The notes under the pieces are model-generated. The model was given only the letters and a program-made list of their open reading frames with translations. It was not told where the DNA came from and did not search any database. Below, piece by piece: positions 1-64,000 of a stretch of 64,000 bases of DNA. Each line of letters begins with the position of its first letter. Position 1 is the first letter of the stretch. The stretch lies in NCBI RefSeq assembly GCF_900292015.1, contig NZ_LR130759.1, positions 5,394,001 through 5,458,000 on the forward strand, given 5' to 3'. The DNA is from Mycobacterium basiliense (GTDB taxonomy: Bacteria; Actinomycetota; Actinomycetes; Mycobacteriales; Mycobacteriaceae). The position numbers were made by a program, and so were the translations under genes.

Positions 1-320
1 ATTTGGCCTGGGCGCTGCTGGGCTATGACGGCGAGGCGCCCCGCGCCGACGGGTTCTACCTGGACATGCGCGGGATGCCACGGCGCAGCGAATTGCTGGA
101 GCATTATGAGAAGGTCAGCGGGTTGTCCACCGAAAACATCGACTACTACCTGGTGCTGGCCAATTGGAAGCTCGGGATCGTGCTGGAGAAGACCTACGCC
201 GCCGCGGTGCGTACCGGAAAGGTTGATCCCAAGGTCAGCGCGGCGTTCGAGTCGATGATTCCGCGGCTGATCGCCACGGCCGCCGAACTGGCCCGGTCGC
301 TGCCGAGCAGGAGACGCTGA
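1..320 (+). CDS. Aminoglycoside-phosphotransferase-like kinase, C-terminal part (5' end outside window)
   Basis: The reading frame is open from the window edge and ends at 320, so only the last ~106 residues are seen. The segment with LVLANWKLGIVLEKTYAAA matches the C-terminal helical part of the APH/choline-kinase-like family. The complete paralogue at 14609-15649 has the same layout ([20 protein letters not shown]). In mycobacteria these kinases sit beside acyl-CoA dehydrogenases, as here. The stop overlaps the next gene's start region (TGA 318-320, ATG 322), so it is the first visible member of an operon. The substrate is unknown. The catalytic HGD and DxD motifs lie upstream of the window. 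Confidence 0.75.
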   Translation, partial: LAWALLGYDGEAPRADGFYLDMRGMPRRSELLEHYEKVSGLSTENIDYYLVLANWKLGIVLEKTYAAAVRTGKVDPKVSAAFESMIPRLIATAAELARSLPSRRR

Positions 321-321
321 A

Positions 322-1086
322 ATGAGTTACGCTGAGCGGCTTTTCGACCTCACCGACCGGGTGATGCTGATTACCGGCGGCAGCCGCGGCCTGGGCCGGG
401 AGATGGCCTTTGCGGCCGCCCACTGTGGCGCCGACGTGGTGATAGCCAGCCGTAACATGGACAACTGCGTGGCCACCGCCAGGGCGATCGAGTCCGAAAC
501 CGGCAGGGCCGCAATGCCTTATCAGGTACACGTGGGTCGTTGGGAGCAGCTCGACGGATTGGTCGAGGCCAGCTACGACCGGTTCGGCAGGGTCGACACC
601 TTGATCAACAACGCGGGCATGTCACCGCTGTACGACAAGTTGACCGATGTCACCGAGAAGCTGTTCGATGCGGTGGTCAACCTCAACCTCAAGGGCCCGT
701 TTCGGCTCTCGGCGTTGGTCGGTGAGCGGATGGTGGCCGCCGGGCGCGGGTCCATCATCAACGTCAGTTCGGCGGGCTCGCTGCGGCCAAGTCCCGACAT
801 CATTCCCTACGCCGCGGCCAAGGCCGGGCTCAACGCCATGACGGAAGGCCTTGCGCGCGCGTTCGGGCCGACCGTTCGGGTCAACACCTTGATGGCCGGC
901 CCATTCTTGACCGACGTCAGCAAGGCCTGGAACCTCGAGCGGGCCACCACGAACCCGTTTGGGCACCTCGCGCTGCGGCGTGCCGGCAATCCACCCGAAA
1001 TTATCGGCGCGGCACTGTTTTTAGCTTCCGATGCCGCAAGTTTCACCACCGGCTCGATCCTGCGCGCCGACGGCGGAATTCCCTAA
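322..1086 (+). CDS. Short-chain dehydrogenase/reductase (SDR)
   Basis: A 254-aa classical SDR of normal length. The N-terminal Rossmann motif TGGSRGLG (about residues 14-21), NNAG near residue 95, and the active-site set S (NVSSAGS), Y and K (PYAAAKAG) are all present. It should be an NAD(P)-dependent oxidoreductase acting on a hydroxyl or keto group. The neighbours (acyl-CoA dehydrogenase, quinone oxidoreductase, TetR) suggest a step in catabolism of a fatty acyl or steroid-like substrate, which is inference. The ATG at 322 lies one base after the upstream stop, indicating translational coupling. Confidence 0.9.
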   Translation: MSYAERLFDLTDRVMLITGGSRGLGREMAFAAAHCGADVVIASRNMDNCVATARAIESETGRAAMPYQVHVGRWEQLDGLVEASYDRFGRVDTLINNAGMSPLYDKLTDVTEKLFDAVVNLNLKGPFRLSALVGERMVAAGRGSIINVSSAGSLRPSPDIIPYAAAKAGLNAMTEGLARAFGPTVRVNTLMAGPFLTDVSKAWNLERATTNPFGHLALRRAGNPPEIIGAALFLASDAASFTTGSILRADGGIP

Positions 1087-1104
1087 CAGACAGGAGTATC
1101 GCAA

Positions 1105-2421
1105 ATGGCCTGGGACTTCTGCACCGAACCCGAGTTCGAGAAGAAACTCGAGTGGATCCGGGAGTTTGTGCGCGACGAGGTGGAGCCACTTGAAGTGCTG
1201 TTCCCGGGCTGTGAGTTCCTGCCGCTCAACGACGAACGCCGACGCATCGTCGATCCGCTCAAACAGCGGGTCCGCGACGAGGGGTTGTGGGCTCCACATT
1301 TGAGCCCCGAGCTGGGCGGTCAGGGTTTCGGCGCGGTGAAGCTGACGTTGATCAACGAGATTCTGGGCCGCAGTCCCTGGGCACCGATCGTGTTCGGCAC
1401 CCAAGCACCCGACACCGGGAATGCGGAGATCATCGCGCGGTTTGGCACCCGGGAGCAAAAGGAGCGGTATCTGGACGGATTGCTCTCCGGCGAGATCTTC
1501 TCCTGCTTTTCGATGACCGAGCCGCAGGGCGGTGCCGACCCGCGTGTCTTCACGACCCGCGCCGTACGAGACGGCTCGGACAATGGGGACTGGGTAATCA
1601 CCGGGCGCAAGTACTTCTCGTCCAACGCTTCGGTCGCGTCGTTCTTCATCGTCGTCGCAATCACCGACCCCGCAGTGCCGGTTCATCGCGGTGCATCGAC
1701 CTTCCTGGTCCCTGCCGGGACGAAAGGCCTGACCATCGCGGCCAACCACCATCTGGTGGGTGCACTTCCGCATGAACCGGGACATTCCCTGGTGCACTAC
1801 GACGAGGTTCGAGTGGGCTCCGACGCGCTGTTGGGGGAGCCCGGTCAGGGCTTTCTGATCCTGCAAACCCGGCTGGCCGGTGGCCGGCTGCATCACGCGA
1901 TGCGGTCTATCGGAATGGCGCAGCGCGCGGTCGAGATGATGTCGCGACGCGCGAAAAGCCGTTTCACCCAGGGCAGCTCGCTGGCCGACAAACAGTTGGT
2001 ACAGGCGTTCATCGCCGACTCGTATACCGAGCTGATGCCGTTCCGGCTGGCGGTGCTGCACGCGGCCTGGCTGATCGACACCGCCGGTGAGCACGCCGCG
2101 CGCACCGAGATCGGCGCCTGCAAGATCCTGGCGTCGCAAGTGCTCAAGTCGATTGGCTTGCGCGCCATTCAGGTGCACGGTGCGTTGGGCACCACCGATC
2201 AGCTGCCGTTGGTCAACGTGCTGCTCGGCGGCGTCGCGCTGGGCTTGGCCGACGGACCCACCGAAGCACATAAGGTGAACCTGGCCCGGATGCTGCTGAA
2301 GAACTACGAACCCGAAGACCCGGAGTGGCCCAGCGAATCGTTGGCCATCCGCCGCGAGGCCGCCCGCGTCAAATACGGCGATCTCGTCGATCGCGTTCCC
2401 GCCCTGCCCGATTCGCCATGA
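1105..2421 (+). CDS. Acyl-CoA dehydrogenase family protein
   Basis: A 438-aa protein with the full acyl-CoA dehydrogenase architecture: N-terminal helical domain (residues ~5-150), central beta domain with the FAD/substrate motif FSMTEPQGGADP (~residues 133-144), and a C-terminal helical domain with a ...AIQVHGALGTTDQLPL... segment typical of the family. It should oxidise an acyl-CoA thioester at C2-C3 using FAD. It resembles the larger ACAD10/11-like group that co-occurs with APH-like kinases, matching the kinase at the start of the operon. The RBS is ACAGGAG before the ATG at 1105. The stop overlaps the TetR start (ATGA at 2418). Confidence 0.92.
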   Translation: MAWDFCTEPEFEKKLEWIREFVRDEVEPLEVLFPGCEFLPLNDERRRIVDPLKQRVRDEGLWAPHLSPELGGQGFGAVKLTLINEILGRSPWAPIVFGTQAPDTGNAEIIARFGTREQKERYLDGLLSGEIFSCFSMTEPQGGADPRVFTTRAVRDGSDNGDWVITGRKYFSSNASVASFFIVVAITDPAVPVHRGASTFLVPAGTKGLTIAANHHLVGALPHEPGHSLVHYDEVRVGSDALLGEPGQGFLILQTRLAGGRLHHAMRSIGMAQRAVEMMSRRAKSRFTQGSSLADKQLVQAFIADSYTELMPFRLAVLHAAWLIDTAGEHAARTEIGACKILASQVLKSIGLRAIQVHGALGTTDQLPLVNVLLGGVALGLADGPTEAHKVNLARMLLKNYEPEDPEWPSESLAIRREAARVKYGDLVDRVPALPDSP

Positions 2422-3029
2422 ACAATCGGGTCACTGCGGCGGTCGAGCGCGCGCTCGACGACCGCCAGCGCGAAGCCACCGAGGAGGTCGAACGAATCCT
2501 GGCGGCCACGGTTCGGGTAATGGAGCGGGTCGCACCAGAACCTCCCCGCGTCAGCGACATCGTCGCCGAGGCCGGCACCTCGAACAAGGCGTTTTACCGC
2601 TACTTCGCCGGCAAGGACGACCTCATCCTGGCCGTCATGGAGCGCGGCGTGGCGATCGTGGTGTCCTACCTCCAGCATCAGATGGCCAAGGAGACCCGTC
2701 CGCAAGACAAGATCGCGCGGTGGATCGAGGGCGCCCTGGCCCAAGTCGCCGACCCGCATCTGATCAGCATGAGTCGTGCCGCCGCCGGACAGCTGACCGC
2801 GGCAACCAATTGGCGCGGCGCCGACCAGGACATGATGCGGCCGTTGCGTGAGTTGCTGGTTGCCCCCGTCACGGCGCTGGGCAGCAGCGACGTCGAGCGC
2901 GACGTGAACACCGTATTCGGCTGTACGGTAGCCACCATGCGCCGCTACGTGGGTTCCACCGAGCGGCCCGGCCCCACCGACATTGCGCATCTGGTGCGGT
3001 TCTGCCTGCTCGGGTTGGGGGTCGGCTGA
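2418..3029 (+). CDS. TetR-family transcriptional regulator
   Basis: A 203-aa protein with a TetR N-terminal helix-turn-helix: VSDIVAEAGTSNKAFYRYF about residues 47-65, followed by GKDDLILAV. The ligand-binding C-terminal half is variable, as usual. The ATG at 2418 overlaps the acyl-CoA dehydrogenase stop (ATGA) and was preferred to an upstream alternative in the same frame because of this coupling. Lying inside the operon, it probably represses its own operon in response to an acyl-CoA or related ligand (inference). Confidence 0.88.
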   Translation: MNNRVTAAVERALDDRQREATEEVERILAATVRVMERVAPEPPRVSDIVAEAGTSNKAFYRYFAGKDDLILAVMERGVAIVVSYLQHQMAKETRPQDKIARWIEGALAQVADPHLISMSRAAAGQLTAATNWRGADQDMMRPLRELLVAPVTALGSSDVERDVNTVFGCTVATMRRYVGSTERPGPTDIAHLVRFCLLGLGVG

Positions 3030-4000
3030 TGCGCGCGGTCATCTGCCGCGCCTACGGCCCCCCGGAGGGCCTGCAGATCGTCGACGTCACCGATCCGGTC
3101 CCCGGTCCCGGTCAACTGCTGGTGCGCGTCTCGGTTGCGGCGGTGAACTTTCCCGACGTGCTGCTGATCGCCGGTAAGTATCAGATCCGGATTCCGGTGC
3201 CGTTCACCCCCGGCAGCGAGCTGGCCGGCGAGGTGCTGGCCGCCGGCGACGGCGCGCCCTTTAGTCCGGGCCAACGGGTCTACGGGGCCACCGCCATCGG
3301 GGCGTTCGCCGAGCTGGCACTACTGGATGCGGCCTCGGCAACGCTCGTTCCCGACGAAGTCGACCTGGCCTCTGCCGCCGCGTTCGGCGTGACCTACCGG
3401 ACCGCGTATCATGCGCTGCGCTCAATTGCCCAGGTCTCGGCGGGCGATTGGGTGGTGGTATTGGGTGCCGCCGGCGGCGTGGGCCTGGCCGCGGTCGATC
3501 TTGCGGTGGCCATGGGTGCCCGCGTACTGGCCGCCGCGTCCAACCCGGAGAAGCTGGAGTTGTGTGCGCAACGCGGGGCGCTAGCCGTCGTCGACTACAA
3601 CCGGGAGGAGCTCAAGTCCCGCATCCGCGAGCTCACCGGGGACAGCACGCGGGTGGTCATCGACCCCGTCGGCGGCCAGTATTCGGAGCCGGCCCTACGC
3701 GGCCTTGCCCGCGGCGGCACGTTTGTCACTCTCGGTTACGCCGCCGGCACAATACCGGCCATCCCCCTCAATCTGGTGCTGCTCAAGGGCATCACCGTGC
3801 GCGGCATGGAGATCCGTACCTTCATGACCGATCGTCCGGCCGAAGCCACCCGTGACCTGGCTGAACTGTCCCAGATGTTCGCCGACGGGACCATCCGACC
3901 CCACATCGGTGCGCGATTCCCCCTGGCCGACGCCCCTGCCGCGCTGCGCTACGTGGCCGAGCGCAAGGTGCTGGGCAAGGTGGTTATCGACGTGCCGTGA
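3029..4000 (+). CDS. NADPH:quinone oxidoreductase family (zinc-independent MDR)
   Basis: A 323-aa medium-chain dehydrogenase/reductase. It has the GroES-like N-terminal domain (VAAVNFPDVLLIAGKY) and a Rossmann nucleotide-binding motif GAAGGVGLAAVDLA near residue 148. The zinc-binding cysteines of alcohol dehydrogenases are absent, so it belongs to the quinone oxidoreductase branch. The ATG at 3029 shares its A with the TGA of the TetR gene, so it is the last member of the five-gene operon. A second member of this family is at 23325. Confidence 0.9.
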   Translation: MRAVICRAYGPPEGLQIVDVTDPVPGPGQLLVRVSVAAVNFPDVLLIAGKYQIRIPVPFTPGSELAGEVLAAGDGAPFSPGQRVYGATAIGAFAELALLDAASATLVPDEVDLASAAAFGVTYRTAYHALRSIAQVSAGDWVVVLGAAGGVGLAAVDLAVAMGARVLAAASNPEKLELCAQRGALAVVDYNREELKSRIRELTGDSTRVVIDPVGGQYSEPALRGLARGGTFVTLGYAAGTIPAIPLNLVLLKGITVRGMEIRTFMTDRPAEATRDLAELSQMFADGTIRPHIGARFPLADAPAALRYVAERKVLGKVVIDVP

Positions 4001-4027
4001 CCTCGCTGTCGCTCAGGAACGATGTCG

Positions 4028-5908
4028 CTAAGGGACGATGATGTTGAAACTTGGGTTGGGTTCGTCGAGCACGCCGGCCAGGGCCTGCAACACCGCCTGG
4101 TCACCGGAGACCTCGATCCCGGGTGAACTGAAATCACCCATGGCCACCGCCAGCAGCCGAGACTTGCTGTGCAGCTTGACGGTAACTGACGCCGTCGCTT
4201 CGTCGGCAGCGATCTTGCGATGAATCAGCACACCGTTACGCAGTGCGAGGCGGTAGTTGGCGTTGAGGTCCTCGAACGTCACGTCGATGGTGATGTCGAG
4301 ATCCCAGCTGCGCGGGCCGTTGATGCGGATGGCAAGGCTGTCGAAGATCTGCTCCGGCGTGAGCTGGGTGAGCAGCGCAGGCGAGGTCGCCTGAACGGCG
4401 GTGCCCATGACGCCGTCGCGCAATTCGGCTGCCCCACACATGAAAAAGTTGCGCCAGGTCGCGTTCTCGGCACCGTACCCCATCTGTTCGAGGGTGTCGG
4501 CATAGAGGGCGCGGGCGGCGGGGTGCTCACTGTCAGCGAATACCGCGTGATCGAGTAGCGTAGCCGCCCAACGGAAGTCGCCGGAGTCGAACGCATCCTG
4601 GGCGAGTTCTACCACACGGTCAATCCCACCCATTGCCTCGACGTAACGTGGTGCGAGCGCTTCGGGAGGATGGGGCCACAGCCGCCCGGGGTTGCCGTCG
4701 AACCAGCCCATGTAGCGCTGGTAAACCGCCTTTACATTGTGACTGACCGACCCGTAATACCCATGGGTGTGCCAGGCCTGCTCCAATGCCGGTGGCATCT
4801 GGAACATTTCGGCGATCTCCACACCTGTGTAACCGTGGTTGAGCAGCCGCAATGTCTGGTCGTGCAAATAGGCGTACAAATCCCTTTGCAGCGAGAGGAA
4901 TTCGACGATGCGGTCGCGCCCCCAGGTGGGCCAATGGTGGGAGGCGAACACCACATCGGTGCGTTGCGCGAAGGTGTCAATCGCCTCGGTGAGGTAGCCC
5001 GACCAGCCATGCGGGTCGCGCACCAGCGCGCCGCGCAGCGTCAGCAGATTGTGCAGGTTATGGGTGGCGTTCTCGGCCATGCACAACGCGCGGAATTTCG
5101 GGAAATAGAAGTGCATCTCGGCGGGGGCCTCGGTGCCCGGTGCCATCTGGAATTCGATCTCAACCCCGTCGATGGTGTGCCGCTCACCCGTCGTCCGGAT
5201 GTCGACTGTCGGGTTAATGATGGCGACCTCACCCGTCGACGGGGTTTGACCAAGCCCACAGCCCACCTGCTCTTGCGGACCGCGGGCCAGCAGGGTCCCG
5301 TACATATAGGTCGCGCGGCGAGTCATGGCCGGGCCGGCGTAGACGTTCTCCTGGACGGCGTGCTCGGTGAACCCTTCCGGAGCCAGGATCTGGACTCTTC
5401 CCGCGTCCACATCGTGCTGTGAGGTAACGCCCAGCACGCCACCAAAATGGTCGACGTGGCTGTGCGTGTAGATCACCGCCACGACGGGACGGTCACCACC
5501 GCGGTGGGTCCGATACAAGCTCAACGCGGCGGCGGCCACCTCGGTGGACACCAATGGATCGATGACGATAATTCCGGTGTCGCCCTCAATGAAGCTGATG
5601 TTGGACAGGTCGAATCCGCGGACCTGGTAGATGCCCGGCACCACTTCGTAGAGCCCTTGTTTGGCAGCCAGCGTCGATTGTCGCCACAGGCTGGGATGCA
5701 CCGATGTGGGCGCGGGGCCTCCGAGAAACGAATAGACGTCGTTGTCCCATACCACTCGACCATCGGCCGCCTTGATGACACAGGGGCTCAGAGCGGCAAT
5801 GAATCCGCGGTCGGCGTCGTCAAAATCTCGCGTGTCCTGGAATGGCAGGGAGTGTTGGCCGTGAGCCGATTCGATCGCCGCGGTAGGAGGTTTGTGGTCC
5901 ACTGGCAC
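4028..5908 (-). CDS. Alkylsulfatase-like metallo-beta-lactamase hydrolase (Rv3762c-like)
   Basis: About 626 residues. A metallo-beta-lactamase domain with the zinc motif [10 protein letters not shown] follows the lead-in segment [23 protein letters not shown] middle dimerisation region and a C-terminal SCP2-like domain (from about residue 500, [16 protein letters not shown]) complete the SdsA1/alkylsulfatase architecture. It should hydrolyse primary alkyl sulfates to alcohol and sulfate. I place the start at a GTG at 5908 because AAGG lies before it and M. tuberculosis Rv3762c is of similar length. An ATG at 5947 in the same frame is an alternative but lacks an RBS. It is divergent from lpqH. 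Confidence 0.85.
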
Positions 5909-6079
5909 TACCTTGCCATTAGCCTCGCGGCCTCCGGTAGGCCCCATCGCATCGCCAGCTGGCAGCTGGCTAACCGGAAAATAATTTGCACGGTCCCTAG
6001 ACCTCGGGTCCAGTTAACCCGCATACTGCCGGGGCGGTCCTCAATGCCGAGAACCGCTACAACGGGCAAAGGAGCACAG

Positions 6080-6568
6080 GTGAAGCGTGGACTGACGGTC
6101 GCAGTAGCCGGAGCGGCGATTTTGGTCGCGGGTCTTTCCGGATGTTCGAGCAACAAGTCGACCACGAGCAGTAGCGGGACCTCAAGCACAGGCGCGACAT
6201 CGGCAAGCACGGGAGGTGGCAGCGGCGCCTCCGGAACAAAGGTCACCATCGACGGCCAGGACCAACACGTAACCGGCTCAGTTGTCTGCACGACGGCCGC
6301 CGGCAATGTCAACATCGCAATCGGTGGGGCGGCCACCGGCATCGCCGCGGTGCTCACCGACGCCAACCCGCCCGAGGTGAAGTCCGTCGGGCTGGGCAAT
6401 GTCAACGGTGTGACGCTTGGCTACACATCCGGCACCGGCCAGGGCAAAGCCGAGGCAAGCAAGGACGGCAGCACCTACAAGATCACCGGCACGGCCACCG
6501 GGGTGGACATGGCCAACCCGATGTCTCCGGTGAATAAGCCGTTCGAAATCGACGTCACCTGCCCCTGA
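6080..6568 (+). CDS. lpqH: 19-kDa lipoprotein antigen LpqH
   Basis: A 162-aa lipoprotein starting at GTG 6080, with the RBS AAAGGAGCACAG. The signal peptide [18 protein letters not shown] is followed by the lipobox LSGC (lipidated Cys about residue 22). A Ser/Thr/Gly-rich linker (residues ~23-53) precedes the compact lipoprotein domain with the conserved [15 protein letters not shown] and two Cys. It is the surface TLR2 agonist and glycolipoprotein known from M. tuberculosis, where it is 159 aa. The linker is slightly longer and different in sequence here, while the folded domain is nearly as in M. tuberculosis. The order next to the sulfatase and tcrY is conserved. Confidence 0.97.
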
Positions 6569-6582
6569 CTCGCGGGGGCGAG
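6569..6582 (+). terminator. Short hairpin directly after lpqH
   Basis: Immediately after the lpqH stop there is CTCGC-GGGG-GCGAG, a 5-bp GC stem with a 4-base loop, in the short gap between convergent lpqH and tcrY. There is no U-tract, which is usual for mycobacterial terminators. Function is inferred from position only. Confidence 0.35.
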
Positions 6583-6591
6583 CCGGACACG

Positions 6592-8106
6592 CTAACCGAC
6601 CGAGGATGCGGGCGGTTGCCACCCATTGAGCGGCAACCGCACCGCAAACTCGGTATGACCGGGCGCGCTATTGAGCGTGATAGTCCCGTGATGGGCCCTG
6701 ACCACAGCGGAGACGATCGCCAAGCCCAACCCGGTGCTGCCGCCTCTGCGCGAACGGGACGAATCCCCACGGGCGAACCGCTCGAACACCTCCGATTGCA
6801 GCTCTGCCGGAATGCCAGGCCCGTTGTCGATCACCTGTAACACGGTGTGCGCCGGTTCGGTGCTTAGCCGCGTGGTCACGACGGTGCCGGCGCCGGTGTG
6901 GATCCGGGCGTTGGCAAGCAGATTGGCTACCACCTGATGTAGCCGTGCCGCATCACCGGGGACCACCACCGGCTCGGCCGGCAGGTCGAGTTCCCACTGG
7001 TGATCTGGACCGGCGATGTGTGCATCGCTGACCGCGTCGACCGCCAGCCGGGATAGGTCCACGGGTTCGCGTTCCAGCGGACGGCCCGAGTCCAGCCGGG
7101 CAAGCAACAAAAGGTCCTCGACGAGGCGAGTCATCCGCTCGGTTTCCGATGCGACCCGGCTCATGGCCTGCGCCACCGCCTCACGGTCGTCACCCATGCG
7201 CTGTGTGAGTTCGGTGTAGCCACGGATCGCGGCCAGCGGGGTGCGCAATTCGTGGCTCGCATCGGCAACGAACTGGCGCACTCGAGTTTCACTTGCCTGC
7301 CGGGTCGACAGTGCGGTTGCGATGTGGTCGAGCATCCGATTCACCGCCGAACCGAGTTGGCCCACTTCCGTATACGGGTTTGCTTCCGGTTCGGGCACCC
7401 GGACCGGAAGTTCGACCTCGCCGCGGTCCAACGGCAGATCAGCGACTTCCCTTGCGGTTTGCGCAACGCGCCGCAGCGGCGCCAGCGCACGCTTGATGAT
7501 GACGACACCGGCCGTTGTTGCGGCGGCCAATGCAATCGCGGTGACGATGCCGAAGATGATCAAGATCCGAAACATGGTGGTGTCCACGTTCGACATCGAC
7601 AGACCGGTGACAATCACTTCGTCTCCGTGCCGGCTCGGCGCGGCCACAACGCGGTATCGGCCCAAGCCGTCGAGGTCCAGAGTCCTCGGCGTGCGGCTGT
7701 CGGCGATGGCCGCCAGCTGTGCCTGCGCGGCTGCACTCACCTCGGCCCGGGCTCCACTGCCGGTCAGGTAGCCGGCCTCGGCCGTCTTGCCATCGTCGAC
7801 GACCGCGCCAACCATACCGGCCGGCTGTCCCGGGGCATCCAGGAATCTTGGTCCAGGGCCTGACATGTGGCGAGGCTTGATGTGCCGCCACCACCACCGG
7901 TGTCCCTCCGGGTTCATCAGCGAGGAGCGGTACGACGTTCCGGCCAACTGATTGTCGAGCTGTGCCACCAAGTGATGGCGCAGCGCCAGTTCGGTTGCCA
8001 CGGTGATGCCGACACACACGACGGCGAGGACCACCACCTGGCCGATCAACAACCGCAGCCGAAGCGACCAAAATCGCGGACTGCTAGCGGGCCGGCTTGA
8101 GGACAT
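6592..8106 (-). CDS. tcrY: Sensor histidine kinase TcrY
   Basis: About 504 residues. A first membrane helix (~residues 14-37), an extracytoplasmic sensor region, a second helix (~180-205), HAMP, HisKA with the H-box FVADASHELRTPLAAIRGY, and HATPase_c with NLLANARIHT, DNGPGI and GLGLAI. It autophosphorylates and passes phosphate to TcrX. Its start overlaps the end of tcrX, so the two are translationally coupled. A GTG four codons upstream (8118) is an alternative start. The convergent arrangement with lpqH is as in M. tuberculosis. Confidence 0.95.
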   Translation of the reverse strand: MSSSRPASSPRFWSLRLRLLIGQVVVLAVVCVGITVATELALRHHLVAQLDNQLAGTSYRSSLMNPEGHRWWWRHIKPRHMSGPGPRFLDAPGQPAGMVGAVVDDGKTAEAGYLTGSGARAEVSAAAQAQLAAIADSRTPRTLDLDGLGRYRVVAAPSRHGDEVIVTGLSMSNVDTTMFRILIIFGIVTAIALAAATTAGVVIIKRALAPLRRVAQTAREVADLPLDRGEVELPVRVPEPEANPYTEVGQLGSAVNRMLDHIATALSTRQASETRVRQFVADASHELRTPLAAIRGYTELTQRMGDDREAVAQAMSRVASETERMTRLVEDLLLLARLDSGRPLEREPVDLSRLAVDAVSDAHIAGPDHQWELDLPAEPVVVPGDAARLHQVVANLLANARIHTGAGTVVTTRLSTEPAHTVLQVIDNGPGIPAELQSEVFERFARGDSSRSRRGGSTGLGLAIVSAVVRAHHGTITLNSAPGHTEFAVRLPLNGWQPPASSVG

Positions 8107-8788
8107 AGCCTGCGCCACGCAGCGTGTGAATCATGGGTTCGCGGCCGTTGTCGATCTTCTTGCGCAGGTAGGAAATGTAGAGCTCAACGATGTTGGACCG
8201 GCCGCCGAAGTCATAGCTCCATACCCGATCCAGGATCTGCGCCTTGCTCAGCACTCGTTTGGAGTTGCGCATCATGAACCGCAGCAGTTCGAATTCGGTG
8301 GAGGTCAACGCGATAAGTTCGCCCGCGCGGGTCACCTCATGACTGTCCTCGTCGAGAACCAGATCTCCGACCACGAGCTGCGCGCCGCTGTCCACCGTTG
8401 TTACCCCGGTGCGCCGCAATAGCGCTCGCAGCCGCAGCACTACCTCCTCGATGCTGAAAGGCTTGGTGACGTAGTCATCGCCGCCGGCCGTCAACCCGGC
8501 GATCCGGTCTTCGACGGCATCCTTGGCAGTCAGCAGCAACACCGGCAGGTGAGGATTCTCTTTGCGTAACTTGTGCAGTACGTCCAAACCGCTCATATCG
8601 GGCAACATCACGTCCAACACCACGACATCGGGCCGCTCAGTACGGGCGGCGGCGATAGCCGACGAGCCATCCGCGGCGGTCGTGATATTCCAGCCCTCAT
8701 AGCGCAGGGCCATCGATACCATCTCGGCCAGCACGGGTTCGTCGTCCACAACCAGCACGCTGACCGGTTGGCCGTCGGCTCGGCACAT
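8084..8788 (-). CDS. tcrX: Response regulator TcrX
   Basis: A 234-aa OmpR/PhoB-type regulator, the length known for M. tuberculosis TcrX. The receiver domain has the acidic pair DDEP and phospho-acceptor VVLDVMLPD, plus the conserved Lys in YVTKPFS. The C-terminal winged helix shows SKAQILDRVW and NIVELYISYLRKKID. The start ATG at 8788 was chosen over an in-frame upstream start to match the family length. It is first in the tcrXY operon. In M. tuberculosis this pair is induced by iron limitation and starvation. Confidence 0.96.
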   Translation of the reverse strand: MCRADGQPVSVLVVDDEPVLAEMVSMALRYEGWNITTAADGSSAIAAARTERPDVVVLDVMLPDMSGLDVLHKLRKENPHLPVLLLTAKDAVEDRIAGLTAGGDDYVTKPFSIEEVVLRLRALLRRTGVTTVDSGAQLVVGDLVLDEDSHEVTRAGELIALTSTEFELLRFMMRNSKRVLSKAQILDRVWSYDFGGRSNIVELYISYLRKKIDNGREPMIHTLRGAGYVLKPAR

Positions 8789-8915
8789 GACAACTCGCTC
8801 AACCGAGGTTCGGGGCGCCGTCACGATTTCCAGTATCCCCACCGGACTAGGCCGACGCTATGCCCTTCCTATGCGCGAGCTGTGAAAACCCAGATGACCT
8901 GCACAGCTCCGGGCG

Positions 8916-9071
8916 TTAGTACCAGTAGCGCCGGCCGGCGACCGGGCGCCCCATGGATCCCATGATCCACAGCACCGCGCCGATCACCAGCAAGATGACT
9001 CCGAGCACGGTCAGCAAATGGATGCCAAAGACAAATCCGAGGATAAGCAAGACAGCACCGACGACAACCAT
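8916..9071 (-). CDS. 51-aa DUF6131-like membrane protein
   Basis: A short gene beginning ATG at 9071 and ending TAA at 8916-8918. The product starts MVVVGAVLLILGFVFGIHLL, contains a second hydrophobic stretch (VIGAVLWIMG) and ends RRYWY. The pattern of two short membrane helices and a basic-aromatic tail matches the small actinobacterial family I remember as DUF6131. Function is unknown. It lies 12 bp from the next small gene in the same direction and is probably co-transcribed with it. Confidence 0.75.
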   Translation of the reverse strand: MVVVGAVLLILGFVFGIHLLTVLGVILLVIGAVLWIMGSMGRPVAGRRYWY

Positions 9072-9083
9072 GACAACTTCCTT

Positions 9084-9323
9084 CTAGATTACGGAGGCGT
9101 GATCAATTGACGACATTGAGCTGGGCTGCGGCAAATGACAATCCCTTACTTTCGGATTGACGCCGAAGTAATTAAGCGGCCCAGCGAGCACCGTCACCGC
9201 AACGGTTCCCACTGAGGCACAACTTGTTTGCTGGCCTTTGAAGTAGCCTCGCTGCCACGTTGCGAAGACTCCAATAAGCAACCACACGAGCACAATAGCC
9301 CCGACAACTCCGCGACCACGCAT
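9084..9323 (-). CDS. 79-aa hypothetical membrane protein
   Basis: Starts at ATG 9323 with MRGRGVVGAIVLVWLLIGVFATWQRG (one N-terminal membrane helix, residues ~6-22), followed by a short exported or cytoplasmic tail with two cysteines (TSCASVG, VRDCHLP). I do not recognise the family with certainty. Similar small proteins beginning MRGRG(V/A)VG...WLLIG are common in mycobacteria next to DUF6131-like genes, as here. A longer reading from upstream starts exists but lacks support. Confidence 0.55.
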   Translation of the reverse strand: MRGRGVVGAIVLVWLLIGVFATWQRGYFKGQQTSCASVGTVAVTVLAGPLNYFGVNPKVRDCHLPQPSSMSSIDHASVI

Positions 9324-9450
9324 GGCGACCTCCAATGTGTCCGAGAAAAAATCTCGCAAATCCGTACATACCCGTTGTACTCGTGTCCAAACATCTTCGG
9401 GCCGATACGGAGCGCCCGAATAGACGCGCACAATGTGCGAGCGCCCGCGG

Positions 9451-9864
9451 CTACGGTTTCTGGGTGTCAAGCCATGCCGCTCCCCGCTTCTTGGAAGCGC
9501 GGGACAGCCAGGCATCCTGAATCAGCTCAGCCAATTCCGTCGTACCGATCTCAGCCAATCGACTGGCCCGCACCAGAACCGACGGATGGCCATCGAAGTG
9601 GGCCGTGGTGAAAAATGGCGAGGCAGGGTCTTGGGTCAGCGCCAGTTTGTCGCTCTCTGACTCCACCCACAACATGATCACGTCGGCGTATCGTTGGCCG
9701 GTGACCGGATCGGCGGCATCGGGCTGCGGCGTACGAAAGAACACGAACGACTTGCCACCCACCTGGTAGACGGGATTCCCCTTCGGTCCTTCCAATCGCT
9801 TGACGTGCGGCATCGACGCAGCAATCCGATGCACATCGGCGACCCGGGCGGGTCTGTCAGCCAT
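9451..9864 (-). CDS. MmcQ/YjbR family (CyaY-like fold) DNA-binding-like protein
   Basis: A 137-aa protein starting MADRPARVADVHRIAASMPH. The central pattern of Val-Tyr-Gln-Val-Gly-Gly-Lys-Ser-Phe-Val-Phe and the tail Leu-Ala-Glu-Leu-Ile-Gln-Asp-Ala-Trp are typical of the YjbR/MmcQ family. The reading frame is open further upstream over the divergent gene, but ATG 9864 gives the family length. The biochemical role of the family is not settled. It is divergent from the GH25-like gene at 9951. Confidence 0.8.
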   Translation of the reverse strand: MADRPARVADVHRIAASMPHVKRLEGPKGNPVYQVGGKSFVFFRTPQPDAADPVTGQRYADVIMLWVESESDKLALTQDPASPFFTTAHFDGHPSVLVRASRLAEIGTTELAELIQDAWLSRASKKRGAAWLDTQKP

Positions 9865-9950
9865 AGCGGCAACAATACCGACTAGATTGGCACCAGGGCG
9901 GGCCGCTACCCTGCACGACAAGTATTGCGGTGAACGAGGATTGGGGAAAC

Positions 9951-10511
9951 ATGCCTGATACATTGTTCGCCGACGTATCAGAATATCAAGTGCCGGTGGA
10001 TAACTCGTATCCCTACCGGGTTCTGTCGATTCGTGTCTGCGACGGCACCTATCGGGACCACAACTTTGCGCGCAACTATGCCTGGATGCGTGCCGCATTG
10101 GACAGCGGGCGCTTGACTTTCGGCATCGTCTACACCTATGTACGGCCCAATTGGCTGGCCAATGCGAATACCGTGCGTTCGATGATCGATGCCGAGGGCG
10201 GCTTGCACCAACGGATCGCATTGATGCTCGACGTCGAGTCGGGCGGAAACCCGCCGGGCGATGGGTCGGCTTGGATCAATCAGCTGTACTGGAACCTGGC
10301 CGCATTTGCCGGCTCACCCGCGCGAATCATTGGTTATGCCAATGCCTATGACTTTTTCAATATGTGGCGCGTGCGCCCGCCGGGCCTGCGGGTGATCGCC
10401 GCGGGGTATGGGTCCAATCCGAATCTTCCCGGCCAGGTCGCCCACCAATACACCGACGGCAACGGCTACAGCCCCAACCTGCCACAGGGGTGCCCACCGT
10501 TCGGTCGCTAA
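9951..10511 (+). CDS. GH25-like (lysozyme-fold) protein, ended early by a stop codon
   Basis: A 186-aa reading frame beginning MPDTLFADVSEYQVPV, with the family's early Asp (DVSEYQ), the strand LMLDVESGG, and HQYTDGNGY. This resembles glycoside hydrolase family 25-like proteins of mycobacteria and their phages. ATG 9951 has GGATTGGGG upstream and is preferred to GTG 9930. The frame stops at TAA 10509-10511 after CPPFGR. The same frame continues directly with DMNSADGLTPHQFAAECGI, which in homologues I remember is the normal continuation (CPPFG-CDMNSADG). The gene is therefore probably interrupted. Muramidase activity is not shown. Confidence 0.7.
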   Translation: MPDTLFADVSEYQVPVDNSYPYRVLSIRVCDGTYRDHNFARNYAWMRAALDSGRLTFGIVYTYVRPNWLANANTVRSMIDAEGGLHQRIALMLDVESGGNPPGDGSAWINQLYWNLAAFAGSPARIIGYANAYDFFNMWRVRPPGLRVIAAGYGSNPNLPGQVAHQYTDGNGYSPNLPQGCPPFGR

Positions 10512-10781
10512 GACATGAACTCCGCCGACGGACTGACACCGCACCAGTTTGCCGCCGAATGCGGCATCAGCACGAACAGAGGACCCCTGATGGCACTTTC
10601 CGACGAAGAGCAAGCCGAGCTGTTGACCAAGGTGCGCGAGATCTGGGATCAGCTGCGTGGGCCCAACGGTGCCGGGTGGCCTCAGCTCGGTCAGAACGCG
10701 GCCGGACAGAACCTCACCCCCGTCGACGCGATCGCGGCGATCAAGGACGACGTGGAGAACATGGTCGCCGGAGACACCTGA
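10512..10781 (+). pseudogene. Downstream half of the interrupted GH25-like gene; possible restart ORF at 10590
   Basis: In the same frame as the preceding gene, the codons after the TAA read DMNSADGLTPHQFAAECGI and then LSDEEQAELLTKVREIWDQ...NAAGQNLTPVDAIAAI. The second part is a small helical domain seen at the ends of mycobacterial and phage tail- or lysin-associated proteins. An ATG at 10590 preceded by GAGGACCC could start a separate 63-aa protein, so this part may still be made alone. I call it a pseudogene fragment because the region 10512-10580 only makes sense as part of the upstream protein. Confidence 0.55.
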
Positions 10782-10881
10782 GGGCTCGGCCCGCCAACCC
10801 GAAAACCGTTGGCAGGATGTATTTATCGCCCAACGAGCCGGAAACGAAGCACATTTTCACCGGCCGCTGTGGTGCGCCGCG

Positions 10882-13059
10882 CTAGCCGCCAAGCAGCAGT
10901 CCGCCGGCACCGGTGACGCCGTCCAGCCCATCATTACCCGGATTGGCTGCGGGAGGACCGACCACACCGGCTCCACCGGCTCCGCCGGACCCGCCAACGC
11001 CGCCTGCGCCGATCAGCGCACCAGCGGCCCCGCCGCCACCGCCATTGCCGCCATTGCCGCCGGAGGCAGCAAATCCGTAGCTGGCACCGCCGGCACCGCC
11101 ACCGCCGCCGACGCCTCCGTTAGCGAACCATCCGCGCGCGCCGCCACCGGCACCGCCGTTGCCGCCGGTGCCGCCATCACCGTCGGTCACGCCGTTCACC
11201 GGGTCGCTCACCCCGTTGCCGGCGGCGCCACCGTGACCGCCGGCCCCGCCGTCGCCAGCCAGCCACCCACCAGCACCGCCGCCACCGCCGTTTCCGCCGC
11301 TGCCGCCGACGCCATAGCCGCTGAGGCCGCCAGCACCACCGGCGCCGCCGACGGCGCCGGCACCGAACAGACCGGCAGCACCGCCGACGCCGCCATTACC
11401 GCCGGCGCCGCCACCACGGCCCCCGTCGAACGCGGGGTTGCCGTTGGAGGTGTACGTCCAGTAGGCGTCCCCGCCGGCGCCACCCCGCCCGCCGACGCCA
11501 GCATCGCCCAACAGCGTTCCGCCGGCGCCGCCATTACCGCCGTCGCCCCCAGCGCCGGCGCCATAACCGCCGACCCCGGCGGCCCCGCCCGCGCCACCGG
11601 CGCCGCCCGCGCCGAACAGCCCCGCAGCTCCGCCGTGCCCGCCAGCGCCACCGGTGCCACCCATATCAGACCGGTACGAATACGTATCCGGCGGGAACGA
11701 AGTATTCAAGGCAAAGCCGTTGCCACCAACGCCGCCCTGCCCGCCGTCGCCGGCACTGCCAAAAAGCCACCCGCCGTGGCCACCATCGCCTCCCCGGCCA
11801 CCGCTACCAGCACTGAGCCAGGCGTCGAGCCCACCGCCGCCGCCGGCCCCGCCGGCGCCACCGACTCCAATCAGCCCGGCGCCACCGCCATTGCCGCCGG
11901 CCCCGCCGTCACCCGCTCGCTGAGAGTCGATGAAGTTGCCCATACCGTCGGTCTGCGCGCTGTCCGCACCCAGGCCACCTTGGCCGCCGGCACCGCCGTT
12001 GCCGTAGAGCCACCCACCTTGACCGCCGTGGCCACCCTGACCGCCACTTCCCGCTAGCGCGGCGTTTCCGCCGCTACCGAACGTCCCGCCGGCTCCACCG
12101 GCCGCTCCGGCCCCACCAGATCCGAACATGCCGGCGGCACCACCGGCGCCGCCCGCGCCGCCAGCACCGCCGTAGGAACCATTGCCCGCATAGTTGCCGT
12201 CCCCGCCGGCCCCGCCCTGCCCGCCGGCTCCGGCGTCGCCGAACAGCCACCCGCCACGACCGCCCATGCCGCCGACGCCGCCGTCGCCCGCGGTGGTGCC
12301 GTAGATGTTGTTCACGTTGTCGTAGCCGCCGGCCATCCCGCCGGTTCCACCCTGCCCGCCGACGCCCCCGGCGCCCCACCAGCCGGCCGCGCCGCCGGCG
12401 CCACCGGCGCCACCGCTAACCCCGTTGAAACCCACCGCGCCCGCGGTGCCCGCGCCCCCGGCTCCCCCGGCGCCGCCGTTGCCTAACCACCAGCCGCCCA
12501 TTCCGCCGGCCCCGCCCGCCGCACCGGCCCCGCCGGCACCGCCCATCCCGCCGTTGCCGATCAGACCCGCAGAGCCACCGGCTCCCCCGGCGACCCCGGC
12601 GGTCGTCTGCGAATAGCCGTTGCCGCCGTTGCCGTACAACAACCCACCGGCACCGCCGTTTGGGTTGGCCGCCGTCCCATCGGCGCCGTTGCCGACCAGT
12701 GGGCGTCCGAGTAGGGCCTGGGTCGGCGCGTTGACCACACCGAACACCGCGTCTTCCAGGGCTTGCAATGGCGAGGCGCTGGCCGCCTCGGCGGTGGCAT
12801 ATGCGCCGCTCGCGCCACTGATTGCCTGGACAAATTGGGCATGGAACGCGGCCGCCTGTGTGCTCATCGATTGGTAGGCCTGCCCGTAGCCGGCAAACAA
12901 CGACGCCACGGCTTGGGAGACCTCATCAGCGCCGGCGGCCAGCAGCCCGGTGGTCGGGACCGCAGCGGCCAGGTTGGCCGCGCCCAACGCTGACGCGATT
13001 CCTTCCAAATCCGTCGCCGCCGAGGTCAATATCTCTGGGACCACCAACAGGTACGACAT
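10882..13059 (-). CDS. PE_PGRS family protein
   Basis: A 725-aa protein. The PE domain (residues 1-~95) starts [20 protein letters not shown], includes the PE motif, and ends with the linker [19 protein letters not shown]. The rest is a PGRS domain of Gly-Gly-Ala/Gly-Gly-X triplets broken by short non-repeat islands. PE domains direct ESX-5 secretion and surface display. The conserved GRPLxGNGADG is the GRPLI-type motif of PE_PGRS proteins. Reverse-strand frames through this gene are Pro/Ala-rich shadows. Confidence 0.96.
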
Positions 13060-13194
13060 CGCCGTCCTCCGCCACTTTTGGGTGAATAATTAGCGGCAGC
13101 GTAATCCCGTCGGGATAAGAAATTTCAGGAATTTGGCAAACCCAAATCGCACAAATGTCAACCAGCTCCCAAACGATGGGCGGCTGGCCCAGGA

Positions 13195-14139
13195 TCAGGT
13201 CACGGGCCGCCGCGCTGATACGAACAGGGTCGGCGGGATCGGGCCTTCAGAGTCGTTGGGCACCGGGCGCCCGTGGTGGGCAAGCAACTCGGCCGAGGTT
13301 GTCACCGACGCCTCCCAGCCGCGGTCAGCCAGCCAGTCGGCGAGCACGGTGCGCTCTTCGGCGTACCAGAGCTCTTCCACGTCCGGCATCTGGATTTCCA
13401 CCAGCTTGCCGGCCGCCGCCCGCATTCGCCGCATGTCCTCGTGTTGGCGTCGCACCAGATCGGGATCCAGGAAGCCCTCTTCTGGCACGTTGGCAGCCAG
13501 CCAACTGCCGGCAGGACTCAGCGCGTCGATGCGCTCGAACAAGAGGTCCTGCGCCCGCGCCGGCAGGTAACGCACCAGCCCTTCGGCCGACCAGGCACTA
13601 GCTTTCGACGCGTCAAAACCGCTGTCCCGCAAGGCCGCCGGCCAGTCTTGGCGCAGGTCTATCGGAATGTTCACCAGTTTGGCTGTCGGTCGCGCGCCGT
13701 GCCGGCTCAATGTGGCGGATTTGAACTCCAGCACCCTGGGCTGATCGAGTTCGTAGACGACGGTGCCGTTCGGCCACGGCAACCGCCAGGCACGCGAATC
13801 CAGTCCCGAGGCCAGGATCACGACCTGTCTGACATCGGCGTCGGCCGCACCGAGGAAGAACTCGTCGAAGAATGCCGTGCGCGCCGCCATGAAGTCGATC
13901 ATCTGCCGCACCCGTGTCCGCACCAAGGGCTCGATGTCGGACGCCGCGGCCAGCAGCGCGGGGTTGGCGAACAAGGTCCACATCCCATCGCCGGCGGCAT
14001 CGACAAAGATGCGCGCAAACGGGTCGTGGATGAGCGGATCATCGCTCTCGGTTTCGGCCGCTCGCGCGGCCGCCACACCGAGCGCGGTGGCTCCCACGCT
14101 CTCGGTGATGTTCCAGGTATCGCTATCGGTTCGCGGCAT
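13195..14139 (-). CDS. SAM-dependent methyltransferase, PPM1/TIGR00027 type (Rv3767c-like)
   Basis: A 314-aa protein. Residues ~1-30 carry the [19 protein letters not shown] signature. The SAM-binding strand is [18 protein letters not shown], followed by [20 protein letters not shown] and the C-terminal AEGLVRYLP. This family is expanded in mycobacteria and resembles leucine carboxyl methyltransferases. Substrates are mostly unknown. ATG 14139 matches the family length; longer frames run into the divergent SnoaL gene. A second member of the family is at 36645. Confidence 0.93.
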
Positions 14140-14264
14140 TGGCACCTTCCCAGGAAGAAAAGCCATCCTTGGGAACCAGTCTTGCAGTCGTCGAGGGCCG
14201 CGGCCGCTCGTCGCCGGTGTCCTAGGCTTTTTCCCAGAGAATCGACAGGTTGCAAAGGAGCACC

Positions 14265-14612
14265 ATGACGCGTACACCCCAGGAGGTATTCGTCCACCAC
14301 GGACGAGCGCTTGCCACCGGCGACCTTGACGAGATCGTTGCCGATTACGCCGACGACTCCGTGCTGCCGACATCGGCGGGCGTCGCACGCGGCAAGGACG
14401 CCATCCGAAAAGTGTTCGCCACGTTGCTCGATGATCTGCCCAACGCCGCCTGGGACTTGAAGTCTCAAGTTTTTGAGGGCGACCTGCTGTTTCTCGAGTG
14501 GGCCGCCGAGTCGGCGGATAACCGGGTCGATGACGGCGTCGACACGTTTGTGTTTCGCGACGGGATGATCCGAGCCCAGACCGTGCGCTACACCCCCCGC
14601 ACCAAGGGGTGA
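14265..14612 (+). CDS. SnoaL-like nuclear-transport-factor-2 fold protein (Rv3768-like)
   Basis: A 115-aa protein starting [20 protein letters not shown], then the SnoaL pattern [18 protein letters not shown] and a C-terminal strand with [18 protein letters not shown]. The NTF2-like cone fold usually makes a small-molecule isomerase, hydratase or binding protein. The specific role is unknown. RBS CAAAGGAG precedes ATG 14265. The stop overlaps the start of the next gene (GTG at 14609), so the two are likely translated together. Confidence 0.8.
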
Positions 14613-15649
14613 CCTCGGTGAACCCGGTGGACCTCGATGCGGTAGCGGCATGGATGTCGGGACAGGGACTGGGCGAGGGCCCGTTGTCCGACGTTTCGAC
14701 GGTCACCGGCGGAACGCAGAACGTCATGCTGCGTTTCACCAGGTCCGGACGTACCTATGTACTGCGTCGCGGACCACGCCACCTGCGTGCGCGCAGCAAC
14801 AGTGTGATCCTGCGTGAAACCAAAGTGCTTGCGGCGCTAGCGGATACCGATGTTCCCCACCCATCGTTGATCGCCACCTGCGACGACCCCTCGGTGCTTG
14901 GTGACGCCGTCTTCTACCTGATGGAGCCGATCGACGGATTCAACGCCGGCGAAGGACTGCCGCCGCTGCACGCCGGTGATGCACGCATCCGCTTCGGCAT
15001 GGGACTTTCGATGGCCGACGCGCTGGCCAAACTCGGCGCCATCGACCATGTTGCGGTGGGCCTGGCAGATTTCGGCAAACCGGAAGGATTCCTGGAACGC
15101 CAAGTGCCGCGCTGGCTTTCCGAGCTGGACTCCTATCAACAGTACGAGGGCTACCCGGGGCCGCAGATCCCCGGCATCGAGGAGGTGTCGGCCTGGTTGC
15201 AGAGCCACCGACCCGCACGCTGGACACCGGGCATCATGCACGGCGACTATCACGCGGCCAACGTCGTGTTCTCCCTGACCGGGCCGCAGGTGGTCGCCAT
15301 CGTCGATTGGGAGATGTGCACCATCGGTGACCCGCTGCTCGATTTGGGCTGGCTGCTGGCCACCTGGCGCCAGCCGGATGGATCCAGCGTGTTCAGCCAT
15401 GCGCTCGGCGGGCAGGACGGGTTGGCCAGCACCGAGGACCTACTGCGGCAGTACGCCGCCAACACCACCCGCGACCTGTCCCACATCACCTGGTACACCG
15501 TGCTGGCCTGTTTCAAGCTCGGCATCGTGATCGAGGGAACGCTGGCTCGCGCCTGCGCGGGCCAGGCCGAGAAAGAAGTCGGCGACCAGCTGCACGCCGC
15601 CACGGTGCACTTGTTCGAACGTGCGCTCAACCTGATCGGAAGGCCCTGA
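14609..15649 (+). CDS. Aminoglycoside-phosphotransferase-like kinase (Rv3761c/FadE36-like)
   Basis: A 346-aa complete APH-family protein. It has the N-lobe nucleotide loop [13 protein letters not shown] and YVLRRGP, the catalytic motif [13 protein letters not shown] near residue 215, and the metal-binding Asp in [21 protein letters not shown]. tuberculosis Rv3761c, annotated as FadE36, is the same protein and is a kinase-fold protein rather than an acyl-CoA dehydrogenase. The GTG at 14609 overlaps the upstream stop; a GTG at 14618 is equally possible. It is paralogous to the gene cut at the start of the window. Confidence 0.9.
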
Positions 15650-15659
15650 GCGGAGTTTC

Positions 15660-17282
15660 TCAGCCGGGCATTCCATTGGCGCCAGTAGCGCCCTGCGCCC
15701 CGGTGTGACCGGTTGCACCGGATAACCCTTGGCCACCAAATGGGCCGTAACCCCCGGCGCCGCCCGCACCACCCGCGCCACCCGCACCACCGTTACCGCC
15801 CACGCCGCCGACTCCAGCGGCACCCGCGTGACCCAGCAGTCCGCCGGCCCCGCCCGCCCCGCCGTTGCCGCCGGTACCGCCCGCCCCGCCGGACGCACCG
15901 GCACCGCCGTCCCCGCCCGTGCCGCCGAGATAATCGCTGGTGTTGACGCCATTGCCGCCGGCGCCGCCCGGACCGCCCGCAGCGCCGGCACCGCCGATGC
16001 CGCCCAGACCGCCGGCGCCACCAGCCCCGCCATCGCCCATCAACCACCCGCCACGACCGCCGGCGCCACCGTGGCCACCGGCGCTACCGTTGCCGCCGGC
16101 GCTCAGCGGACCGGTGGCATCCCCGCCATGGCCACCGGTGCCCCCACGGCCTTGAAGATAGGAGGTGCTGCTGTTGCCCCCACCATTGCCGCCCCTTCCG
16201 CCGGCCGCACCGGCGCCGCCATCGCCGCCATCGCCGCCGTTGCCGCCCAGGGAAAATGGGGCGTTGGTGACATCGCCGCCGGCACCGCCGTTACCGCCCG
16301 GGGCTCCCGCACCGCCGGCGCCCCCCTGGCCGCCGATACCACCCTGGGGTTGGCCAGCGCCCCCGCCACCACCGTTACCGCCAGGTGCACCAAGGCCGCC
16401 GTCGCCGCCGTTGCCGCCGTTGCCACCGGGATCCCCGGCACCGCCAGTCCCGCCGCTTCCCCCGTTGCCCCCGGCCTGATGGTCGCCGCCGGGGGCGCCG
16501 GACGTTCCGTTTCCGCCCCGTTCGCCGATGCCGCCGTTGGCGCCGTTGTGACCATTGGCCGCCGCCGGATCCGCATAGTCGGGCCCCGGATTGACTCCCT
16601 GCGAACCGGTGCTGCCGGCCCCGCCGACGCCTCCAGCTCCACCGGCTCCCCATAGCCCGGCGTTGCCCCCGGCCCCGCCGTTGCCGCCGGACGGGCCGCC
16701 GGCGCCGCCTTGGCCGCCGCTACCGTAAAGCCAGCCTCCGGCCCCACCGCTACCGCCGCTGCCGCCGACCCCGCCTTGCCCGCCGGCTCCGCCTTGGCCG
16801 ATTAGTCCAGCGGCGCCCCCGTTGCCTCCCGCTTGACCGGGTCCGCCGGATCCGCCGTTGCCCCCGTTGCCATACAACAACCCGCCGGCCCCGCCGGCTT
16901 GCCCGCTGCCCGCCGCGCCATCGCCACCATTGCCGATCAGCGGGCGACCCAACAGCGCCTGCGTGGGCGCATTGACCATGTTCAGCGCTTGCTGCGCCGC
17001 GTTGACGGCCTCAGCACCGCCGTAGGCTTCCCCAGCCGAGGTCAGCGCCCGCACGAATTGCTGGTGAAACTGCAGCGCCTGGGCGCTCAGCGATTGGTAA
17101 TTCTGGGCGTGCGCACCGAACAGGGCGACCACGGCTGCCGACACCTCGTCCGCACCCGCGGCCAGTATGCCCGTGGTCGGCATTGCCGCCGCCACCGTTG
17201 CCTGGCTGATCGTCGAACCAATGCCGGCCAAATCCGCTGCCGCCGCCACTAGCATATCCGGCTGTGTAAATAAAAACGACAT
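15660..17282 (-). CDS. PE_PGRS family protein
   Basis: A 540-aa protein. The PE domain starts [20 protein letters not shown] and ends with [20 protein letters not shown] Gly-Ala-rich PGRS region follows. ATG 17282 fits the PE-domain consensus and has GGAACTGTC just before it; the longer in-frame start at 17366 would add 28 non-family residues. It lies tail-to-tail with the kinase gene, 10 bp apart. Confidence 0.95.
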
Positions 17283-17535
17283 GACAGTTCCTTTGGCCCT
17301 TGTGAAATGCGGAGATCCTGGTGATAGTGCACTACACAGGCCTGCAGATATAGAACAGAATTTCAACCGTTATATAACTGTGATAAGTGATCTTGGCGTT
17401 GTAAACTGTCTAGACAAAAGCCTTGCTATTTATTGTCAATTCCTTGGACAAGCGCCGTGTCGCTGGGTCGGCAATGGGTTTCCTGTCGATGTCGGGCCCG
17501 TTTGTCCCATCCTCAGGCGGGCGACACAACCAGCA
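17283..17535. other. AT-rich intergenic region upstream of PE_PGRS
   Basis: No gene is seen. The stretch 17335-17455 is visibly richer in A/T than the flanking DNA (for example CCGTTATATAACTGTGATAA on the + strand). On the minus strand it contains TTGACA (17434-17439) upstream of the PE_PGRS start. It is plausibly the promoter region of that gene, but no exact -10 can be assigned. Confidence 0.4.
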
Positions 17536-18279
17536 TCACCCGGGGACGCCGCCGCGGGCCATATGTCGCTGCACCGCACGGGCATGGGAGGCGTCACCGT
17601 CGTCAACGGCTCGCTGATCGAGGTCGGCGATCGCGTCGGCGTGGCCGTAGAGCACCAGCACGTCGCCGCACGAAACCCGGCTATCCGGGCCCGGATGCGC
17701 CTCGTAGTCGCCGTCATCTCGATTGATCCCGAGCACCAGCAAACCCTCCTCCGGCAACCGGAGCTCCCGCAGCGTGCTTCCGGACACCCAGTCGTCCGCC
17801 TCGATCGCCAACTCACTGACCACGTAGCCGTCCCCCAGGTCGGCCAACACCGCGGAGTCCCGGCCCGCCATGTCGGTCCAGCGGCGCAATGCCCGACCGA
17901 TCAGCGCCGTCAGCCAGCGGTTCACCCAGGGACTGCGAGACAGATACACCAGCAGCAGCAGTCCCGCCGCCAGCACGAAGACCCGCATCCACGACGCCCC
18001 GACGGCGTCGCCTCGGAAACCGAGAATCAGCGAACTCGCGACCGCAACGAAGCCGATGTTACCCACCAGCATGAGCAGCATCACCACTCGGCGGCGCACC
18101 GGATGCGACACCACAACCTCGGACTCTGTGGTGGTGAAGCCGGCACCGGTGAACGCCGACCGGGCTTGGAACCGCGCCGCCTCCCCGGACATCCCCGAGG
18201 CGGCCAGCACCACGGTTGCAACCCTGGTGACGAGCAGCGAGACGGCCAGCACGGCGAGCAGTGAAGCGATTGCGTACAT
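17536..18279 (-). CDS. Membrane protein with TrkA-C (RCK_C) domain
   Basis: A 247-aa protein. Residues 1-~125 contain three to four hydrophobic helices (MYAIASLLAVLAVSLLVTRV, VVMLLMLVGNIGFVAVASSL, VFVLAAGLLLLVYLS) around the conserved segment FQARSAFTGAGFTTTESEVV. The second half is an RCK_C/TrkA-C ligand-binding domain (SGSTLRELRLPEEGLLVLGI, SCGDVLVLYG). The combination suggests a regulated ion channel or transporter subunit. The complete K+ filter of TrkH proteins is not evident. ATG 18279 gives the hydrophobic N-terminus. Confidence 0.75.
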   Translation of the reverse strand: MYAIASLLAVLAVSLLVTRVATVVLAASGMSGEAARFQARSAFTGAGFTTTESEVVVSHPVRRRVVMLLMLVGNIGFVAVASSLILGFRGDAVGASWMRVFVLAAGLLLLVYLSRSPWVNRWLTALIGRALRRWTDMAGRDSAVLADLGDGYVVSELAIEADDWVSGSTLRELRLPEEGLLVLGINRDDGDYEAHPGPDSRVSCGDVLVLYGHADAIADLDQRAVDDGDASHARAVQRHMARGGVPG

Positions 18280-18358
18280 GCCCCGAGCTTGCCCCGAGGA
18301 CAAATTGGGTAAACCCCCCGTGCGCCCGGGCAGGGCCGCACGTCTCGCCAGCTAAAAG

Positions 18359-18431
18359 CGCGCCCGAAGAGATTCGAACTCCCAACCTTCTGATCCGTAG
18401 TCAGATGCTCTATCCGTTGAGCTACGGGCGC
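18359..18431 (-). tRNA. tRNA-Arg (anticodon ACG)
   Basis: The minus-strand sequence folds into a 73-nt cloverleaf. Acceptor GCGCCCG pairs with CGGGCGC, the D arm is GCTC...GAGC, the anticodon loop CTACGGA gives ACG, and the T arm contains GTTCGAATC. The discriminator is G and CCA is not encoded. Confidence 0.95.
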
Positions 18432-18463
18432 CGTTGTTCAGTTGTGTCCTCGCAGGTGCTGCG

Positions 18464-18552
18464 CGGAGGCGAGAGGATTTGAACCTCCGGTCCCCTTTGA
18501 GGGGGACAACTCATTAGCAGTGAGCCCCATTCGGCCGCTCTGGCACGCCTCC
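18464..18552 (-). tRNA. tRNA-Ser (anticodon GCU)
   Basis: An 89-nt minus-strand cloverleaf with acceptor GGAGGCG/CGCCTCC and anticodon arm CTCACTGCTAATGAG (GCU, reading AGC/AGU). A long variable arm (GTCCCCCTCAAAGGGGAC) typical of serine tRNAs and a GGTTCAAATCC T arm are present. It lies 32 bp from tRNA-Arg on the same strand. Confidence 0.95.
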
Positions 18553-18636
18553 ATCGAACTTCATGAGGGTACCCGACCGCGGAATCCCGCAGCCGCCGGA
18601 GGCTCAGCGTACACAGGCGCCACATATGCTGTCGAC

Positions 18637-19722
18637 GTGACTGCCCGCCTGAGGCCCGAGTTGGCCGGGCTGCCGGTTTACGTTCCCGGTAAGACCGTGC
18701 CGGGCGCCATCAAACTGGCCAGCAACGAGACGGTGTTCGGCCCGCTACCCGGCGTCAGGGCGGCCATCGAGCACGCCGCCGCGTCGATCAACCGCTATCC
18801 CGACAACGGCTGTCTGGAGCTCAAGGCGGCGCTGGCCAAGCACGTCACCGCGCAGAGCGCCTCGGATTTCGGTCCCGAACACATCGCCGTGGGTTGCGGT
18901 TCGGTGAGCCTGTGCCAGCAGCTCGTCCAGATCACCGCATCGGTGGGCGACGAGGTGATCTACGGGTGGCGCAGCTTCGAGCTGTACCCGCCCCAGGTAG
19001 AGGTGGCCGGCGCAACCGCCGTCGGGGTGCCGTTGACCAACCACACCCACGACCTCTACGCCATGCTCGCCGCGGTCACCGAGCGCACCCGCCTGATTTT
19101 GGTGTGCAACCCCAACAATCCGACCTCCACCGTGGTCGAGCCGGACGCGCTGACACGCTTCGTCGAGACCGTTCCGCCGCACATCCTGATTGCCATCGAC
19201 GAGGCCTACGTCGAGTACATCCGCGACGGCATGGCTCCCGCCAGCCTCGAGCTGGTCGGCTCCCATAGCAACGTCGTGGTGTTGCGAACGTTCTCCAAGG
19301 CCTACGGGCTGGCAGGTCTGCGGGTCGGCTACGCGATCGGTCAACCCGATGTGATCACCGCTCTGGACAAGGTCTACGTCCCGTTCACGGTCTCGAGCAT
19401 CGCGCAAGCCGGCGCCATCGCGTCGCTGGATGCCGCCGACGAGCTGCTGGCCCGCACGGACGCCGTCGTCGCCGAGCGGGCACGGGTCAGCGCTGCGTTG
19501 CGCGATGCCGGATTCACGCTGCCGCCGTCGCAGTCCAATTTCGTCTGGCTGCCGCTGGGCCCCCGCACCCGAGACTTCGTCGAGCAGGCCGCCGACGCCC
19601 GCATCGTGGTCCGCCCGCACGGTACCGACGGTGTCCGGGTGACCGTGGGCGCGCCGGAAGAAAATGACGCCTTGCTGCGATTCGCCCGCAGCTGGCACGG
19701 GCACCGGGGAGACCTGCAATGA
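18637..19722 (+). CDS. hisC2: Histidinol-phosphate/aromatic amino acid aminotransferase HisC2 (Pat)
   Basis: A 361-aa class I/II PLP aminotransferase. It has the substrate loop KLASNETVFGPLPG, CNPNNPTSTVV, the Asp binding the PLP pyridine nitrogen in IAIDEAYVEY, and the PLP lysine in RTFSKAYGLAGLRVGYAIG (Lys about residue 219). M. tuberculosis Rv3772 (hisC2/pat) is 353 aa and is annotated as an aromatic-amino-acid aminotransferase. GTG 18637 is taken as the start because the frame upstream runs into the tRNA-Ser gene. The stop overlaps the next gene (ATGA at 19719). Confidence 0.93.
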   Translation: MTARLRPELAGLPVYVPGKTVPGAIKLASNETVFGPLPGVRAAIEHAAASINRYPDNGCLELKAALAKHVTAQSASDFGPEHIAVGCGSVSLCQQLVQITASVGDEVIYGWRSFELYPPQVEVAGATAVGVPLTNHTHDLYAMLAAVTERTRLILVCNPNNPTSTVVEPDALTRFVETVPPHILIAIDEAYVEYIRDGMAPASLELVGSHSNVVVLRTFSKAYGLAGLRVGYAIGQPDVITALDKVYVPFTVSSIAQAGAIASLDAADELLARTDAVVAERARVSAALRDAGFTLPPSQSNFVWLPLGPRTRDFVEQAADARIVVRPHGTDGVRVTVGAPEENDALLRFARSWHGHRGDLQ

Positions 19723-20186
19723 GCGCATGGACAGCCCGCCAGCAGTTCACCGACTTCAAGAACTGCGCCCACCCCATCCCGGACGCAGAACTCGACGATT
19801 TCTGGCAGACGCTTGCGCCCGCAACCATCGACGGCATGATCGGCCAGTGGAAGGGCGGCGAATTTCACACCGGCCACAAGATGAACGGCCGACTGCAGGA
19901 GGCCAACTGGTTCGGCAAGACATTCAACTCGCCCACCGATGTTCAGCCACTGGTGTGTCTGGACGCCGACGGAAACAGGTTCTCCAACGTGGCGATGGGC
20001 AAGGGCGAGGCCAGCTTGTGGCTGGAGCAATTCCGCGGCGAGATCACCGCGACCATGGTCTATGACGGCCAACCCGTACACGACCACTTCAAGCGAATCG
20101 ACGACGACGCGGTGATGGGCATCATGAACGGCAAGGGCGTTCTCGACAACGGCCGGTACTACTACTTTTATCTCGAGCGGGTGTAG
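19719..20186 (+). CDS. GXWXG/DUF4334 family protein
   Basis: A 155-aa protein with the N-terminal GXWXG domain (MIGQWKGGEFHTGHKMNGRL, where QWKGGEF is the signature) and a DUF4334 C-terminal half (MVYDGQPVHDHFKRIDDDAVMGIMNGKG). The family is common in actinobacteria. Its biochemical function is not established, although a lipocalin-like ligand-binding fold is plausible. Translation is coupled to hisC2. Confidence 0.85.
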   Translation: MSAWTARQQFTDFKNCAHPIPDAELDDFWQTLAPATIDGMIGQWKGGEFHTGHKMNGRLQEANWFGKTFNSPTDVQPLVCLDADGNRFSNVAMGKGEASLWLEQFRGEITATMVYDGQPVHDHFKRIDDDAVMGIMNGKGVLDNGRYYYFYLERV

Positions 20187-20207
20187 CCCTACCCGGATGT
20201 CGGGCGC

Positions 20208-20801
20208 CTACCGGGTCGGATTGCGGCCGGTGAAAGCCACCAGCCGATGCAGCCCGCTGGCATGCTCGGGCACTTCCACCGGTTCGTCGAATCCGGCGGC
20301 ACTGCGTTCCTGTGGCTTGATCAGCGTGCGCGCCAACCCCAGCACGTAGTCGGTCAACGAATCCGGCGCCTGCATGTCGTGGCCCACGGCCGTGGCGTAA
20401 TCCCACGCGTGGACCAGGAATTCGATCGAAAACACCGAAACCGCCACCCTGGCGGGCATCGAGCCCGGGCCCAGGGATACATCGCCGTCTATGCCCCTAC
20501 GATGCCAGGCGTCCAGGGCCGGCCGGGCGGCACCGATCACTTGTCCCTCGACGGAGGCGGTGTCGTCGTTCGCTGAGGGGCCGGCGAAGTCGGCGCCGGC
20601 CATTCCGCCCAGGACCGTGATCGAGTTCAGCAGATGCCCGGTCAGCCCCGACACGTCGTACTCGCGGCACGGTGTCGGTCGCGACATATCGTCGCCGGCA
20701 ATGGTGTGCAGGACTTGCTGCAGTACCGAAAGTGCGGCTTCGGCACTCGCCAGCTCATTGGTCGGCGGGGAATCTGGTCCGGGTCGCAAATCAGAGGCCA
20801 T
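20208..20801 (-). CDS. TIGR03086 maleylpyruvate-isomerase-like (DinB fold) metal protein (Rv3773c-like)
   Basis: A 197-aa protein with a DinB four-helix bundle: SVLQQVLHTIAGDDMSRPTPC near residues 25-45, DVSGLTGHLLNSI carrying the first metal His, and FSIEFLVHAWDYATAVG carrying later ligands. The family (TIGR03086, mycothiol-dependent maleylpyruvate isomerase N-terminal-like) is widespread in mycobacteria and often mycothiol-linked. ATG 20801 leaves a 23-bp divergent promoter gap to echA21. Confidence 0.85.
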   Translation of the reverse strand: MASDLRPGPDSPPTNELASAEAALSVLQQVLHTIAGDDMSRPTPCREYDVSGLTGHLLNSITVLGGMAGADFAGPSANDDTASVEGQVIGAARPALDAWHRRGIDGDVSLGPGSMPARVAVSVFSIEFLVHAWDYATAVGHDMQAPDSLTDYVLGLARTLIKPQERSAAGFDEPVEVPEHASGLHRLVAFTGRNPTR

Positions 20802-20824
20802 ATCGGCCACGCTACGGTCTGGAG

Positions 20825-21649
20825 ATGGGTGAAACATACGAATCCGTCACCGTCGAAATCAAGGACCAGGTCGCGCAGGTGACCTTGATTGGACCGGGCA
20901 AGGGCAATGCGATGGGGCCCGCCTTCTGGTCGGAGCTGCCAGAGGTATTCGCGGCGCTGGACGCCGACCGCCAGGTGCGGGCCATCGTCATTACCGGGTC
21001 GGGCAGGAATTTCAGTTACGGACTGGACGTCCCGGCGATGGGCGGAACCTTTGCCCCGCTGATGGCCGAAGGTGCATTGGCGCGTCCGCGGACCGACTTC
21101 CACGCCGAGGTGCTGAGAATGCAGAAAGCCACCAACGCCGTCGCGGATTGCCGCACCCCCACCATCGCCTCGGTGCACGGCTGGTGCATCGGCGGCGGCG
21201 TCGATCTGGTCTCCGCGGTGGACATCCGCTACGCCAGCGCCGATGCCAAGTTCTCGGTGCGGGAAGTCAAGCTGGCAATCGTCGCCGACATGGGCAGTCT
21301 GGCCCGGCTGCCGCTGATCCTGAACGACGGCCACCTACGGGAGCTGGCATTGACCGGCCGCGACATCGATGCGGCTCGGGCTGAAAAGATCGGCCTGGTC
21401 AACAGCGTCTACCAGGACGCCGAGGCAACCCTGGCCGCGGCTCACGCCACCGCCGCCGAGATCGCGGCCAACCCGCCGTTGGCGGTCTACGGTGTCAAGG
21501 ACGTCCTTGATCAGCAGCGCACGTCCAGAATCTCGGAGAATCTGCGCTATGTGGCCGCCTGGAATGCGGCGTTTCTACCGTCCAAGGACCTGACCGAAGG
21601 TATTTCGGCGACATTCGCCAAGCGTCCCCCGCAGTTCACCGGCGAGTAG
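20825..21649 (+). CDS. echA21: Enoyl-CoA hydratase/isomerase family protein EchA21
   Basis: A 274-aa crotonase-fold protein, identical in length to M. tuberculosis EchA21 as I recall it. The oxyanion-hole elements are FSYGLDVPAMGG and HGWCIGGGVDLVSAVDIR. The catalytic region has DMGSLARLPLIL, where the acidic residue is an Asp at the position used by dienoyl-CoA isomerase-like members. It should act on an enoyl- or dienoyl-CoA. ATG 20825 was chosen because the upstream frame overlaps the divergent gene. Confidence 0.93.
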   Translation: MGETYESVTVEIKDQVAQVTLIGPGKGNAMGPAFWSELPEVFAALDADRQVRAIVITGSGRNFSYGLDVPAMGGTFAPLMAEGALARPRTDFHAEVLRMQKATNAVADCRTPTIASVHGWCIGGGVDLVSAVDIRYASADAKFSVREVKLAIVADMGSLARLPLILNDGHLRELALTGRDIDAARAEKIGLVNSVYQDAEATLAAAHATAAEIAANPPLAVYGVKDVLDQQRTSRISENLRYVAAWNAAFLPSKDLTEGISATFAKRPPQFTGE

Positions 21650-21750
21650 AACGGCCTGACGCGACTCGCCGAGAATGCGGTGGGGGTTGTGGTGGCCGGC
21701 CCGACCACGACCATGGCGGCAGTCTCGCCGTTGCGCACGTACTCTCGCTG

Positions 21751-21930
21751 GGAGTGGCGCCGATGACTCCCGCCGGCGACGATGCAGAGCGCAGCGATGA
21801 GGAGGAGTGGCGCCGATGACTCCCGCCGGCGACGATGCAGAGCGCAGCGATGAGGAGGAGTGGCGCCGATGACTCCCGCCGGCGACGATGCAGAGCGCAG
21901 CGATGAGGAGGAGTGGCGCCGATGACTCCC
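21751..21930 (+). repeat. MIRU-type tandem repeat, 53-bp period, three full copies plus a partial copy
   Basis: The unit beginning GGAGTGGCGCCGATGACTCC starts at 21751, 21804, 21857 and 21910, an exact 53-bp period. The three full units look identical; the fourth runs into the lipE coding region and differs after ATGACTCCCG. The unit carries GATGCAGAGCGCAGCGATGA and GAGGAGGAG, the known core of mycobacterial interspersed repetitive units. Each copy offers an RBS-like GAGGAGGAG and an ATG, and the last copy supplies the start region of lipE. No gene lies in 21650-21750. Confidence 0.92.
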
Positions 21931-23154
21931 GACGGCACGATCCGTGTCCCGGCCGACCTCGACGCCGTGACGGCGATCGGTGACGAGGACCACTCCGAGA
22001 TCGAGACCGCCACCATCGAACGAATCTGGGGGGCGGCCCGCTACTGGTACCAGGCCGGGATGCACCCTGCGATCCAGCTCTGTATCCGCCACAACGGCCG
22101 CGTGGTGCTCAACCGTGCGATCGGCCACGGCTGGGGTAACGCCCCGACCGATTCCCCCGACGCCGAAAAAATCCCCGCCATGACGGACACCCCATTTTGC
22201 GTCTACTCCTCGGCTAAGGCCATCACTGCCACCGTCATCCACATGCTGGTCGAACGCGGGTACTTTTCCCTCGACGACCGCGTCTGCGAATATCTGCCCA
22301 GCTACACCAGTCACGGCAAGGACCGCACCACCATCCGCCACGTGCTGACCCACAGCGCCGGCGTGCCGTTCGCCACCGGGCCCAGGCCCGACGTCACCCG
22401 AGCGGACGACCACGAATACGCCCTGGAAAAACTTGGCGAACTCAAACCGCTCTACCGACCCGGGCTGCTGCACATGTATCACGCACTGACGTGGGGCCCG
22501 CTGATGCGTGAGATCGTCTGGGCCACCACCGGCAAGGAGATTCGCGACGTTTTGGCCACCGAGATCCTCGACCCGCTGGGCTTTCGGTGGACCAACTTCG
22601 GCGTCGCCAAGAAAGACCTTCCGCTGATCGCGCCGAGCCACGCCACCGGGCGGCCGTTGCCGCCGGTGGTCGCGGCGGTATTCCGCAAGGCGATCGGCGG
22701 AACCGTGCATGAGGTGATTCCCTACACCAACCAGCCGCTCTACCTCAGCACCATCATCCCGTCGTCAAACACCGTGTCGACGGCCAACGAACTGTCCCGA
22801 TTCATGGAGATCCTGCGCCGCGGCGGGGAACTCGACGGCGTGCGAATCATGCAGCCGGAAACGCTGCGCAATGCGGTGCGGGAATGCCGGCGGCTGCGAC
22901 CCGATGTTGCGGTCGGCCTGATGCCGCTGCGCTGGGGTACCGGCTACATGCTGGGCTCGAGGCGATTCGGCCCGTTCGGGCGCAACGCGCCGGCAGCGTT
23001 CGGTCATCTGGGGCTGATCAACATCGCCTTGTGGGCCGACCCAGAGCGTCGGCTGTCGGCCGCGGTAGTCAGTAGTGGGAAGCCCGGTAAAGATCCCGAA
23101 TCCGGCCGCTACGGCGCGCTACTGAACACCATCACGGCCGCCATACCGCGTTGA
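21922..23154 (+). CDS. lipE: LipE, serine-hydrolase of the beta-lactamase/esterase family
   Basis: About 410 residues. The class C beta-lactamase-like SxxK motif is in CVYSSAKAITATV (about residue 95), followed by RHVLTHSAGVP and the late GHLGLINIALW segment in the position of the KTG-like motif. It is a carboxylesterase-type hydrolase; M. tuberculosis LipE (Rv3775) is similar. The start lies in the last MIRU copy. ATG 21922 is preferred with GAGGAGGAG upstream, and a GTG at 21913 is also in frame. Confidence 0.9.
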   Translation: MTPDGTIRVPADLDAVTAIGDEDHSEIETATIERIWGAARYWYQAGMHPAIQLCIRHNGRVVLNRAIGHGWGNAPTDSPDAEKIPAMTDTPFCVYSSAKAITATVIHMLVERGYFSLDDRVCEYLPSYTSHGKDRTTIRHVLTHSAGVPFATGPRPDVTRADDHEYALEKLGELKPLYRPGLLHMYHALTWGPLMREIVWATTGKEIRDVLATEILDPLGFRWTNFGVAKKDLPLIAPSHATGRPLPPVVAAVFRKAIGGTVHEVIPYTNQPLYLSTIIPSSNTVSTANELSRFMEILRRGGELDGVRIMQPETLRNAVRECRRLRPDVAVGLMPLRWGTGYMLGSRRFGPFGRNAPAAFGHLGLINIALWADPERRLSAAVVSSGKPGKDPESGRYGALLNTITAAIPR

Positions 23155-23197
23155 TCATCGACGGGGTTGCCCCACGATCATCGCGGCACCCCAACGG

Positions 23198-23284
23198 CGG
23201 TGGCGGAGGGATTTGAACCCCCGGACGGTTTTAGCCGTCTCTCGCTTTCAAGGCGAGTGCATTAGGCCGCTCTGCCACGCCACC
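23198..23284 (-). tRNA. tRNA-Ser (anticodon UGA)
   Basis: An 87-nt minus-strand cloverleaf: acceptor GGTGGCG/CGCCACC, anticodon stem CTCGCCTTGAAAGCGAG with UGA, long variable arm GACGGCTAAAACCGTC, and T arm GGGTTCAAATCCC. It lies between lipE and the oxidoreductase gene. Confidence 0.95.
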
Positions 23285-23324
23285 GCTGCTAAGGGTAACG
23301 GGGTCGGAATCGGCGGGTAGTAGC

Positions 23325-24317
23325 GTGGCGGTCGTGCACGCCATCGTCGCCGCCTCCGCGGACCAACTGGTTTGGCAGCAGGTCCCCGATCCGGCCGTCG
23401 GACCCGACGAAATCCTCATCAAAGTCGCCGCGGCCGGGGTGAACCGTGCCGACGTGCTGCAGGCGGCCGGTAAGTATCCGCCCCCGCCGGGAGCCAGCGA
23501 GATTATCGGCATGGAGGTCAGTGGCACCGTTGCCGAAGTCGGCTCCGATGTCACGGAATGGTCTGCGGGACAGGAAGTTTGCGCATTGCTGGCTGGCGGC
23601 GGATACGCCGAGTACGTCGCCGTTCCGGCCGGTCAGGTGATGCCGATACCCGAACCGATCGAGCTCGTCGACGCCGCGGCGTTGCCTGAAGTCGCCTGCA
23701 CGGTGTGGTCCAACCTGGTGATGGCCGCCCGCCTGGGCCCCGGGCAGCTGGTGCTCATTCACGGCGGCGCCAGCGGCATCGGCACCCACGCGATCCAGGT
23801 GGCACACACCTTGGGCGCCCGGGTGGCGGCCACCGCGGGATCACCGGAAAAGCTGGACCTCTGTCGCGACCTGGGAGCAGAGATCACCATCAACTACCGC
23901 GACGAGGACTTCGTCGCGCGGCTGCATGAAGAGACCGGTGGCGCCGGCGCCAACGTGATTCTCGACATCATGGGGGCGGCCTACCTCGACCGCAATATCA
24001 ACGCGCTGGCCACCGACGGACAACTGATCGTCATCGGCATGCAAGGCGGGGTGAAAGCCGAGCTCAACCTGGGCAAGCTGCTCACCAAGCGAGCCCGGAT
24101 TATCGGGACCACGTTACGGGCCCGGCCGGTGAGCGGCGCGAACGGTAAGAGCGCTATTGCGCAAGCGGTCACCACCTCGGTCTGGCCGATGATCGCCAGC
24201 GGCCGGGTTCGACCGGTTATCGGCAGCCGCCTACGGATTCAACAGGCCGCAGAGGCTCATCAATTGATGCTGTCGGGCAAGACCTACGGAAAGATCCTGC
24301 TGACCGTCGACGACTAG
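23325..24317 (+). CDS. NADPH:quinone oxidoreductase family protein (Rv3777-like)
   Basis: A 330-aa zinc-independent MDR protein of the PIG3/quinone oxidoreductase type. It has KVAAAGVNRADVLQAAGKYPPP, the nucleotide motif HGGASGIGTHAIQVA (about residue 145) and ITINYRDEDFV. The gene begins GTG 23325; a second GTG at 23334 is possible. It sits 40 bp after the tRNA-Ser gene (opposite strand) and is convergent with the next gene. Confidence 0.92.
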   Translation: MAVVHAIVAASADQLVWQQVPDPAVGPDEILIKVAAAGVNRADVLQAAGKYPPPPGASEIIGMEVSGTVAEVGSDVTEWSAGQEVCALLAGGGYAEYVAVPAGQVMPIPEPIELVDAAALPEVACTVWSNLVMAARLGPGQLVLIHGGASGIGTHAIQVAHTLGARVAATAGSPEKLDLCRDLGAEITINYRDEDFVARLHEETGGAGANVILDIMGAAYLDRNINALATDGQLIVIGMQGGVKAELNLGKLLTKRARIIGTTLRARPVSGANGKSAIAQAVTTSVWPMIASGRVRPVIGSRLRIQQAAEAHQLMLSGKTYGKILLTVDD

Positions 24318-24330
24318 CCGCGAGGGCACC

Positions 24331-25527
24331 TCAACCCAGGGATGCCAGCGCACGCACCAGTTGGTCGACTTCGGCCATCGTTGAGTAGTGCGCCAGCCCG
24401 ACGGTTACCGCGCCGCCGACGTCGCTGACACCGAGCACGTCGAGCACACGGGAGTGGGCGTTGGCGATCGCCAGAATTCCGTTGTCGGCCAACCGCTGCA
24501 CCACCCGGTCGGCCGGCACCTGGTGGACCGCAAAACTGATGACCGGGATCCGCGCTTCCGGACGACCGATCAGGATCACCAACGGCAGCGACCTGAGTGA
24601 CGCCATCAGGTAGTCGAAGATCCGGTTCAGGTAGGCCGAGGCGGATTGCATCGAAACGGACAGACGTTCGCGGCGGCTGCCGCGTGCCGACTCGTCGAGG
24701 GATGCGAGGTACTCGATGCTGGCGACCGCCCCGGCCAGCAGACCGAACTGGTGCGCGCCGATCTCGAGCCGGGCGGCGCCGGTGGCGTTCGTATTGGTCG
24801 ACACCGAGCCGAAGGTGTTGATCAACGCCGGATCGCGGAAAACGATCGCCCCGACCGGCGGGCCACCCCACCCGACCGCGTTGAGCGCCACCACGTCGGC
24901 GTCGGTTTCCCTGATGTCGAACAGCCGGTAGGGGGCGGCGGCGGAGTGATCGACCACCACCAGACCGCCGATGTCGTGAACCAATTTGGTCATGGCCCGC
25001 AGATCGGTGACCGCACCCAGCGTTCCCGACGCGGACGCGACCGCGACCAGTCGGGTCGACTTGCAGATCAGGCTTTCCCACTGCCACGTCGGCAGCTCGC
25101 CGGTCTCGATGTCGACCTCGGCCCATTTCACCTTGGCACCGTAGCGATGCGCCGCCCGTAGCCACGGCGCGATATTGGCCTCGTCGTCGAGGCGGCTGAC
25201 GATCACCTCGTAGCCCAGGCCGGCCCGCGAGGAGGACGCTTCTGCCAGCGCTGATAACAACACCGCACGGTCAGCGCCCAGCACGACGCCGCTCGGGTCG
25301 GCGTTGACCAGATCGGCCACGGCCTCGCGCGCGGCGTCCAGCACTGCGGCGCTGCGCTGCGCCGATGGGTGGGCACCTTGGGTACTGGCGGCGGACCTGC
25401 GGAAGGCCGTCGACACGGTGGTCGCGACGGAATCGGGAATCAGCATGCCGGCCGGCGCATCGAAATGCACCCATCCGTCGCCCAGCGACGGGTGCAGTCC
25501 GCGCACCCGGGCAACGTCGTATGCCAT
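24331..25527 (-). CDS. Class V aminotransferase/cysteine-desulfurase-like protein lacking the PLP lysine (Rv3778c-like)
   Basis: A 398-aa class V PLP-fold protein. VVSASGTLG-like strands ([16 protein letters not shown]) and the PLP-binding Asp/His pair [12 protein letters not shown] are present. At the position where cysteine desulfurases have SxHK, this protein reads [16 protein letters not shown], with no lysine. The start ATG 25527 gives the same length as the M. tuberculosis protein. It may be a non-catalytic or differently acting member. The symbol is left blank because the function is unknown. Confidence 0.88.
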
Positions 25528-25664
25528 GCCAGCCACCTTAGAGCTCCAGCTATTCACGCAACTCGGTGACGTTAGCGGGTGGCCCGAATACTTCCAGCAG
25601 TTCCAGACGTTCCAGCCCTTGCGGCCTCCCGAGCCAGGTCACCCGGCCACGCCATACTAGTCGA

Positions 25665-27689
25665 GTGAGCTTGTGGTTCGGAACGCTGATCGCATTGGTC
25701 TTGCTGATCGCGCCAGGGACGCTCATCGCACGTATCGCGCAGCTAAGGTGGCCGGTCGCTATCGCGGTCGGTCCCCCGCTGACCTACGGGGTGGTCGCGT
25801 TGGCGATCGTTCCCTACGGCGCCCTGGGCATCCCATGGAACGGCTGGACGGCGATGATCGCCCTGGCCATCGTGTCGGCGGTGGTGACGGGTTTTGCGCT
25901 GGCGCTCGAGCGCTTTCGTGACAAGGCCGCTGAAGCCCGCGCGGTCAGGCGCGGGCCGGCGCTGACGGTTGCCGCCGGAGTGGTGCTGGGCGCGTCGTTC
26001 ATTGCCTGGGCCGCCTTCCGCGGCATCCCGCACTGGCAGTCCATCCCCAGCACCTGGGACGCCGTGTGGCACGCCAACACCGTGCGTTTCATCCTCGACA
26101 CCGGGCAGGCCTCCCCCACCCACATGGGCGAGCTGCGTAACGTCGAGACGCACGCCCTGCTGTACTACCCGTCGGTGTTCCATGGCCTGGTGGCGGTGTT
26201 TTGTCAGCTCACCGGGGCGGCGGCGACCACCGGCTACACGCTGAGTTCGCTGGCGGCCGCGATCTGGCTGTTTCCGGTGAGCGCCGCCGTCCTCACCTGG
26301 TGCGTGATGCGCTCGCGCAGCTGGTCACTGTGGTCGGCCTCCGGCGCTTCGGGAGCCGAGCGGTCGGCCCCCGGCCAGTGGCTCGCTGCGGGGGCGGCGG
26401 CCACCGCGGCAGCACTGTCGGCGTCGTTCACGGCGATTCCCTACGTCGAGTTCGATACCGCCGCGATGCCCAACCTGGCGTCCTACGGAGTCGCGGTGCC
26501 GACCATGGCGTTGATCGCCTCGACGCTGCGACACCGCGACCGCATCCCGATTGCGGTGCTGGCCCTGGTGGGGGTGTTGTCCGTACACATCACCGGCGGC
26601 ATGGTGGTCGTCCTGCTGGTGTCGGCCTGGTGGTTGTTCGAGGCGTTGTGGCGCCCGGTACGAAGCCGGCTGGCCGACCTGGTGACGCTCGCTGGGGTGG
26701 CGGCGATTTCCGGACTGATCATGTTGCCGCAATTCCTCAGCGTGGAACAGCAGGAAGACATCATCGCCGGGCATTCATTCCTTACCTATCTGAGCAAGAA
26801 GCGCGGCGTGTTCGACGCGATTTTCCAGCACTCGCGCCACCTCAACGATTTCCCGGTGCAGTACGCCCTGATCGTGGTAGCCGCGATCGGCGGGTTCATC
26901 TTGCTGGTCAAGAAGATTTGGTGGCCGCTGGCGGTGTGGCTGCTGCTGGTCTTCATGAATGTCAATGCCGGAACGCCGTTGGGCGGCCCGCCGGAAGCCG
27001 TGGCCGGGGCATTCGGCGAATTCTTCTACAACGACCCGCGCCGCATTGCCGCGGCCACAACACTGCTGCTGATGCCGATGGCCGGCGTCGCGCTGTTTGC
27101 CCTGGTCATGCTGGCGGTGGCGGGGACCAGACGACTCTGCGATCGGTTCAAGACGCTGCCGCAGCCATTCTGGTCGACGGTCACCGTGGCGCTGTTGGTG
27201 GCAACCTGCCTGGTCAGCACGTGGCACTATTTTCCGCGCCACCGGTTCCTGTTCGGCGACAAGTACGACTCGGTGATGGTCAACCAGCAGGACCTCGACG
27301 CCATGGCCTATCTGGCAACACTGCCCGGCGCGCGCGACACCCTGATCGGCAACGCCAATACCGACGGTACGGCGTGGATGTACGCGGTGGCCGGCCTGCA
27401 CCCGCTATGGACGCACTACGACTACCCCGTGCAGCAGGGCCCGGGATATCACCGGTTCATTTTTTGGGCTTATGCCCGCAACGGCGCCGCGGACCCGCGT
27501 GTACTGGAGTCCATTAAGGTCCTCAATATCCGCTATATCCTCACCAGCAGCCCGACGGTGAGGGGGTTTGCCGTTCCCGACGGACTAGTCTCTCTGGAGA
27601 ATTCGCCGTGGTGGCAGAAGATCTACGACAACGGCGGAGCTCGAATTTTCGAGTGGCGCGGCAAGACCGCAGGGACGCACTCCCCGTAG
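25665..27689 (+). CDS. GT-C type membrane glycosyltransferase (Rv3779-like, galactosamine transfer to arabinogalactan)
   Basis: About 674 residues with ten or more hydrophobic helices, beginning at GTG 25665 (MSLWFGTLIALVLLIAPGTL). The first extracytoplasmic loop carries acidic residues after WQSIPSTWDAVWHANTVRF, the usual GT-C catalytic region. A soluble C-terminal part starts around residue 530. In M. tuberculosis Rv3779 was shown to transfer the galactosamine substituent of arabinogalactan from polyprenyl-phospho-GalNAc. It heads the block of cell-wall genes and is followed 13 bp later by bpa. Confidence 0.88.
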   Translation: MSLWFGTLIALVLLIAPGTLIARIAQLRWPVAIAVGPPLTYGVVALAIVPYGALGIPWNGWTAMIALAIVSAVVTGFALALERFRDKAAEARAVRRGPALTVAAGVVLGASFIAWAAFRGIPHWQSIPSTWDAVWHANTVRFILDTGQASPTHMGELRNVETHALLYYPSVFHGLVAVFCQLTGAAATTGYTLSSLAAAIWLFPVSAAVLTWCVMRSRSWSLWSASGASGAERSAPGQWLAAGAAATAAALSASFTAIPYVEFDTAAMPNLASYGVAVPTMALIASTLRHRDRIPIAVLALVGVLSVHITGGMVVVLLVSAWWLFEALWRPVRSRLADLVTLAGVAAISGLIMLPQFLSVEQQEDIIAGHSFLTYLSKKRGVFDAIFQHSRHLNDFPVQYALIVVAAIGGFILLVKKIWWPLAVWLLLVFMNVNAGTPLGGPPEAVAGAFGEFFYNDPRRIAAATTLLLMPMAGVALFALVMLAVAGTRRLCDRFKTLPQPFWSTVTVALLVATCLVSTWHYFPRHRFLFGDKYDSVMVNQQDLDAMAYLATLPGARDTLIGNANTDGTAWMYAVAGLHPLWTHYDYPVQQGPGYHRFIFWAYARNGAADPRVLESIKVLNIRYILTSSPTVRGFAVPDGLVSLENSPWWQKIYDNGGARIFEWRGKTAGTHSP

Positions 27690-27702
27690 GTAGTTAAAGA
27701 GG

Positions 27703-28239
27703 ATGGTGACTGGATTGAGTACCGGCAACGATGGCCCAGATATCGATGGCGTCGAGGTCATTGGTGGCGTGGACCCGAGGCTCATGGCGGTACCCGAGGA
27801 CGACGATTCCGACGAACCCTCGCTGACCGACCTGGTCGAGCAGCCCGCCAAAGTGATGCGGATTGGCACGATGATCAAGCAATTGCTCGAAGAAGTGCGC
27901 GCCGCACCGTTGGACGATGCAAGCCGCAACCGGTTACGCGACATCCACGCCACCAGTATCCGTGAGCTCGAAGACGGCCTGGCCCCGGAGCTGCGCGAGG
28001 AGCTGGAACGACTGACCCTGCCGTTCAGCGAGGATTCCGCACCCACGGACGCCGAGTTGCGTATCGCGCAGGCACAGCTGGTCGGCTGGTTGGAAGGCCT
28101 CTTCCACGGCATCCAGACCGCGCTATTCGCTCAGCAGATGGCGGCGCGCGCGCAGCTGGAACAGATGCGCCAGGGCGCGCTGCCGCCTGGTCTCGGCAAG
28201 GCGGGCCAGCACGGTCACGGCACCGGACAGTACCTGTAG
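27703..28239 (+). CDS. bpa: Bacterial proteasome activator Bpa (PafE)
   Basis: A 178-aa protein, the same length as M. tuberculosis Rv3780. An acidic N-terminus (residues 5-40) is followed by a helical bundle (KVMRIGTMIKQLLEEVR; LVGWLEGLFHGIQTALFAQQ) and a flexible tail. It ends in GQYL, the C-terminal motif that docks into the alpha ring of the 20S proteasome and opens its gate without ATP. RBS AAAGAGG precedes ATG 27703. It lies between the Rv3779-like gene and wzt, as in M. tuberculosis. Confidence 0.95.
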   Translation: MVTGLSTGNDGPDIDGVEVIGGVDPRLMAVPEDDDSDEPSLTDLVEQPAKVMRIGTMIKQLLEEVRAAPLDDASRNRLRDIHATSIRELEDGLAPELREELERLTLPFSEDSAPTDAELRIAQAQLVGWLEGLFHGIQTALFAQQMAARAQLEQMRQGALPPGLGKAGQHGHGTGQYL

Positions 28240-28242
28240 ACC

Positions 28243-29085
28243 GTGTCCGAAGGTCCACGGATCGAGACCCGCAACGCGTGGGTCGAATTCCCCATCTTCG
28301 ACGCCAAGTCGCGCTCCCTGAAGAAGGCGTTCCTGGGCAAGGCCGGCGGCGCGATCGGCCGCAACAGCTCCAACGTGGTGGTCATCGAGGCACTGCGGGA
28401 CATCACCATGTCCCTGGAACTGGGTGACCGGGTGGGCTTGGTCGGCCACAACGGGGCGGGCAAATCGACACTGCTGCGTCTACTTTCGGGTATCTACGAG
28501 CCGACCCGGGGCTCGGCCACGGTCACCGGGCGGGTAGCGCCGGTGTTCGATCTGGGCATCGGCATGGACCCCGAGATCTCCGGCTACGAGAACATCATCA
28601 TCCGCGGCCTTTTTTTGGGACAGACCCGTAAGCAGATGCTGGCCAAGGTGGACGAGATCGCCGAATTCACCGAGTTGGGTGATTACCTGTCGATGCCGCT
28701 GCGCACCTACTCCACCGGCATGCGAGTACGGCTGGCCATGGGCGTGGTCACCAGCATCGATCCGGAGATCCTTCTACTGGACGAGGGCATCGGCGCCGTG
28801 GACGCCGACTTCCTCAAGAAGGCACAGTCACGGTTGCAGAGGTTGGTTGAGCGATCCGGAATCCTGGTATTCGCAAGCCATTCCAACGAATTTCTGGCGC
28901 GGCTATGCAAGACCGCGATGTGGATCGACCACGGTGTCGTCCGACTCAGCGGCGGAATCGAGGACGTCGTGCGCGCCTACGAGGGAGAAGACGCCGCCCG
29001 ACACGTCCACGACGTGCTCGCCGAGACTCAGCGCGCAGGCACTACCCGAGAGCCACTGGCGCACAAAGTTTCCGGGGATGAGTGA
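28243..29085 (+). CDS. rfbE: Galactan ABC exporter ATPase (Wzt/RfbE)
   Basis: A 280-aa ABC ATPase of the Wzt/TagH polysaccharide group: Walker A GHNGAGKST, signature YSTGMRVRLA, Walker B ILLLDEGIG, and the switch His in FASHSNE. It starts at GTG 28243, 3 bp after bpa. Together with the permease at 30004 it should flip lipid-linked galactan across the membrane. The stop overlaps glfT1, which starts at 29078. Confidence 0.95.
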   Translation: MSEGPRIETRNAWVEFPIFDAKSRSLKKAFLGKAGGAIGRNSSNVVVIEALRDITMSLELGDRVGLVGHNGAGKSTLLRLLSGIYEPTRGSATVTGRVAPVFDLGIGMDPEISGYENIIIRGLFLGQTRKQMLAKVDEIAEFTELGDYLSMPLRTYSTGMRVRLAMGVVTSIDPEILLLDEGIGAVDADFLKKAQSRLQRLVERSGILVFASHSNEFLARLCKTAMWIDHGVVRLSGGIEDVVRAYEGEDAARHVHDVLAETQRAGTTREPLAHKVSGDE

Positions 29086-30007
29086 CACCGTCATTGCCGT
29101 CGTGGTCACTCACCGGCGCCCCGACCAGCTGGCTAAGTCGTTAAATGCGCTGACCACCCAGACCAGGTTGCCTGACCACTTGATCGTGGTCGACAACGAT
29201 ACTGCGGAGGGGTCTGACGCCGGCCGGGTCGGTGATCTCGTTGCCGGACAACCAATCCCCACTACGTATCTGAAGTCGCGCCGAAACCTTGGCGGTGCGG
29301 GCGGCTTCGCACTCGGTATGTTGCATGCGCTCGCACAGGGCGCCGACTGGGTTTGGCTGGCCGACGATGACGGGCACGCACAGGACACACGCGTACTGGC
29401 GACGCTGTTGGCGTGCGCCGAGAAGTACGGCCTGGCGGAAGTGTCGCCGATGGTCTGCAATATGGATGACCCGCAGCGGTTGGCATTTCCGCTGCGACGT
29501 GGTCTGGTATGGCGCAGGCGAGCAAGCGAATTGCGTACCGAGGCCGGCCAGGATCTGCTGCCGGGGATCGCTTCGCTTTTCAACGGCGCGCTAATCCAGG
29601 CGTCCGCCGTGGACATGATCGGTGTCCCGGACCTGCGATTGTTCATCCGCGGCGACGAGGTGGAGATGCATCGGCGGCTGGTCCGGTCGGGCCTGCCGTT
29701 TGGCACCTGCCTGGATGCTGTTTACCTGCACCCTTGCGGCTCCGACGAGTTCAAGCCGATCCTCGGTGGCCGCATGCACACCCAGTATCCCGACGATCCG
29801 GGCAAGCGATTCTTCACCTACCGCAACCGCGGCTACGTGTTGTCTCAACCCGGCTTACGTAAGCTACTGCCGCAGGAGTGGCTGCGGTTCGGCTGGTTCT
29901 TCCTGGTGACCCGCCGCGACCCCAAAGGCCTGCGGGAGTGGATTAGGTTGCGTCGCTTGGGGCGTCGCGAGAGGTTCGGCAAGCCCGATCTTGGAGGTGG
30001 CTCATGA
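29078..30007 (+). CDS. glfT1: Galactofuranosyltransferase GlfT1
   Basis: A 309-aa family-2 (GT-A) glycosyltransferase: N-terminal VIAVVVTHRRPDQL, VVDNDTAEG, RRNLGGAGGFALGM, and the metal-binding DDDGH motif (about residue 92). It adds the first galactofuranose residues to the rhamnosyl-GlcNAc linker of arabinogalactan. Start and stop both overlap neighbours (wzt and wzm), so the three are translated as a unit, supporting joint initiation and export of galactan. M. tuberculosis Rv3782 is about 304 aa. Confidence 0.95.
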   Translation: MSDTVIAVVVTHRRPDQLAKSLNALTTQTRLPDHLIVVDNDTAEGSDAGRVGDLVAGQPIPTTYLKSRRNLGGAGGFALGMLHALAQGADWVWLADDDGHAQDTRVLATLLACAEKYGLAEVSPMVCNMDDPQRLAFPLRRGLVWRRRASELRTEAGQDLLPGIASLFNGALIQASAVDMIGVPDLRLFIRGDEVEMHRRLVRSGLPFGTCLDAVYLHPCGSDEFKPILGGRMHTQYPDDPGKRFFTYRNRGYVLSQPGLRKLLPQEWLRFGWFFLVTRRDPKGLREWIRLRRLGRRERFGKPDLGGGS

Positions 30008-30834
30008 CGTTCATCGACGCGGCGTCACAGTCCAGGACGTTTGCCCGCGCCCGTTCAGACCTGGCCGAAGGATTCAGGCGTCATGAACTGTGGCTGCACC
30101 TGGGCTGGCAGGACATCAAACAGCGGTACCGCAGATCGGTCCTGGGCCCGTTCTGGATCACGATCGCGACCGGCACCACCGCCATCGCGATGGGCGGGCT
30201 GTATTCCAAGCTGTTCCACCTTGAGCTATCCGAGCATTTACCGTATGTCACGCTCGGTTTGATCGTCTGGAATCTCATCAATGCCTCCATCCTGGACGGA
30301 GCCGATGTCTTCGTTTCCAATGAGGGCCTGATCAAGCAATTGCCGGCTCCGTTGAGCGTGCACGTCTATCGGCTGGTGTGGCGGCAGCTGATCTTTTTCG
30401 GCCACAACATCGTGATCTACTTCGTCATCGCGATCATCTTCCCCAAGCCGTGGTCGTGGGCCGATCTCACGGTGTTTCCGGCGTTGGCACTGATCGTGCT
30501 CAATTGCGTGTGGGTGTCCCTATGCTTCGGCATACTCGCGACCCGCTACCGCGACATCGGGCCGCTGCTGAATTCCGTTGTGCAGCTGCTGTTCTTCATG
30601 ACGCCGATTATCTGGAACGACGAAACCCTGCACCGCCAGGGAGCCGGGCGATGGTCGAGCATCATCGAGCTCAACCCCCTGCTGCACTACCTCGACATCG
30701 TGCGAGCGCCGCTGCTGGGCGCGCACCAGGAACTGCGGCACTGGGTAGTGGTTCTGGCGCTGACGGTCGTGGGCTGGGCGTTGGCGGCGTTCGCGATGCG
30801 CCAATACCGCGCGCGAGTGCCCTACTGGGTGTAA
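30004..30834 (+). CDS. rfbD: Galactan ABC exporter permease (Wzm/RfbD)
   Basis: A 276-aa ABC-2 type permease with six predicted membrane helices. It has the N-terminal amphipathic segment ELWLHLGWQDIKQRYRRSVLGPFW typical of Wzm/TagG exporters and a C-terminal RARVPYWV tail. ATG 30004 overlaps the glfT1 stop. Partner of the ATPase at 28243. In M. tuberculosis the corresponding gene is Rv3783. The accessory island starts right after this gene. Confidence 0.95.
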   Translation: MTFIDAASQSRTFARARSDLAEGFRRHELWLHLGWQDIKQRYRRSVLGPFWITIATGTTAIAMGGLYSKLFHLELSEHLPYVTLGLIVWNLINASILDGADVFVSNEGLIKQLPAPLSVHVYRLVWRQLIFFGHNIVIYFVIAIIFPKPWSWADLTVFPALALIVLNCVWVSLCFGILATRYRDIGPLLNSVVQLLFFMTPIIWNDETLHRQGAGRWSSIIELNPLLHYLDIVRAPLLGAHQELRHWVVVLALTVVGWALAAFAMRQYRARVPYWV

Positions 30835-30989
30835 GGCACAGGCGCGGCACGGTTCGGCAAACACCGCGCTTCGGCCCATCAAGCACACACGTTTTGAAGC
30901 TTTCCGGAAATTGGCCTCTTCATGCGCTGATAACGGCCCGATCACGCGCGGCAACTCGGTAATCGCGCGTCGCGATCAAGAACAATCCG

Positions 30990-31820
30990 TTATAAGGAGC
31001 CCTCAGAGCAACCGGGATCGAAAGCACTTTTACCGGGATATGGCGTTGCGGGGTCGGAGATGAACCGATCAAGGGCCGCGATTACTCCGGTGCTGGCGCT
31101 GCGAACCACAAACGAAAACGGTTCGTCGACCTCTGAACCGTCGGCGAGCATGTTGCAATGCGGCCAGGTGACCGCAAGACCGCCAAGTTGTGCTGCCAGA
31201 TGCTGCACACTGCCGAGCCCACCGGCGTAGGCGAACGATTGGCCATCCAGCACCTCGCGCGCGGCGTCGACCTCATTGAACGTGGTCAAAATGGTTGTTG
31301 TGGTGATTCCGGCCCGCGCCAACCTGTGTTGGATGTCGCTGTCGGCCGTCGCGTTGCCGGTCACAATGACCGTCCTGTCGCGGAGATCCGCAATGGAGTT
31401 GAGACCATGCGCGTCCTGCGAGCGCACCAGAAACGCGCGCAGCACCCGGTAGTAGTGCTGCGACCATGCGGCCCGTGCACCGGATTCCGCGCGCCGATCC
31501 TGGGTGTCCGAGATTCCGGCCGCGGCCACGTCGCACACGTCACCTGCGGGCAGGGTCCATATTCCATCGAAGCGCGTCACCTCCACCGGCTGAAAACGCA
31601 GTCGCTCGCTGGCGGCAAAGTGATCTAGATAACTGACATCCCACCCGGTCCATTCGCCCTTGCCGTCTTTGCTGGTAAACGGGGCAAAACCTGGGTACAA
31701 ACAGACTTGGAGAACACCAGGATTCAACGTGCGCAGACGAGAGTCGCCTCGGCTGTCAGCTGGAGCAACCAATAGCAGAGCCGACGCCAACACGAGCGAC
31801 ATTTTGAACATTTTGAACAT
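30990..31820 (-). CDS. Periplasmic solute-binding protein, family 3 type (orphan)
   Basis: About 276 residues. A signal peptide MFKMFKMSLVLASALLLVAP is followed by a family-3 binding-protein fold: LQVCLYPGFAPFTSKDG, WTGWDVSYLDHFA, AGISDTQDRR, LRDRTVIVTGNATADSDI and GGLGSVQHL. Such proteins usually deliver amino acids to an ABC importer, but no permease or ATPase is next to it. Met 31820 is chosen; a GTG at 31847 in frame would add nine residues. It is convergent with rfbD across a 155-bp gap. Substrate unknown. Confidence 0.8.
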   Translation of the reverse strand: MFKMFKMSLVLASALLLVAPADSRGDSRLRTLNPGVLQVCLYPGFAPFTSKDGKGEWTGWDVSYLDHFAASERLRFQPVEVTRFDGIWTLPAGDVCDVAAAGISDTQDRRAESGARAAWSQHYYRVLRAFLVRSQDAHGLNSIADLRDRTVIVTGNATADSDIQHRLARAGITTTTILTTFNEVDAAREVLDGQSFAYAGGLGSVQHLAAQLGGLAVTWPHCNMLADGSEVDEPFSFVVRSASTGVIAALDRFISDPATPYPGKSAFDPGCSEGSL

Positions 31821-32447
31821 TCGGGATGGCCACTTGATCACCGCCACACTTTAGGTCGGCGCTGCCGAAAATGGTCGACCTTAAATCACGGCAAATAGAA
31901 CCCCTCGGATGGCGCGGCCCGCAAGCCCTTGCGCGACCATAAATTGCGATTCTCGCCGTCTTTACAGCTGGTGTGGCGGACTGCAGGCTAGGGGACTCCT
32001 CGATGCCATCGCGGACCAAAATTGCAAATTGACGGCAGCGGCGGGCACCGCGCAGCCCGATCAGGACACCGCGGTGCGCAAGCCAACGACTAATTCATCG
32101 GTCCGACGCTTCGGGCTACGCAGAAGGCAGGACCGGCGGCACGGGGGGCCATGGCGGTGATCCCAGCACGCCCGGCGGATCGGTCACGACAGTCGGGTTC
32201 CCGATCAGAAATCCCGGCGTGGGTGGCACGATTGGCGCGAACCGCACGGCGCAGGACAACCGCACCGGCGGCGCTCCCGCATTACGCTTGCACTCGCTAA
32301 TTGGGTGTGACTCAGTCGAATCCAGCCAGCCGGTTAGAACACCACACCTAATGTCCTTCGCGGCTATAGTATCCGCCTATTCCCTTTGGCTCGGCGATGC
32401 GCCGAACGAGCAACCTGCTGGGTCCGCCTAGCGCGAGGAGGTTATTC
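31821..32447. other. 627-bp intergenic region with a Gly-rich PGRS-like remnant
   Basis: No intact gene is supported. In one + strand frame, 32111-32285 reads [19 protein letters not shown] followed by VGGTIGANRTAQDNRTGG, which resembles the end of a PGRS-type protein without a PE domain or a convincing start. It lies directly in front of an intact PE_PGRS gene, so it may be a decayed paralogue. The rest (31850-32100) holds nothing I recognise apart from a partial inverted repeat TAGGTCG...CGACCTTA near 31852-31885 next to the binding-protein start. Confidence 0.35.
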
Positions 32448-34256
32448 ATGTCGTATGTGATCGCAGCCCCGGAGGCCATGTCGGCGACAACGGCCGACGT
32501 TGCCGAAATTGGACTGGCGATCCGCGACGCGAATGCCGCGGCCGCGCTGCCCACCACAAACGTGTTGACCGCGGCCGCCGATGAGGTGTCCGCCCAGATC
32601 GCCGCGCTATTTGCCGCGCACGGCCGCACCTATCAGGCGCTGAGCAATCAGGCCGCCGAGTTTCACGCTCAGTTCACCCAAACGTTGAGCGACGCCGCTG
32701 GGGTCTATGCCGGCGGTGAGGCCGCGAACGTGACGCTTCTGCAGTCGCTACAGACCTTGCAACAACAATTCCTCGGTGCGGTGAATACACCCACCCAGCA
32801 GCTGTTGGGACGCCCGCTGATCGGCGACGGCACCGACGGATCCGCGCCCGGACAAGCGGGCGGCGCCGGCGGGTTGCTATTCGGTAACGGCGGTGACGGC
32901 GCGGCGGGCGCGGCGGGTCAGGCCGGCGGCGCCGGCGGTAGCGCGGGGCTGATCGGCCACGGTGGGGCCGGCGGGCAGGGCGGTGGCGGCGCCGCCGGCG
33001 GCACCGGCGGCAGCGGCGGGCTGCTGTACGGCAACGGTGGAGCCGGGGGAATCGGTGGGTCCGCCCTGGCCGGTATCAACGGCGGCAACCCCGGCCAGGG
33101 CGGCGACGGCGGCCGGGCCGTGTTGTTCGGCTCTGGAGGTAACGGCGGGCAGGGCGGCACCGGTCTCACCGGGGCGGACGGGGTCAACGCCACCCCCACC
33201 GGCGCCCAGGCGCCGAGCGGAACCGACGGGACCGGCAACACCAGCACCGGCAGCAACGCGCAAGCCAGCGGGGTCCCAGGCGGCGCCGGCCATACCGGCG
33301 GCACCGGGGTGGCCGGCGGCACCGGCGGGAAGGGCGGCGCAGGCTCGGCGGTGGCCACCGGCACCGGCACCAACCACATCTTGGCCGCCGGCGGCAACGG
33401 CGGAGACGGCGGCGCGGCGGGTGCCGGCGCTACCGGCGGCGCCGGCGGCACTGGAGGCAGCGCAACCGCGCAGGATAACGTCGGCGACTCCTTTTCCAGC
33501 ACCTTCGCGCGCGGTGGCACCGGAGGTACCGGGGCGCCGGGCGGGGAATTGGGCGGAGACGGCGGCGCCGGCGGCGCCGGCGGCTCCGCCGACGCCGGGA
33601 CGCTTATGCATGGCGCCTCGGCTATCGGTGGTACCGGTGGGGCCGGTGGCGCCGGCGCCACGGGTGCGGTCGGCAACGACGGCGGCGCCGGCGGCGCCGG
33701 CGGGAACGGCGGTCGAGGTGGGCTGCTGATCGGCAACGGAGGTCATGGGGGCGCCGGTGGGATCGGTGGCGCCGGCGGCGGCGCCGACAGCGGCGGCGCG
33801 GGTGGTGGCGGCGGAAACGGCGGCAACGCCCAAGCAGTCGACATGGCGACGAGCTTCGGCGGTAACGGCGGCGACGGCGGCGACGGCGGCGAGGGCGGCG
33901 CCGGCGGCAGTGGTGGCGCCGGCGGCACCGGCGGCAGCGGTGGCGCCGGAGGTCTGCTGCTGGGCACCGGCGGTGATGGCGGTGTCGGCGGCACCGGCGG
34001 AGACGGCGGTATGGGAGGAAGCGGCGGAAACGGCGGCGGCGCGGGCCAGGGTGGATCCGCAGACAACCCAGTCAACGATGGCGAGGCCGGGAACGCGGGT
34101 ACCGGCGGCACCGGCGGTAGCGGTGGCGCCGCGGGCGCGGCCGGTAGCGGCGGTGCCGGCGGCACCAGCGGCGCTCTTGGCACGGCCGGCGCGGGGGGCG
34201 AGGTTGGCGCAACCGGCTCGCAAGGAGCCAACGGCTCCGACGGTGCCGGCGGGTAA
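32448..34256 (+). CDS. PE_PGRS family protein
   Basis: A 602-aa protein. The PE domain begins [20 protein letters not shown] and ends at [18 protein letters not shown], followed by a Gly-Ala-rich PGRS domain. RBS GCGAGGAGG precedes ATG 32448. An upstream in-frame start would add 17 non-family residues. It lies within the accessory island, tail-to-tail with the histidine kinase gene. Confidence 0.95.
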
Positions 34257-34316
34257 CCTGATCCGTCCTCTTCCAATTGCCCCGCGGCGGTGGGGGTTAC
34301 CCGCGGTCGAGCCTTC

Positions 34317-35873
34317 TCAGGCGGAGATCGGGATTACCACCTGCAGAGTGGTGCCAGCACCCGGGGGGCTTAGTACCCGCAGGTGACCGCCGATCGCTTC
34401 AACTCGGTCGATCAAGCCGAGAAGGCCGGACCCTTGGCTACTGTCCGCACCGCCGGCACCGTCGTCGCGTATGGAAAGCACCAGATCCGAACCCTGGGCT
34501 TTGGCGTCGATGTCCACCCCGGAAGCGTGTGCATGTCGTGCGGCGTTGGTGAGCGCCTCGGCGACAACGTAATACGCCGCGATCTCCGTCGACTCCGACA
34601 GGCGTTCTTCAATTGCCAGGTTAAGGGTGACCGGGATGGGGCAGCGTCGCGCGAGCGACTTAAGCGCCGGACCAAGGCCGCCGCTGGAGACGATCGCCGG
34701 ATGAATGCCCCGGGCAATCTCCTGGAGATCTGCTGACGCTGCGGCCAGCTCGGCGACGACCCTGGCTATTCGCCCTTTGACCGAGCCGAGTTCGGGCGGC
34801 ACCTCGGCTTCGATCAAGCGAAGTTGCACAGCAAGCGACACCAGCCGTTGTTGCGCGCCGTCGTGCAGATCGCGCTCCAATCGCCGGCGAGCGTCGTCGG
34901 CGGCGGTGACAATGCGCGCGCGTGAGGCCTTCAGGGCGGAGTGCGCCTCGGCATTTGCGATGGCGGTCGCCACAAGCTCGGTGAACTCGGCGACCCGTTC
35001 TTCGGTGTCCGGTGGCAGCGACATGACTTGCCGAGATCCGACCACGGCCGCACCCCACAGCCGGCGTTCAACGATGATCGGCGTTCCCACCCCGGCGCGT
35101 AGCCCCAGCCCACGAACGAGCGCGGGTATATCCCCAGTCGCCGTTTGGTCATCATCCAATCGTGCAGGACCGCCGGTGCGAGCGACCTTGGCGACGATGT
35201 TGTCGCCGCGCACGGGCCAGCGAGTGCCGACGGGTTTCCGCTCAGCGTGACCCGTACCTTCATACGCGGCGACAAGTGTTGCGGTGTCATCGGATTCGTA
35301 CCGCCACAGCGAGGTGTCGGTAACACCGAGACAGTGCGCCAGCTCCTCGGCCACCGCGGGAAAGATCTCGGAGGCCGGAGCTCCGCGCGCGACCAGCGTC
35401 GCGATTCGTCGAAGCGCGGCTTGTCGGCCAGCCAGGTCGCCGAGCGCTGCGCCGCTAGCCTCGGATTCTTGCCGACGTTTCGCCGCGTCCGCAGCACGCT
35501 TTCGTGCGGTACCGGCCAACGCGTGTGCCACCAGCGCAACGACGACGTAGACGACCAAGACGACCCAATCCTGAAGTTGGCTCATCACCACGCCATGTTC
35601 TGGCCAGTTACGGAAACCCGAATAGGCGATCGCGCTCAGCGCCGCCATCGCGAGGGTCAAGCCCGGGCCCCAGCCCGTCGCGATGACCAAGACACCAATC
35701 AGATACACGGCCCCGAAAGCATTGTCCGACGCGAGTTTCTTAAGTAACAGCAGCACTGCCGTCTGCACCGCGATAAGTCCGGCCGCTACCGCAACACCCA
35801 GGGACCTCGGTGGCGGCGTCCGAGACAACCAGGGTCCCCACCCGACCCGCAAGAGTGGACTCGCCTTCGTCAC
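34317..35873 (-). CDS. NarL-type sensor histidine kinase (DUF4118-like membrane region, GAF, HisKA_3)
   Basis: About 518 residues. Three to four membrane helices (residues ~25-120) resemble the KdpD-type DUF4118 region. A GAF domain (~150-300, ATLVARGAPASEIFPAVAEEL ... GLRAGVGTPIIVERRLWGAAVV) follows. The dimerisation helix has DLHDGAQQRLVSLAVQ carrying the phospho-His, and the ATPase domain has EALTNAARHA and GSGLLGLIDRVEAIGG. It starts at GTG 35873, 12 bp after the response regulator, so both are one operon. The signal is unknown; GAF suggests a small ligand or redox cofactor. Confidence 0.9.
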   Translation of the reverse strand: MTKASPLLRVGWGPWLSRTPPPRSLGVAVAAGLIAVQTAVLLLLKKLASDNAFGAVYLIGVLVIATGWGPGLTLAMAALSAIAYSGFRNWPEHGVVMSQLQDWVVLVVYVVVALVAHALAGTARKRAADAAKRRQESEASGAALGDLAGRQAALRRIATLVARGAPASEIFPAVAEELAHCLGVTDTSLWRYESDDTATLVAAYEGTGHAERKPVGTRWPVRGDNIVAKVARTGGPARLDDDQTATGDIPALVRGLGLRAGVGTPIIVERRLWGAAVVGSRQVMSLPPDTEERVAEFTELVATAIANAEAHSALKASRARIVTAADDARRRLERDLHDGAQQRLVSLAVQLRLIEAEVPPELGSVKGRIARVVAELAAASADLQEIARGIHPAIVSSGGLGPALKSLARRCPIPVTLNLAIEERLSESTEIAAYYVVAEALTNAARHAHASGVDIDAKAQGSDLVLSIRDDGAGGADSSQGSGLLGLIDRVEAIGGHLRVLSPPGAGTTLQVVIPISA

Positions 35874-35885
35874 GGTGGATTCCAG

Positions 35886-36557
35886 TCAGCGGGTTTCCAG
35901 GAAGGTGACGACCGCACGCACGCGGCGGTGATCGTCCGGGGTCTCATGCAGCTCCAGTTTGGTCATGATGCTGCGGATGTGCTTTTCGACGGTGCCTTCG
36001 GCTACCCACAGCTGCCGGGCGATCCCGGCGTTGGAGCGGCCCTCTGCCATCAATGCCAGTACTTCCATTTCGCGCGGGCTAAGCACGGCAAGCGGATCAG
36101 CGCGCTTGCGTGCGCAGACCAATTCCTGAACCAGGGCCGGATCGATCACCGATGACCCGCCGGCGATCCGCTGAAGCGAGTCGAGAAATTCGGCGACGTC
36201 GGAAACGCGGGTCTTCAACAGGTAGCCGACACCGTATCCGCTGGCCAGTAACTGGGTCGCGTGCTCAACTTCCACATGCGCCGATAGCACGAGCAGCGCG
36301 ATTTCGGGCATCTCTTCCCGGATAGCTAACGCGGCATCGAGTCCGTCGGAGCTGTTGGTAGGAGGCATCCGGATATCGACAACCACCAGCTGCGGACGCT
36401 TGGCGCGAACCACATCGACCAGAGTCGTCGCGTCGCCCACGGTGTCTAGGACGTCATGGCCCGATCGGGTCAGCAAGCTGGCCAGTCCTTCTCGCAGCAA
36501 CACATCGTCGTCGGCGAGCACGACCCGCAGACCCGTTTGCCCCGGCTGCTCCGCCAT
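35886..36557 (-). CDS. LuxR/NarL-type response regulator
   Basis: A 223-aa regulator. The receiver domain has DDDVLLREG, the phospho-Asp in LVVVDIRMPP, and YLLKTRV. The C-terminal LuxR helix-turn-helix reads LSPREMEVLALMAEGRSNAGIA and GTVEKHIRSIMTKLEL. ATG 36557 has GAGGGGACGAC before it. It is partner of the kinase downstream. Being within the island, it is a candidate regulator of the peptide cluster (inference). Confidence 0.93.
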   Translation of the reverse strand: MAEQPGQTGLRVVLADDDVLLREGLASLLTRSGHDVLDTVGDATTLVDVVRAKRPQLVVVDIRMPPTNSSDGLDAALAIREEMPEIALLVLSAHVEVEHATQLLASGYGVGYLLKTRVSDVAEFLDSLQRIAGGSSVIDPALVQELVCARKRADPLAVLSPREMEVLALMAEGRSNAGIARQLWVAEGTVEKHIRSIMTKLELHETPDDHRRVRAVVTFLETR

Positions 36558-36644
36558 GTCGTCCCCTCACTTGCGACACCACCCGATAGCGTCGAGCGTA
36601 ATTGCAGCTCGTGGGTGGGCCGGCAGCAGGCAGGCGGCGTGTTC

Positions 36645-37616
36645 TCAGCGGACGCCGCCAGGACCGTCCCGCCCCGCATTGGCAGGGCAAGCTGCGTCCG
36701 CGCCGGCAAACGTTGCGGCGACGAGGCTCAGTTCGCCGAAGACGGCCGCAGTATCATCGTCGGGAAACTCAAATCCGTTGTGGGCGTATAGCTCCTTAAT
36801 CGTACGGGCCGTCAGTTGCCAACCGTGCATCGTCAGATACTCAATGACGGTGTGGCGGTCACCGGAGTAGACCAACTCCGACATGTCGAGATCGAGTCCC
36901 ATCCGACTCCAGCGCGCCGAAAGTTGCTGCGCGTGCTCGCCGGTCAATCCCACGGGGTCCGGGAAGTGCTCGGTAGCAAGTTGGCTGGTTGGTACGCTGA
37001 GCGAGGCGATGCTGTCGAACAGTCGATCCTGCGCGTCCGGCGGCAGATAAATCAGCAGGCCCTCGACGATCCACGCCGTTGGTTTGTTCGCGTCAAATCC
37101 GTGCTGGTGCAACGCTGCGGGCCAGTCGTCGCGCAGATCGATGCCGATCGGCCGCCGGTCGGCGGTCGGGTCGGCGCCGAGTTCGGCCAGCGTCCACGTC
37201 TTGAAGTCGATGACGAGTGGCTGATCGATCTCGTAAACCACCATCTCGTCGGGCCAGGGCAAACGGTAGGCCCTAGTGTCCAAACCGGAGGCCAGGATCA
37301 CCGCCTGGCGGACTCCGGCGTCGGTGGCGGTCAGGCAGAAGTTGTCAAAAAACCTGGTACGCACGGCGATTTGCCGATTCGCCTCCGCACGGCGCAGCAG
37401 CGGGTCGTCCTCGAAGGCGATTTCACCGTCCAACAACCGGACGAATTGCTCTAGCCCCACCGCGCGTACCAGCGGATCGGCCAGCCGATCGTTCAGCAGC
37501 GCGTCGGGGCCCTGTGAGGCTAGCGCCCGGTAGGTCGCGATCATGGTGGCCGTCGCTCCCACGTTGCACGCCGGATCCCAGCTGTCGCCCTCATATCTGC
37601 CCGAGCGGCCAGTCAT
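36645..37616 (-). CDS. SAM-dependent methyltransferase, PPM1/TIGR00027 type (Rv3787c-like)
   Basis: A 323-aa protein of the same family as the gene at 13195. It has EGDSWDPACNVGATATMIAT at the N-terminus, the SAM strand [40 protein letters not shown], and WIVEGLLIYLPPDAQDRL. ATG 37616 has the RBS AGGAG at the right distance. The position corresponds to Rv3787c of M. tuberculosis. Here it lies downstream of the 26-codon ORF and the P450 gene in the same direction, so it could modify the peptide product or be an old resident of this locus. Confidence 0.9.
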   Translation of the reverse strand: MTGRSGRYEGDSWDPACNVGATATMIATYRALASQGPDALLNDRLADPLVRAVGLEQFVRLLDGEIAFEDDPLLRRAEANRQIAVRTRFFDNFCLTATDAGVRQAVILASGLDTRAYRLPWPDEMVVYEIDQPLVIDFKTWTLAELGADPTADRRPIGIDLRDDWPAALHQHGFDANKPTAWIVEGLLIYLPPDAQDRLFDSIASLSVPTSQLATEHFPDPVGLTGEHAQQLSARWSRMGLDLDMSELVYSGDRHTVIEYLTMHGWQLTARTIKELYAHNGFEFPDDDTAAVFGELSLVAATFAGADAACPANAGRDGPGGVR

Positions 37617-37725
37617 ACAAATTGCTCCTGTCTTCGGGGACACTGGTTGGTGCGCGCCGCGACGACGGACTATTCGCTGGCATCGAACCCATCGAGCAGT
37701 CCGGCAGCCGCGTCGCCAAGCGCAC

Positions 37726-37806
37726 TCAATCGGTCATGTTGGTCGAAAAGAATCCGGGAAAGCCGTACACGGCTTCATCTTCGGTGAACAAAAGTTCGTG
37801 GGACAT
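37726..37806 (-). CDS. 26-aa peptide ORF between P450 and methyltransferase genes
   Basis: ATG 37806 to TGA 37726-37728. A strong RBS (GAGAGGAGGTGTCCACC-ATG) makes translation likely. The peptide begins MSHELLFTEDEA and ends VYGFPGFFSTNMTD: an acidic N-terminal half and an aromatic C-terminal half (Tyr14, Phe16, Phe19, Phe20), with no Cys. A promoter-like element shared with the MauE-fusion gene lies 59 bp upstream. Options are a small RiPP precursor for the adjacent P450, or a leader peptide controlling the methyltransferase. I do not recognise a family. Confidence 0.55.
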   Translation of the reverse strand: MSHELLFTEDEAVYGFPGFFSTNMTD

Positions 37807-37864
37807 GGTGGACACCTCCTCTCCTGTGCGGCGTTACTCGAAGAGTAGGCAATAAGAATGGGTG

Positions 37865-37911
37865 TCGAATCCCTGGCAGCGGGTAACCACGTCGTCCCCC
37901 GATCAGCGGAC
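37865..37911 (-). promoter_or_regulatory. Shared cluster element, copy A (imperfect palindrome plus TCGAAT box)
   Basis: Plus-strand positions 37865-37911 align without gaps to 44739-44785, with 35 of 47 positions identical by hand count. Conserved parts are TCGAAT, CCTGGCAGC and the 18-bp site GTCCCCCGATCAGCGGAC (37894-37911), an imperfect palindrome. In both copies the TCGAAT end faces a minus-strand start codon, here the 26-codon ORF. Read on the minus strand, GGGATTCGA could be a -35-like box with CCTACTCT about 18 bp later. Function inferred. Confidence 0.55.
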
Positions 37912-38023
37912 AGCGGTGGTCAGGCAGGTTTCGCGAGTAGCCACATTGCCAACCTGTCGGTCTCAACCAAGCCAGGCAGTGTTGAGGATTCGGTTGAAGT
38001 TTCGGTGGCCGATCGACGTTTCG

Positions 38024-39334
38024 TCACGGCTCGACCGTGACCCGAAGTTGGCAAGGCTCTGGCACCGGACGCCATCCCAGCGACACCGTCGCCCGGCCAG
38101 GTTGGCGTTTCTCAGCGACCGGACGCACCTGGTAACTGCCGAACAGCGCGCCCAACACGATCCTCATCTCGTGTTGCCCGAACGCCGCGCCCAAACAACG
38201 GCGAACACCGCCACCGAACGGAATCCACGTGTAGGCCCCGGCCCGCTGTTCCAAAAATCTCTCAGGCCGAAACCGCTCCGGGTCGGGATAAACATCCGGT
38301 CGCCGATGCATCAGATAGATCGATGGCACCACGGTGACGCCTGCCGGCAACAGCCTGCCGCCGATCTCCATCGACGCCGTCAACCGCCGCGGAACCAGTG
38401 AGAAGACGGGCAGCAAGCGCAGCGTCTCCTTTACGATCGCATCGAGGAAATCGTGGCTGCCACAGCGCAATTCCTCGACGAGCCGGTCCTGCACCGCGGG
38501 GTGAGCGACGATGCACTCCACCGCCCACGCGAGCGCGGTGGCCGTGGTTTCGTGACCGGCCAGCAGCAGCGTCATCACCTCATCACGGACCTCGACATCG
38601 CTCAACGGCCGGCCATCCCCCTGCGTTGCCCGCAACAGCATCGAGGTGATGTCATTGCGCTCGTCTAGGCTATCCGCACCGCGCCGATCCTGAATCTCGG
38701 CGATCAACAGCCGGTCGACGCGGCTGAACAACCTACGTGTCAGCTCCGCCCTCACACGCTGCGGGCTGAGGACCAGCAACAAAAGCCGGCCCGGGCTGCC
38801 GGCCGCCGTGCTCAACACCCGCACCAGTTCTGCGCGTAGCTGACCAAGGCGCCCGGTGTCCGATGCCCCCAACACCGCACGCAGGATGACCTCCAGCGTC
38901 AACGCCTGCATACGGGAATGCAATGGCACCGGCTCACCCCGCGGCCAGTCCGCGATTTCACTATGGGCGATGTCGGCCATCGCATTGACATGGCACTTCA
39001 ATCGATCGCCACGAAAGGGCGGCACGAGCAGACGACGCTGTTCCCGATGCGCGTCATCGTCGCGAAGGAGCACCGAGTTGGCACCGACCACCGGCAGCAG
39101 AATGCGATTTGCCGCCCCCGCCCGCAACAACTTCGGGGGCGCCGTGAAAACCTCTCTCACGGAGTCCGGATGCGACATCATCACCCAGGTGCCCTCACCC
39201 GCCAACCGCATCGTGAAAGTGTCGCCGTACCGAGCCGCCGCCCGCTCCATGAATGCCCACGGGTTGGCGATCCACGCGGCGGTCTGAACGCCAACCGGGA
39301 GTCGAGGACCAGCCGGCAACGCACCGATTACCAA
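38024..39334 (-). CDS. Cytochrome P450 (CYP138/CYP137-like)
   Basis: About 436 residues. The I-helix oxygen-activation motif is LLLAGHETTATALAWAVE, the K-helix ExxR is KETLRLLPVF, PERFRPERF is present, and the haem-binding loop FGGGVRRCLGAAFG carries the cysteine. All motifs are intact. The start is set at TTG 39334 because GGAGGT lies 6 bp before it; a TTG at 39364 would put that RBS inside the gene. Mycobacterial CYP138-like enzymes are the closest I recall. In this context it may oxidise or cross-link a ribosomal peptide. The precursor and lanM genes are divergent from it. Confidence 0.92.
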   Translation of the reverse strand: MVIGALPAGPRLPVGVQTAAWIANPWAFMERAAARYGDTFTMRLAGEGTWVMMSHPDSVREVFTAPPKLLRAGAANRILLPVVGANSVLLRDDDAHREQRRLLVPPFRGDRLKCHVNAMADIAHSEIADWPRGEPVPLHSRMQALTLEVILRAVLGASDTGRLGQLRAELVRVLSTAAGSPGRLLLLVLSPQRVRAELTRRLFSRVDRLLIAEIQDRRGADSLDERNDITSMLLRATQGDGRPLSDVEVRDEVMTLLLAGHETTATALAWAVECIVAHPAVQDRLVEELRCGSHDFLDAIVKETLRLLPVFSLVPRRLTASMEIGGRLLPAGVTVVPSIYLMHRRPDVYPDPERFRPERFLEQRAGAYTWIPFGGGVRRCLGAAFGQHEMRIVLGALFGSYQVRPVAEKRQPGRATVSLGWRPVPEPCQLRVTVEP

Positions 39335-39530
39335 GCGAATACCTCCAATTCGGAACAGCGGCAAACAACGTTCCTGCCACGCTCGCCGGATATCGGAGCC
39401 CCAGCAACCCGGCTAGCCCCCAATTCCGACCCAGTGGCCCACCCCGACTGGGCGCTAGCGGTACCCGCACAATGCCGGGTAGCAGGGGGGACAATGCGCC
39501 TCCCGCCCGACTACCGTGGCGATCGCCAAG

Positions 39531-39568
39531 GGTTGGCATGGCCGCTCAGTTGTACGGCCATGCCAACC
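39531..39568 (+). promoter_or_regulatory. Perfect 14-bp inverted repeat upstream of precursor peptide
   Basis: GGTTGGCATGGCCG (39531-39544) and CGGCCATGCCAACC (39555-39568) are exact inverted repeats separated by a 10-base loop CTCAGTTGTA. It ends 37 bp before the precursor ATG. It could be an operator for a dimeric regulator or a 5' untranslated hairpin affecting translation or stability. Confidence 0.6.
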
Positions 39569-39605
39569 CATCCACTACCCAGGAAATCAATGAAAGAAGA
39601 CGAAC

Positions 39606-39731
39606 ATGAATTCTGCTACCAGCGACCGCATCGACAGCATCCTCCTCCCCGCCTATTCCGATGAAGCCTTGGAAGGCGCCGGCGGCATGGGCGTGGCAGC
39701 GATAACGATCTTGAATCCAACGGCTAAGTAA
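39606..39731 (+). CDS. Candidate lanthipeptide-type precursor, 41 aa, no cysteine
   Basis: Starts ATG 39606 (GAAAGAAGACGA upstream) and ends TAA 39729-39731. The leader-like part contains DSILLPAYSDEALEGAGG, whose SDEALEGAGG resembles the conserved end of class II lanthipeptide leaders with a double-glycine cleavage site. The predicted core is MGVAAITILNPTAK: two Thr, one Lys, no Cys and no Ser. It lies 123 bp upstream of lanM on the same strand. Thr dehydration to dehydrobutyrine is possible, but classical thioether rings are not. The assignment rests on position and leader resemblance. Confidence 0.6.
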   Translation: MNSATSDRIDSILLPAYSDEALEGAGGMGVAAITILNPTAK

Positions 39732-39760
39732 CACAACACTTCCGATTCGGAAGACGATTT

Positions 39761-39790
39761 GGCGGTCGCTGATCTTTACTAGCGGCCGCC
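39761..39790 (+). terminator. Stem-loop between precursor and lanM (attenuator-like)
   Basis: GGCGGTCGCT (39761-39770) pairs with AGCGGCCGCC (39781-39790), with one G-U pair and loop GATCTTTACT. A smaller palindrome CTTCCGATTCGGAAG precedes it at 39739-39753. Precursor-lan operons often have a partial terminator here so that more peptide than enzyme is made. This role is inferred. Confidence 0.45.
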
Positions 39791-39854
39791 GAAATCGACT
39801 GCGACGAGCAACGTTCTCCGTTGCGGTCCTCGCGGGCCGAGTCGGAAGAATGAA

Positions 39855-42800
39855 ATGGAAGAGTTTTACCAGCGGCTCATATACCGGGCCGCAACCATCG
39901 ACGAGTTACTGTCTGACGCATTCGAACCCTTGCCCGGCCAAAAGGCTGACAGCGAGTTGGCCGCGCGTCGCCTCGCCTCCTGGTGCCAGGCGTCGGCCAG
40001 CGGCGACTGGTCGCTGTTCACGCACCGGCTAGCAGCCGATGGGCTAGCGCTCGAGGGTGTGTTGGCAAAATTCGCCACCGCCCGCCGCGACGCGGCCCGG
40101 CCGGCACCGCCATGGTTCGGCGACGCCGTATGGATCGGCGAAGCGTTGCACAGTTCCACCACCATTGCTTCGGACATTGCTTCGGACATTGCTTCGGAAC
40201 CCCTTGCTTCGGAACCCCTTGCTTCCGAGGTGGATTCCTGCGCGTTCGAAGACCTGCTGGAACCGGTGATCCGCGGCGCGGAGTCACGCCTTTGGCGCCA
40301 TGTCGGCAGTCGTGTGGCGGCCGACGTCGGCGAGCAGGCCCGCGCATGCCTGCGTCGCTCACTGGTGGCTGAGCTGTCGAACCTGACGGCTCCGGCGATC
40401 TACGAGCAATTCACCAAGGCCCGCGACGATAGCCGCTCGACCGTCCGCTACCCAGAGTTCGTTGCGGATATGCGGGCGTATGGATTTCGTCGCTTGTTCG
40501 ACGACAAGCCTGTCCTACTACGGCTAATGGCCTCGCTCACCCGGCAGTGGATCGATACCTCGGGTGAGCTGATCGCGCGGCTGGGCGCGGACCTGCCCGC
40601 GATTCGTCACGGCTTGCTTGGAGCCGACACCTGCTGCGAAGTGACGAGCATCGACGGTGGCCTCTCCGATCCACACAACTTTGGGCGTACCGTCCACATC
40701 ATCGGCTTTGCCGACGGTTCACGTGTCGTGTACAAGCCGAAAGATCTCGAGGTCGACGTCGCATGGCATGCGTTGATTGAGCGACTGAACCGCGACGCCC
40801 CGATCGAGCTCCGCGCGGCACGGGTGTTAGCACGCACCGGCTATGGCTGGACAGAATTCGTCGATCATACGAGCTGCCCAGACCCGCAAGGCTTTCAGGC
40901 CTACTTCCAGCGCGCGGGGGCATGGCTCGCGCTCTTCCACTGCTTTGCCGGTAGTGACATGCACCAGGAAAACATCATCGCCGCCGGCGACCATCCGATG
41001 CCGATCGACCTGGAGATGGTTCTCCAGTTCGCCGAGCCACCTGGCGCGGACGCCGACTCGGGCGCGGGGCGCGCCTATCACACCGCGATGGAAAAGCTTC
41101 GCGACTCGGTCCTGTCGGTCGGCCTGCTTCCGACCTATGGCAAGCATTCTCACAGCGCGTTCTCGATCGGCGGAATGATTTCGCATTCCACTCCACGCAT
41201 CGGACTGACCTGGATCGACGTCAATTCCGACACCATGCGGCCAGCGAAAATCGCTGAAATCGAGGCGATCTCCAATCTGCCGCAAGCGCGCGGCCAGCAC
41301 GCCCGATTCGGAGACCACATCGACGACTTCCGGTCCGGTTTCACCGAGTACGCGACCTTCCTACAACGGCAGCGCCCAAACGACCTTTTCGAAGGCTTCG
41401 CCGGATTGACGGTTCGCAAGGTCGCCCGGCCGACGAGGTTTTATCACATGTTGGTGCAGCGCCTCAAAGATCACCGCACGATGGAAGACGGTGTCACGTG
41501 GTCCGCTCAGGCGGACTTCATCGCCAGGCTGGCGGACTGGCAGCAGGACAACGACCCGTTGTGGCCGCTGCAGCGTCTCGAGCGCGCGGCGGTGGTGCAG
41601 TTGAACGTGCCGCATTTTGTGATGACCAGCGACGGCCACGAGATCCGCGACGCGACCGGAGCCTCGATCCCGGTAAAGGGGATGTCTGGCCTCGACCGGG
41701 CGCGCGCCCGGCTGGGCGACCTCGACGAGATGGAAGTCGCATGGCAGGCAGAGATCATTCGGCTGAGCACGAGCACCGGGATCTCGCCGCATGGCTCGGC
41801 GACCACGCCCGTTCGACGCGTTGACGTGTCGAACGCGGCTAGCCGCGAGATTTTCATGGCCGAAGCCGACCGCGCCGCTCGATCGCTCTTCGAGCACGCT
41901 TACCTCGAAAGTTCGGCGGCGGCCTGGATCGGTCTCGACTGGCTCGGTGACTCCGAGGTGTCCCATCTGGTTCCACTCGGCGACGACCTCTACAACGGCA
42001 GTTGCGGCATCGCGCTGTTCCTCGCCGCACACACCGCCGTTACCACCGCCGATTCCTCGACGAGCCTTGCCTATGCGGCGATGTCCCGGCTCCGGGAAAC
42101 CCTACGGGGCCGCAATGCCCCCAAAATGGCTCGCTTGCTCGGGCTGGGAGCGGGGTTCGGCGTGGGATCGATCGTCTACGGCCTCGCGGTGATTGCGGCG
42201 CTGCTGGAAGACGACGATGTGCTGTCGGACGCGCAGCGGGCGGCGCAGCTGATCACTCCGGACGTCATTTCGGCGGATCGGCAGCTTGACGTTCTGGGTG
42301 GCAGCGCCGGCGCCATCCTGGGACTGCTTCGGCTGTACCGTCAAACGGGTTGTGGCGATGCACTCGAGCGCGCGATCAAGTGCGGGCAACACCTGCTGGC
42401 CCAACAGCGCGTTGGCACCGTGGGCCGGCGCAGCTGGCCGGCACCCGGTTCTGGCAGCGCCCTTGGCGGGATGTCGCATGGCGCCGCCGGCTTCGCCTAT
42501 GCGTTGGCCGCACTGGCCGCGGCCACCGGGAGCGCGGAGTTCGCCAGCGCGTCCCAGGAATGCATCGCTTTTGAAAACGCGACATTCGAAGCCGAACATA
42601 GCAGTTGGCGCGACACCGAGGGCGCCGGCGCGCGCGGCGAGTGGTGCCACGGACTTCCCGGCATCGGCCTAGCCCGCGCGGCGATGATCAAACATACAGC
42701 GGCGGGTGGCCGCCTCGTCCGAGCCGATATCCGCCGCGCACTAGCGGGAGTAGAGCACCGTGGGCTGGACCCGACCGACACGCTGTGCTGCGGGACCCTC

Positions 42801-43037
42801 GGCACCATCGAATTCATCTGGGAAGCCGGTGACTTGCTGGACCGCGACGATCTCCGCGAAAACGCGGTCCGGCGGCTGCTGACCGTCGCCCAGGCCGCCC
42901 GGTCGCGGGGTGATTATCGGTGGGACAACGGAACCCGACGCTTTAATCTTGGTCTCTTCCGCGGAATCGCGGGCGTCGCCTATACGATGTTGCGGCGGGT
43001 CGACCCCGCGCTTCCCAACGCCCTAATCTGGGAGTAA
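39855..43037 (+). CDS. lanM: Class II lanthipeptide synthetase LanM
   Basis: A 1060-aa bifunctional enzyme, normal LanM size. Residues ~1-200 are helical. The DUF4135 dehydratase with a kinase-like fold spans ~200-650 (SRVVYKPKDLEVDVAWHALI, FHCFAGSDMHQENIIAAGDHPMPIDLE). The LanC-like cyclase is ~690-1060, with EWCHGLPGIGLARA (Cys931) and TLCCGTLGTIEF (Cys978-Cys979). The two motifs give a Cys-Cys-Cys zinc site (CCG type, as in ProcM) instead of CHG. It should phosphorylate and eliminate Ser/Thr, then cyclise. ATG 39855 follows GTCGGAAG. It is preceded by the 41-aa candidate precursor. Confidence 0.95.
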   Translation: MEEFYQRLIYRAATIDELLSDAFEPLPGQKADSELAARRLASWCQASASGDWSLFTHRLAADGLALEGVLAKFATARRDAARPAPPWFGDAVWIGEALHSSTTIASDIASDIASEPLASEPLASEVDSCAFEDLLEPVIRGAESRLWRHVGSRVAADVGEQARACLRRSLVAELSNLTAPAIYEQFTKARDDSRSTVRYPEFVADMRAYGFRRLFDDKPVLLRLMASLTRQWIDTSGELIARLGADLPAIRHGLLGADTCCEVTSIDGGLSDPHNFGRTVHIIGFADGSRVVYKPKDLEVDVAWHALIERLNRDAPIELRAARVLARTGYGWTEFVDHTSCPDPQGFQAYFQRAGAWLALFHCFAGSDMHQENIIAAGDHPMPIDLEMVLQFAEPPGADADSGAGRAYHTAMEKLRDSVLSVGLLPTYGKHSHSAFSIGGMISHSTPRIGLTWIDVNSDTMRPAKIAEIEAISNLPQARGQHARFGDHIDDFRSGFTEYATFLQRQRPNDLFEGFAGLTVRKVARPTRFYHMLVQRLKDHRTMEDGVTWSAQADFIARLADWQQDNDPLWPLQRLERAAVVQLNVPHFVMTSDGHEIRDATGASIPVKGMSGLDRARARLGDLDEMEVAWQAEIIRLSTSTGISPHGSATTPVRRVDVSNAASREIFMAEADRAARSLFEHAYLESSAAAWIGLDWLGDSEVSHLVPLGDDLYNGSCGIALFLAAHTAVTTADSSTSLAYAAMSRLRETLRGRNAPKMARLLGLGAGFGVGSIVYGLAVIAALLEDDDVLSDAQRAAQLITPDVISADRQLDVLGGSAGAILGLLRLYRQTGCGDALERAIKCGQHLLAQQRVGTVGRRSWPAPGSGSALGGMSHGAAGFAYALAALAAATGSAEFASASQECIAFENATFEAEHSSWRDTEGAGARGEWCHGLPGIGLARAAMIKHTAAGGRLVRADIRRALAGVEHRGLDPTDTLCCGTLGTIEFIWEAGDLLDRDDLRENAVRRLLTVAQAARSRGDYRWDNGTRRFNLGLFRGIAGVAYTMLRRVDPALPNALIWE
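40164..40229 (+). repeat. In-frame short tandem repeats inside lanM
   Basis: ATTGCTTCGGAC occurs at 40164 and 40176, followed by a variant third unit and two units of TTGCTTCGGAACCCC (15 bp). They encode IASDIASDIASEPLASEPLASE in segments of 4-5 residues, in the poorly conserved N-terminal region of LanM. Because the units are multiples of three, copy number could change without frameshift. Confidence 0.8.
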
Positions 43038-43141
43038 AACGCTTGGGAAACCGCGCTTCTCGATCCTCGGACGTGGGCACCGCCGCGACTGGCGCCGTGA
43101 CCAACCCTCACCAGCCGCGGGCCGCGCTTGGTCTGCGGGTG

Positions 43142-44608
43142 CTACGCGGGACAGGTGGTGGGGAATTCCACCGGCTGACCGAGTTTTTTCATACCCTTCT
43201 TGTACTGCGTGCTGCCTGGCAAGTCGGGAGTCGCGGCCGACCATATCGTCGAAGTGCAGGTGTCGGTGTCGCACCCGCCGCCGAAAGTCCGCGACTCACC
43301 AGTCTTCACCGTGATGCATTGGCACCTTGCCCGGGCGGGGTTGGTGGGATCGATCTCGCACTCCACGTCCAGGCAATTGGCCCATGGCACTCCGGAGGGA
43401 CAGCTCAGTACGCCGAACTCGGTGTTGACATTCACCGTCGAAAATGCCGACCGCACAGAGGTGCCCGACTGAGCACGCTCGGGGCAAGTCTTGAATCCGA
43501 TCGAGTAGCCATTCACAACGACGCAGTCACAAACCGAGATAGTGGGATCGGTTGCCGATGGCACACACGGCGCAGTGGTGCACAGCGCAAAGGTTTGATC
43601 GCACAACCAGGCGCCGTCAACCTCCAATGCCTTGGTATCCAGAGACGCGGTGCCGTTGTGACCGGTATCGCAGGCAGCCAGGGCCGGTAGTACACCGGCG
43701 GACGCCAAGCCGACCGAGGCGTGCCGCAGCAGTCCCCGCCGCGTGAACCTGGACTCCGCGGCGACCTGCACGGCTCGCTGCACGAGGTCCTTGATGGCGG
43801 GCGCTCCGCTGGCCGAGGACAACCGTCGGCCGTTGTCGATAAGCACCGCGCTGGGCGTGGCGGTGATGCCGTAGGAGGCGAATGACAGTCTTTGCTCATC
43901 GATAAGTTCGAACGGCACAACGTGATTAGTGGGGGCGGTGCTGACCAAAGCCACTGTGACGCGCTCACCCAGATCACGTTGCCATTGGTCCACCTCAGGT
44001 AGCAGTGCCGCACATGCGCCGCAACCGGGCTGACTGAAGATGAACACAACCGGTCGGTGATCCGCCGAGAGTCTGTCCAGCGTCCATACTTGTCCGGTCC
44101 GGTCCGGCAGCGCCGGGCCGTTCACGCTGGTGCCCGCGCGCGTCGTCCACCGGCGGTATGCAACGGGTCCGATCCACAACGCGAACATCACGAGCGCCAA
44201 CATCGCTAACGACCAACTGAAACGGCCGTCAAGCGCGACGAATGCAGCGATCGTCGCCAGGCATCCGTTCCTGGCCAGGGTGGGCCATCCCAGCGTCCCC
44301 GCCGATAACCGCCCGAAGCAGTGGCAGTCCAGACTTCGGCCCCGGGCGAGGTTCACCAGGATCGCCGCGCTGAATCCCGTCAGCGCAAGGAGCGCGAGCA
44401 CCGCACCCCGATAAGCCCAGCCCCCCACCAGCAGAAGCACGACACCGAGCTCCATGGCGACCAGCACCGACCCGACAACTGCGGCCGCCGCTTTCGGTAC
44501 CCCAAATGCCACCACCGCGCGACGAACGCCCGCCCAATCCGACAACTTCGCCAGTGCCGCGATTGCGAACACCCCGGCCAGCAGAATCCTCGCTGCCAAC
44601 ATCGTCAT
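43142..44608 (-). CDS. MauE-like membrane domain fused to thioredoxin (MauD-like) and a Cys-rich domain with internal Tat/lipobox signal
   Basis: A 488-aa protein starting ATG 44608 with GGAGGT upstream. Residues ~1-135 are a MauE/DoxX-type four-helix membrane domain with a CHCFGRL motif. Residues ~150-275 are thioredoxin-like with CGAC (FSQPGCGACAALLPEVDQW) and the cis-Pro region TATPSAVLI. Then FTRRGLLRHASVGLASAG...ALAAC is a twin-arginine signal with a lipobox-like Cys. About 170 residues with roughly 14 Cys follow (CDQTFALC, CDCVVVNG, CQCITV, CDTDTCTS). It is convergent with lanM. Known MauE/MauD help form disulfides in the Cys-rich MauA; this gene joins all three types of part. Confidence 0.8.
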   Translation of the reverse strand: MTMLAARILLAGVFAIAALAKLSDWAGVRRAVVAFGVPKAAAAVVGSVLVAMELGVVLLLVGGWAYRGAVLALLALTGFSAAILVNLARGRSLDCHCFGRLSAGTLGWPTLARNGCLATIAAFVALDGRFSWSLAMLALVMFALWIGPVAYRRWTTRAGTSVNGPALPDRTGQVWTLDRLSADHRPVVFIFSQPGCGACAALLPEVDQWQRDLGERVTVALVSTAPTNHVVPFELIDEQRLSFASYGITATPSAVLIDNGRRLSSASGAPAIKDLVQRAVQVAAESRFTRRGLLRHASVGLASAGVLPALAACDTGHNGTASLDTKALEVDGAWLCDQTFALCTTAPCVPSATDPTISVCDCVVVNGYSIGFKTCPERAQSGTSVRSAFSTVNVNTEFGVLSCPSGVPWANCLDVECEIDPTNPARARCQCITVKTGESRTFGGGCDTDTCTSTIWSAATPDLPGSTQYKKGMKKLGQPVEFPTTCPA

Positions 44609-44738
44609 CTGGCGCCCACCTCCAGTTCTGCCGAGGACAACACAGATGCGCTGTCCGCCACGCTCGGCCCGACGTAGGCCGGGCGAGTACCCACCGATAG
44701 TCCTTTTCCAGTCACAAGGTAGATCGTGTGGGTGAAAT

Positions 44739-44785
44739 TCGAATTCCTGGCAGCAGGGATCGCGACTGTCCCCCGATCGGGGGAC
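44739..44785 (-). promoter_or_regulatory. Shared cluster element, copy B (perfect 18-bp palindrome)
   Basis: It contains TCGAAT, CCTGGCAGC and, 13 bp later, the perfect palindrome GTCCCCCGATCGGGGGAC (44768-44785). It matches 37865-37911 with identical spacing. It lies in the 390-bp divergent gap (44609-44998) between the MauE-fusion gene and the FolE-like gene. On the minus strand, GGAATTCGA followed by CTACCTT about 19 bp on could be promoter boxes for the MauE fusion. I see no other feature in the gap. Confidence 0.6.
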
Positions 44786-44998
44786 TACGTGATCGCTTCT
44801 CGGGCATCCCACACGGCGACGAACGTCGCGACCAGGGCCCCTGCAGACGTTTGCACTTGCCTTCGGCCGGTGAACGTATCCATACGCTGCGGGCGCCGAT
44901 CCGATGCGCCCGACCGAGGGCCCGGTCCAAAGCAGCCATTGAGAATCCGCCAAGAATCCTTTGAGAATTCGCCAAGGTATCGCCCCGAGGCTGGCGCC

Positions 44999-45508
44999 GT
45001 GCATCACATTCGAGCGCTCCATGGCACCGGATATCCCCGTGCCGACGCATCCCAGCCGCCCTCGTCCATCACTACCGGCGCCGCTACGCGAGCCCTCGGC
45101 GATGCCGAACTGGTGGTGGTTCGGCCGGTACCGTTCCGGTCGCTGTGCGCCGATCACTTACTTCCGTTCCAAGGTGTCGTGCATATCGGGCACATCGACA
45201 GCGAAAACCATTTGAGCACACCTGAATTAACTCGCATCGTGGCGGCGTGTACGCGCAGCATTCAAACGCAGCAGCCGATGACGATCAGGATTGGCCTGTG
45301 GCTGCACCATCAGCTGGTCCCACGAGGGGTAGGAGTGCTGGTCAAGGCGAACTACGCCTGTGCGGCGGCGGCGCGCGGCGACGCGCACCTAGGCCGGCCG
45401 GCGACCACAATGGCGTTCTGCGGCTCGATGCGGCACAGCGCAGACGAGCGACAGGAATTCGTGGCACTCGCCCGCCGGGAGCGGCACAAAGGGGCGGCCG
45501 GCCAATGA
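44999..45508 (+). CDS. Divergent GTP cyclohydrolase I (FolE)-like protein
   Basis: About 169 residues, starting at GTG 44999 with CGAGG upstream; the frame is open further upstream but that part is not FolE-like. The catalytic core is recognisable: RSLCADHLLPFQGVVHIGHI, LSTPELTRIVAACTR, and VKANYACAAAARG. Zinc ligands Cys, His and Cys are kept, but the CEHH motif is CADH and the His two residues before the last zinc Cys is Tyr. The N-terminal helices of normal FolE (~200 aa) are missing. It overlaps the next gene by 4 bp (ATGA), forming a two-gene unit. Confidence 0.78.
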   Translation: MHHIRALHGTGYPRADASQPPSSITTGAATRALGDAELVVVRPVPFRSLCADHLLPFQGVVHIGHIDSENHLSTPELTRIVAACTRSIQTQQPMTIRIGLWLHHQLVPRGVGVLVKANYACAAAARGDAHLGRPATTMAFCGSMRHSADERQEFVALARRERHKGAAGQ

Positions 45509-46038
45509 ACGACATCACAATCAGCGACCGGGTGCGCGCCGTCACCGTCCACCGGGCGGACGCACCCATCGGCCGCACCGCAAGATTCCACCTAAACAAG
45601 CGGTTTAGCGATCTACCCTGCTGTCATCGCTCGTGGTCCAGGCACGACAAGCGGGTGTTTCTGCACGGGTACGAACTGACCTTCGAGATCGAGTTCGCCT
45701 GCACGGAAACCGAAACCCGCACCGGCCTGGTGGTCAACAACCGTTGCCTCAACGAGGTCCGCGCAGCGCTACAACACCAGTTCGATCACACTACATTGAT
45801 CGCCGCTGACGACCCACAGCGAAACCTGTTCGAACAGCTGGCCGGCGAAGGCGTCATCGACCTGCGAATCATGAACGCCACCAGCATGGAGGGGGCCGCA
45901 GCCTGGGTGTTCGACACTGTCGAACACATCGTGGCGCCGGCCACCGACGGCCGGGTCTGGGTCTCTCGCATAGCGGCTCGGGAGAGCCGCAACAACGTGG
46001 TCACCCTGACCGCCGAACCGGAAGATCGCTTCGATTGA
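45505..46038 (+). CDS. QueD/6-pyruvoyltetrahydropterin-synthase-like protein, HGY subfamily
   Basis: A 177-aa protein starting ATG 45505, overlapping the FolE-like stop. T-fold signature: RTARFHLNKRFSDLPCCHRSW, FLHGYELTFEIEFAC, HQFDHTTLI and the pterin-anchoring Glu in NATSMEGAAAWVF. Where QueD/PTPS have zinc ligands in HGH, this has HGY, and the first His of the normal triad is not aligned. I recall a separate subfamily with CCHR...HGY. With the FolE-like neighbour it suggests a pathway from GTP to a pterin or 7-deazapurine-like product. No QueE or QueC is seen here. Confidence 0.78.
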   Translation: MNDITISDRVRAVTVHRADAPIGRTARFHLNKRFSDLPCCHRSWSRHDKRVFLHGYELTFEIEFACTETETRTGLVVNNRCLNEVRAALQHQFDHTTLIAADDPQRNLFEQLAGEGVIDLRIMNATSMEGAAAWVFDTVEHIVAPATDGRVWVSRIAARESRNNVVTLTAEPEDRFD

Positions 46039-46355
46039 TCATCCAACTGGAAATGCGGCTAAACCATTGCAGCTCAAGGGTTCCGGGATGAACAAACGAG
46101 TCGCGCACGCCGGCGCAAGCAGTGATTGAGGGGTCCCTGCTTGCCAGCGAGATAGGAGGTACACCGACAATACGGGCGCGTGGGGCGGCCGCGGTCAAGG
46201 CATCCCACCGCAACCACCAGCGTCGTGGGTGCCCCAACACCGCCGGGACCCGGCTATCGTCGTCGATGCGTACCAGGGAACCTTGCCGAAGCCCGACGCC
46301 CACACAAGGCCACCAACTGGACACTCTGGGCTCGCCGAAGGAGGAGTATGCGATC
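46039..46355. other. 317-bp intergenic region upstream of NfeD-flotillin genes
   Basis: No gene is supported. A frame is open through it in phase with the NfeD-like gene from 46122, but its amino acid composition is non-descript and it has no family resemblance. GATAGGAGG near 46150 is RBS-like but leads to no convincing start. GAAGGAGGAG at its end is the RBS of the next gene. Confidence 0.4.
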
Positions 46356-46586
46356 GTGAGCGACGCCTCGATGATTGGGTGCGTCGGGACGTTGATCGTG
46401 GCGACCCGCGGCGCGCACGGCCCCGGCGAGGTCGTGCTCTCCGTGCGGGGGTCCAAGGAGACATTTCTGGCCCGCTCCCACGAGCCATTGCCGAAGGGCA
46501 CCCCCGTGCTGGTGGTTGGGGTTCGAGGTAGCAGAACGGTGCTTGTCGAACCTTGGACCGAGATGGCGGCAACCGAATTGCTCTGA
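46356..46586 (+). CDS. Small NfeD-like (OB-fold) protein
   Basis: A 76-aa protein from GTG 46356 with GAAGGAGGAG upstream. The sequence IGCVGTLIVATRGAHGPGEVVLSVRG and PLPKGTPVLVVGVRGSRTVLVEPW matches the C-terminal OB-fold domain of NfeD proteins, without their membrane helices. NfeD proteins are usually encoded beside SPFH/flotillin genes, and the flotillin gene begins 31 bp later. It probably assists flotillin assembly (inference). Confidence 0.75.
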   Translation: MSDASMIGCVGTLIVATRGAHGPGEVVLSVRGSKETFLARSHEPLPKGTPVLVVGVRGSRTVLVEPWTEMAATELL

Positions 46587-46617
46587 AGAAACCGCGAACA
46601 AACCAAGGAGTCCAACA

Positions 46618-47757
46618 ATGCTCGGTTATAAGGTGCCCGATCCCGATGAGGCGATGCTGATATCCGGAGGCCGCACCAAAAGCAATGCCCCGTTCCGCGT
46701 CGTGACTGGCCACGGCTCCTTCATCATGCCGTTCTTCCGCAAGGTGCGGTTCCTTACGCTGGCCATGTGTGAAGCGGAGGTCGCCGAGAAGTGCGTGACC
46801 CAGCAGGGCATCACCCTCAACGTGCGTGCGGTGATCGCCTTCAAGGTCGGCAACGACACCGAGAGCATCATCGCCGCAGCGCAGCGGTTCCTATCCGAGC
46901 AAGACCAGATGTCGGTGTTGACCGGGCGCATCTTCGCCGGCCACCTACGCTCCATCATCGGCTCGATGACCGTCGAAGAGATCATCCGGGAGCGACAGAA
47001 GCTGGCGACCGAGGTCCTCGACGGTTCCAAGGAAGAGATGGCGCGGATTGGCCTGGCCGTCGACGCCCTGCAGATCCAGTCCATCGACGACGACGGGCTT
47101 GGCTACATCGACGCGATGTCGGCACCACACAACGCCGCTATCCAGCAGCAAGCGCAGATCGCCCAGGCACAAGCGAACCAGGCAGCCGCAGAGGCCGAGC
47201 AAGAATCGCAGCGCAAGCAAGCCGAGTTCGCCCGTGAAACCGCGGTGGTCAAGGCGCAATACAAGGCCGAGGTCGACAAGGCTCAAGCCCAGGCCAACCA
47301 GGCCGGCCCGCTGGCCGACGCGCAATCGCAGCGCGAGGTGCTAGAGATGCGCACCGAATTGGCGCAACGCGCAGCTGAACTACGCCAGCAGGAATTGGTC
47401 GCCGAGGTGGTCAAACCTGCGGAGGCCGAAGCCGAACGAGTTCGGATCTTGGCCGTCGCAGACGCCGAGAAGATGAAGATCCAGGCCGAAGCCGCAGCGT
47501 CACACAATCGAGTGGCGTTGGACCGGATGCTCATCGACCAGCTACCCGAGATCGTCGAGAAGGCCGCCCAGGGGCTCTCCGGCGCGAACTTGACCGTGCT
47601 CAACGGCGCCGAGGGACTTAGCCAGGTCGCCGCCGGCCTGGTCTCCCAGGGACTTGCTCTCTTCGACACGCTGCGCGGCGGGACACTCGACTATGACGAC
47701 GAGGCCTCGGAGAACATCGTGTCCCCGATCGGCGGCGGCGCGAAAGATGGCTCGTGA
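46618..47757 (+). CDS. Flotillin-like SPFH protein
   Basis: A 379-aa protein. The SPFH/band-7 domain at ~10-170 includes FIMPFFRKVRFLTLAMCEAEV, GITLNVRAVIAFKVGND and IIGSMTVEEIIRERQKL. It is followed by an Ala/Glu/Gln-rich coiled coil (~180-310) and a C-terminal flotillin region (IVEKAAQGLSGANLTVLNG). There is no strong N-terminal membrane helix, as in flotillins. It should form membrane-associated oligomers marking microdomains. RBS AAGGAG precedes ATG 46618. It is last in the island before the conserved Rv3788-like gene. Confidence 0.9.
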   Translation: MLGYKVPDPDEAMLISGGRTKSNAPFRVVTGHGSFIMPFFRKVRFLTLAMCEAEVAEKCVTQQGITLNVRAVIAFKVGNDTESIIAAAQRFLSEQDQMSVLTGRIFAGHLRSIIGSMTVEEIIRERQKLATEVLDGSKEEMARIGLAVDALQIQSIDDDGLGYIDAMSAPHNAAIQQQAQIAQAQANQAAAEAEQESQRKQAEFARETAVVKAQYKAEVDKAQAQANQAGPLADAQSQREVLEMRTELAQRAAELRQQELVAEVVKPAEAEAERVRILAVADAEKMKIQAEAAASHNRVALDRMLIDQLPEIVEKAAQGLSGANLTVLNGAEGLSQVAAGLVSQGLALFDTLRGGTLDYDDEASENIVSPIGGGAKDGS

Positions 47758-47948
47758 CAATTCGACTCGTGCAGCGGCCGCGTCGACGCGGCCGACCCAA
47801 GCGGATTCGGAACGATACCGGGCAATAAATCCGTTTGCTGAATATCTGTGACGGCGGCCGCACGGTGGTATAACACTGAAACGCCAGGAACGGCGATCGG
47901 TAACCGGCAACTGGCGCCAACAGGTAACCGGGCGAAAGGTCGGCCGAC

Positions 47949-48434
47949 GTGACCAAGAAAGTCCAATCAACCGGGCTAGCGGATGCAGCGCGCGATCATC
48001 TAGCAGCCGAATTGGCCCGGCTCCGGCAACGACATGATCGCCTGGAAACCGAGGTCAAAAATGACCGCGGCATGGTCGGGGACCACGGTGACGCGGCCGA
48101 GGCGATCCAGCGCGCCGACGAGCTGGCCGTCCTTGCGGACCGCATCCACGAACTCGACCGACGGCTCAAGGCCGGGCCTGCGCAGGCGTCCGATTCCGAA
48201 ACGCTGCCCGGAGGCACCGAGGTGACCCTGCGTTTTGCCGACGGTGAAGTCGTCACGATGCACGTGATCTCCATCGTCGAAGAGAACGCGGTTGGCCACG
48301 AAGCCGAAACGCTGACCGCGCACAGCCCACTGGGACAAGCCCTGGCCGGGCACAAGGCGGGCGACACGGTGACCTACTCCACCCCGCGGGGGCCAAGTCA
48401 AGTCGAGATCATCGCGCTGAAGTTGCCCGCCTGA
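47949..48434 (+). CDS. GreA/GreB-family transcription factor-like protein (Rv3788-like)
   Basis: A 161-aa protein with a long N-terminal coiled coil ([20 protein letters not shown], residues ~15-75) and a C-terminal FKBP-like domain ([41 protein letters not shown]). This layout binds the RNA polymerase secondary channel. M. tuberculosis Rv3788 is the same length and is known to act on transcription without being a true cleavage factor. It starts at GTG 47949. It marks the return to conserved gene order. Confidence 0.9.
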
Positions 48435-48493
48435 GACGCCCGTGCGACGGCAAGCCGGCAGAGACGCGCGCCAACCCCGTTAGACTTCCCCCG

Positions 48494-48934
48494 ATGATCC
48501 CGCCTGAGCCTGGTGCCACTCCGACTCATCAGCACCAGCGACAACACCTGCATTTGACGACTCAGGTGATGCGCTTCGTCGTCACCGGGATTTTCGCAGC
48601 GATCGTCGACTTCAGCGTCTATGTGACGCTCTACAAAGCGGTGGGTCTACAGGTTGACCTGGCGAAACTCATCAGTGTCGTGGTTGGCACCATCACCGCC
48701 TACCTGATCAACCGCAGGTGGACCTTCCAGGCCGCTCCCAGCGGAGCACGGTTTGCCGCGGTCATGGCCCTCTACGCGGTGACCTTCGCCGCCCAGGTCG
48801 GAATCAATCACCTCTGCCTTGCCCTGATGCACTACCAGGCGTGGGCGATACCCGTCGCCTTTGTGATCGCGCAGGGCGTTGCCACGGTGATCAACTTCGT
48901 CGTTCAGCGAGCCGTGATCTTCCGGATGCGCTGA
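48494..48934 (+). CDS. GtrA-family membrane protein (Rv3789-like)
   Basis: A 146-aa protein with four membrane helices from [21 protein letters not shown] on. The signature [11 protein letters not shown] is typical of GtrA. In M. tuberculosis Rv3789 (121 aa) has been proposed to flip decaprenyl-phosphoryl-arabinose or to anchor AftA. The M. tuberculosis start corresponds to ATG 48569 here; ATG 48494 adds a 25-residue His/Gln-rich segment, so the start is uncertain. It lies 87 bp before dprE1. Confidence 0.9.
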
Positions 48935-49021
48935 ACGGGCCGGCGCCGACTGGGGTTTGTCCGACTGTCCAGCGGGCTTGCGCACCCATCCGCGCCCGGG
49001 CAGGCGGTACCCTCTTTGACG

Positions 49022-50416
49022 ATGTCGACCACCTCCGAACCCAGCGCGGTTTCCACCACGGCCACCCGGCTGACCGGGTGGGGCCGCACGGCACCGTCAG
49101 TGGCCGAGGTACTTCGCACGCCAGACCCAGAGGTGATCGCCCGGGCGGTCGCGCGGGCGGCCGACTCCGGCGGGCGCGGCGTGATCGCGCGCGGTCTGGG
49201 CAGGTCCTACGGCGACAACGCCCAAAACGGGGGCGGCCTGGTGATCGACATGAGTTCGCTGCGCACGATTCACTGCCTCAACGCCGACACCAAGCTCGCT
49301 GACGTCGACGCCGGGGTCAATCTCGACCAGCTGATGAAAGCGGCCCTGCCGTTCGGGCTGTGGGTACCGGTGCTGCCCGGCACCCGCCAGGTCACCATCG
49401 GCGGCGCGATCGCATGCGACATCCACGGCAAGAACCACCACAGCGCGGGCAGCTTCGGCAACCACGTACGCAGCATGGAGCTGCTCACCGCCGACGGCCA
49501 GATCCGCCACCTCACCCCGACCGGCGACGACTGCGAACTGTTTTGGGCCACCGTCGGCGGCAACGGCCTGACCGGCATCATCCTGCGGGCGACCATCGAG
49601 ATGACTCCCACCGAAACGGCGTACTTCATCGCCGACGGTGACGTCACCGCCAGCCTGGACGAAACGATCGCCCTGCACAGCGACGGCAGCGAGGGCAATT
49701 ACACCTACTCCAGCGCCTGGTTCGACGCGATCAGCGCGCCCCCGAAGCTGGGCCGCGCGGCCGTCTCACGCGGCCGTTTGGCCACCGTCGAGCAGCTGCC
49801 CCCGAAGCTTCGCCGCAACCCGCTGAAATTCGATGCGCCACAACTACTTACGCTGCCCGACCTATTTCCCAACGGGCTGGCCAACAAGTACACGTTCGGC
49901 CCGATCGGCGAATTGTGGTATCGCAAATCCGGCAGCTATCGCGGCAAGATTCAGAATCTGACGCAGTTCTACCACCCGCTGGACATGTTCGGTGAATGGA
50001 ACCGCGCCTATGGCCAAGCCGGCTTTCTGCAATACCAGTTCGTGGTTCCCACCGAGGCGGTTGACGAGTTCAAAAGCATCATCCGTGACATCCAAACCAG
50101 TGGCCACTACTCCTTCCTCAACGTGTTCAAGTTGTTCGGCCCCGGCAATCGGGCGCCGCTGAGCTTCCCCATCCCGGGCTGGAACATCTGCGTCGACTTC
50201 CCGATCAAGGCCGGCCTCAACGAATTCGTGGGCGAACTCGATCGCCGGGTGCTGGAATTCGGCGGTCGCCTCTACACCGCCAAGGACTCACGGACCACCG
50301 CTGAAACCTTCCACGCCATGTATCCGCGCATTGACGAGTGGATTGCCGTGCGCCGCAAGGTTGATCCCTTGCACGTGTTCGCCTCCGACATGGCCCGACG
50401 TTTGGAGCTGCTCTAA
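49022..50416 (+). CDS. dprE1: Decaprenylphosphoryl-beta-D-ribose oxidase DprE1
   Basis: A 464-aa FAD oxidase of the VAO family. The FAD-binding segments are [37 protein letters not shown] and [11 protein letters not shown]. The substrate-side Cys390 in [13 protein letters not shown] corresponds to the M. tuberculosis Cys387 that benzothiazinones attack, so sensitivity is expected. It oxidises DPR to the 2'-keto form, which DprE2 reduces to decaprenyl-phosphoryl-arabinose. ATG 49022 is preferred; a TTG lies two codons upstream. The stop is directly followed by dprE2. Confidence 0.98.
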
Positions 50417-51181
50417 ATGGTGCTCGATGCTGTAGGAAACCCCCAGTCGGTGCTGCTGCTCGGCGGCACTTCGGAGATCGGGCTGGCCATCTGCGAGCGC
50501 TACCTGCGCAATGCGCCGGCCCGGATTGTGTTGGCCTGCCTGCCCGACGACCCGGGCCGGGAGGACGCCGTCGCTGAGGTGCGCGCCGCCGGCGCGCGAT
50601 CGGTGGAGCTGATCGACTTCGATGCCGTGGACACCGACAGTCATCCGAAGGTGATTGAGCAGGCGTTCACCGGCGGCGATATCGATGTGGCGATCGTCGC
50701 GTTCGGCTTACTAGGCGATGCCGAGGAGCTGTGGCAGAACCAACGCAAGGCCGTGCAGATCGCCGAAATCAACTACACCGCAGCGGTTTCGGTCGGCGTT
50801 CTGCTGGCCGAAAAGATGCGCGCCCAGGGATTCGGCCAGATCATCGCCATGAGCTCGGCTGCGGGCGAGCGGGTGCGGCGCGCCAATTTCGTCTACGGCT
50901 CCACCAAGGCCGGTCTGGACGGCTTCTACCTGGGGCTGTCCGAAGCGCTGCGCGAGCATGGCGTCCGCGTGCTGGTAATCCGGCCTGGCCAGGTACGCAC
51001 CCGAATGAGTTCGCATCTCAAGGAAGCTCCGCTGACCGTCGACAAGGAGTACGTCGCCAACCTCGCGGTGACCGCTTCCGCAAAAGGTAAGGAATTGGTT
51101 TGGGCGCCAGCAACATTCCGTTACGTGATGATGGTGTTGCGTCATATCCCGCGGAGCATCTTCCGCAAGCTCCCAATTTGA
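50417..51181 (+). CDS. dprE2: Decaprenylphosphoryl-2-keto-ribose reductase DprE2
   Basis: A 254-aa SDR, the same length as in M. tuberculosis. Cofactor motif [10 protein letters not shown], the catalytic Ser in MSSAAGERV, and [19 protein letters not shown] with Tyr and Lys. It reduces the keto product of DprE1 to form decaprenyl-phosphoryl-arabinose, the only arabinose donor for the cell wall. No gap separates it from dprE1 (TAA then ATG), and aftA starts 2 bp after it. Confidence 0.97.
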
Positions 51182-51183
51182 GC

Positions 51184-53073
51184 ATGCGTAATGCGCTGGC
51201 CACGCTCGGCCAGATGGCCGCGGCGGCGGCAGTGGCCATGCTGGTGGCGGTGATCTCGCTGGCCGCCATCTCCCGCGTCCAGTGGCCGGCGTTCCCGTCA
51301 TCAAACCAGCTACATGCGCTGACCACCGTCGGCCAGGTTGGTTGTCTGACCGGGTTGCTGGCCGCCGGCTGGGCGTGGCGACGCGGCCGGTCGCGGTGGC
51401 TGGCTCGCCTCGGCGGGCTGGTGTTCGTCTCCGCATTCGCTGTGGTGACGCTGGGCATGCCGCTGGGAGCCACCCGGCTCTACCTGTTCGGCATCTCCGT
51501 CGATCAACAATTTCGCACCGAATACCTGACCCGACTCACCGACAGCCCTGCCCTGCACGACATGACCTACCTCGGCCTACCGCCGTTTTATCCGCCGGGC
51601 TGGTTCTGGATCGGCGGACGCGCCGCCGCGTTGACCGGGACACCCGCGTGGGAGGTGTTCAAGCCCTGGGCGATCACCTCGATCACCGTCGCGGTGGCGA
51701 TCGCGTTGGTGCTGTGGTGGCGGATGATCCGCTTCGAGTACGCGCTGCTGGTCACCATCGCCACCGCGGCCGTGACCCTCGCCTACAGCTCGCCGGAGCC
51801 CTACGCCGCGATGATCACGGTGCTGCTGCCGCCGATGCTGGTGCTGACCTGGTCGGGACTGCGCGCCGGCGCTACCGCGCGCGGCGGCTGGGCGGCAGTG
51901 GTCGGCGCCGGAGTCTTCCTCGGCTTTGCCGCCACCTGGTACACCCTGCTCGTCGCCTACAGCGCGTTCACGGTCACGCTGATGGCGCTGCTGCTGGCCG
52001 CATCGCGCTGGCAACGCGGCGGGCTCAGGGCCGGTTTCCGCGCTGCCCTCGACCCGCTGCGCCGGCTGGCCGTCATCGCCGCCATCGCGGCGGTGATCGC
52101 CGCCACGACCTGGCTGCCCTTCCTGCTGCGGGCAGCCCATAGCCCGGTCAGCAACACCGGCAGCGCGCAGCACTATCTGCCGGCCGACGGCGCCGAACTG
52201 ACCTTTCCGATGCTGCAGTTCTCGCTGCTGGGCGCGCTATGCATGCTGGGCGCCCTGTGGCTGGTGGTGCGAGCGCGATCGTCGACACGGGCCGGCGCCC
52301 TTGCCATCGGCGTGCTGGCCGTCTACCTGTGGTCGCTGCTATCGATGCTGACCACGCTGGCGCGCACCACGCTGCTGTCGTTCCGGCTGCAACCCACTTT
52401 GACCGTGCTGTTGGCCGCCGCCGGGGTATTTGGCTTCGTCGAAACGACGCTGGCGCTGGCTCCCAAGGCGCGCGCAGTCATCCCGGCGGCCGGCGCCATC
52501 GGCCTGGCTGGGGCGATCGCGTTCAGCCAGGACATTCCCGACGTACTGCGACCCGACCTCACCATCGCATACACCGACACCGACGGCCTCGGTCAGCGCG
52601 GCGACCGCCGACCGCCCGGTGCCGAGAAGTACTATCCGACAATCGACGCCGCCATCCGAAGGGTCACCGGCAAGCCGCGTGACCAGCTCGTCGTGCTGAC
52701 CGCCGACTACAGCTTCCTGTCGTATTACCCCTATTGGGGCTTTCAGGGTTTGACCTCGCACTACGCCAACCCGCTGGCACAGTTCGACAAGCGAGCCGCA
52801 CACATCGAGAGCTGGGCCAAGCTCAAGACGGCCGACGAACTCGTTCAGGCTCTGGACAAACTACCGTGGTCGGCGCCGACGGTCTTTTTGATGCGCCGCG
52901 GCGCACACGACACCTATACGCTGCGGCTGGCCCAGGACGTCTACCCCAACCAACCCAATGTCCGTCGCTACCCGGTGAACCTCAAAGCGGCGCTGTTCGA
53001 CGACCCGCGTTTCGCCGTCGACACCATCGGGCCGTTCGTGCTTGCCATCCGCAAGCCGGAGGCTAGCGCCTGA
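51184..53073 (+). CDS. aftA: Galactan 5-O-arabinofuranosyltransferase AftA
   Basis: About 629 residues (M. tuberculosis about 643). A GT-C membrane enzyme with roughly 11-13 helices and a soluble C-terminal domain from ~residue 440. It primes the galactan with the first arabinose residues using decaprenyl-phosphoryl-arabinose. ATG 51184 ([10 protein letters not shown]) was chosen because it lies 2 bp after the dprE2 stop; the in-frame 28-codon extension overlaps dprE2. The stop overlaps embC (TGATG at 53071). Confidence 0.96.
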
Positions 53074-56000
53074 TGGCCACCGAAACCGAACCGGGCACAT
53101 TGAAACAATTACCATCTACCTCCGTGAGCGACGCGGGAGCAAAATACCGGATTGCTCGACTTGTCGCAGTCGTCGCAGGTCTGCTCGGCACGGTTCTGGC
53201 GCTGGCCACCCCGGTGTTGCCGGTGGACCAGACCACCGCGCAGTTGAACTGGCCGCAGGACAACACGTTCAGCAGCGTGGAGGCGCCGCTGATAGGGTAT
53301 GTGGCCACCGAACTCAACGTCAGCGTGCCCTGTCAGGCCGCCGCCGGGCTCGCCGGACCGCAAAACAACGGCAAGACCGTGCTGTTGTCGACGGTCCCCA
53401 AGCAAGCCCCGAACGCCGTCGACCGCGGCCTGCTCATCCAGCGCGCCAACGACGATCTGGTGCTGGTGGTGCGCAACGTTCCGGTCGTCACCGCGCCGCT
53501 GAGCGAAGTCCTCGGCCCAGCCTGCCAGCGATTGACCTTCACCGCGCATGCCGACCAGGTCACCGCCGAATTCGTGGGGCTCAAGCAGGGGCCCCGCGCC
53601 GAGCGTCCCGGCGAACCGCTGCGCGGCGAACGGGGCGGCTACGACTTCCGGCCGCAGATCGTCGGGGTTTTCACCGATCTTTCCGGGCCCACCCCACCGG
53701 GTTTGACCTTCTCCGCGACCGTCGACACCCGCTACAGCAGCAGCCCCACGCCGCTGAAGATGGCGGCGATGATCCTGGGCCTGTTGACCACCGCCGCCGC
53801 ACTGGTCGCGTTGCACATCCTGGACACCGCAGACGGCACCCGCCACCGGCGGATACTCCCGCCGCGCTGGTGGTCGATCGGCGGGTTGGACACGTTGGTC
53901 ATCGCCGTACTGGTGTGGTGGCACTTCGTCGGGGCCAACACCTCCGACGACGGGTACATCCTGACCATGGCCCGGGTCTCCGAGCATGCCGGCTACATGG
54001 CGAATTACTACCGCTGGTTCGGCACACCCGAGGCGCCGTTCGGCTGGTACTACGACCTACTTGCGTTGTGGGCGCACGTCAGCACCAGCAGCATCTGGAT
54101 GCGGCTGCCCACCCTGGCGATGGCGCTGACCTGCTGGTGGGTGATCAGCCGTGAGGTGATCCCGCGGTTGGGGCACGCGGTAAAGCAGAGCCGCGCCGCC
54201 GCCTGGACCGCGGCGGGCATGTTCCTGGCAGTGTGGTTGCCGCTCGACAACGGGCTGCGGCCGGAGCCGATCATCGCCCTGGGCATCCTGCTGACCTGGT
54301 GTTCGGTGGAGCGCGCGGTGGCCACCAGCCGGCTGCTGCCGGTCGCCATCGCCTGCATCATCGGTGCGCTGACGCTGTTCTCCGGGCCCACCGGCATCGC
54401 CTCCATCGGCGCGCTGCTGGTCGCGATCGGCCCGCTCCTGACCATCCTGCACCGACGCTACAAACAGTTCGGTGCACTGCCGCTGCTGGCGCCGCTGCTG
54501 GCCGCGGCCACCGTCACCGCGATCCTCATCTTCCGCGACCAAACCTTCGCGGGCGAGGCCCAGGCCAGCATGCTCAAACGTGCGGTCGGGCCTAGCCTCA
54601 AGTGGTTTGACGAACATATCCGCTACGAGCGGCTGTTCATGGCCAGCCCGGACGGCTCGGTGGCCCGCCGCTTCGCGGTGCTAGCCCTGGTCCTTGCGCT
54701 CGCCGTAGTGGTAGCAATGTCGTTGCGTAAAGGGCGAATTCCGGGCACCGCGGCAGGGCCGAGCCGGCGCATCATGGGGATCACCATCATCTCATTTCTG
54801 GCGATGATGTTCACGCCCACCAAATGGACACACCACTTCGGGGTGTTCGCCGGATTGGCCGGTTCTTTGGGGGCGCTGGCCGCGGTCGCGGTGACGGCGG
54901 CAGCGCTACGCTCGCGACGCAATCGCACCGTGTTCGCCGCCGTGGTGCTCTTCGTGATGGCGCTGTCATTCGCCAGTGTCAATGGCTGGTGGTATGTCTC
55001 CAACTTTGGTGTGCCGTGGTCGAATTCGTTTCCGAAGTGGCGGTGGTCGCTGACCACCGCGCTGCTGGAGCTCTCCGTCGTGGTGCTGCTGGTGGCGGCG
55101 TGGTTTCACTTCGTCGCTACCGACAACGGGTCGCCCCGGACCCGGCTAGGGGCACGACTGGCCGGAATTGTCCAGTCCCCGTTGGCGATTGCGACGTGGT
55201 TGCTGGTCATCATGGAGGTCGTCTCACTGACCCAGGGAATGATTTCCCAATACCCGGCATGGTCGGTGGGCCGGTCCAATCTGCAAGCGCTCACCGGGAA
55301 GAGCTGCGGGCTGGCCGAAGACGTGTTGGTGGAGTTGGATCCCGACGCGGGAATGCTGGCTCCGGTACGCGCTCCGGTGGCCGACGCGCTGGGCGCCGCC
55401 CTGTCAGAAGCATTCACGCCCAACGGAGTTCCCGCCAACGTCTCCGCCGACCCGGTGATGGAACGCCCAGGTGATCGCAGCTTCCTCGACGACGACGGAC
55501 TGGTGACCGGTACCGAAGCGGGCACCGAGGGCGGCACCACGGCCGCACCGGGAATCAACGGGTCTCGTGCCCGCCTGCCGTTCAACCTCAATCCGGCCCG
55601 AACTCCGGTGCTGGGCAGCTGGCGTGCCGGCATCCAGGTACCCGCCATGTTGCGCTCGGGCTGGTATCGATTGCCCTCCCCGGAGCAGATGGAGAAAGCG
55701 CCGCTGATCGTGGTGACGGCGGCCGGCCGGTTCGACCCGCGTGAGGTTCAGCTGCAGTGGGCCACCGATGCGCAAGCGGCCAGCGGGCATGCCGGCGGGT
55801 CGATGGAGTTTGGCGATGTCGGGGCGGCCCCGGCCTGGCGCAACCTGCGGGCGCCGTTGTCGGCGATCCCGAAAACCGCTACCCAGGTTCGTCTGGTCGC
55901 CGACGACCAGGACTTGGCCCCACAGCACTGGATCGCGCTGACCCCGCCCCGGATTCCACAGGTGCAAACGCTGCAGCAAGTGGTGGGATCGACTGATCCG

Positions 56001-56345
56001 GTGTTCCTGGACTGGCTGGTGGGGCTGGCATTCCCCTGTCAGCGGCCGTTCGGCCACCAAAACGGCGTCGATGAAACGCCGAAATGGCGGATCCTGCCGG
56101 ACCGGTTCGGCGCGGAGGCAAACTCGCCCGTCATGGACAAGAACGGCGGTGGCCCGCTGGGCATCACCGAATTGCTGTCGCGCGCCACGACAGTGGCCAG
56201 TTACCTCAAGGACGACTGGTTCCGCGATTGGGGCTCGCTGCAGCGGTTGACCCCCTACTACCCCGACGCGACGCCCGCACAACTACGGCTGGGCACGGTG
56301 ACTCGCAGCGGTTTGTGGAATCCCGGACCACTGCGGCGCGGCTAG
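53073..56345 (+). CDS. embC: Arabinosyltransferase EmbC
   Basis: A 1090-aa GT-C arabinosyltransferase (M. tuberculosis 1094). An N-terminal helix and lectin-like periplasmic part, then the catalytic acidic motif ANTSDDGYILTMARVSEHAG (~residues 290-310), a multi-helix core with FTPTKWTHHFGVFAG, and a periplasmic C-terminal carbohydrate-binding part (INGSRARLPFNLNPARTPVLG). It extends arabinan of lipoarabinomannan. ATG 53073 overlaps the aftA stop, so translation is coupled. Confidence 0.98.
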   Translation: MATETEPGTLKQLPSTSVSDAGAKYRIARLVAVVAGLLGTVLALATPVLPVDQTTAQLNWPQDNTFSSVEAPLIGYVATELNVSVPCQAAAGLAGPQNNGKTVLLSTVPKQAPNAVDRGLLIQRANDDLVLVVRNVPVVTAPLSEVLGPACQRLTFTAHADQVTAEFVGLKQGPRAERPGEPLRGERGGYDFRPQIVGVFTDLSGPTPPGLTFSATVDTRYSSSPTPLKMAAMILGLLTTAAALVALHILDTADGTRHRRILPPRWWSIGGLDTLVIAVLVWWHFVGANTSDDGYILTMARVSEHAGYMANYYRWFGTPEAPFGWYYDLLALWAHVSTSSIWMRLPTLAMALTCWWVISREVIPRLGHAVKQSRAAAWTAAGMFLAVWLPLDNGLRPEPIIALGILLTWCSVERAVATSRLLPVAIACIIGALTLFSGPTGIASIGALLVAIGPLLTILHRRYKQFGALPLLAPLLAAATVTAILIFRDQTFAGEAQASMLKRAVGPSLKWFDEHIRYERLFMASPDGSVARRFAVLALVLALAVVVAMSLRKGRIPGTAAGPSRRIMGITIISFLAMMFTPTKWTHHFGVFAGLAGSLGALAAVAVTAAALRSRRNRTVFAAVVLFVMALSFASVNGWWYVSNFGVPWSNSFPKWRWSLTTALLELSVVVLLVAAWFHFVATDNGSPRTRLGARLAGIVQSPLAIATWLLVIMEVVSLTQGMISQYPAWSVGRSNLQALTGKSCGLAEDVLVELDPDAGMLAPVRAPVADALGAALSEAFTPNGVPANVSADPVMERPGDRSFLDDDGLVTGTEAGTEGGTTAAPGINGSRARLPFNLNPARTPVLGSWRAGIQVPAMLRSGWYRLPSPEQMEKAPLIVVTAAGRFDPREVQLQWATDAQAASGHAGGSMEFGDVGAAPAWRNLRAPLSAIPKTATQVRLVADDQDLAPQHWIALTPPRIPQVQTLQQVVGSTDPVFLDWLVGLAFPCQRPFGHQNGVDETPKWRILPDRFGAEANSPVMDKNGGGPLGITELLSRATTVASYLKDDWFRDWGSLQRLTPYYPDATPAQLRLGTVTRSGLWNPGPLRRG

Positions 56346-56411
56346 CCTCCAATGCGGCACGGTCCACTCGGGGCCCCCAACAAACAGCGTCGCGTTGCCT
56401 ACGATGGGCAG

Positions 56412-57368
56412 ATGGCAGCCGGGCCAGCGGATACCTGTGCGCGACCTCCGCCGTGGTGGCGACGGACCACCATCACGGTCCCGGCCGCCCTGCTGACGAT
56501 CGCCGCCGTGATCGCGGTCATCGTGGTCTTGGTCCCGCGACCGGACAGTGCGCCAACCGGCCGGGGGTACGGCTCGCAGATCATCCTGCCGTTTCCTGGC
56601 CTGCAGGAGCCCGGCGAGGTAGCCGTCGACGCCGCCGGCGCCGTCTATGTCGCCGACCGTCGCAACGACCGGGTGCTGGTGTTGGCTGCGGGCAGCGACG
56701 CACCCACCGAGCTGCCCTTTCACGACCTCGACCTACCAATGGCGCTGGCCGTGGACACCGTGGGCGCTGTCTACGTAGCCGACCTTGGCACCGATGGCGT
56801 CGCGGGCCGCGACGATCGAGTGCAGAAGCTGCCCGCCGGGGCGACCGCGCCCACGGAGCTGCCGTTCCCCGATCTTTCGGTGCCGTCCGCCATCGCCGTC
56901 GACACGGCCGGCGCCGTGTACGTGGCGGAGCAGGGGAACAACCGGGTGCGCAAGCTGCCCCACGGGGCGGCGACACCGATCCAACTGCCGTTCACCGAAA
57001 TCGCCGTTCCTTCCGGCTTGGCCGTCGATGCGGCTGGCAACGTCTATCTGGCGACCTCCGCTGCCAACACCCACCGCCTCGGCCCCCACGATCCGGTGCG
57101 CAAGCTGGCCCCGGGAGCGGCCAAGCCCGCAAAACTATCTCTCACCGGCCAGCGGGTGGCGGTCGACGCGAGCGGCGCCATCTATGTCACCGACCCGGAC
57201 CGACGGGGTTACGCTCACGTGCTGAAATACGACGCCGGGGCCGGCGCACCCACCGAACTGCCGCTTGATGGCGTCCGCACGACAGACGGACTGGCGGTGG
57301 ATTCCGATGGCACGGTCTACGTCGTGGACGTAAGCAACGCCCGGGTGCTCAAGTTGCCGATCGAATGA
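56412..57368 (+). CDS. Membrane-anchored NHL beta-propeller protein between embC and embA
   Basis: About 318 residues. A cytoplasmic N-terminus with RPPPWWRRT, one membrane helix (VPAALLTIAAVIAVIVVLV, ~residues 25-43), then six NHL-type repeats such as GEVAVDAAGAVYVADRRNDR and GLAVDAAGNVYLATS, each followed by VLxLPxG-like strands. This resembles the extracellular sensor propeller of PknD without any kinase domain. ATG 56412 gives a sensible N-terminus; 56352 or 56403 are other in-frame starts. It interrupts the usual embC-embA junction. It is followed by a 195-bp gap holding the embA promoter region. Confidence 0.88.
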   Translation: MAAGPADTCARPPPWWRRTTITVPAALLTIAAVIAVIVVLVPRPDSAPTGRGYGSQIILPFPGLQEPGEVAVDAAGAVYVADRRNDRVLVLAAGSDAPTELPFHDLDLPMALAVDTVGAVYVADLGTDGVAGRDDRVQKLPAGATAPTELPFPDLSVPSAIAVDTAGAVYVAEQGNNRVRKLPHGAATPIQLPFTEIAVPSGLAVDAAGNVYLATSAANTHRLGPHDPVRKLAPGAAKPAKLSLTGQRVAVDASGAIYVTDPDRRGYAHVLKYDAGAGAPTELPLDGVRTTDGLAVDSDGTVYVVDVSNARVLKLPIE

Positions 57369-57563
57369 GTCAGCGGCAACTGCTCCGCGGGCACATGCGG
57401 TTTTCGCTTCCCACTTGCTTTCCGGCCAGCAGTGACATGGTCGCGGGCGCGTCGCACAAACGGTGACCGCACTTCCGGCGACGAGACCCTATCTCCCCCG
57501 ACTGGCCCCGGCGCGGCCCGGGGTCCGAAATGCGCTCAGGCGCGTCGCCTACCATCGACCCTC

Positions 57564-60500
57564 GTGCCCCTCGACGGTAATGAGCGATCCCACCGGATCG
57601 CCCGATTAGCAGCCGTCGTCCTGGGGATCGCCGGACTGCTCTTGTGCGCCTTGGTGCCCTTGCTGCCGGTCAAGCAGACGACGGCGACGATCCTGTGGCC
57701 TCAGGGCAATCCGGCGGAGGGCAATAACACCCAGATCACCCAGATCACCGCGCCGCTGGTGTCCGGGGCCCCGCGGGCATTGGATATCTCCATCCCGTGC
57801 TCGGCGATCGCCACCCTGCCCGCCGACGGCGGCCTGGTGCTGTCCACCCTGCCGGCCGGCGGCGTGGACACCGGCAAGCACGGACTGTTCGTGCGCGCCA
57901 ACAAGGATGCGGTTGTGGTCGCCTTCCGGGACACGGTGGCCACGGCCGCACCGCGGTCGGCGATTGCCGACGGCCGCTGCGACGTGCTGCACATCTGGGC
58001 CGACGCCACCGGCGCAGGCGCAGACTTCGTCGGAATTCCCGGCGCCGCGGGGACGCTGCCCCCCGAGAAGAAGCCTCAGATCGGTGGAATCTTCACCGAC
58101 CTGAAGGTCCCCGCTCAGCCCGGCCTATCCGCGCGCATCGACATCGACACCCGATTCATCACGACGCCGACGGCGACCAAGACGATCGTGATGGTGCTGG
58201 GCACGCTGGCCGTCCTGGGCGCCATCCTCGCCCTCACGGCCCTGGATCGCCTTAGCCGGGGCGGCGAGGCGCTGCGCAGCTGGCGCTCGCCGATCGCCTG
58301 GCTGGCCCGCTATCGCCCGCGGGTGCACCGGGCCACCTGCTGGCGCGTCGGCGCCGCGACCTGGCTCGCCGATGCCGGCGTCATCGCCACCCTGCTGCTC
58401 TGGCATGTCATCGGCGCCATCTCCTCCGACGACGGCTACAACCTGACCATCGCGCGGATCGCGCCGAATGCCGGCTACGTCGCCAACTACTACCGTTACT
58501 TCGGCACAACCGAGGCACCCTTCGACTGGTATCCGAGCCTGCTGGCCAAGCTGGCGTCCGAGAGCACGGCCGGCGTGTGGATGCGCCTGCCAGCCACGCT
58601 GGCCGGGATCGCCTGCTGGCTGATCATCAGCCGATGCGCGCTGCGGCGCCTGGGACCCGGGCGAGGAGGCCTGGCCGGCAACCCGGTGGCGGTATTCACC
58701 GCCGGGGCGGTATTCCTGGCCGCCTGGCTACCGTTCAACAACGGACTGCGGCCGGAGCCGCTGATCGCGCTGGGCGTGCTGGTGACCTGGATGTTGGTGG
58801 AACGCGCGATCGGGCTGGGCCGACTGGCTCCCGCTGCGGTTGCCATCTTCGTGGCCATGCTGACCGCGACACTGGCGCCGCAAGGACTGATCGCCGTCGC
58901 CGCACTGCTTACCGGCGCCAAGGCCATCGCCCAGGCGATTCAGCGTCGCCGGGCCGCGGACGGGCTGCTGGCGCCATTGGCGACACTGGCCGCGTCGTTG
59001 TCGCTGATCGCGGTGGTGGTGTTCCGCGACCAGACGCTGGCCACGGTCGCCGAGTCGGCACGTATCAAGTACAAGGTCGGTCCGACGATCGCCTGGTATC
59101 AGGACTTCCTGCGGTACTACTTCCTGACCGTGGAGAGCAACGCCGAAGGGTCGATGGCGAGGCGGTTCGCGGTGCTGGTGCTGCTGCTCTGCATGTTCGG
59201 GATGCTGTTCGTGTTGCTGCGCCGCGGCCGGGTGTCGGGGGTGGCCAGCGGCCCCGCCTGGCGGCTGATCGGGAGCACCGCCATTGGGCTGCTGCTGCTG
59301 ACGTTCACCCCCACAAAATGGGCCATCCAGTTCGGCGCGTTCGCCGGATTGGCCGGCGCCCTGGGGGCGCTGACCGCGTTCACCGTGTCCCGAATCGGCC
59401 TGCACAGTCGACGCAACCTGGCGCTGTACGTCACCGCCCTGCTGTTCGTGCTGGCGTGGGCCACATCCGGCATCAACGGGTGGTTCTACGTGGGCAACTA
59501 TGGGGTGCCGTGGTACGACATTCAGCCCGTCATCGCCAGTCACCCGGTGACGTCGATGTTCCTGACGTTGTCGATCCTGACCGGGCTGCTGTCCGCTTGG
59601 TACCACTTCCGGATGGACTACGCCGGGCACACCGAGGTCAAAGACAATCGGCGCAACCGAGTGCTGGCCTCCACCCCACTGCTGGTGGTGGCCGTCATCA
59701 TGGTGCTGGGCGAAGTCGGTTCGCTGGCCAAGGGCGCGGTGTTTCGCTACCCGCTGTACACCACCGCGAAGGCCAACCTGGCCGCGCTGACGTCCGAGCT
59801 GTCACCGACCAGCTGCGCCATGGCCGACGATGTGCTGGCCGAGCCGGATCCCAATGCCGGCATGCTGCAGCCACTTCCGGGCCAGACATTCGGGCCGGAC
59901 GGCCCGCTCGGGGGCATCAATCCCGTCGGCTTCAAACCCGGGGGCGTGGGCGAGGATCTCAAGTCCGACCCGGTGGTCAGCAAGCCCGGCGTGGTCAATT
60001 CCGACGCCTCCCCCAACAAACCCAATGCCGCCATCACCGACTCGGCGGGTACCGCTGGCGGACGGGGCCCGGCCGGTGTGAACGGGTCGCACGCGGCGCT
60101 GCCCTTCGGCCTGGATCCGGCGCGCACGCCCGTGATGGGCAGCTATGGCGAGAACTCGTTAGCCGCAACCGCGACGTCGGCCTGGTATCAGCTGCCCACC
60201 GATTGGCAAGCCGACACCGCAGATCGGCCGCTGGTGGTGGTTACCGCGGCGGGCGCGATCTGGTCCTACAAAGAAGACGGTGACTTCGTGTACGGCCAGT
60301 CGCTGAAGCTGCAGTGGGGCGTGACCCGACCCGACGGCACCACCCAGCCACTCGGCCAGGTGTTCCCGATCGATATCGGGCCCCAGCCGGCGTGGCGCAA
60401 CCTGCGGTTCCCGTTGGCCTGGGCGCCGCCCGAGGCCAACGTCGCACGCATCGTCGCCTACGACCCAAACCTGAGCCCCGAACAATGGTTCGCGTTCACG

Positions 60501-60914
60501 CCACCGCGGGTTCCGGTGCTGGAGACCTTGCAACAGCTGGTCGGGTCGCAAACCCCGGTGCTGATGGACATCGCTACCGCGTCCAGCTTCCCGTGTCAGC
60601 GACCGTTCGCCGAACACCTCGGTGTCGCCGAACTTCCGCAGTATCGGATCCTGCCCGATCACAAGCAGACCGCGGTGTCGTCGAACCTGTGGCAGTCCGC
60701 CCAAAACGGTGGGCCGTTCCTGTTCACCCAGGGTCTGCTGCGAACGTCGACCATCGCGACGTATTTGCGGGGCGACTGGCATCGCGACTGGGGATCGGTC
60801 GAACAGTATTACCGGCTGGTGCCGGCCGACCAGGCGCCCAACGCCGTCATCGAAGAGGGTGTGATTACGGTGCCCGGCTGGAGTCGACAAGGACCGATTA
60901 GGGCCCTGCCATGA
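57564..60914 (+). CDS. embA: Arabinosyltransferase EmbA
   Basis: A 1116-aa protein (M. tuberculosis 1094). It starts at GTG 57564 with the conserved [18 protein letters not shown]; the longer open frame upstream is not family-like. Catalytic motif [20 protein letters not shown], core [18 protein letters not shown], and C-terminal [19 protein letters not shown] plus [12 protein letters not shown]. With EmbB it forms the arabinosyltransferase that makes the branched arabinan termini of arabinogalactan. The stop overlaps embB (ATGA at 60911). Confidence 0.98.
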
Positions 60915-63900
60915 GCGTCATGAACGAAAACGAGCAGGTCACTTCCGCGGTACCGACGCGGGGCCGCAACGACGTGCGGGTGACGCGGTGGATGGCGACG
61001 ATCGCGGGCCTGATCGGCTTCTTGCTGTCGATAGCGACACCGCTGCTACCCGTCGTGCAGACCACCGCGATGCTCAACTGGCCGCAAAACGGGCAGCTGG
61101 GCAGCGTGACGGCGCCGTTGATCTCGCTGACGCCGGTCGATCTGACGGCCACGGTGCCGTGCAGCGTGATCCGCGACATGCCCGCCAAGGGCGGGGTGGT
61201 GCTGGGCACCGCGCCCAAGCAAGGCAAAGACGCCAACCTACAGGCGTTGTTCGTCGTGGTCAGCAGCCAACGGGTGGATGTGACCGATCGCAACGTGGTG
61301 ATCTTGTCGGTACCACGCGACCAGGTGGTCGGCGGCGCGAATGCGCCGGGATGTTCAACCATCGAGATCAGCTCCACCCATGCCGGCACCTTCGCCACCT
61401 TCGTCGGCCTCAAGGACCCATCCGGCGCCCCGCTGCGCAGTGGCTATCCGGATCCGAACCTGCGTCCGCAGATTGTCGGGGTGTTCACCGACCTGTCCGG
61501 GCCGGCACCGGACGGATTGCGGCTCTCGGCGACCATCGATACCCGGTTCTCCACCACCCCGACGACGCTGAAGTTGTTGGCGATCATCGGCGCGATCGTG
61601 GCCACCACCGTCTCGCTGATCGCGCTGTGGCGCCTCGACCAGCTCGATGGCCGCGGCTCGATGACGCAGCACCTCCTCAGGCCGTTCCGGTCTGCATCGT
61701 CGCCGGCCCGCCGCATGCGCCGCCTGATCCCGGCCAACTGGCGCACCTTCACCCTGGTCGACGCCGTGGTGATCTTCGCCTTCCTGCTCTGGCATGTCAT
61801 TGGGGCCAACTCCTCCGACGACGGCTACATCCTGGGCATGGCGCGCGTGGCCGACCACGCGGGCTACATGTCCAACTACTTCCGCTGGTTCGGCAGCCCC
61901 GAGGACCCGTTCGGCTGGTATTACAACCTGCTGGCGCTGATGACTCACGTCAGCGACGCCAGCATCTGGATGCGGCTGCCGGACCTGTTCGCCGCGCTGG
62001 TGTGCTGGTTGCTGTTGTCCCGTGAGGTGCTGCCCAGGCTGGGGCCGGCCGTGACGGCCAGCAAACCCGCGAACTGGGCCGCGGCGATGGTCCTGCTGAC
62101 CGCGTGGATGCCGTTCAACAACGGCCTGCGCCCGGAGGGCATCATCGCGCTGGGCTCGCTGGTTACCTACGTACTCATCGAGCGGTCGATGCGTTACGGG
62201 CGGTTGACGCCGGCGGCGCTGGCGATCATCGCCGCCGCGTTTACGTTGGGCGTCCAACCCACCGGCCTGATCGCGGTGGCCGCGCTGGTCGCCGGCGGCC
62301 GTCCCATCCTGCGGATCCTGGTCAAACGCCGACGCCAGGTCGGCACGTTGCCGTTGCTGTCCCCGATGCTGGCCGCCGGCACCATCATCCTGACCGTGGT
62401 GTTCGCCGACCAAACACTGTCCACCGTGTTCGAAGCGACCCGGGTTCGGGGCAAGATCGGCCCCAGCCAGGCCTGGTACACCGAGAACCTGCGCTACTAC
62501 TACCTCATCCTGCCCACCGTCGACGGCTCGCTTTCCCGTAGGTTCGGCTTCCTGATCACCGCCCTGTGCTTGTTCACCGCGGTGTTCATCATGTTGCGGC
62601 GCAAGCGGATTCCCGGCGTGGCCCGGGGGCCGGCGTGGCGGCTGATGGGCGTCATCTTCGGCACCATGTTCTTCCTGATGTTCACCCCCACCAAATGGGT
62701 GCACCATTTCGGGCTGTTCGCCGCCGTGGGCGCGGCGATGGCCGCGCTGACGACGGTGCTGGTATCGCCAGCCGTGCTGCGCTGGTCGCGCAATCGGATG
62801 GCGTTTTTGGCGGCGCTGTTCTTCTTGCTGGCGTTGTGCTGGGCCACCACCAATGGCTGGTGGTACGTGTCCAGTTACGGAGTCCCGTTCAACAGCACCA
62901 TGCCGAAGATCGCCGGCATTACAGTCAGCACAATATTTTTCGCTCTGTTCGCGATCTCCCTGCTGTATGCGTCGTGGTTGCACTTCGCCCCGCGCGGCAG
63001 CGGGGAGGGGCGCGTGACCACAGCGCTGACCACGGCGCCGGTAGCAATTGCCGCCGGCTTCATGGCGCTGGTGTTCGTCGCGTCGATGGGTATCGGGATC
63101 GTCAGGCAATACCCCACCTATTCCAATGGCTGGTCCAACCTGCGGGCATTCGTGGGCGGCTGCGGTCTGGCCGACGACGTGCTGGTCGAGCCGGACACCA
63201 ATGCGGGCTTCATGACACCGCTGCCCGGCCACTACAGTCCGCTGGGTCCCTTGGGCGGGGTCAGCCCGGTCGGCTTCACATCCAACGGCGTGCCGGAGCA
63301 CACCGTCGCGGAGGCGATCGTGATGAAGCCGAATCAGCCTGGCACCGACTACGACTGGGATCAGCCCACCAAGCTGACGACCCCGGGTATCAACGGGTCC
63401 ACCGTGCCGTTGCCGTACCAGTTGGATCCGGCGAGGGTTCCGCTGGCCGGCACGTACACCACCGGGGCGCAGCAGCAGAGCACGCTCACGTCGGCGTGGT
63501 ATCAACTGCCCAAGCCGGACGACGGGCATCCGTTGGTGGTGATCACCGCCGCCGGCAAGATCGCCGGAAACAGCGTCCTGCACGGCTATACCCCGGGGCA
63601 AACCGTGGTCCTCGAGTACGCCAGACCGGGCCCCGGCCCGCTGGTGCCCGCAGGACGGATGGTGCCCGATGATCTGTTCGGGGAGCAGCCCAAAGCGTGG
63701 CGCAATCTGCGCTTTGCCCGTGACAAGATGCCCGCCGACGCGGTCGCGGTCCGGGTGGTGGCCGAAGACTTGTCGTTGACGCCGGAAGACTGGATCGCCA
63801 TCACCCCGCCACGGGTGCCGGACCTGCGCTCGTTGCAGGAATACGTCGGGTCGACACAACCGGTGCTGCTGGACTGGGCGGTCGGGCTGGCGTTCCCGTG

Positions 63901-64000
63901 CCAGCAACCGATGTTGCACGTCAACGGCGTGACCGAGATCCCGAAGTTCCGCATTACGCCGGACTACAACGCCAAGAAGTTGGACACCGACACCTGGGAA
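60911..64000 (+). CDS. embB: Arabinosyltransferase EmbB (3' end outside window)
   Basis: 1030 codons are visible from ATG 60911, and the frame is still open at the window end (...KKLDTDTWE). Catalytic motif [20 protein letters not shown], with Asp303-Asp304 and Met310. Met310 corresponds to M. tuberculosis Met306, the main ethambutol-resistance site, and is the wild-type residue. Also [17 protein letters not shown] and the C-terminal [21 protein letters not shown]. It is the target of ethambutol and partner of EmbA. The N-terminus ([20 protein letters not shown]) differs in sequence and length from that of M. tuberculosis. Confidence 0.98.

Follow-up and report, generated by a model that had tools for sequence, protein, structure and literature searches.

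The interval between wzm and dprE1 of Mycobacterium basiliense, contained in a 64,000-nucleotide stretch of DNA (the window), more likely holds two different RiPP systems side by side, beside an older and unrelated FolE–PTPS pair. System A would comprise a P450, a 41-aa precursor, LanM and perhaps a two-component system, and System B a 26-aa peptide, a methyltransferase and a MauE–thioredoxin fusion, in which a palindromic element precedes both the peptide and the fusion. An earlier, sequence-only reading had joined LanM, both peptides, the P450, the methyltransferase, the MauE fusion and a FolE–QueD pair into one RiPP cluster, and each of these genes was confirmed where that reading had placed it. 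A RiPP locus centred on LanM, comprising a genuine precursor and also a P450, is supported; the grouping of all the genes as one cluster is not. The proposed insertion between wzm and dprE1 is also borne out: wzm and FolE lie 14.2 kb apart here versus 302 bp in genome G064, the latter being the gap between the aligned parts of the two genes. We consider it probable that the 14-kb stretch between wzm and the FolE–PTPS pair is accessory and carries Systems A and B as explained here.

A conserved P450–precursor–LanM unit

LanM (39855–43037, plus strand; 1060 aa) has the DUF4135 dehydratase and LanC-like cyclase (LANC_like) domains of a class II synthetase and scores 711 bits against TIGR03897 (cut-off 304). 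Every motif sought is present, and the zinc ligands are of the CCG type, presumably resembling the zinc site of ProcM. The 41-aa precursor of LanM (39606–39731, plus strand) has a leader, SDEALEGAGG, a core ending in ITILNPTAK and no Cys throughout, so that no lanthionine can form within it. Homologues lie 5' of LanM in M. simulans, M. triplex, M. genavense and M. montefiorense, the last having two copies that flank LanM on both sides; the 26-aa ORF described below is likewise conserved in other species. Among 198 genomes of the genus, the 41-aa profile has matches in exactly four, and the same four also hold LanMs of 70–75% identity and P450s of 74% identity (or the query itself).

The cytochrome P450 (38024–39364, minus strand) is assigned to this LanM unit. 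Its three relatives at 74% identity in the 198 genomes, one of them partial, all adjoin a LanM and a 41-aa peptide, and four P450s at 58–64% identity have no LanM nearby. P450, 41-aa peptide and LanM are adjacent in five species and constitute a conserved unit. In NCBIfam, the window P450 scores highest against the ApyO-type RiPP P450 family (NF050147); membership was rejected, the score of 163 bits being below the cut-off of 525.

A histidine kinase with DUF4118, GAF and HisKA_3 domains (34317–35873, minus strand) is a possible regulator of the LanM unit, with a NarL/LuxR-type response regulator (35886–36557, minus strand) as its partner. The kinase occurs near LanM in the window, M. triplex, M. 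genavense and M. montefiorense, near 26-aa-type peptides instead in M. simulans, and elsewhere also without LanM or a 26-aa-type peptide. The conserved neighbourhood extends to this pair (34317–36557), beyond the range covered by the earlier reading.

Loss of cysteine and the probable product of System A

Core Cys residues, absent from the window precursor, are present in those of M. triplex and M. genavense. Within the P450-bearing LanM clade, four of six precursors have no core Cys; the eight identified for other LanM relatives each carry at least two Cys, and a search at two loci of LanM relatives (L023 and L024) found no precursor. In M. simulans, LanM has lost both zinc-ligand motifs and keeps the dehydratase motifs KPK, DMHQEN and IDLE, the zinc-site loss being known from one public assembly. 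The zinc ligands are kept in the window and in M. montefiorense, and cyclisation may therefore still act there on an unrecognised Cys-bearing substrate. Nor is dN/dS of the zinc-bearing end clearly raised in M. simulans (0.28–0.39, versus 0.38 for M. triplex/M. montefiorense).

The missing core Cys and zinc sites could instead mark pseudogenisation of a decaying lanthipeptide locus with no surviving product. Such decay would fit the loss of the zinc motifs from M. simulans LanM and the splitting of both the LanM and the P450 gene in M. genavense; however, LanM and P450 are under purifying selection, which makes decay unlikely. With frames intact, dN/dS is about 0.26 for LanM (window versus M. 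simulans and M. triplex) and 0.20–0.26 for the P450 (window versus relatives), and the core pattern TIL.PT.K is invariant across species.

The likeliest product of System A would be a dehydrated, P450-oxidised peptide. LanM would bind the SDEALE leader and dehydrate the core Thr residues of ITILNPTAK, and the adjacent P450 would then oxidise the dehydrated peptide, perhaps at the invariant Pro or at a Dhb. A C39-type LanT transporter is common in class II lanthipeptide loci, although not strictly defining. Since no C39 peptidase/LanT match (PF03412) was found anywhere in the genome, export and leader removal would proceed by other means.

Prochlorosin synthetases serve dozens of precursors. 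By comparison, one or two 41-aa precursors were found per LanM here, and a P450 is present, unlike in the ProcM system. Substrates of prochlorosin-family synthetases are said to include Cys-free peptides (PMC11251773). Class II lanthipeptide systems (LicM2, 6st5; CylM, 5dzt) share with System A the enzyme architecture, the catalytic motifs and a precursor with an SDEALE..GG-type leader directly 5' of the synthetase, but differ in that the window precursor is free of Cys, no C39 LanT was found in the genome and a P450 is the partner.

A 26-aa peptide of the YcaO–TfuA-associated family

The 26-aa precursor peptide (37726–37806, minus strand) has an MSHELLFTE leader, a YGF motif and a strong Shine–Dalgarno sequence, and belongs to a short-peptide family typical of YcaO–TfuA (thioamide-type) loci. 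Its profile matches 15 of the 198 genomes, all 15 within the 19 that have YcaO (hypergeometric 3e-19), and a motif recount added a family gene in a further YcaO genome (G116) missed by the profile. A family peptide stands directly before YcaO in 10 of 24 loci, generally with TfuA adjacent. No YcaO or TfuA piece was found within 3 kb of the window ORF; the genome's single YcaO, with TfuA, sits 2.8 Mb away, at a locus with the palindrome and two family peptides of its own. In M. simulans, a YcaO remnant of 91 aligned residues lies 407 bp from the peptide that adjoins MauE–thioredoxin and LanM.

Remote family members are frequent. Of 54 profile matches, 19 are near YcaO and 35 have none within 3 kb, a split biased towards remote copies because the profile was built from four peptides, none with an intact YcaO close by; moreover, for 15 of the 35 the contig holds no YcaO match from which a distance could be measured. 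The motif recount, in regions picked for peptide or YcaO matches and hence not an unbiased sample, gave 71 family genes, with 36 at most 3 kb from YcaO, 41 with a YcaO or TfuA piece and 30 with neither within 3 kb. Five genomes are assembled into one to three contigs; in the regions examined there, no YcaO lies within 3 kb of 12 of the 19 family genes. Short contigs or nearby TfuA pieces are seen for some of the remote peptides.

These remote copies, together with a short, acidic C terminus, would suit 26-aa ORFs that are not precursors but, for example, signal or regulatory peptides accompanying YcaO–TfuA loci. We regard this as distinctly unlikely, given that every one of the 15 genomes matched by the profile has YcaO, that the peptide directly precedes the enzyme at 10 loci, and that the family has a conserved N-terminus and a variable C-terminal part. 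As a precursor, the 26-aa peptide would make System B a satellite of the single YcaO–TfuA locus: with 2.8 Mb between the peptide and the sole YcaO of the genome, we infer that YcaO–TfuA would modify the peptide in trans, by analogy through thioamide formation, and the neighbouring enzymes would act next.

Among the nearest described systems are the mycobacterial YcaO–TfuA loci of Network 1 (Santos-Aberturas 2019, PMC6511847), with short precursors beside YcaO–TfuA and predicted thioamidation, from a search of short ORFs at most 8 kb from the tailoring enzyme. The window peptide is likewise a short mycobacterial YcaO–TfuA-type precursor, but one 2.8 Mb from YcaO. PMC6511847 reports a type III PKS and a sulfotransferase beside the mycobacterial precursors; neither was seen in the 10 flanking proteins of the YcaO loci scanned, and the 26-aa family is therefore only a possible counterpart of that in PMC6511847.

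A palindromic element accompanies many members of the 26-aa family

The earlier reading had taken a 47-bp element shared by two promoter regions as a sign that at least part of the locus acts as a unit. Both sites (37865–37911 and 44739–44785, minus strand) are real and 74% identical, and the repeat exceeds chance; they stand 5' of the 26-aa ORF and of the MauE fusion, respectively, not of LanM, and the element belongs with the YcaO–TfuA precursor family rather than with LanM. The palindromic part matches the consensus at 16 of 18 positions in the first site (37894–37911) and perfectly in the second (44768–44785). The full two-part pattern occurs twice in the 5.6-Mb genome, both times at this locus. 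In the M. simulans genome (G023), where the sites were read directly, the spacer is one base shorter and the full pattern consequently has no match.

Across 1.66 Mb of related loci, partly redundant, the palindromic part, GTCCCCCGATCGGGGGAC, has 56 matches at 15/18 or better, versus 0 when the same DNA is reversed. At 14/18 or better, it lies within 300 bp 5' of 29 of 63 family genes (a separate motif-based list, distinct from the 54 profile matches and the 71-gene recount) versus 2.6% of random windows, which were drawn from the same loci and include some true sites. A family start follows 27 of the 36 distinct sites (two of these share one peptide and two stand before looser family members), and MauE–thioredoxin follows 3; at a further site (L120), overlooked by the automatic rule, the peptide is 157 bp away. 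A comparison of the element across the profile matches took in 51 of the 54, leaving out three, and the loci scanned for the palindrome were mostly chosen for having a peptide or YcaO. The kinase/regulator pair was not adopted as the binder of the palindrome, which is missing from the pair-bearing LanM loci L021, L022 and L029; of five loci that have the pair and lack LanM, four are without it and one shows a single 14/18 match.

The MauE–thioredoxin fusion and the methyltransferase

The fusion (43142–44608, minus strand; 488 aa) joins MauE, thioredoxin, a Tat-like signal and a Cys-rich domain. A PDB sequence search with the Cys-rich domain for likeness to the MADH light chain gave an unrelated protein as best match (E 0.28), and the structure model of the domain (pLDDT 44) is unusable. 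MauE–thioredoxin is found in 8 of the 198 genomes and adjoins LanM in only two, the window and M. simulans, and was therefore rejected as a LanM partner; in M. simulans, its homologues adjoin 26-aa-type ORFs. Directly 3' of the window's 26-aa ORF lies a TIGR00027 (LCM-type) SAM methyltransferase (36645–37643, minus strand), 81% and 74% identical to those at two M. simulans 26-aa-type loci.

Systems A and B neighbour each other in M. simulans as well as in the window, which would also be expected of one hybrid RiPP pathway in which LanM, P450, methyltransferase, MauE–thioredoxin and both peptides, controlled together, yield one product of either one or two peptides. Moreover, methyltransferases from the same wider family lie 3' of LanM in M. 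triplex, M. montefiorense and M. genavense, and are closest (75–78%) to one beside MauE–thioredoxin in M. simulans; they are, however, just 41–42% identical to the window's. M. triplex and M. genavense (G163 and G076) have LanM, P450 and the 41-aa peptide but no match to the 26-aa profile or YcaO, and in M. triplex MauE–thioredoxin lies 2.9 Mb from the LanM locus. Furthermore, the palindrome is absent at 14/18 or better from seven LanM loci (L021, L022, L023, L024, L025, L027 and L029). Taken together, these observations make a hybrid pathway very improbable and favour two separate systems. The kinship of the methyltransferases, and P450s of the broader family adjoining 26-aa-type peptides at L125, L128, L135 and L138, blur the division between Systems A and B.

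A resident FolE–PTPS pair

The GTP cyclohydrolase I-like (FolE) gene (44999–45508, plus strand) and the PTPS/QueD-like gene (45505–46038, plus strand) overlap by ATGA; they are residents of the wzm–dprE1 interval and stand outside both peptide systems. Their proposed cluster membership was rejected: PTPS occurs in 21 of the 198 genomes, the pair occurs without LanM, and in four other genomes holding both PTPS and a LanM relative the two are near each other in none. The refuting condition named by the earlier reading itself, LanM loci that lack the other genes, thus tells against this pair and the MauE fusion alike.

Implications for mycobacterial modified peptides

Two blind spots of RiPP mining bear on this locus. 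A published pipeline (PMC7268733) throws out precursors without core Cys, a requirement that discards LanM precursors such as the 41-aa peptide. Searches confined to the vicinity of the enzyme would miss many 26-aa-type precursors, as illustrated by the 12 of 19 far from YcaO.

There is about an even chance, in our estimate, that some mycobacteria hold a dispersed YcaO–TfuA peptide regulon, and with it a LanM line that is abandoning lanthionine formation and acts as a dehydratase feeding a P450. In such a regulon, many scattered 25–30-aa precursors would be modified in trans by a single central enzyme pair or a few such pairs; a common palindromic element would mark many of these precursors, and satellite precursors would have private tailoring genes, here the methyltransferase and the MauE–thioredoxin fusion with the 26-aa ORF. 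The M. simulans LanM is predicted to represent a class II enzyme that naturally acts as a dehydratase only. If the reading in trans is true, mycobacteria would hold a large repertoire of modified peptides, mostly unseen, whose common regulatory signature would make their products searchable.

Layout of the insertion between wzm and FolE

In the single-contig, 5.6-Mb genome of M. basiliense, a member of the same genus as M. simulans and M. triplex, the stretch is bordered by wzm on the left (ending at 30834) and by a FolE-like gene on the right (starting at 44999). Two further ORFs (30990–31847 and 32397–34256) separate wzm from a histidine kinase and response regulator (34317–36557), after which come the TIGR00027 methyltransferase, the 26-aa ORF, the P450, the 41-aa ORF, LanM and the MauE–thioredoxin–Cys-rich fusion (MauE-Trx). 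In G064, a genome of the 198-genome genus set, the aligned wzm and FolE segments lie only 302 bp apart, indicating that the DNA separating the two genes in the window is an insertion of ~14 kb. The whole analysis rests on sequence inference.

Many mycobacteria have the same neighbourhood of FolE-like, PTPS-like, NfeD-like and flotillin genes (44999–47757 in the window) between wzm and dprE1. Within the retrieved flanks, PTPS loci have wzm on one side and, on the other, either NfeD–flotillin or counterparts of the window's 47949 and 48494 genes with dprE1; at several loci PTPS alone was detected. From this sequence context, the FolE–PTPS pair is a resident of the wzm–dprE1 region, outside the insertion. 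PTPS is found in 21/198 genomes, and in the four others that also carry a LanM relative the genes are far apart or on different contigs.

P450 and the 41-aa peptide accompany LanM

Each protein was searched against 198 genus genomes "drawn evenly from a larger group". LanM relatives occur in 14 of them (E ≤ 1e-20), the P450 in eight (E ≤ 1e-120) and 41-aa profile matches in four; the window P450 and its three 74% relatives belong to exactly these four genomes, and the remaining four P450 genomes (58–64% identity) have no LanM nearby. MauE-Trx is present in 8/198 genomes and adjoins LanM in two. The sequence-only reading had proposed a candidate RiPP cluster around LanM; the association of LanM with the P450 and the 41-aa peptide holds, whereas MauE-Trx and FolE–PTPS mostly stand apart from LanM. 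A separate collection of named genomes has LanM relatives in M. simulans, M. triplex, M. montefiorense and M. genavense, all with both the 41-aa peptide and the P450, as well as in M. persicum, M. attenuatum, two Mycobacterium strains, a Methylocystis MAG and a Lachnospiraceae MAG (26%). For M. montefiorense, the analysis covered the LanM locus. The kinase–regulator pair lies close to LanM in M. triplex, M. montefiorense and M. genavense, and in M. simulans at a 26-aa-type locus instead. The kinase family is broader (44/198 genomes at E ≤ 1e-120), and five kinase loci without LanM have neither this P450 nor the 41-aa peptide nearby.

The 26-aa peptide belongs to a YcaO–TfuA-associated peptide family

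In M. simulans, the MauE fusion has a close homologue of the window 26-aa peptide upstream. A profile built from four sequences gave 54 matches in 15/198 genomes, with at most 15 per genome. These short ORFs keep the N-terminus M.HELLF.E.E..Y, vary in their C-terminal part and mostly have strong Shine–Dalgarno sequences (run of at least 5 in 46/51). YcaO is found in 19/198 genomes, including all 15 profile genomes (hypergeometric 3e-19); the other four are G074, G116, G142 and G161, and a motif search finds a family gene in G116. In 10/24 loci examined a family peptide directly precedes YcaO, generally with TfuA alongside. YcaO lies within 3 kb of 19/54 profile matches, a share affected by the bias of the profile towards remote copies; a motif recount in the retrieved regions gave 71 family genes, 36 near YcaO and 35 not; for 30 of the 71, the 3-kb surroundings contain neither a YcaO nor a TfuA piece. 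Among the five genomes assembled in one to three contigs, 12 of 19 family genes are remote.

Some remote copies adjoin TfuA pieces, and in M. simulans the copy beside MauE-Trx and LanM lies 407 bp from a YcaO remnant (91 aligned residues; locus L084, near 4100–4900), suggesting that an enzyme of their own was once present at such loci. In the window genome the single YcaO, at 2,619,234, is accompanied by TfuA and by two more family peptides missed by the four-sequence profile. Remote 26-aa-type precursors at loci L124, L125, L135 and L138 lie near another SAM methyltransferase, P450s or a sulfatase, possibly private tailoring sets or resident neighbours. At two M. simulans loci (L084, 2352–3422; L065, 10644–11576), 26-aa-type peptides and MauE-Trx occur together with a member of a carbon–nitrogen hydrolase family that might serve as an amidase for peptide trimming.

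The available text of PMC6511847 (Santos-Aberturas 2019) describes the YcaO–TfuA pair in many mycobacteria, its largest putative-precursor network being that of mycobacterial YcaO–TfuA pairs, usually with a type III PKS and a sulfotransferase nearby. That of PMC8120280 gives six TfuA clusters for M. szulgai and six for M. angelicum, and the available portions of both papers mention no product of the mycobacterial loci. Strings from the conserved N-terminus gave only unrelated matches in literature full text.

The palindrome GTCCCCCGATCGGGGGAC, part of the 47-bp element preceding the 26-aa ORF and MauE-Trx, occurs at ≥ 14/18 within 300 bp upstream of 29/63 family genes, versus 2.6% of 3000 random windows. 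It precedes 15/32 remote versus 4/19 YcaO-near genes (51/54 profile matches scanned); over half of the family genes thus lack it. A family start lies within 330 bp of 27 of the 36 distinct sites at ≥ 15/18 in the retrieved DNA, and three sites lie ahead of MauE fusions, in the window and in M. simulans. At 14/18 it is absent from the LanM loci of M. triplex, M. montefiorense, M. genavense and the L023, L024, L025 and L027 strains. Of the loci then scanned, only those of the window and M. simulans had the longer 47-bp match, with CCTGGCAGC. The repeat noted in the sequence-only reading thus marks the YcaO–TfuA peptide family rather than LanM.

The window methyltransferase shares 81% and 74% identity with those at two M. 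simulans 26-aa-family loci, versus 41–42% with the LanM-adjacent ones of M. triplex, M. montefiorense and M. genavense, and is therefore assigned with the 26-aa peptide and MauE-Trx. Against a clean split, the LanM-linked methyltransferases are 75–78% identical to one adjoining MauE-Trx in M. simulans. The window genome encodes a second, 54% identical MauE–thioredoxin–Cys-rich fusion (L072, 8840–10423; C1:515935–517416) without an upstream palindrome at ≥ 14/18. The Cys-rich domain (43145–43651) has no recognisable fold; its Cys/Trp pattern is strongly kept (82% mean column identity, 10 mycobacterial sequences).

The window LanM and its cysteine-free precursor

Twenty columns are invariant in the 41-aa family, among them SDEALE, AG, TIL, PT and the C-terminal K. 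Its core ends in TPTCK in M. triplex and M. genavense, TPTAK in M. simulans, TPTAK and QPTAK in the two M. montefiorense copies and NPTAK in the window, whose entire peptide contains no Cys. Outside the P450 clade, the precursors found with LanM relatives all have at least two Cys (8/8: L025, L027, L074, L075, L076, L077, L079 and L081), as found with a profile that included the L025 and L076 sequences; searches at L023 and L024 found no precursor. The Methylocystis MAG, an alphaproteobacterial bin, encodes a full-length LanM 51% identical to that of the window (L025, 9642–13213) and a precursor with a related SDEALEAAA leader and a KCCR end, reflecting either cross-phylum transfer or a binning error. 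In the study of PMC7268733, ORFs without core Cys were dropped as lanthipeptide precursors. PMC3951391 reports a LanB locus from M. tusciae, and the available text of PMC3848822 mentions no mycobacterial lanthipeptide; among the matches listed for mycobacterial lanthipeptides (full text outside subscription papers and supplements), no title concerned the present locus.

The window LanM, the single LanC-like match in its genome, matches LicM2 and CylM; its kinase-like motifs are present, as are the two zinc motifs WCHG and LCCG. The M. simulans LanM (L026, 10001–13084) is in frame throughout with intact dehydratase motifs, its WCHG segment is missing and LSGG replaces LCCG, making it a candidate for a class II enzyme naturally limited to dehydration. 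Against M. simulans and M. triplex, dN/dS is about 0.26 for the window LanM and 0.20–0.26 for the P450. At the zinc-bearing end it is 0.28–0.39 in M. simulans pairs and 0.38 in the M. triplex/M. montefiorense pair, so relaxation is not clearly stronger in M. simulans. The LanM and P450 genes of M. genavense are each in two pieces. No C39 peptidase was found in the window genome, and MFS transporters occur close to the LanM loci of M. triplex and M. montefiorense.

Lanthipeptide P450s that hydroxylate Pro exist, and by analogy we would guess that the P450, as a putative partner of LanM, targets the invariant Pro or a Dhb. Thr dehydration would be the selected function of this LanM line, in which cyclisation may be optional or lost.
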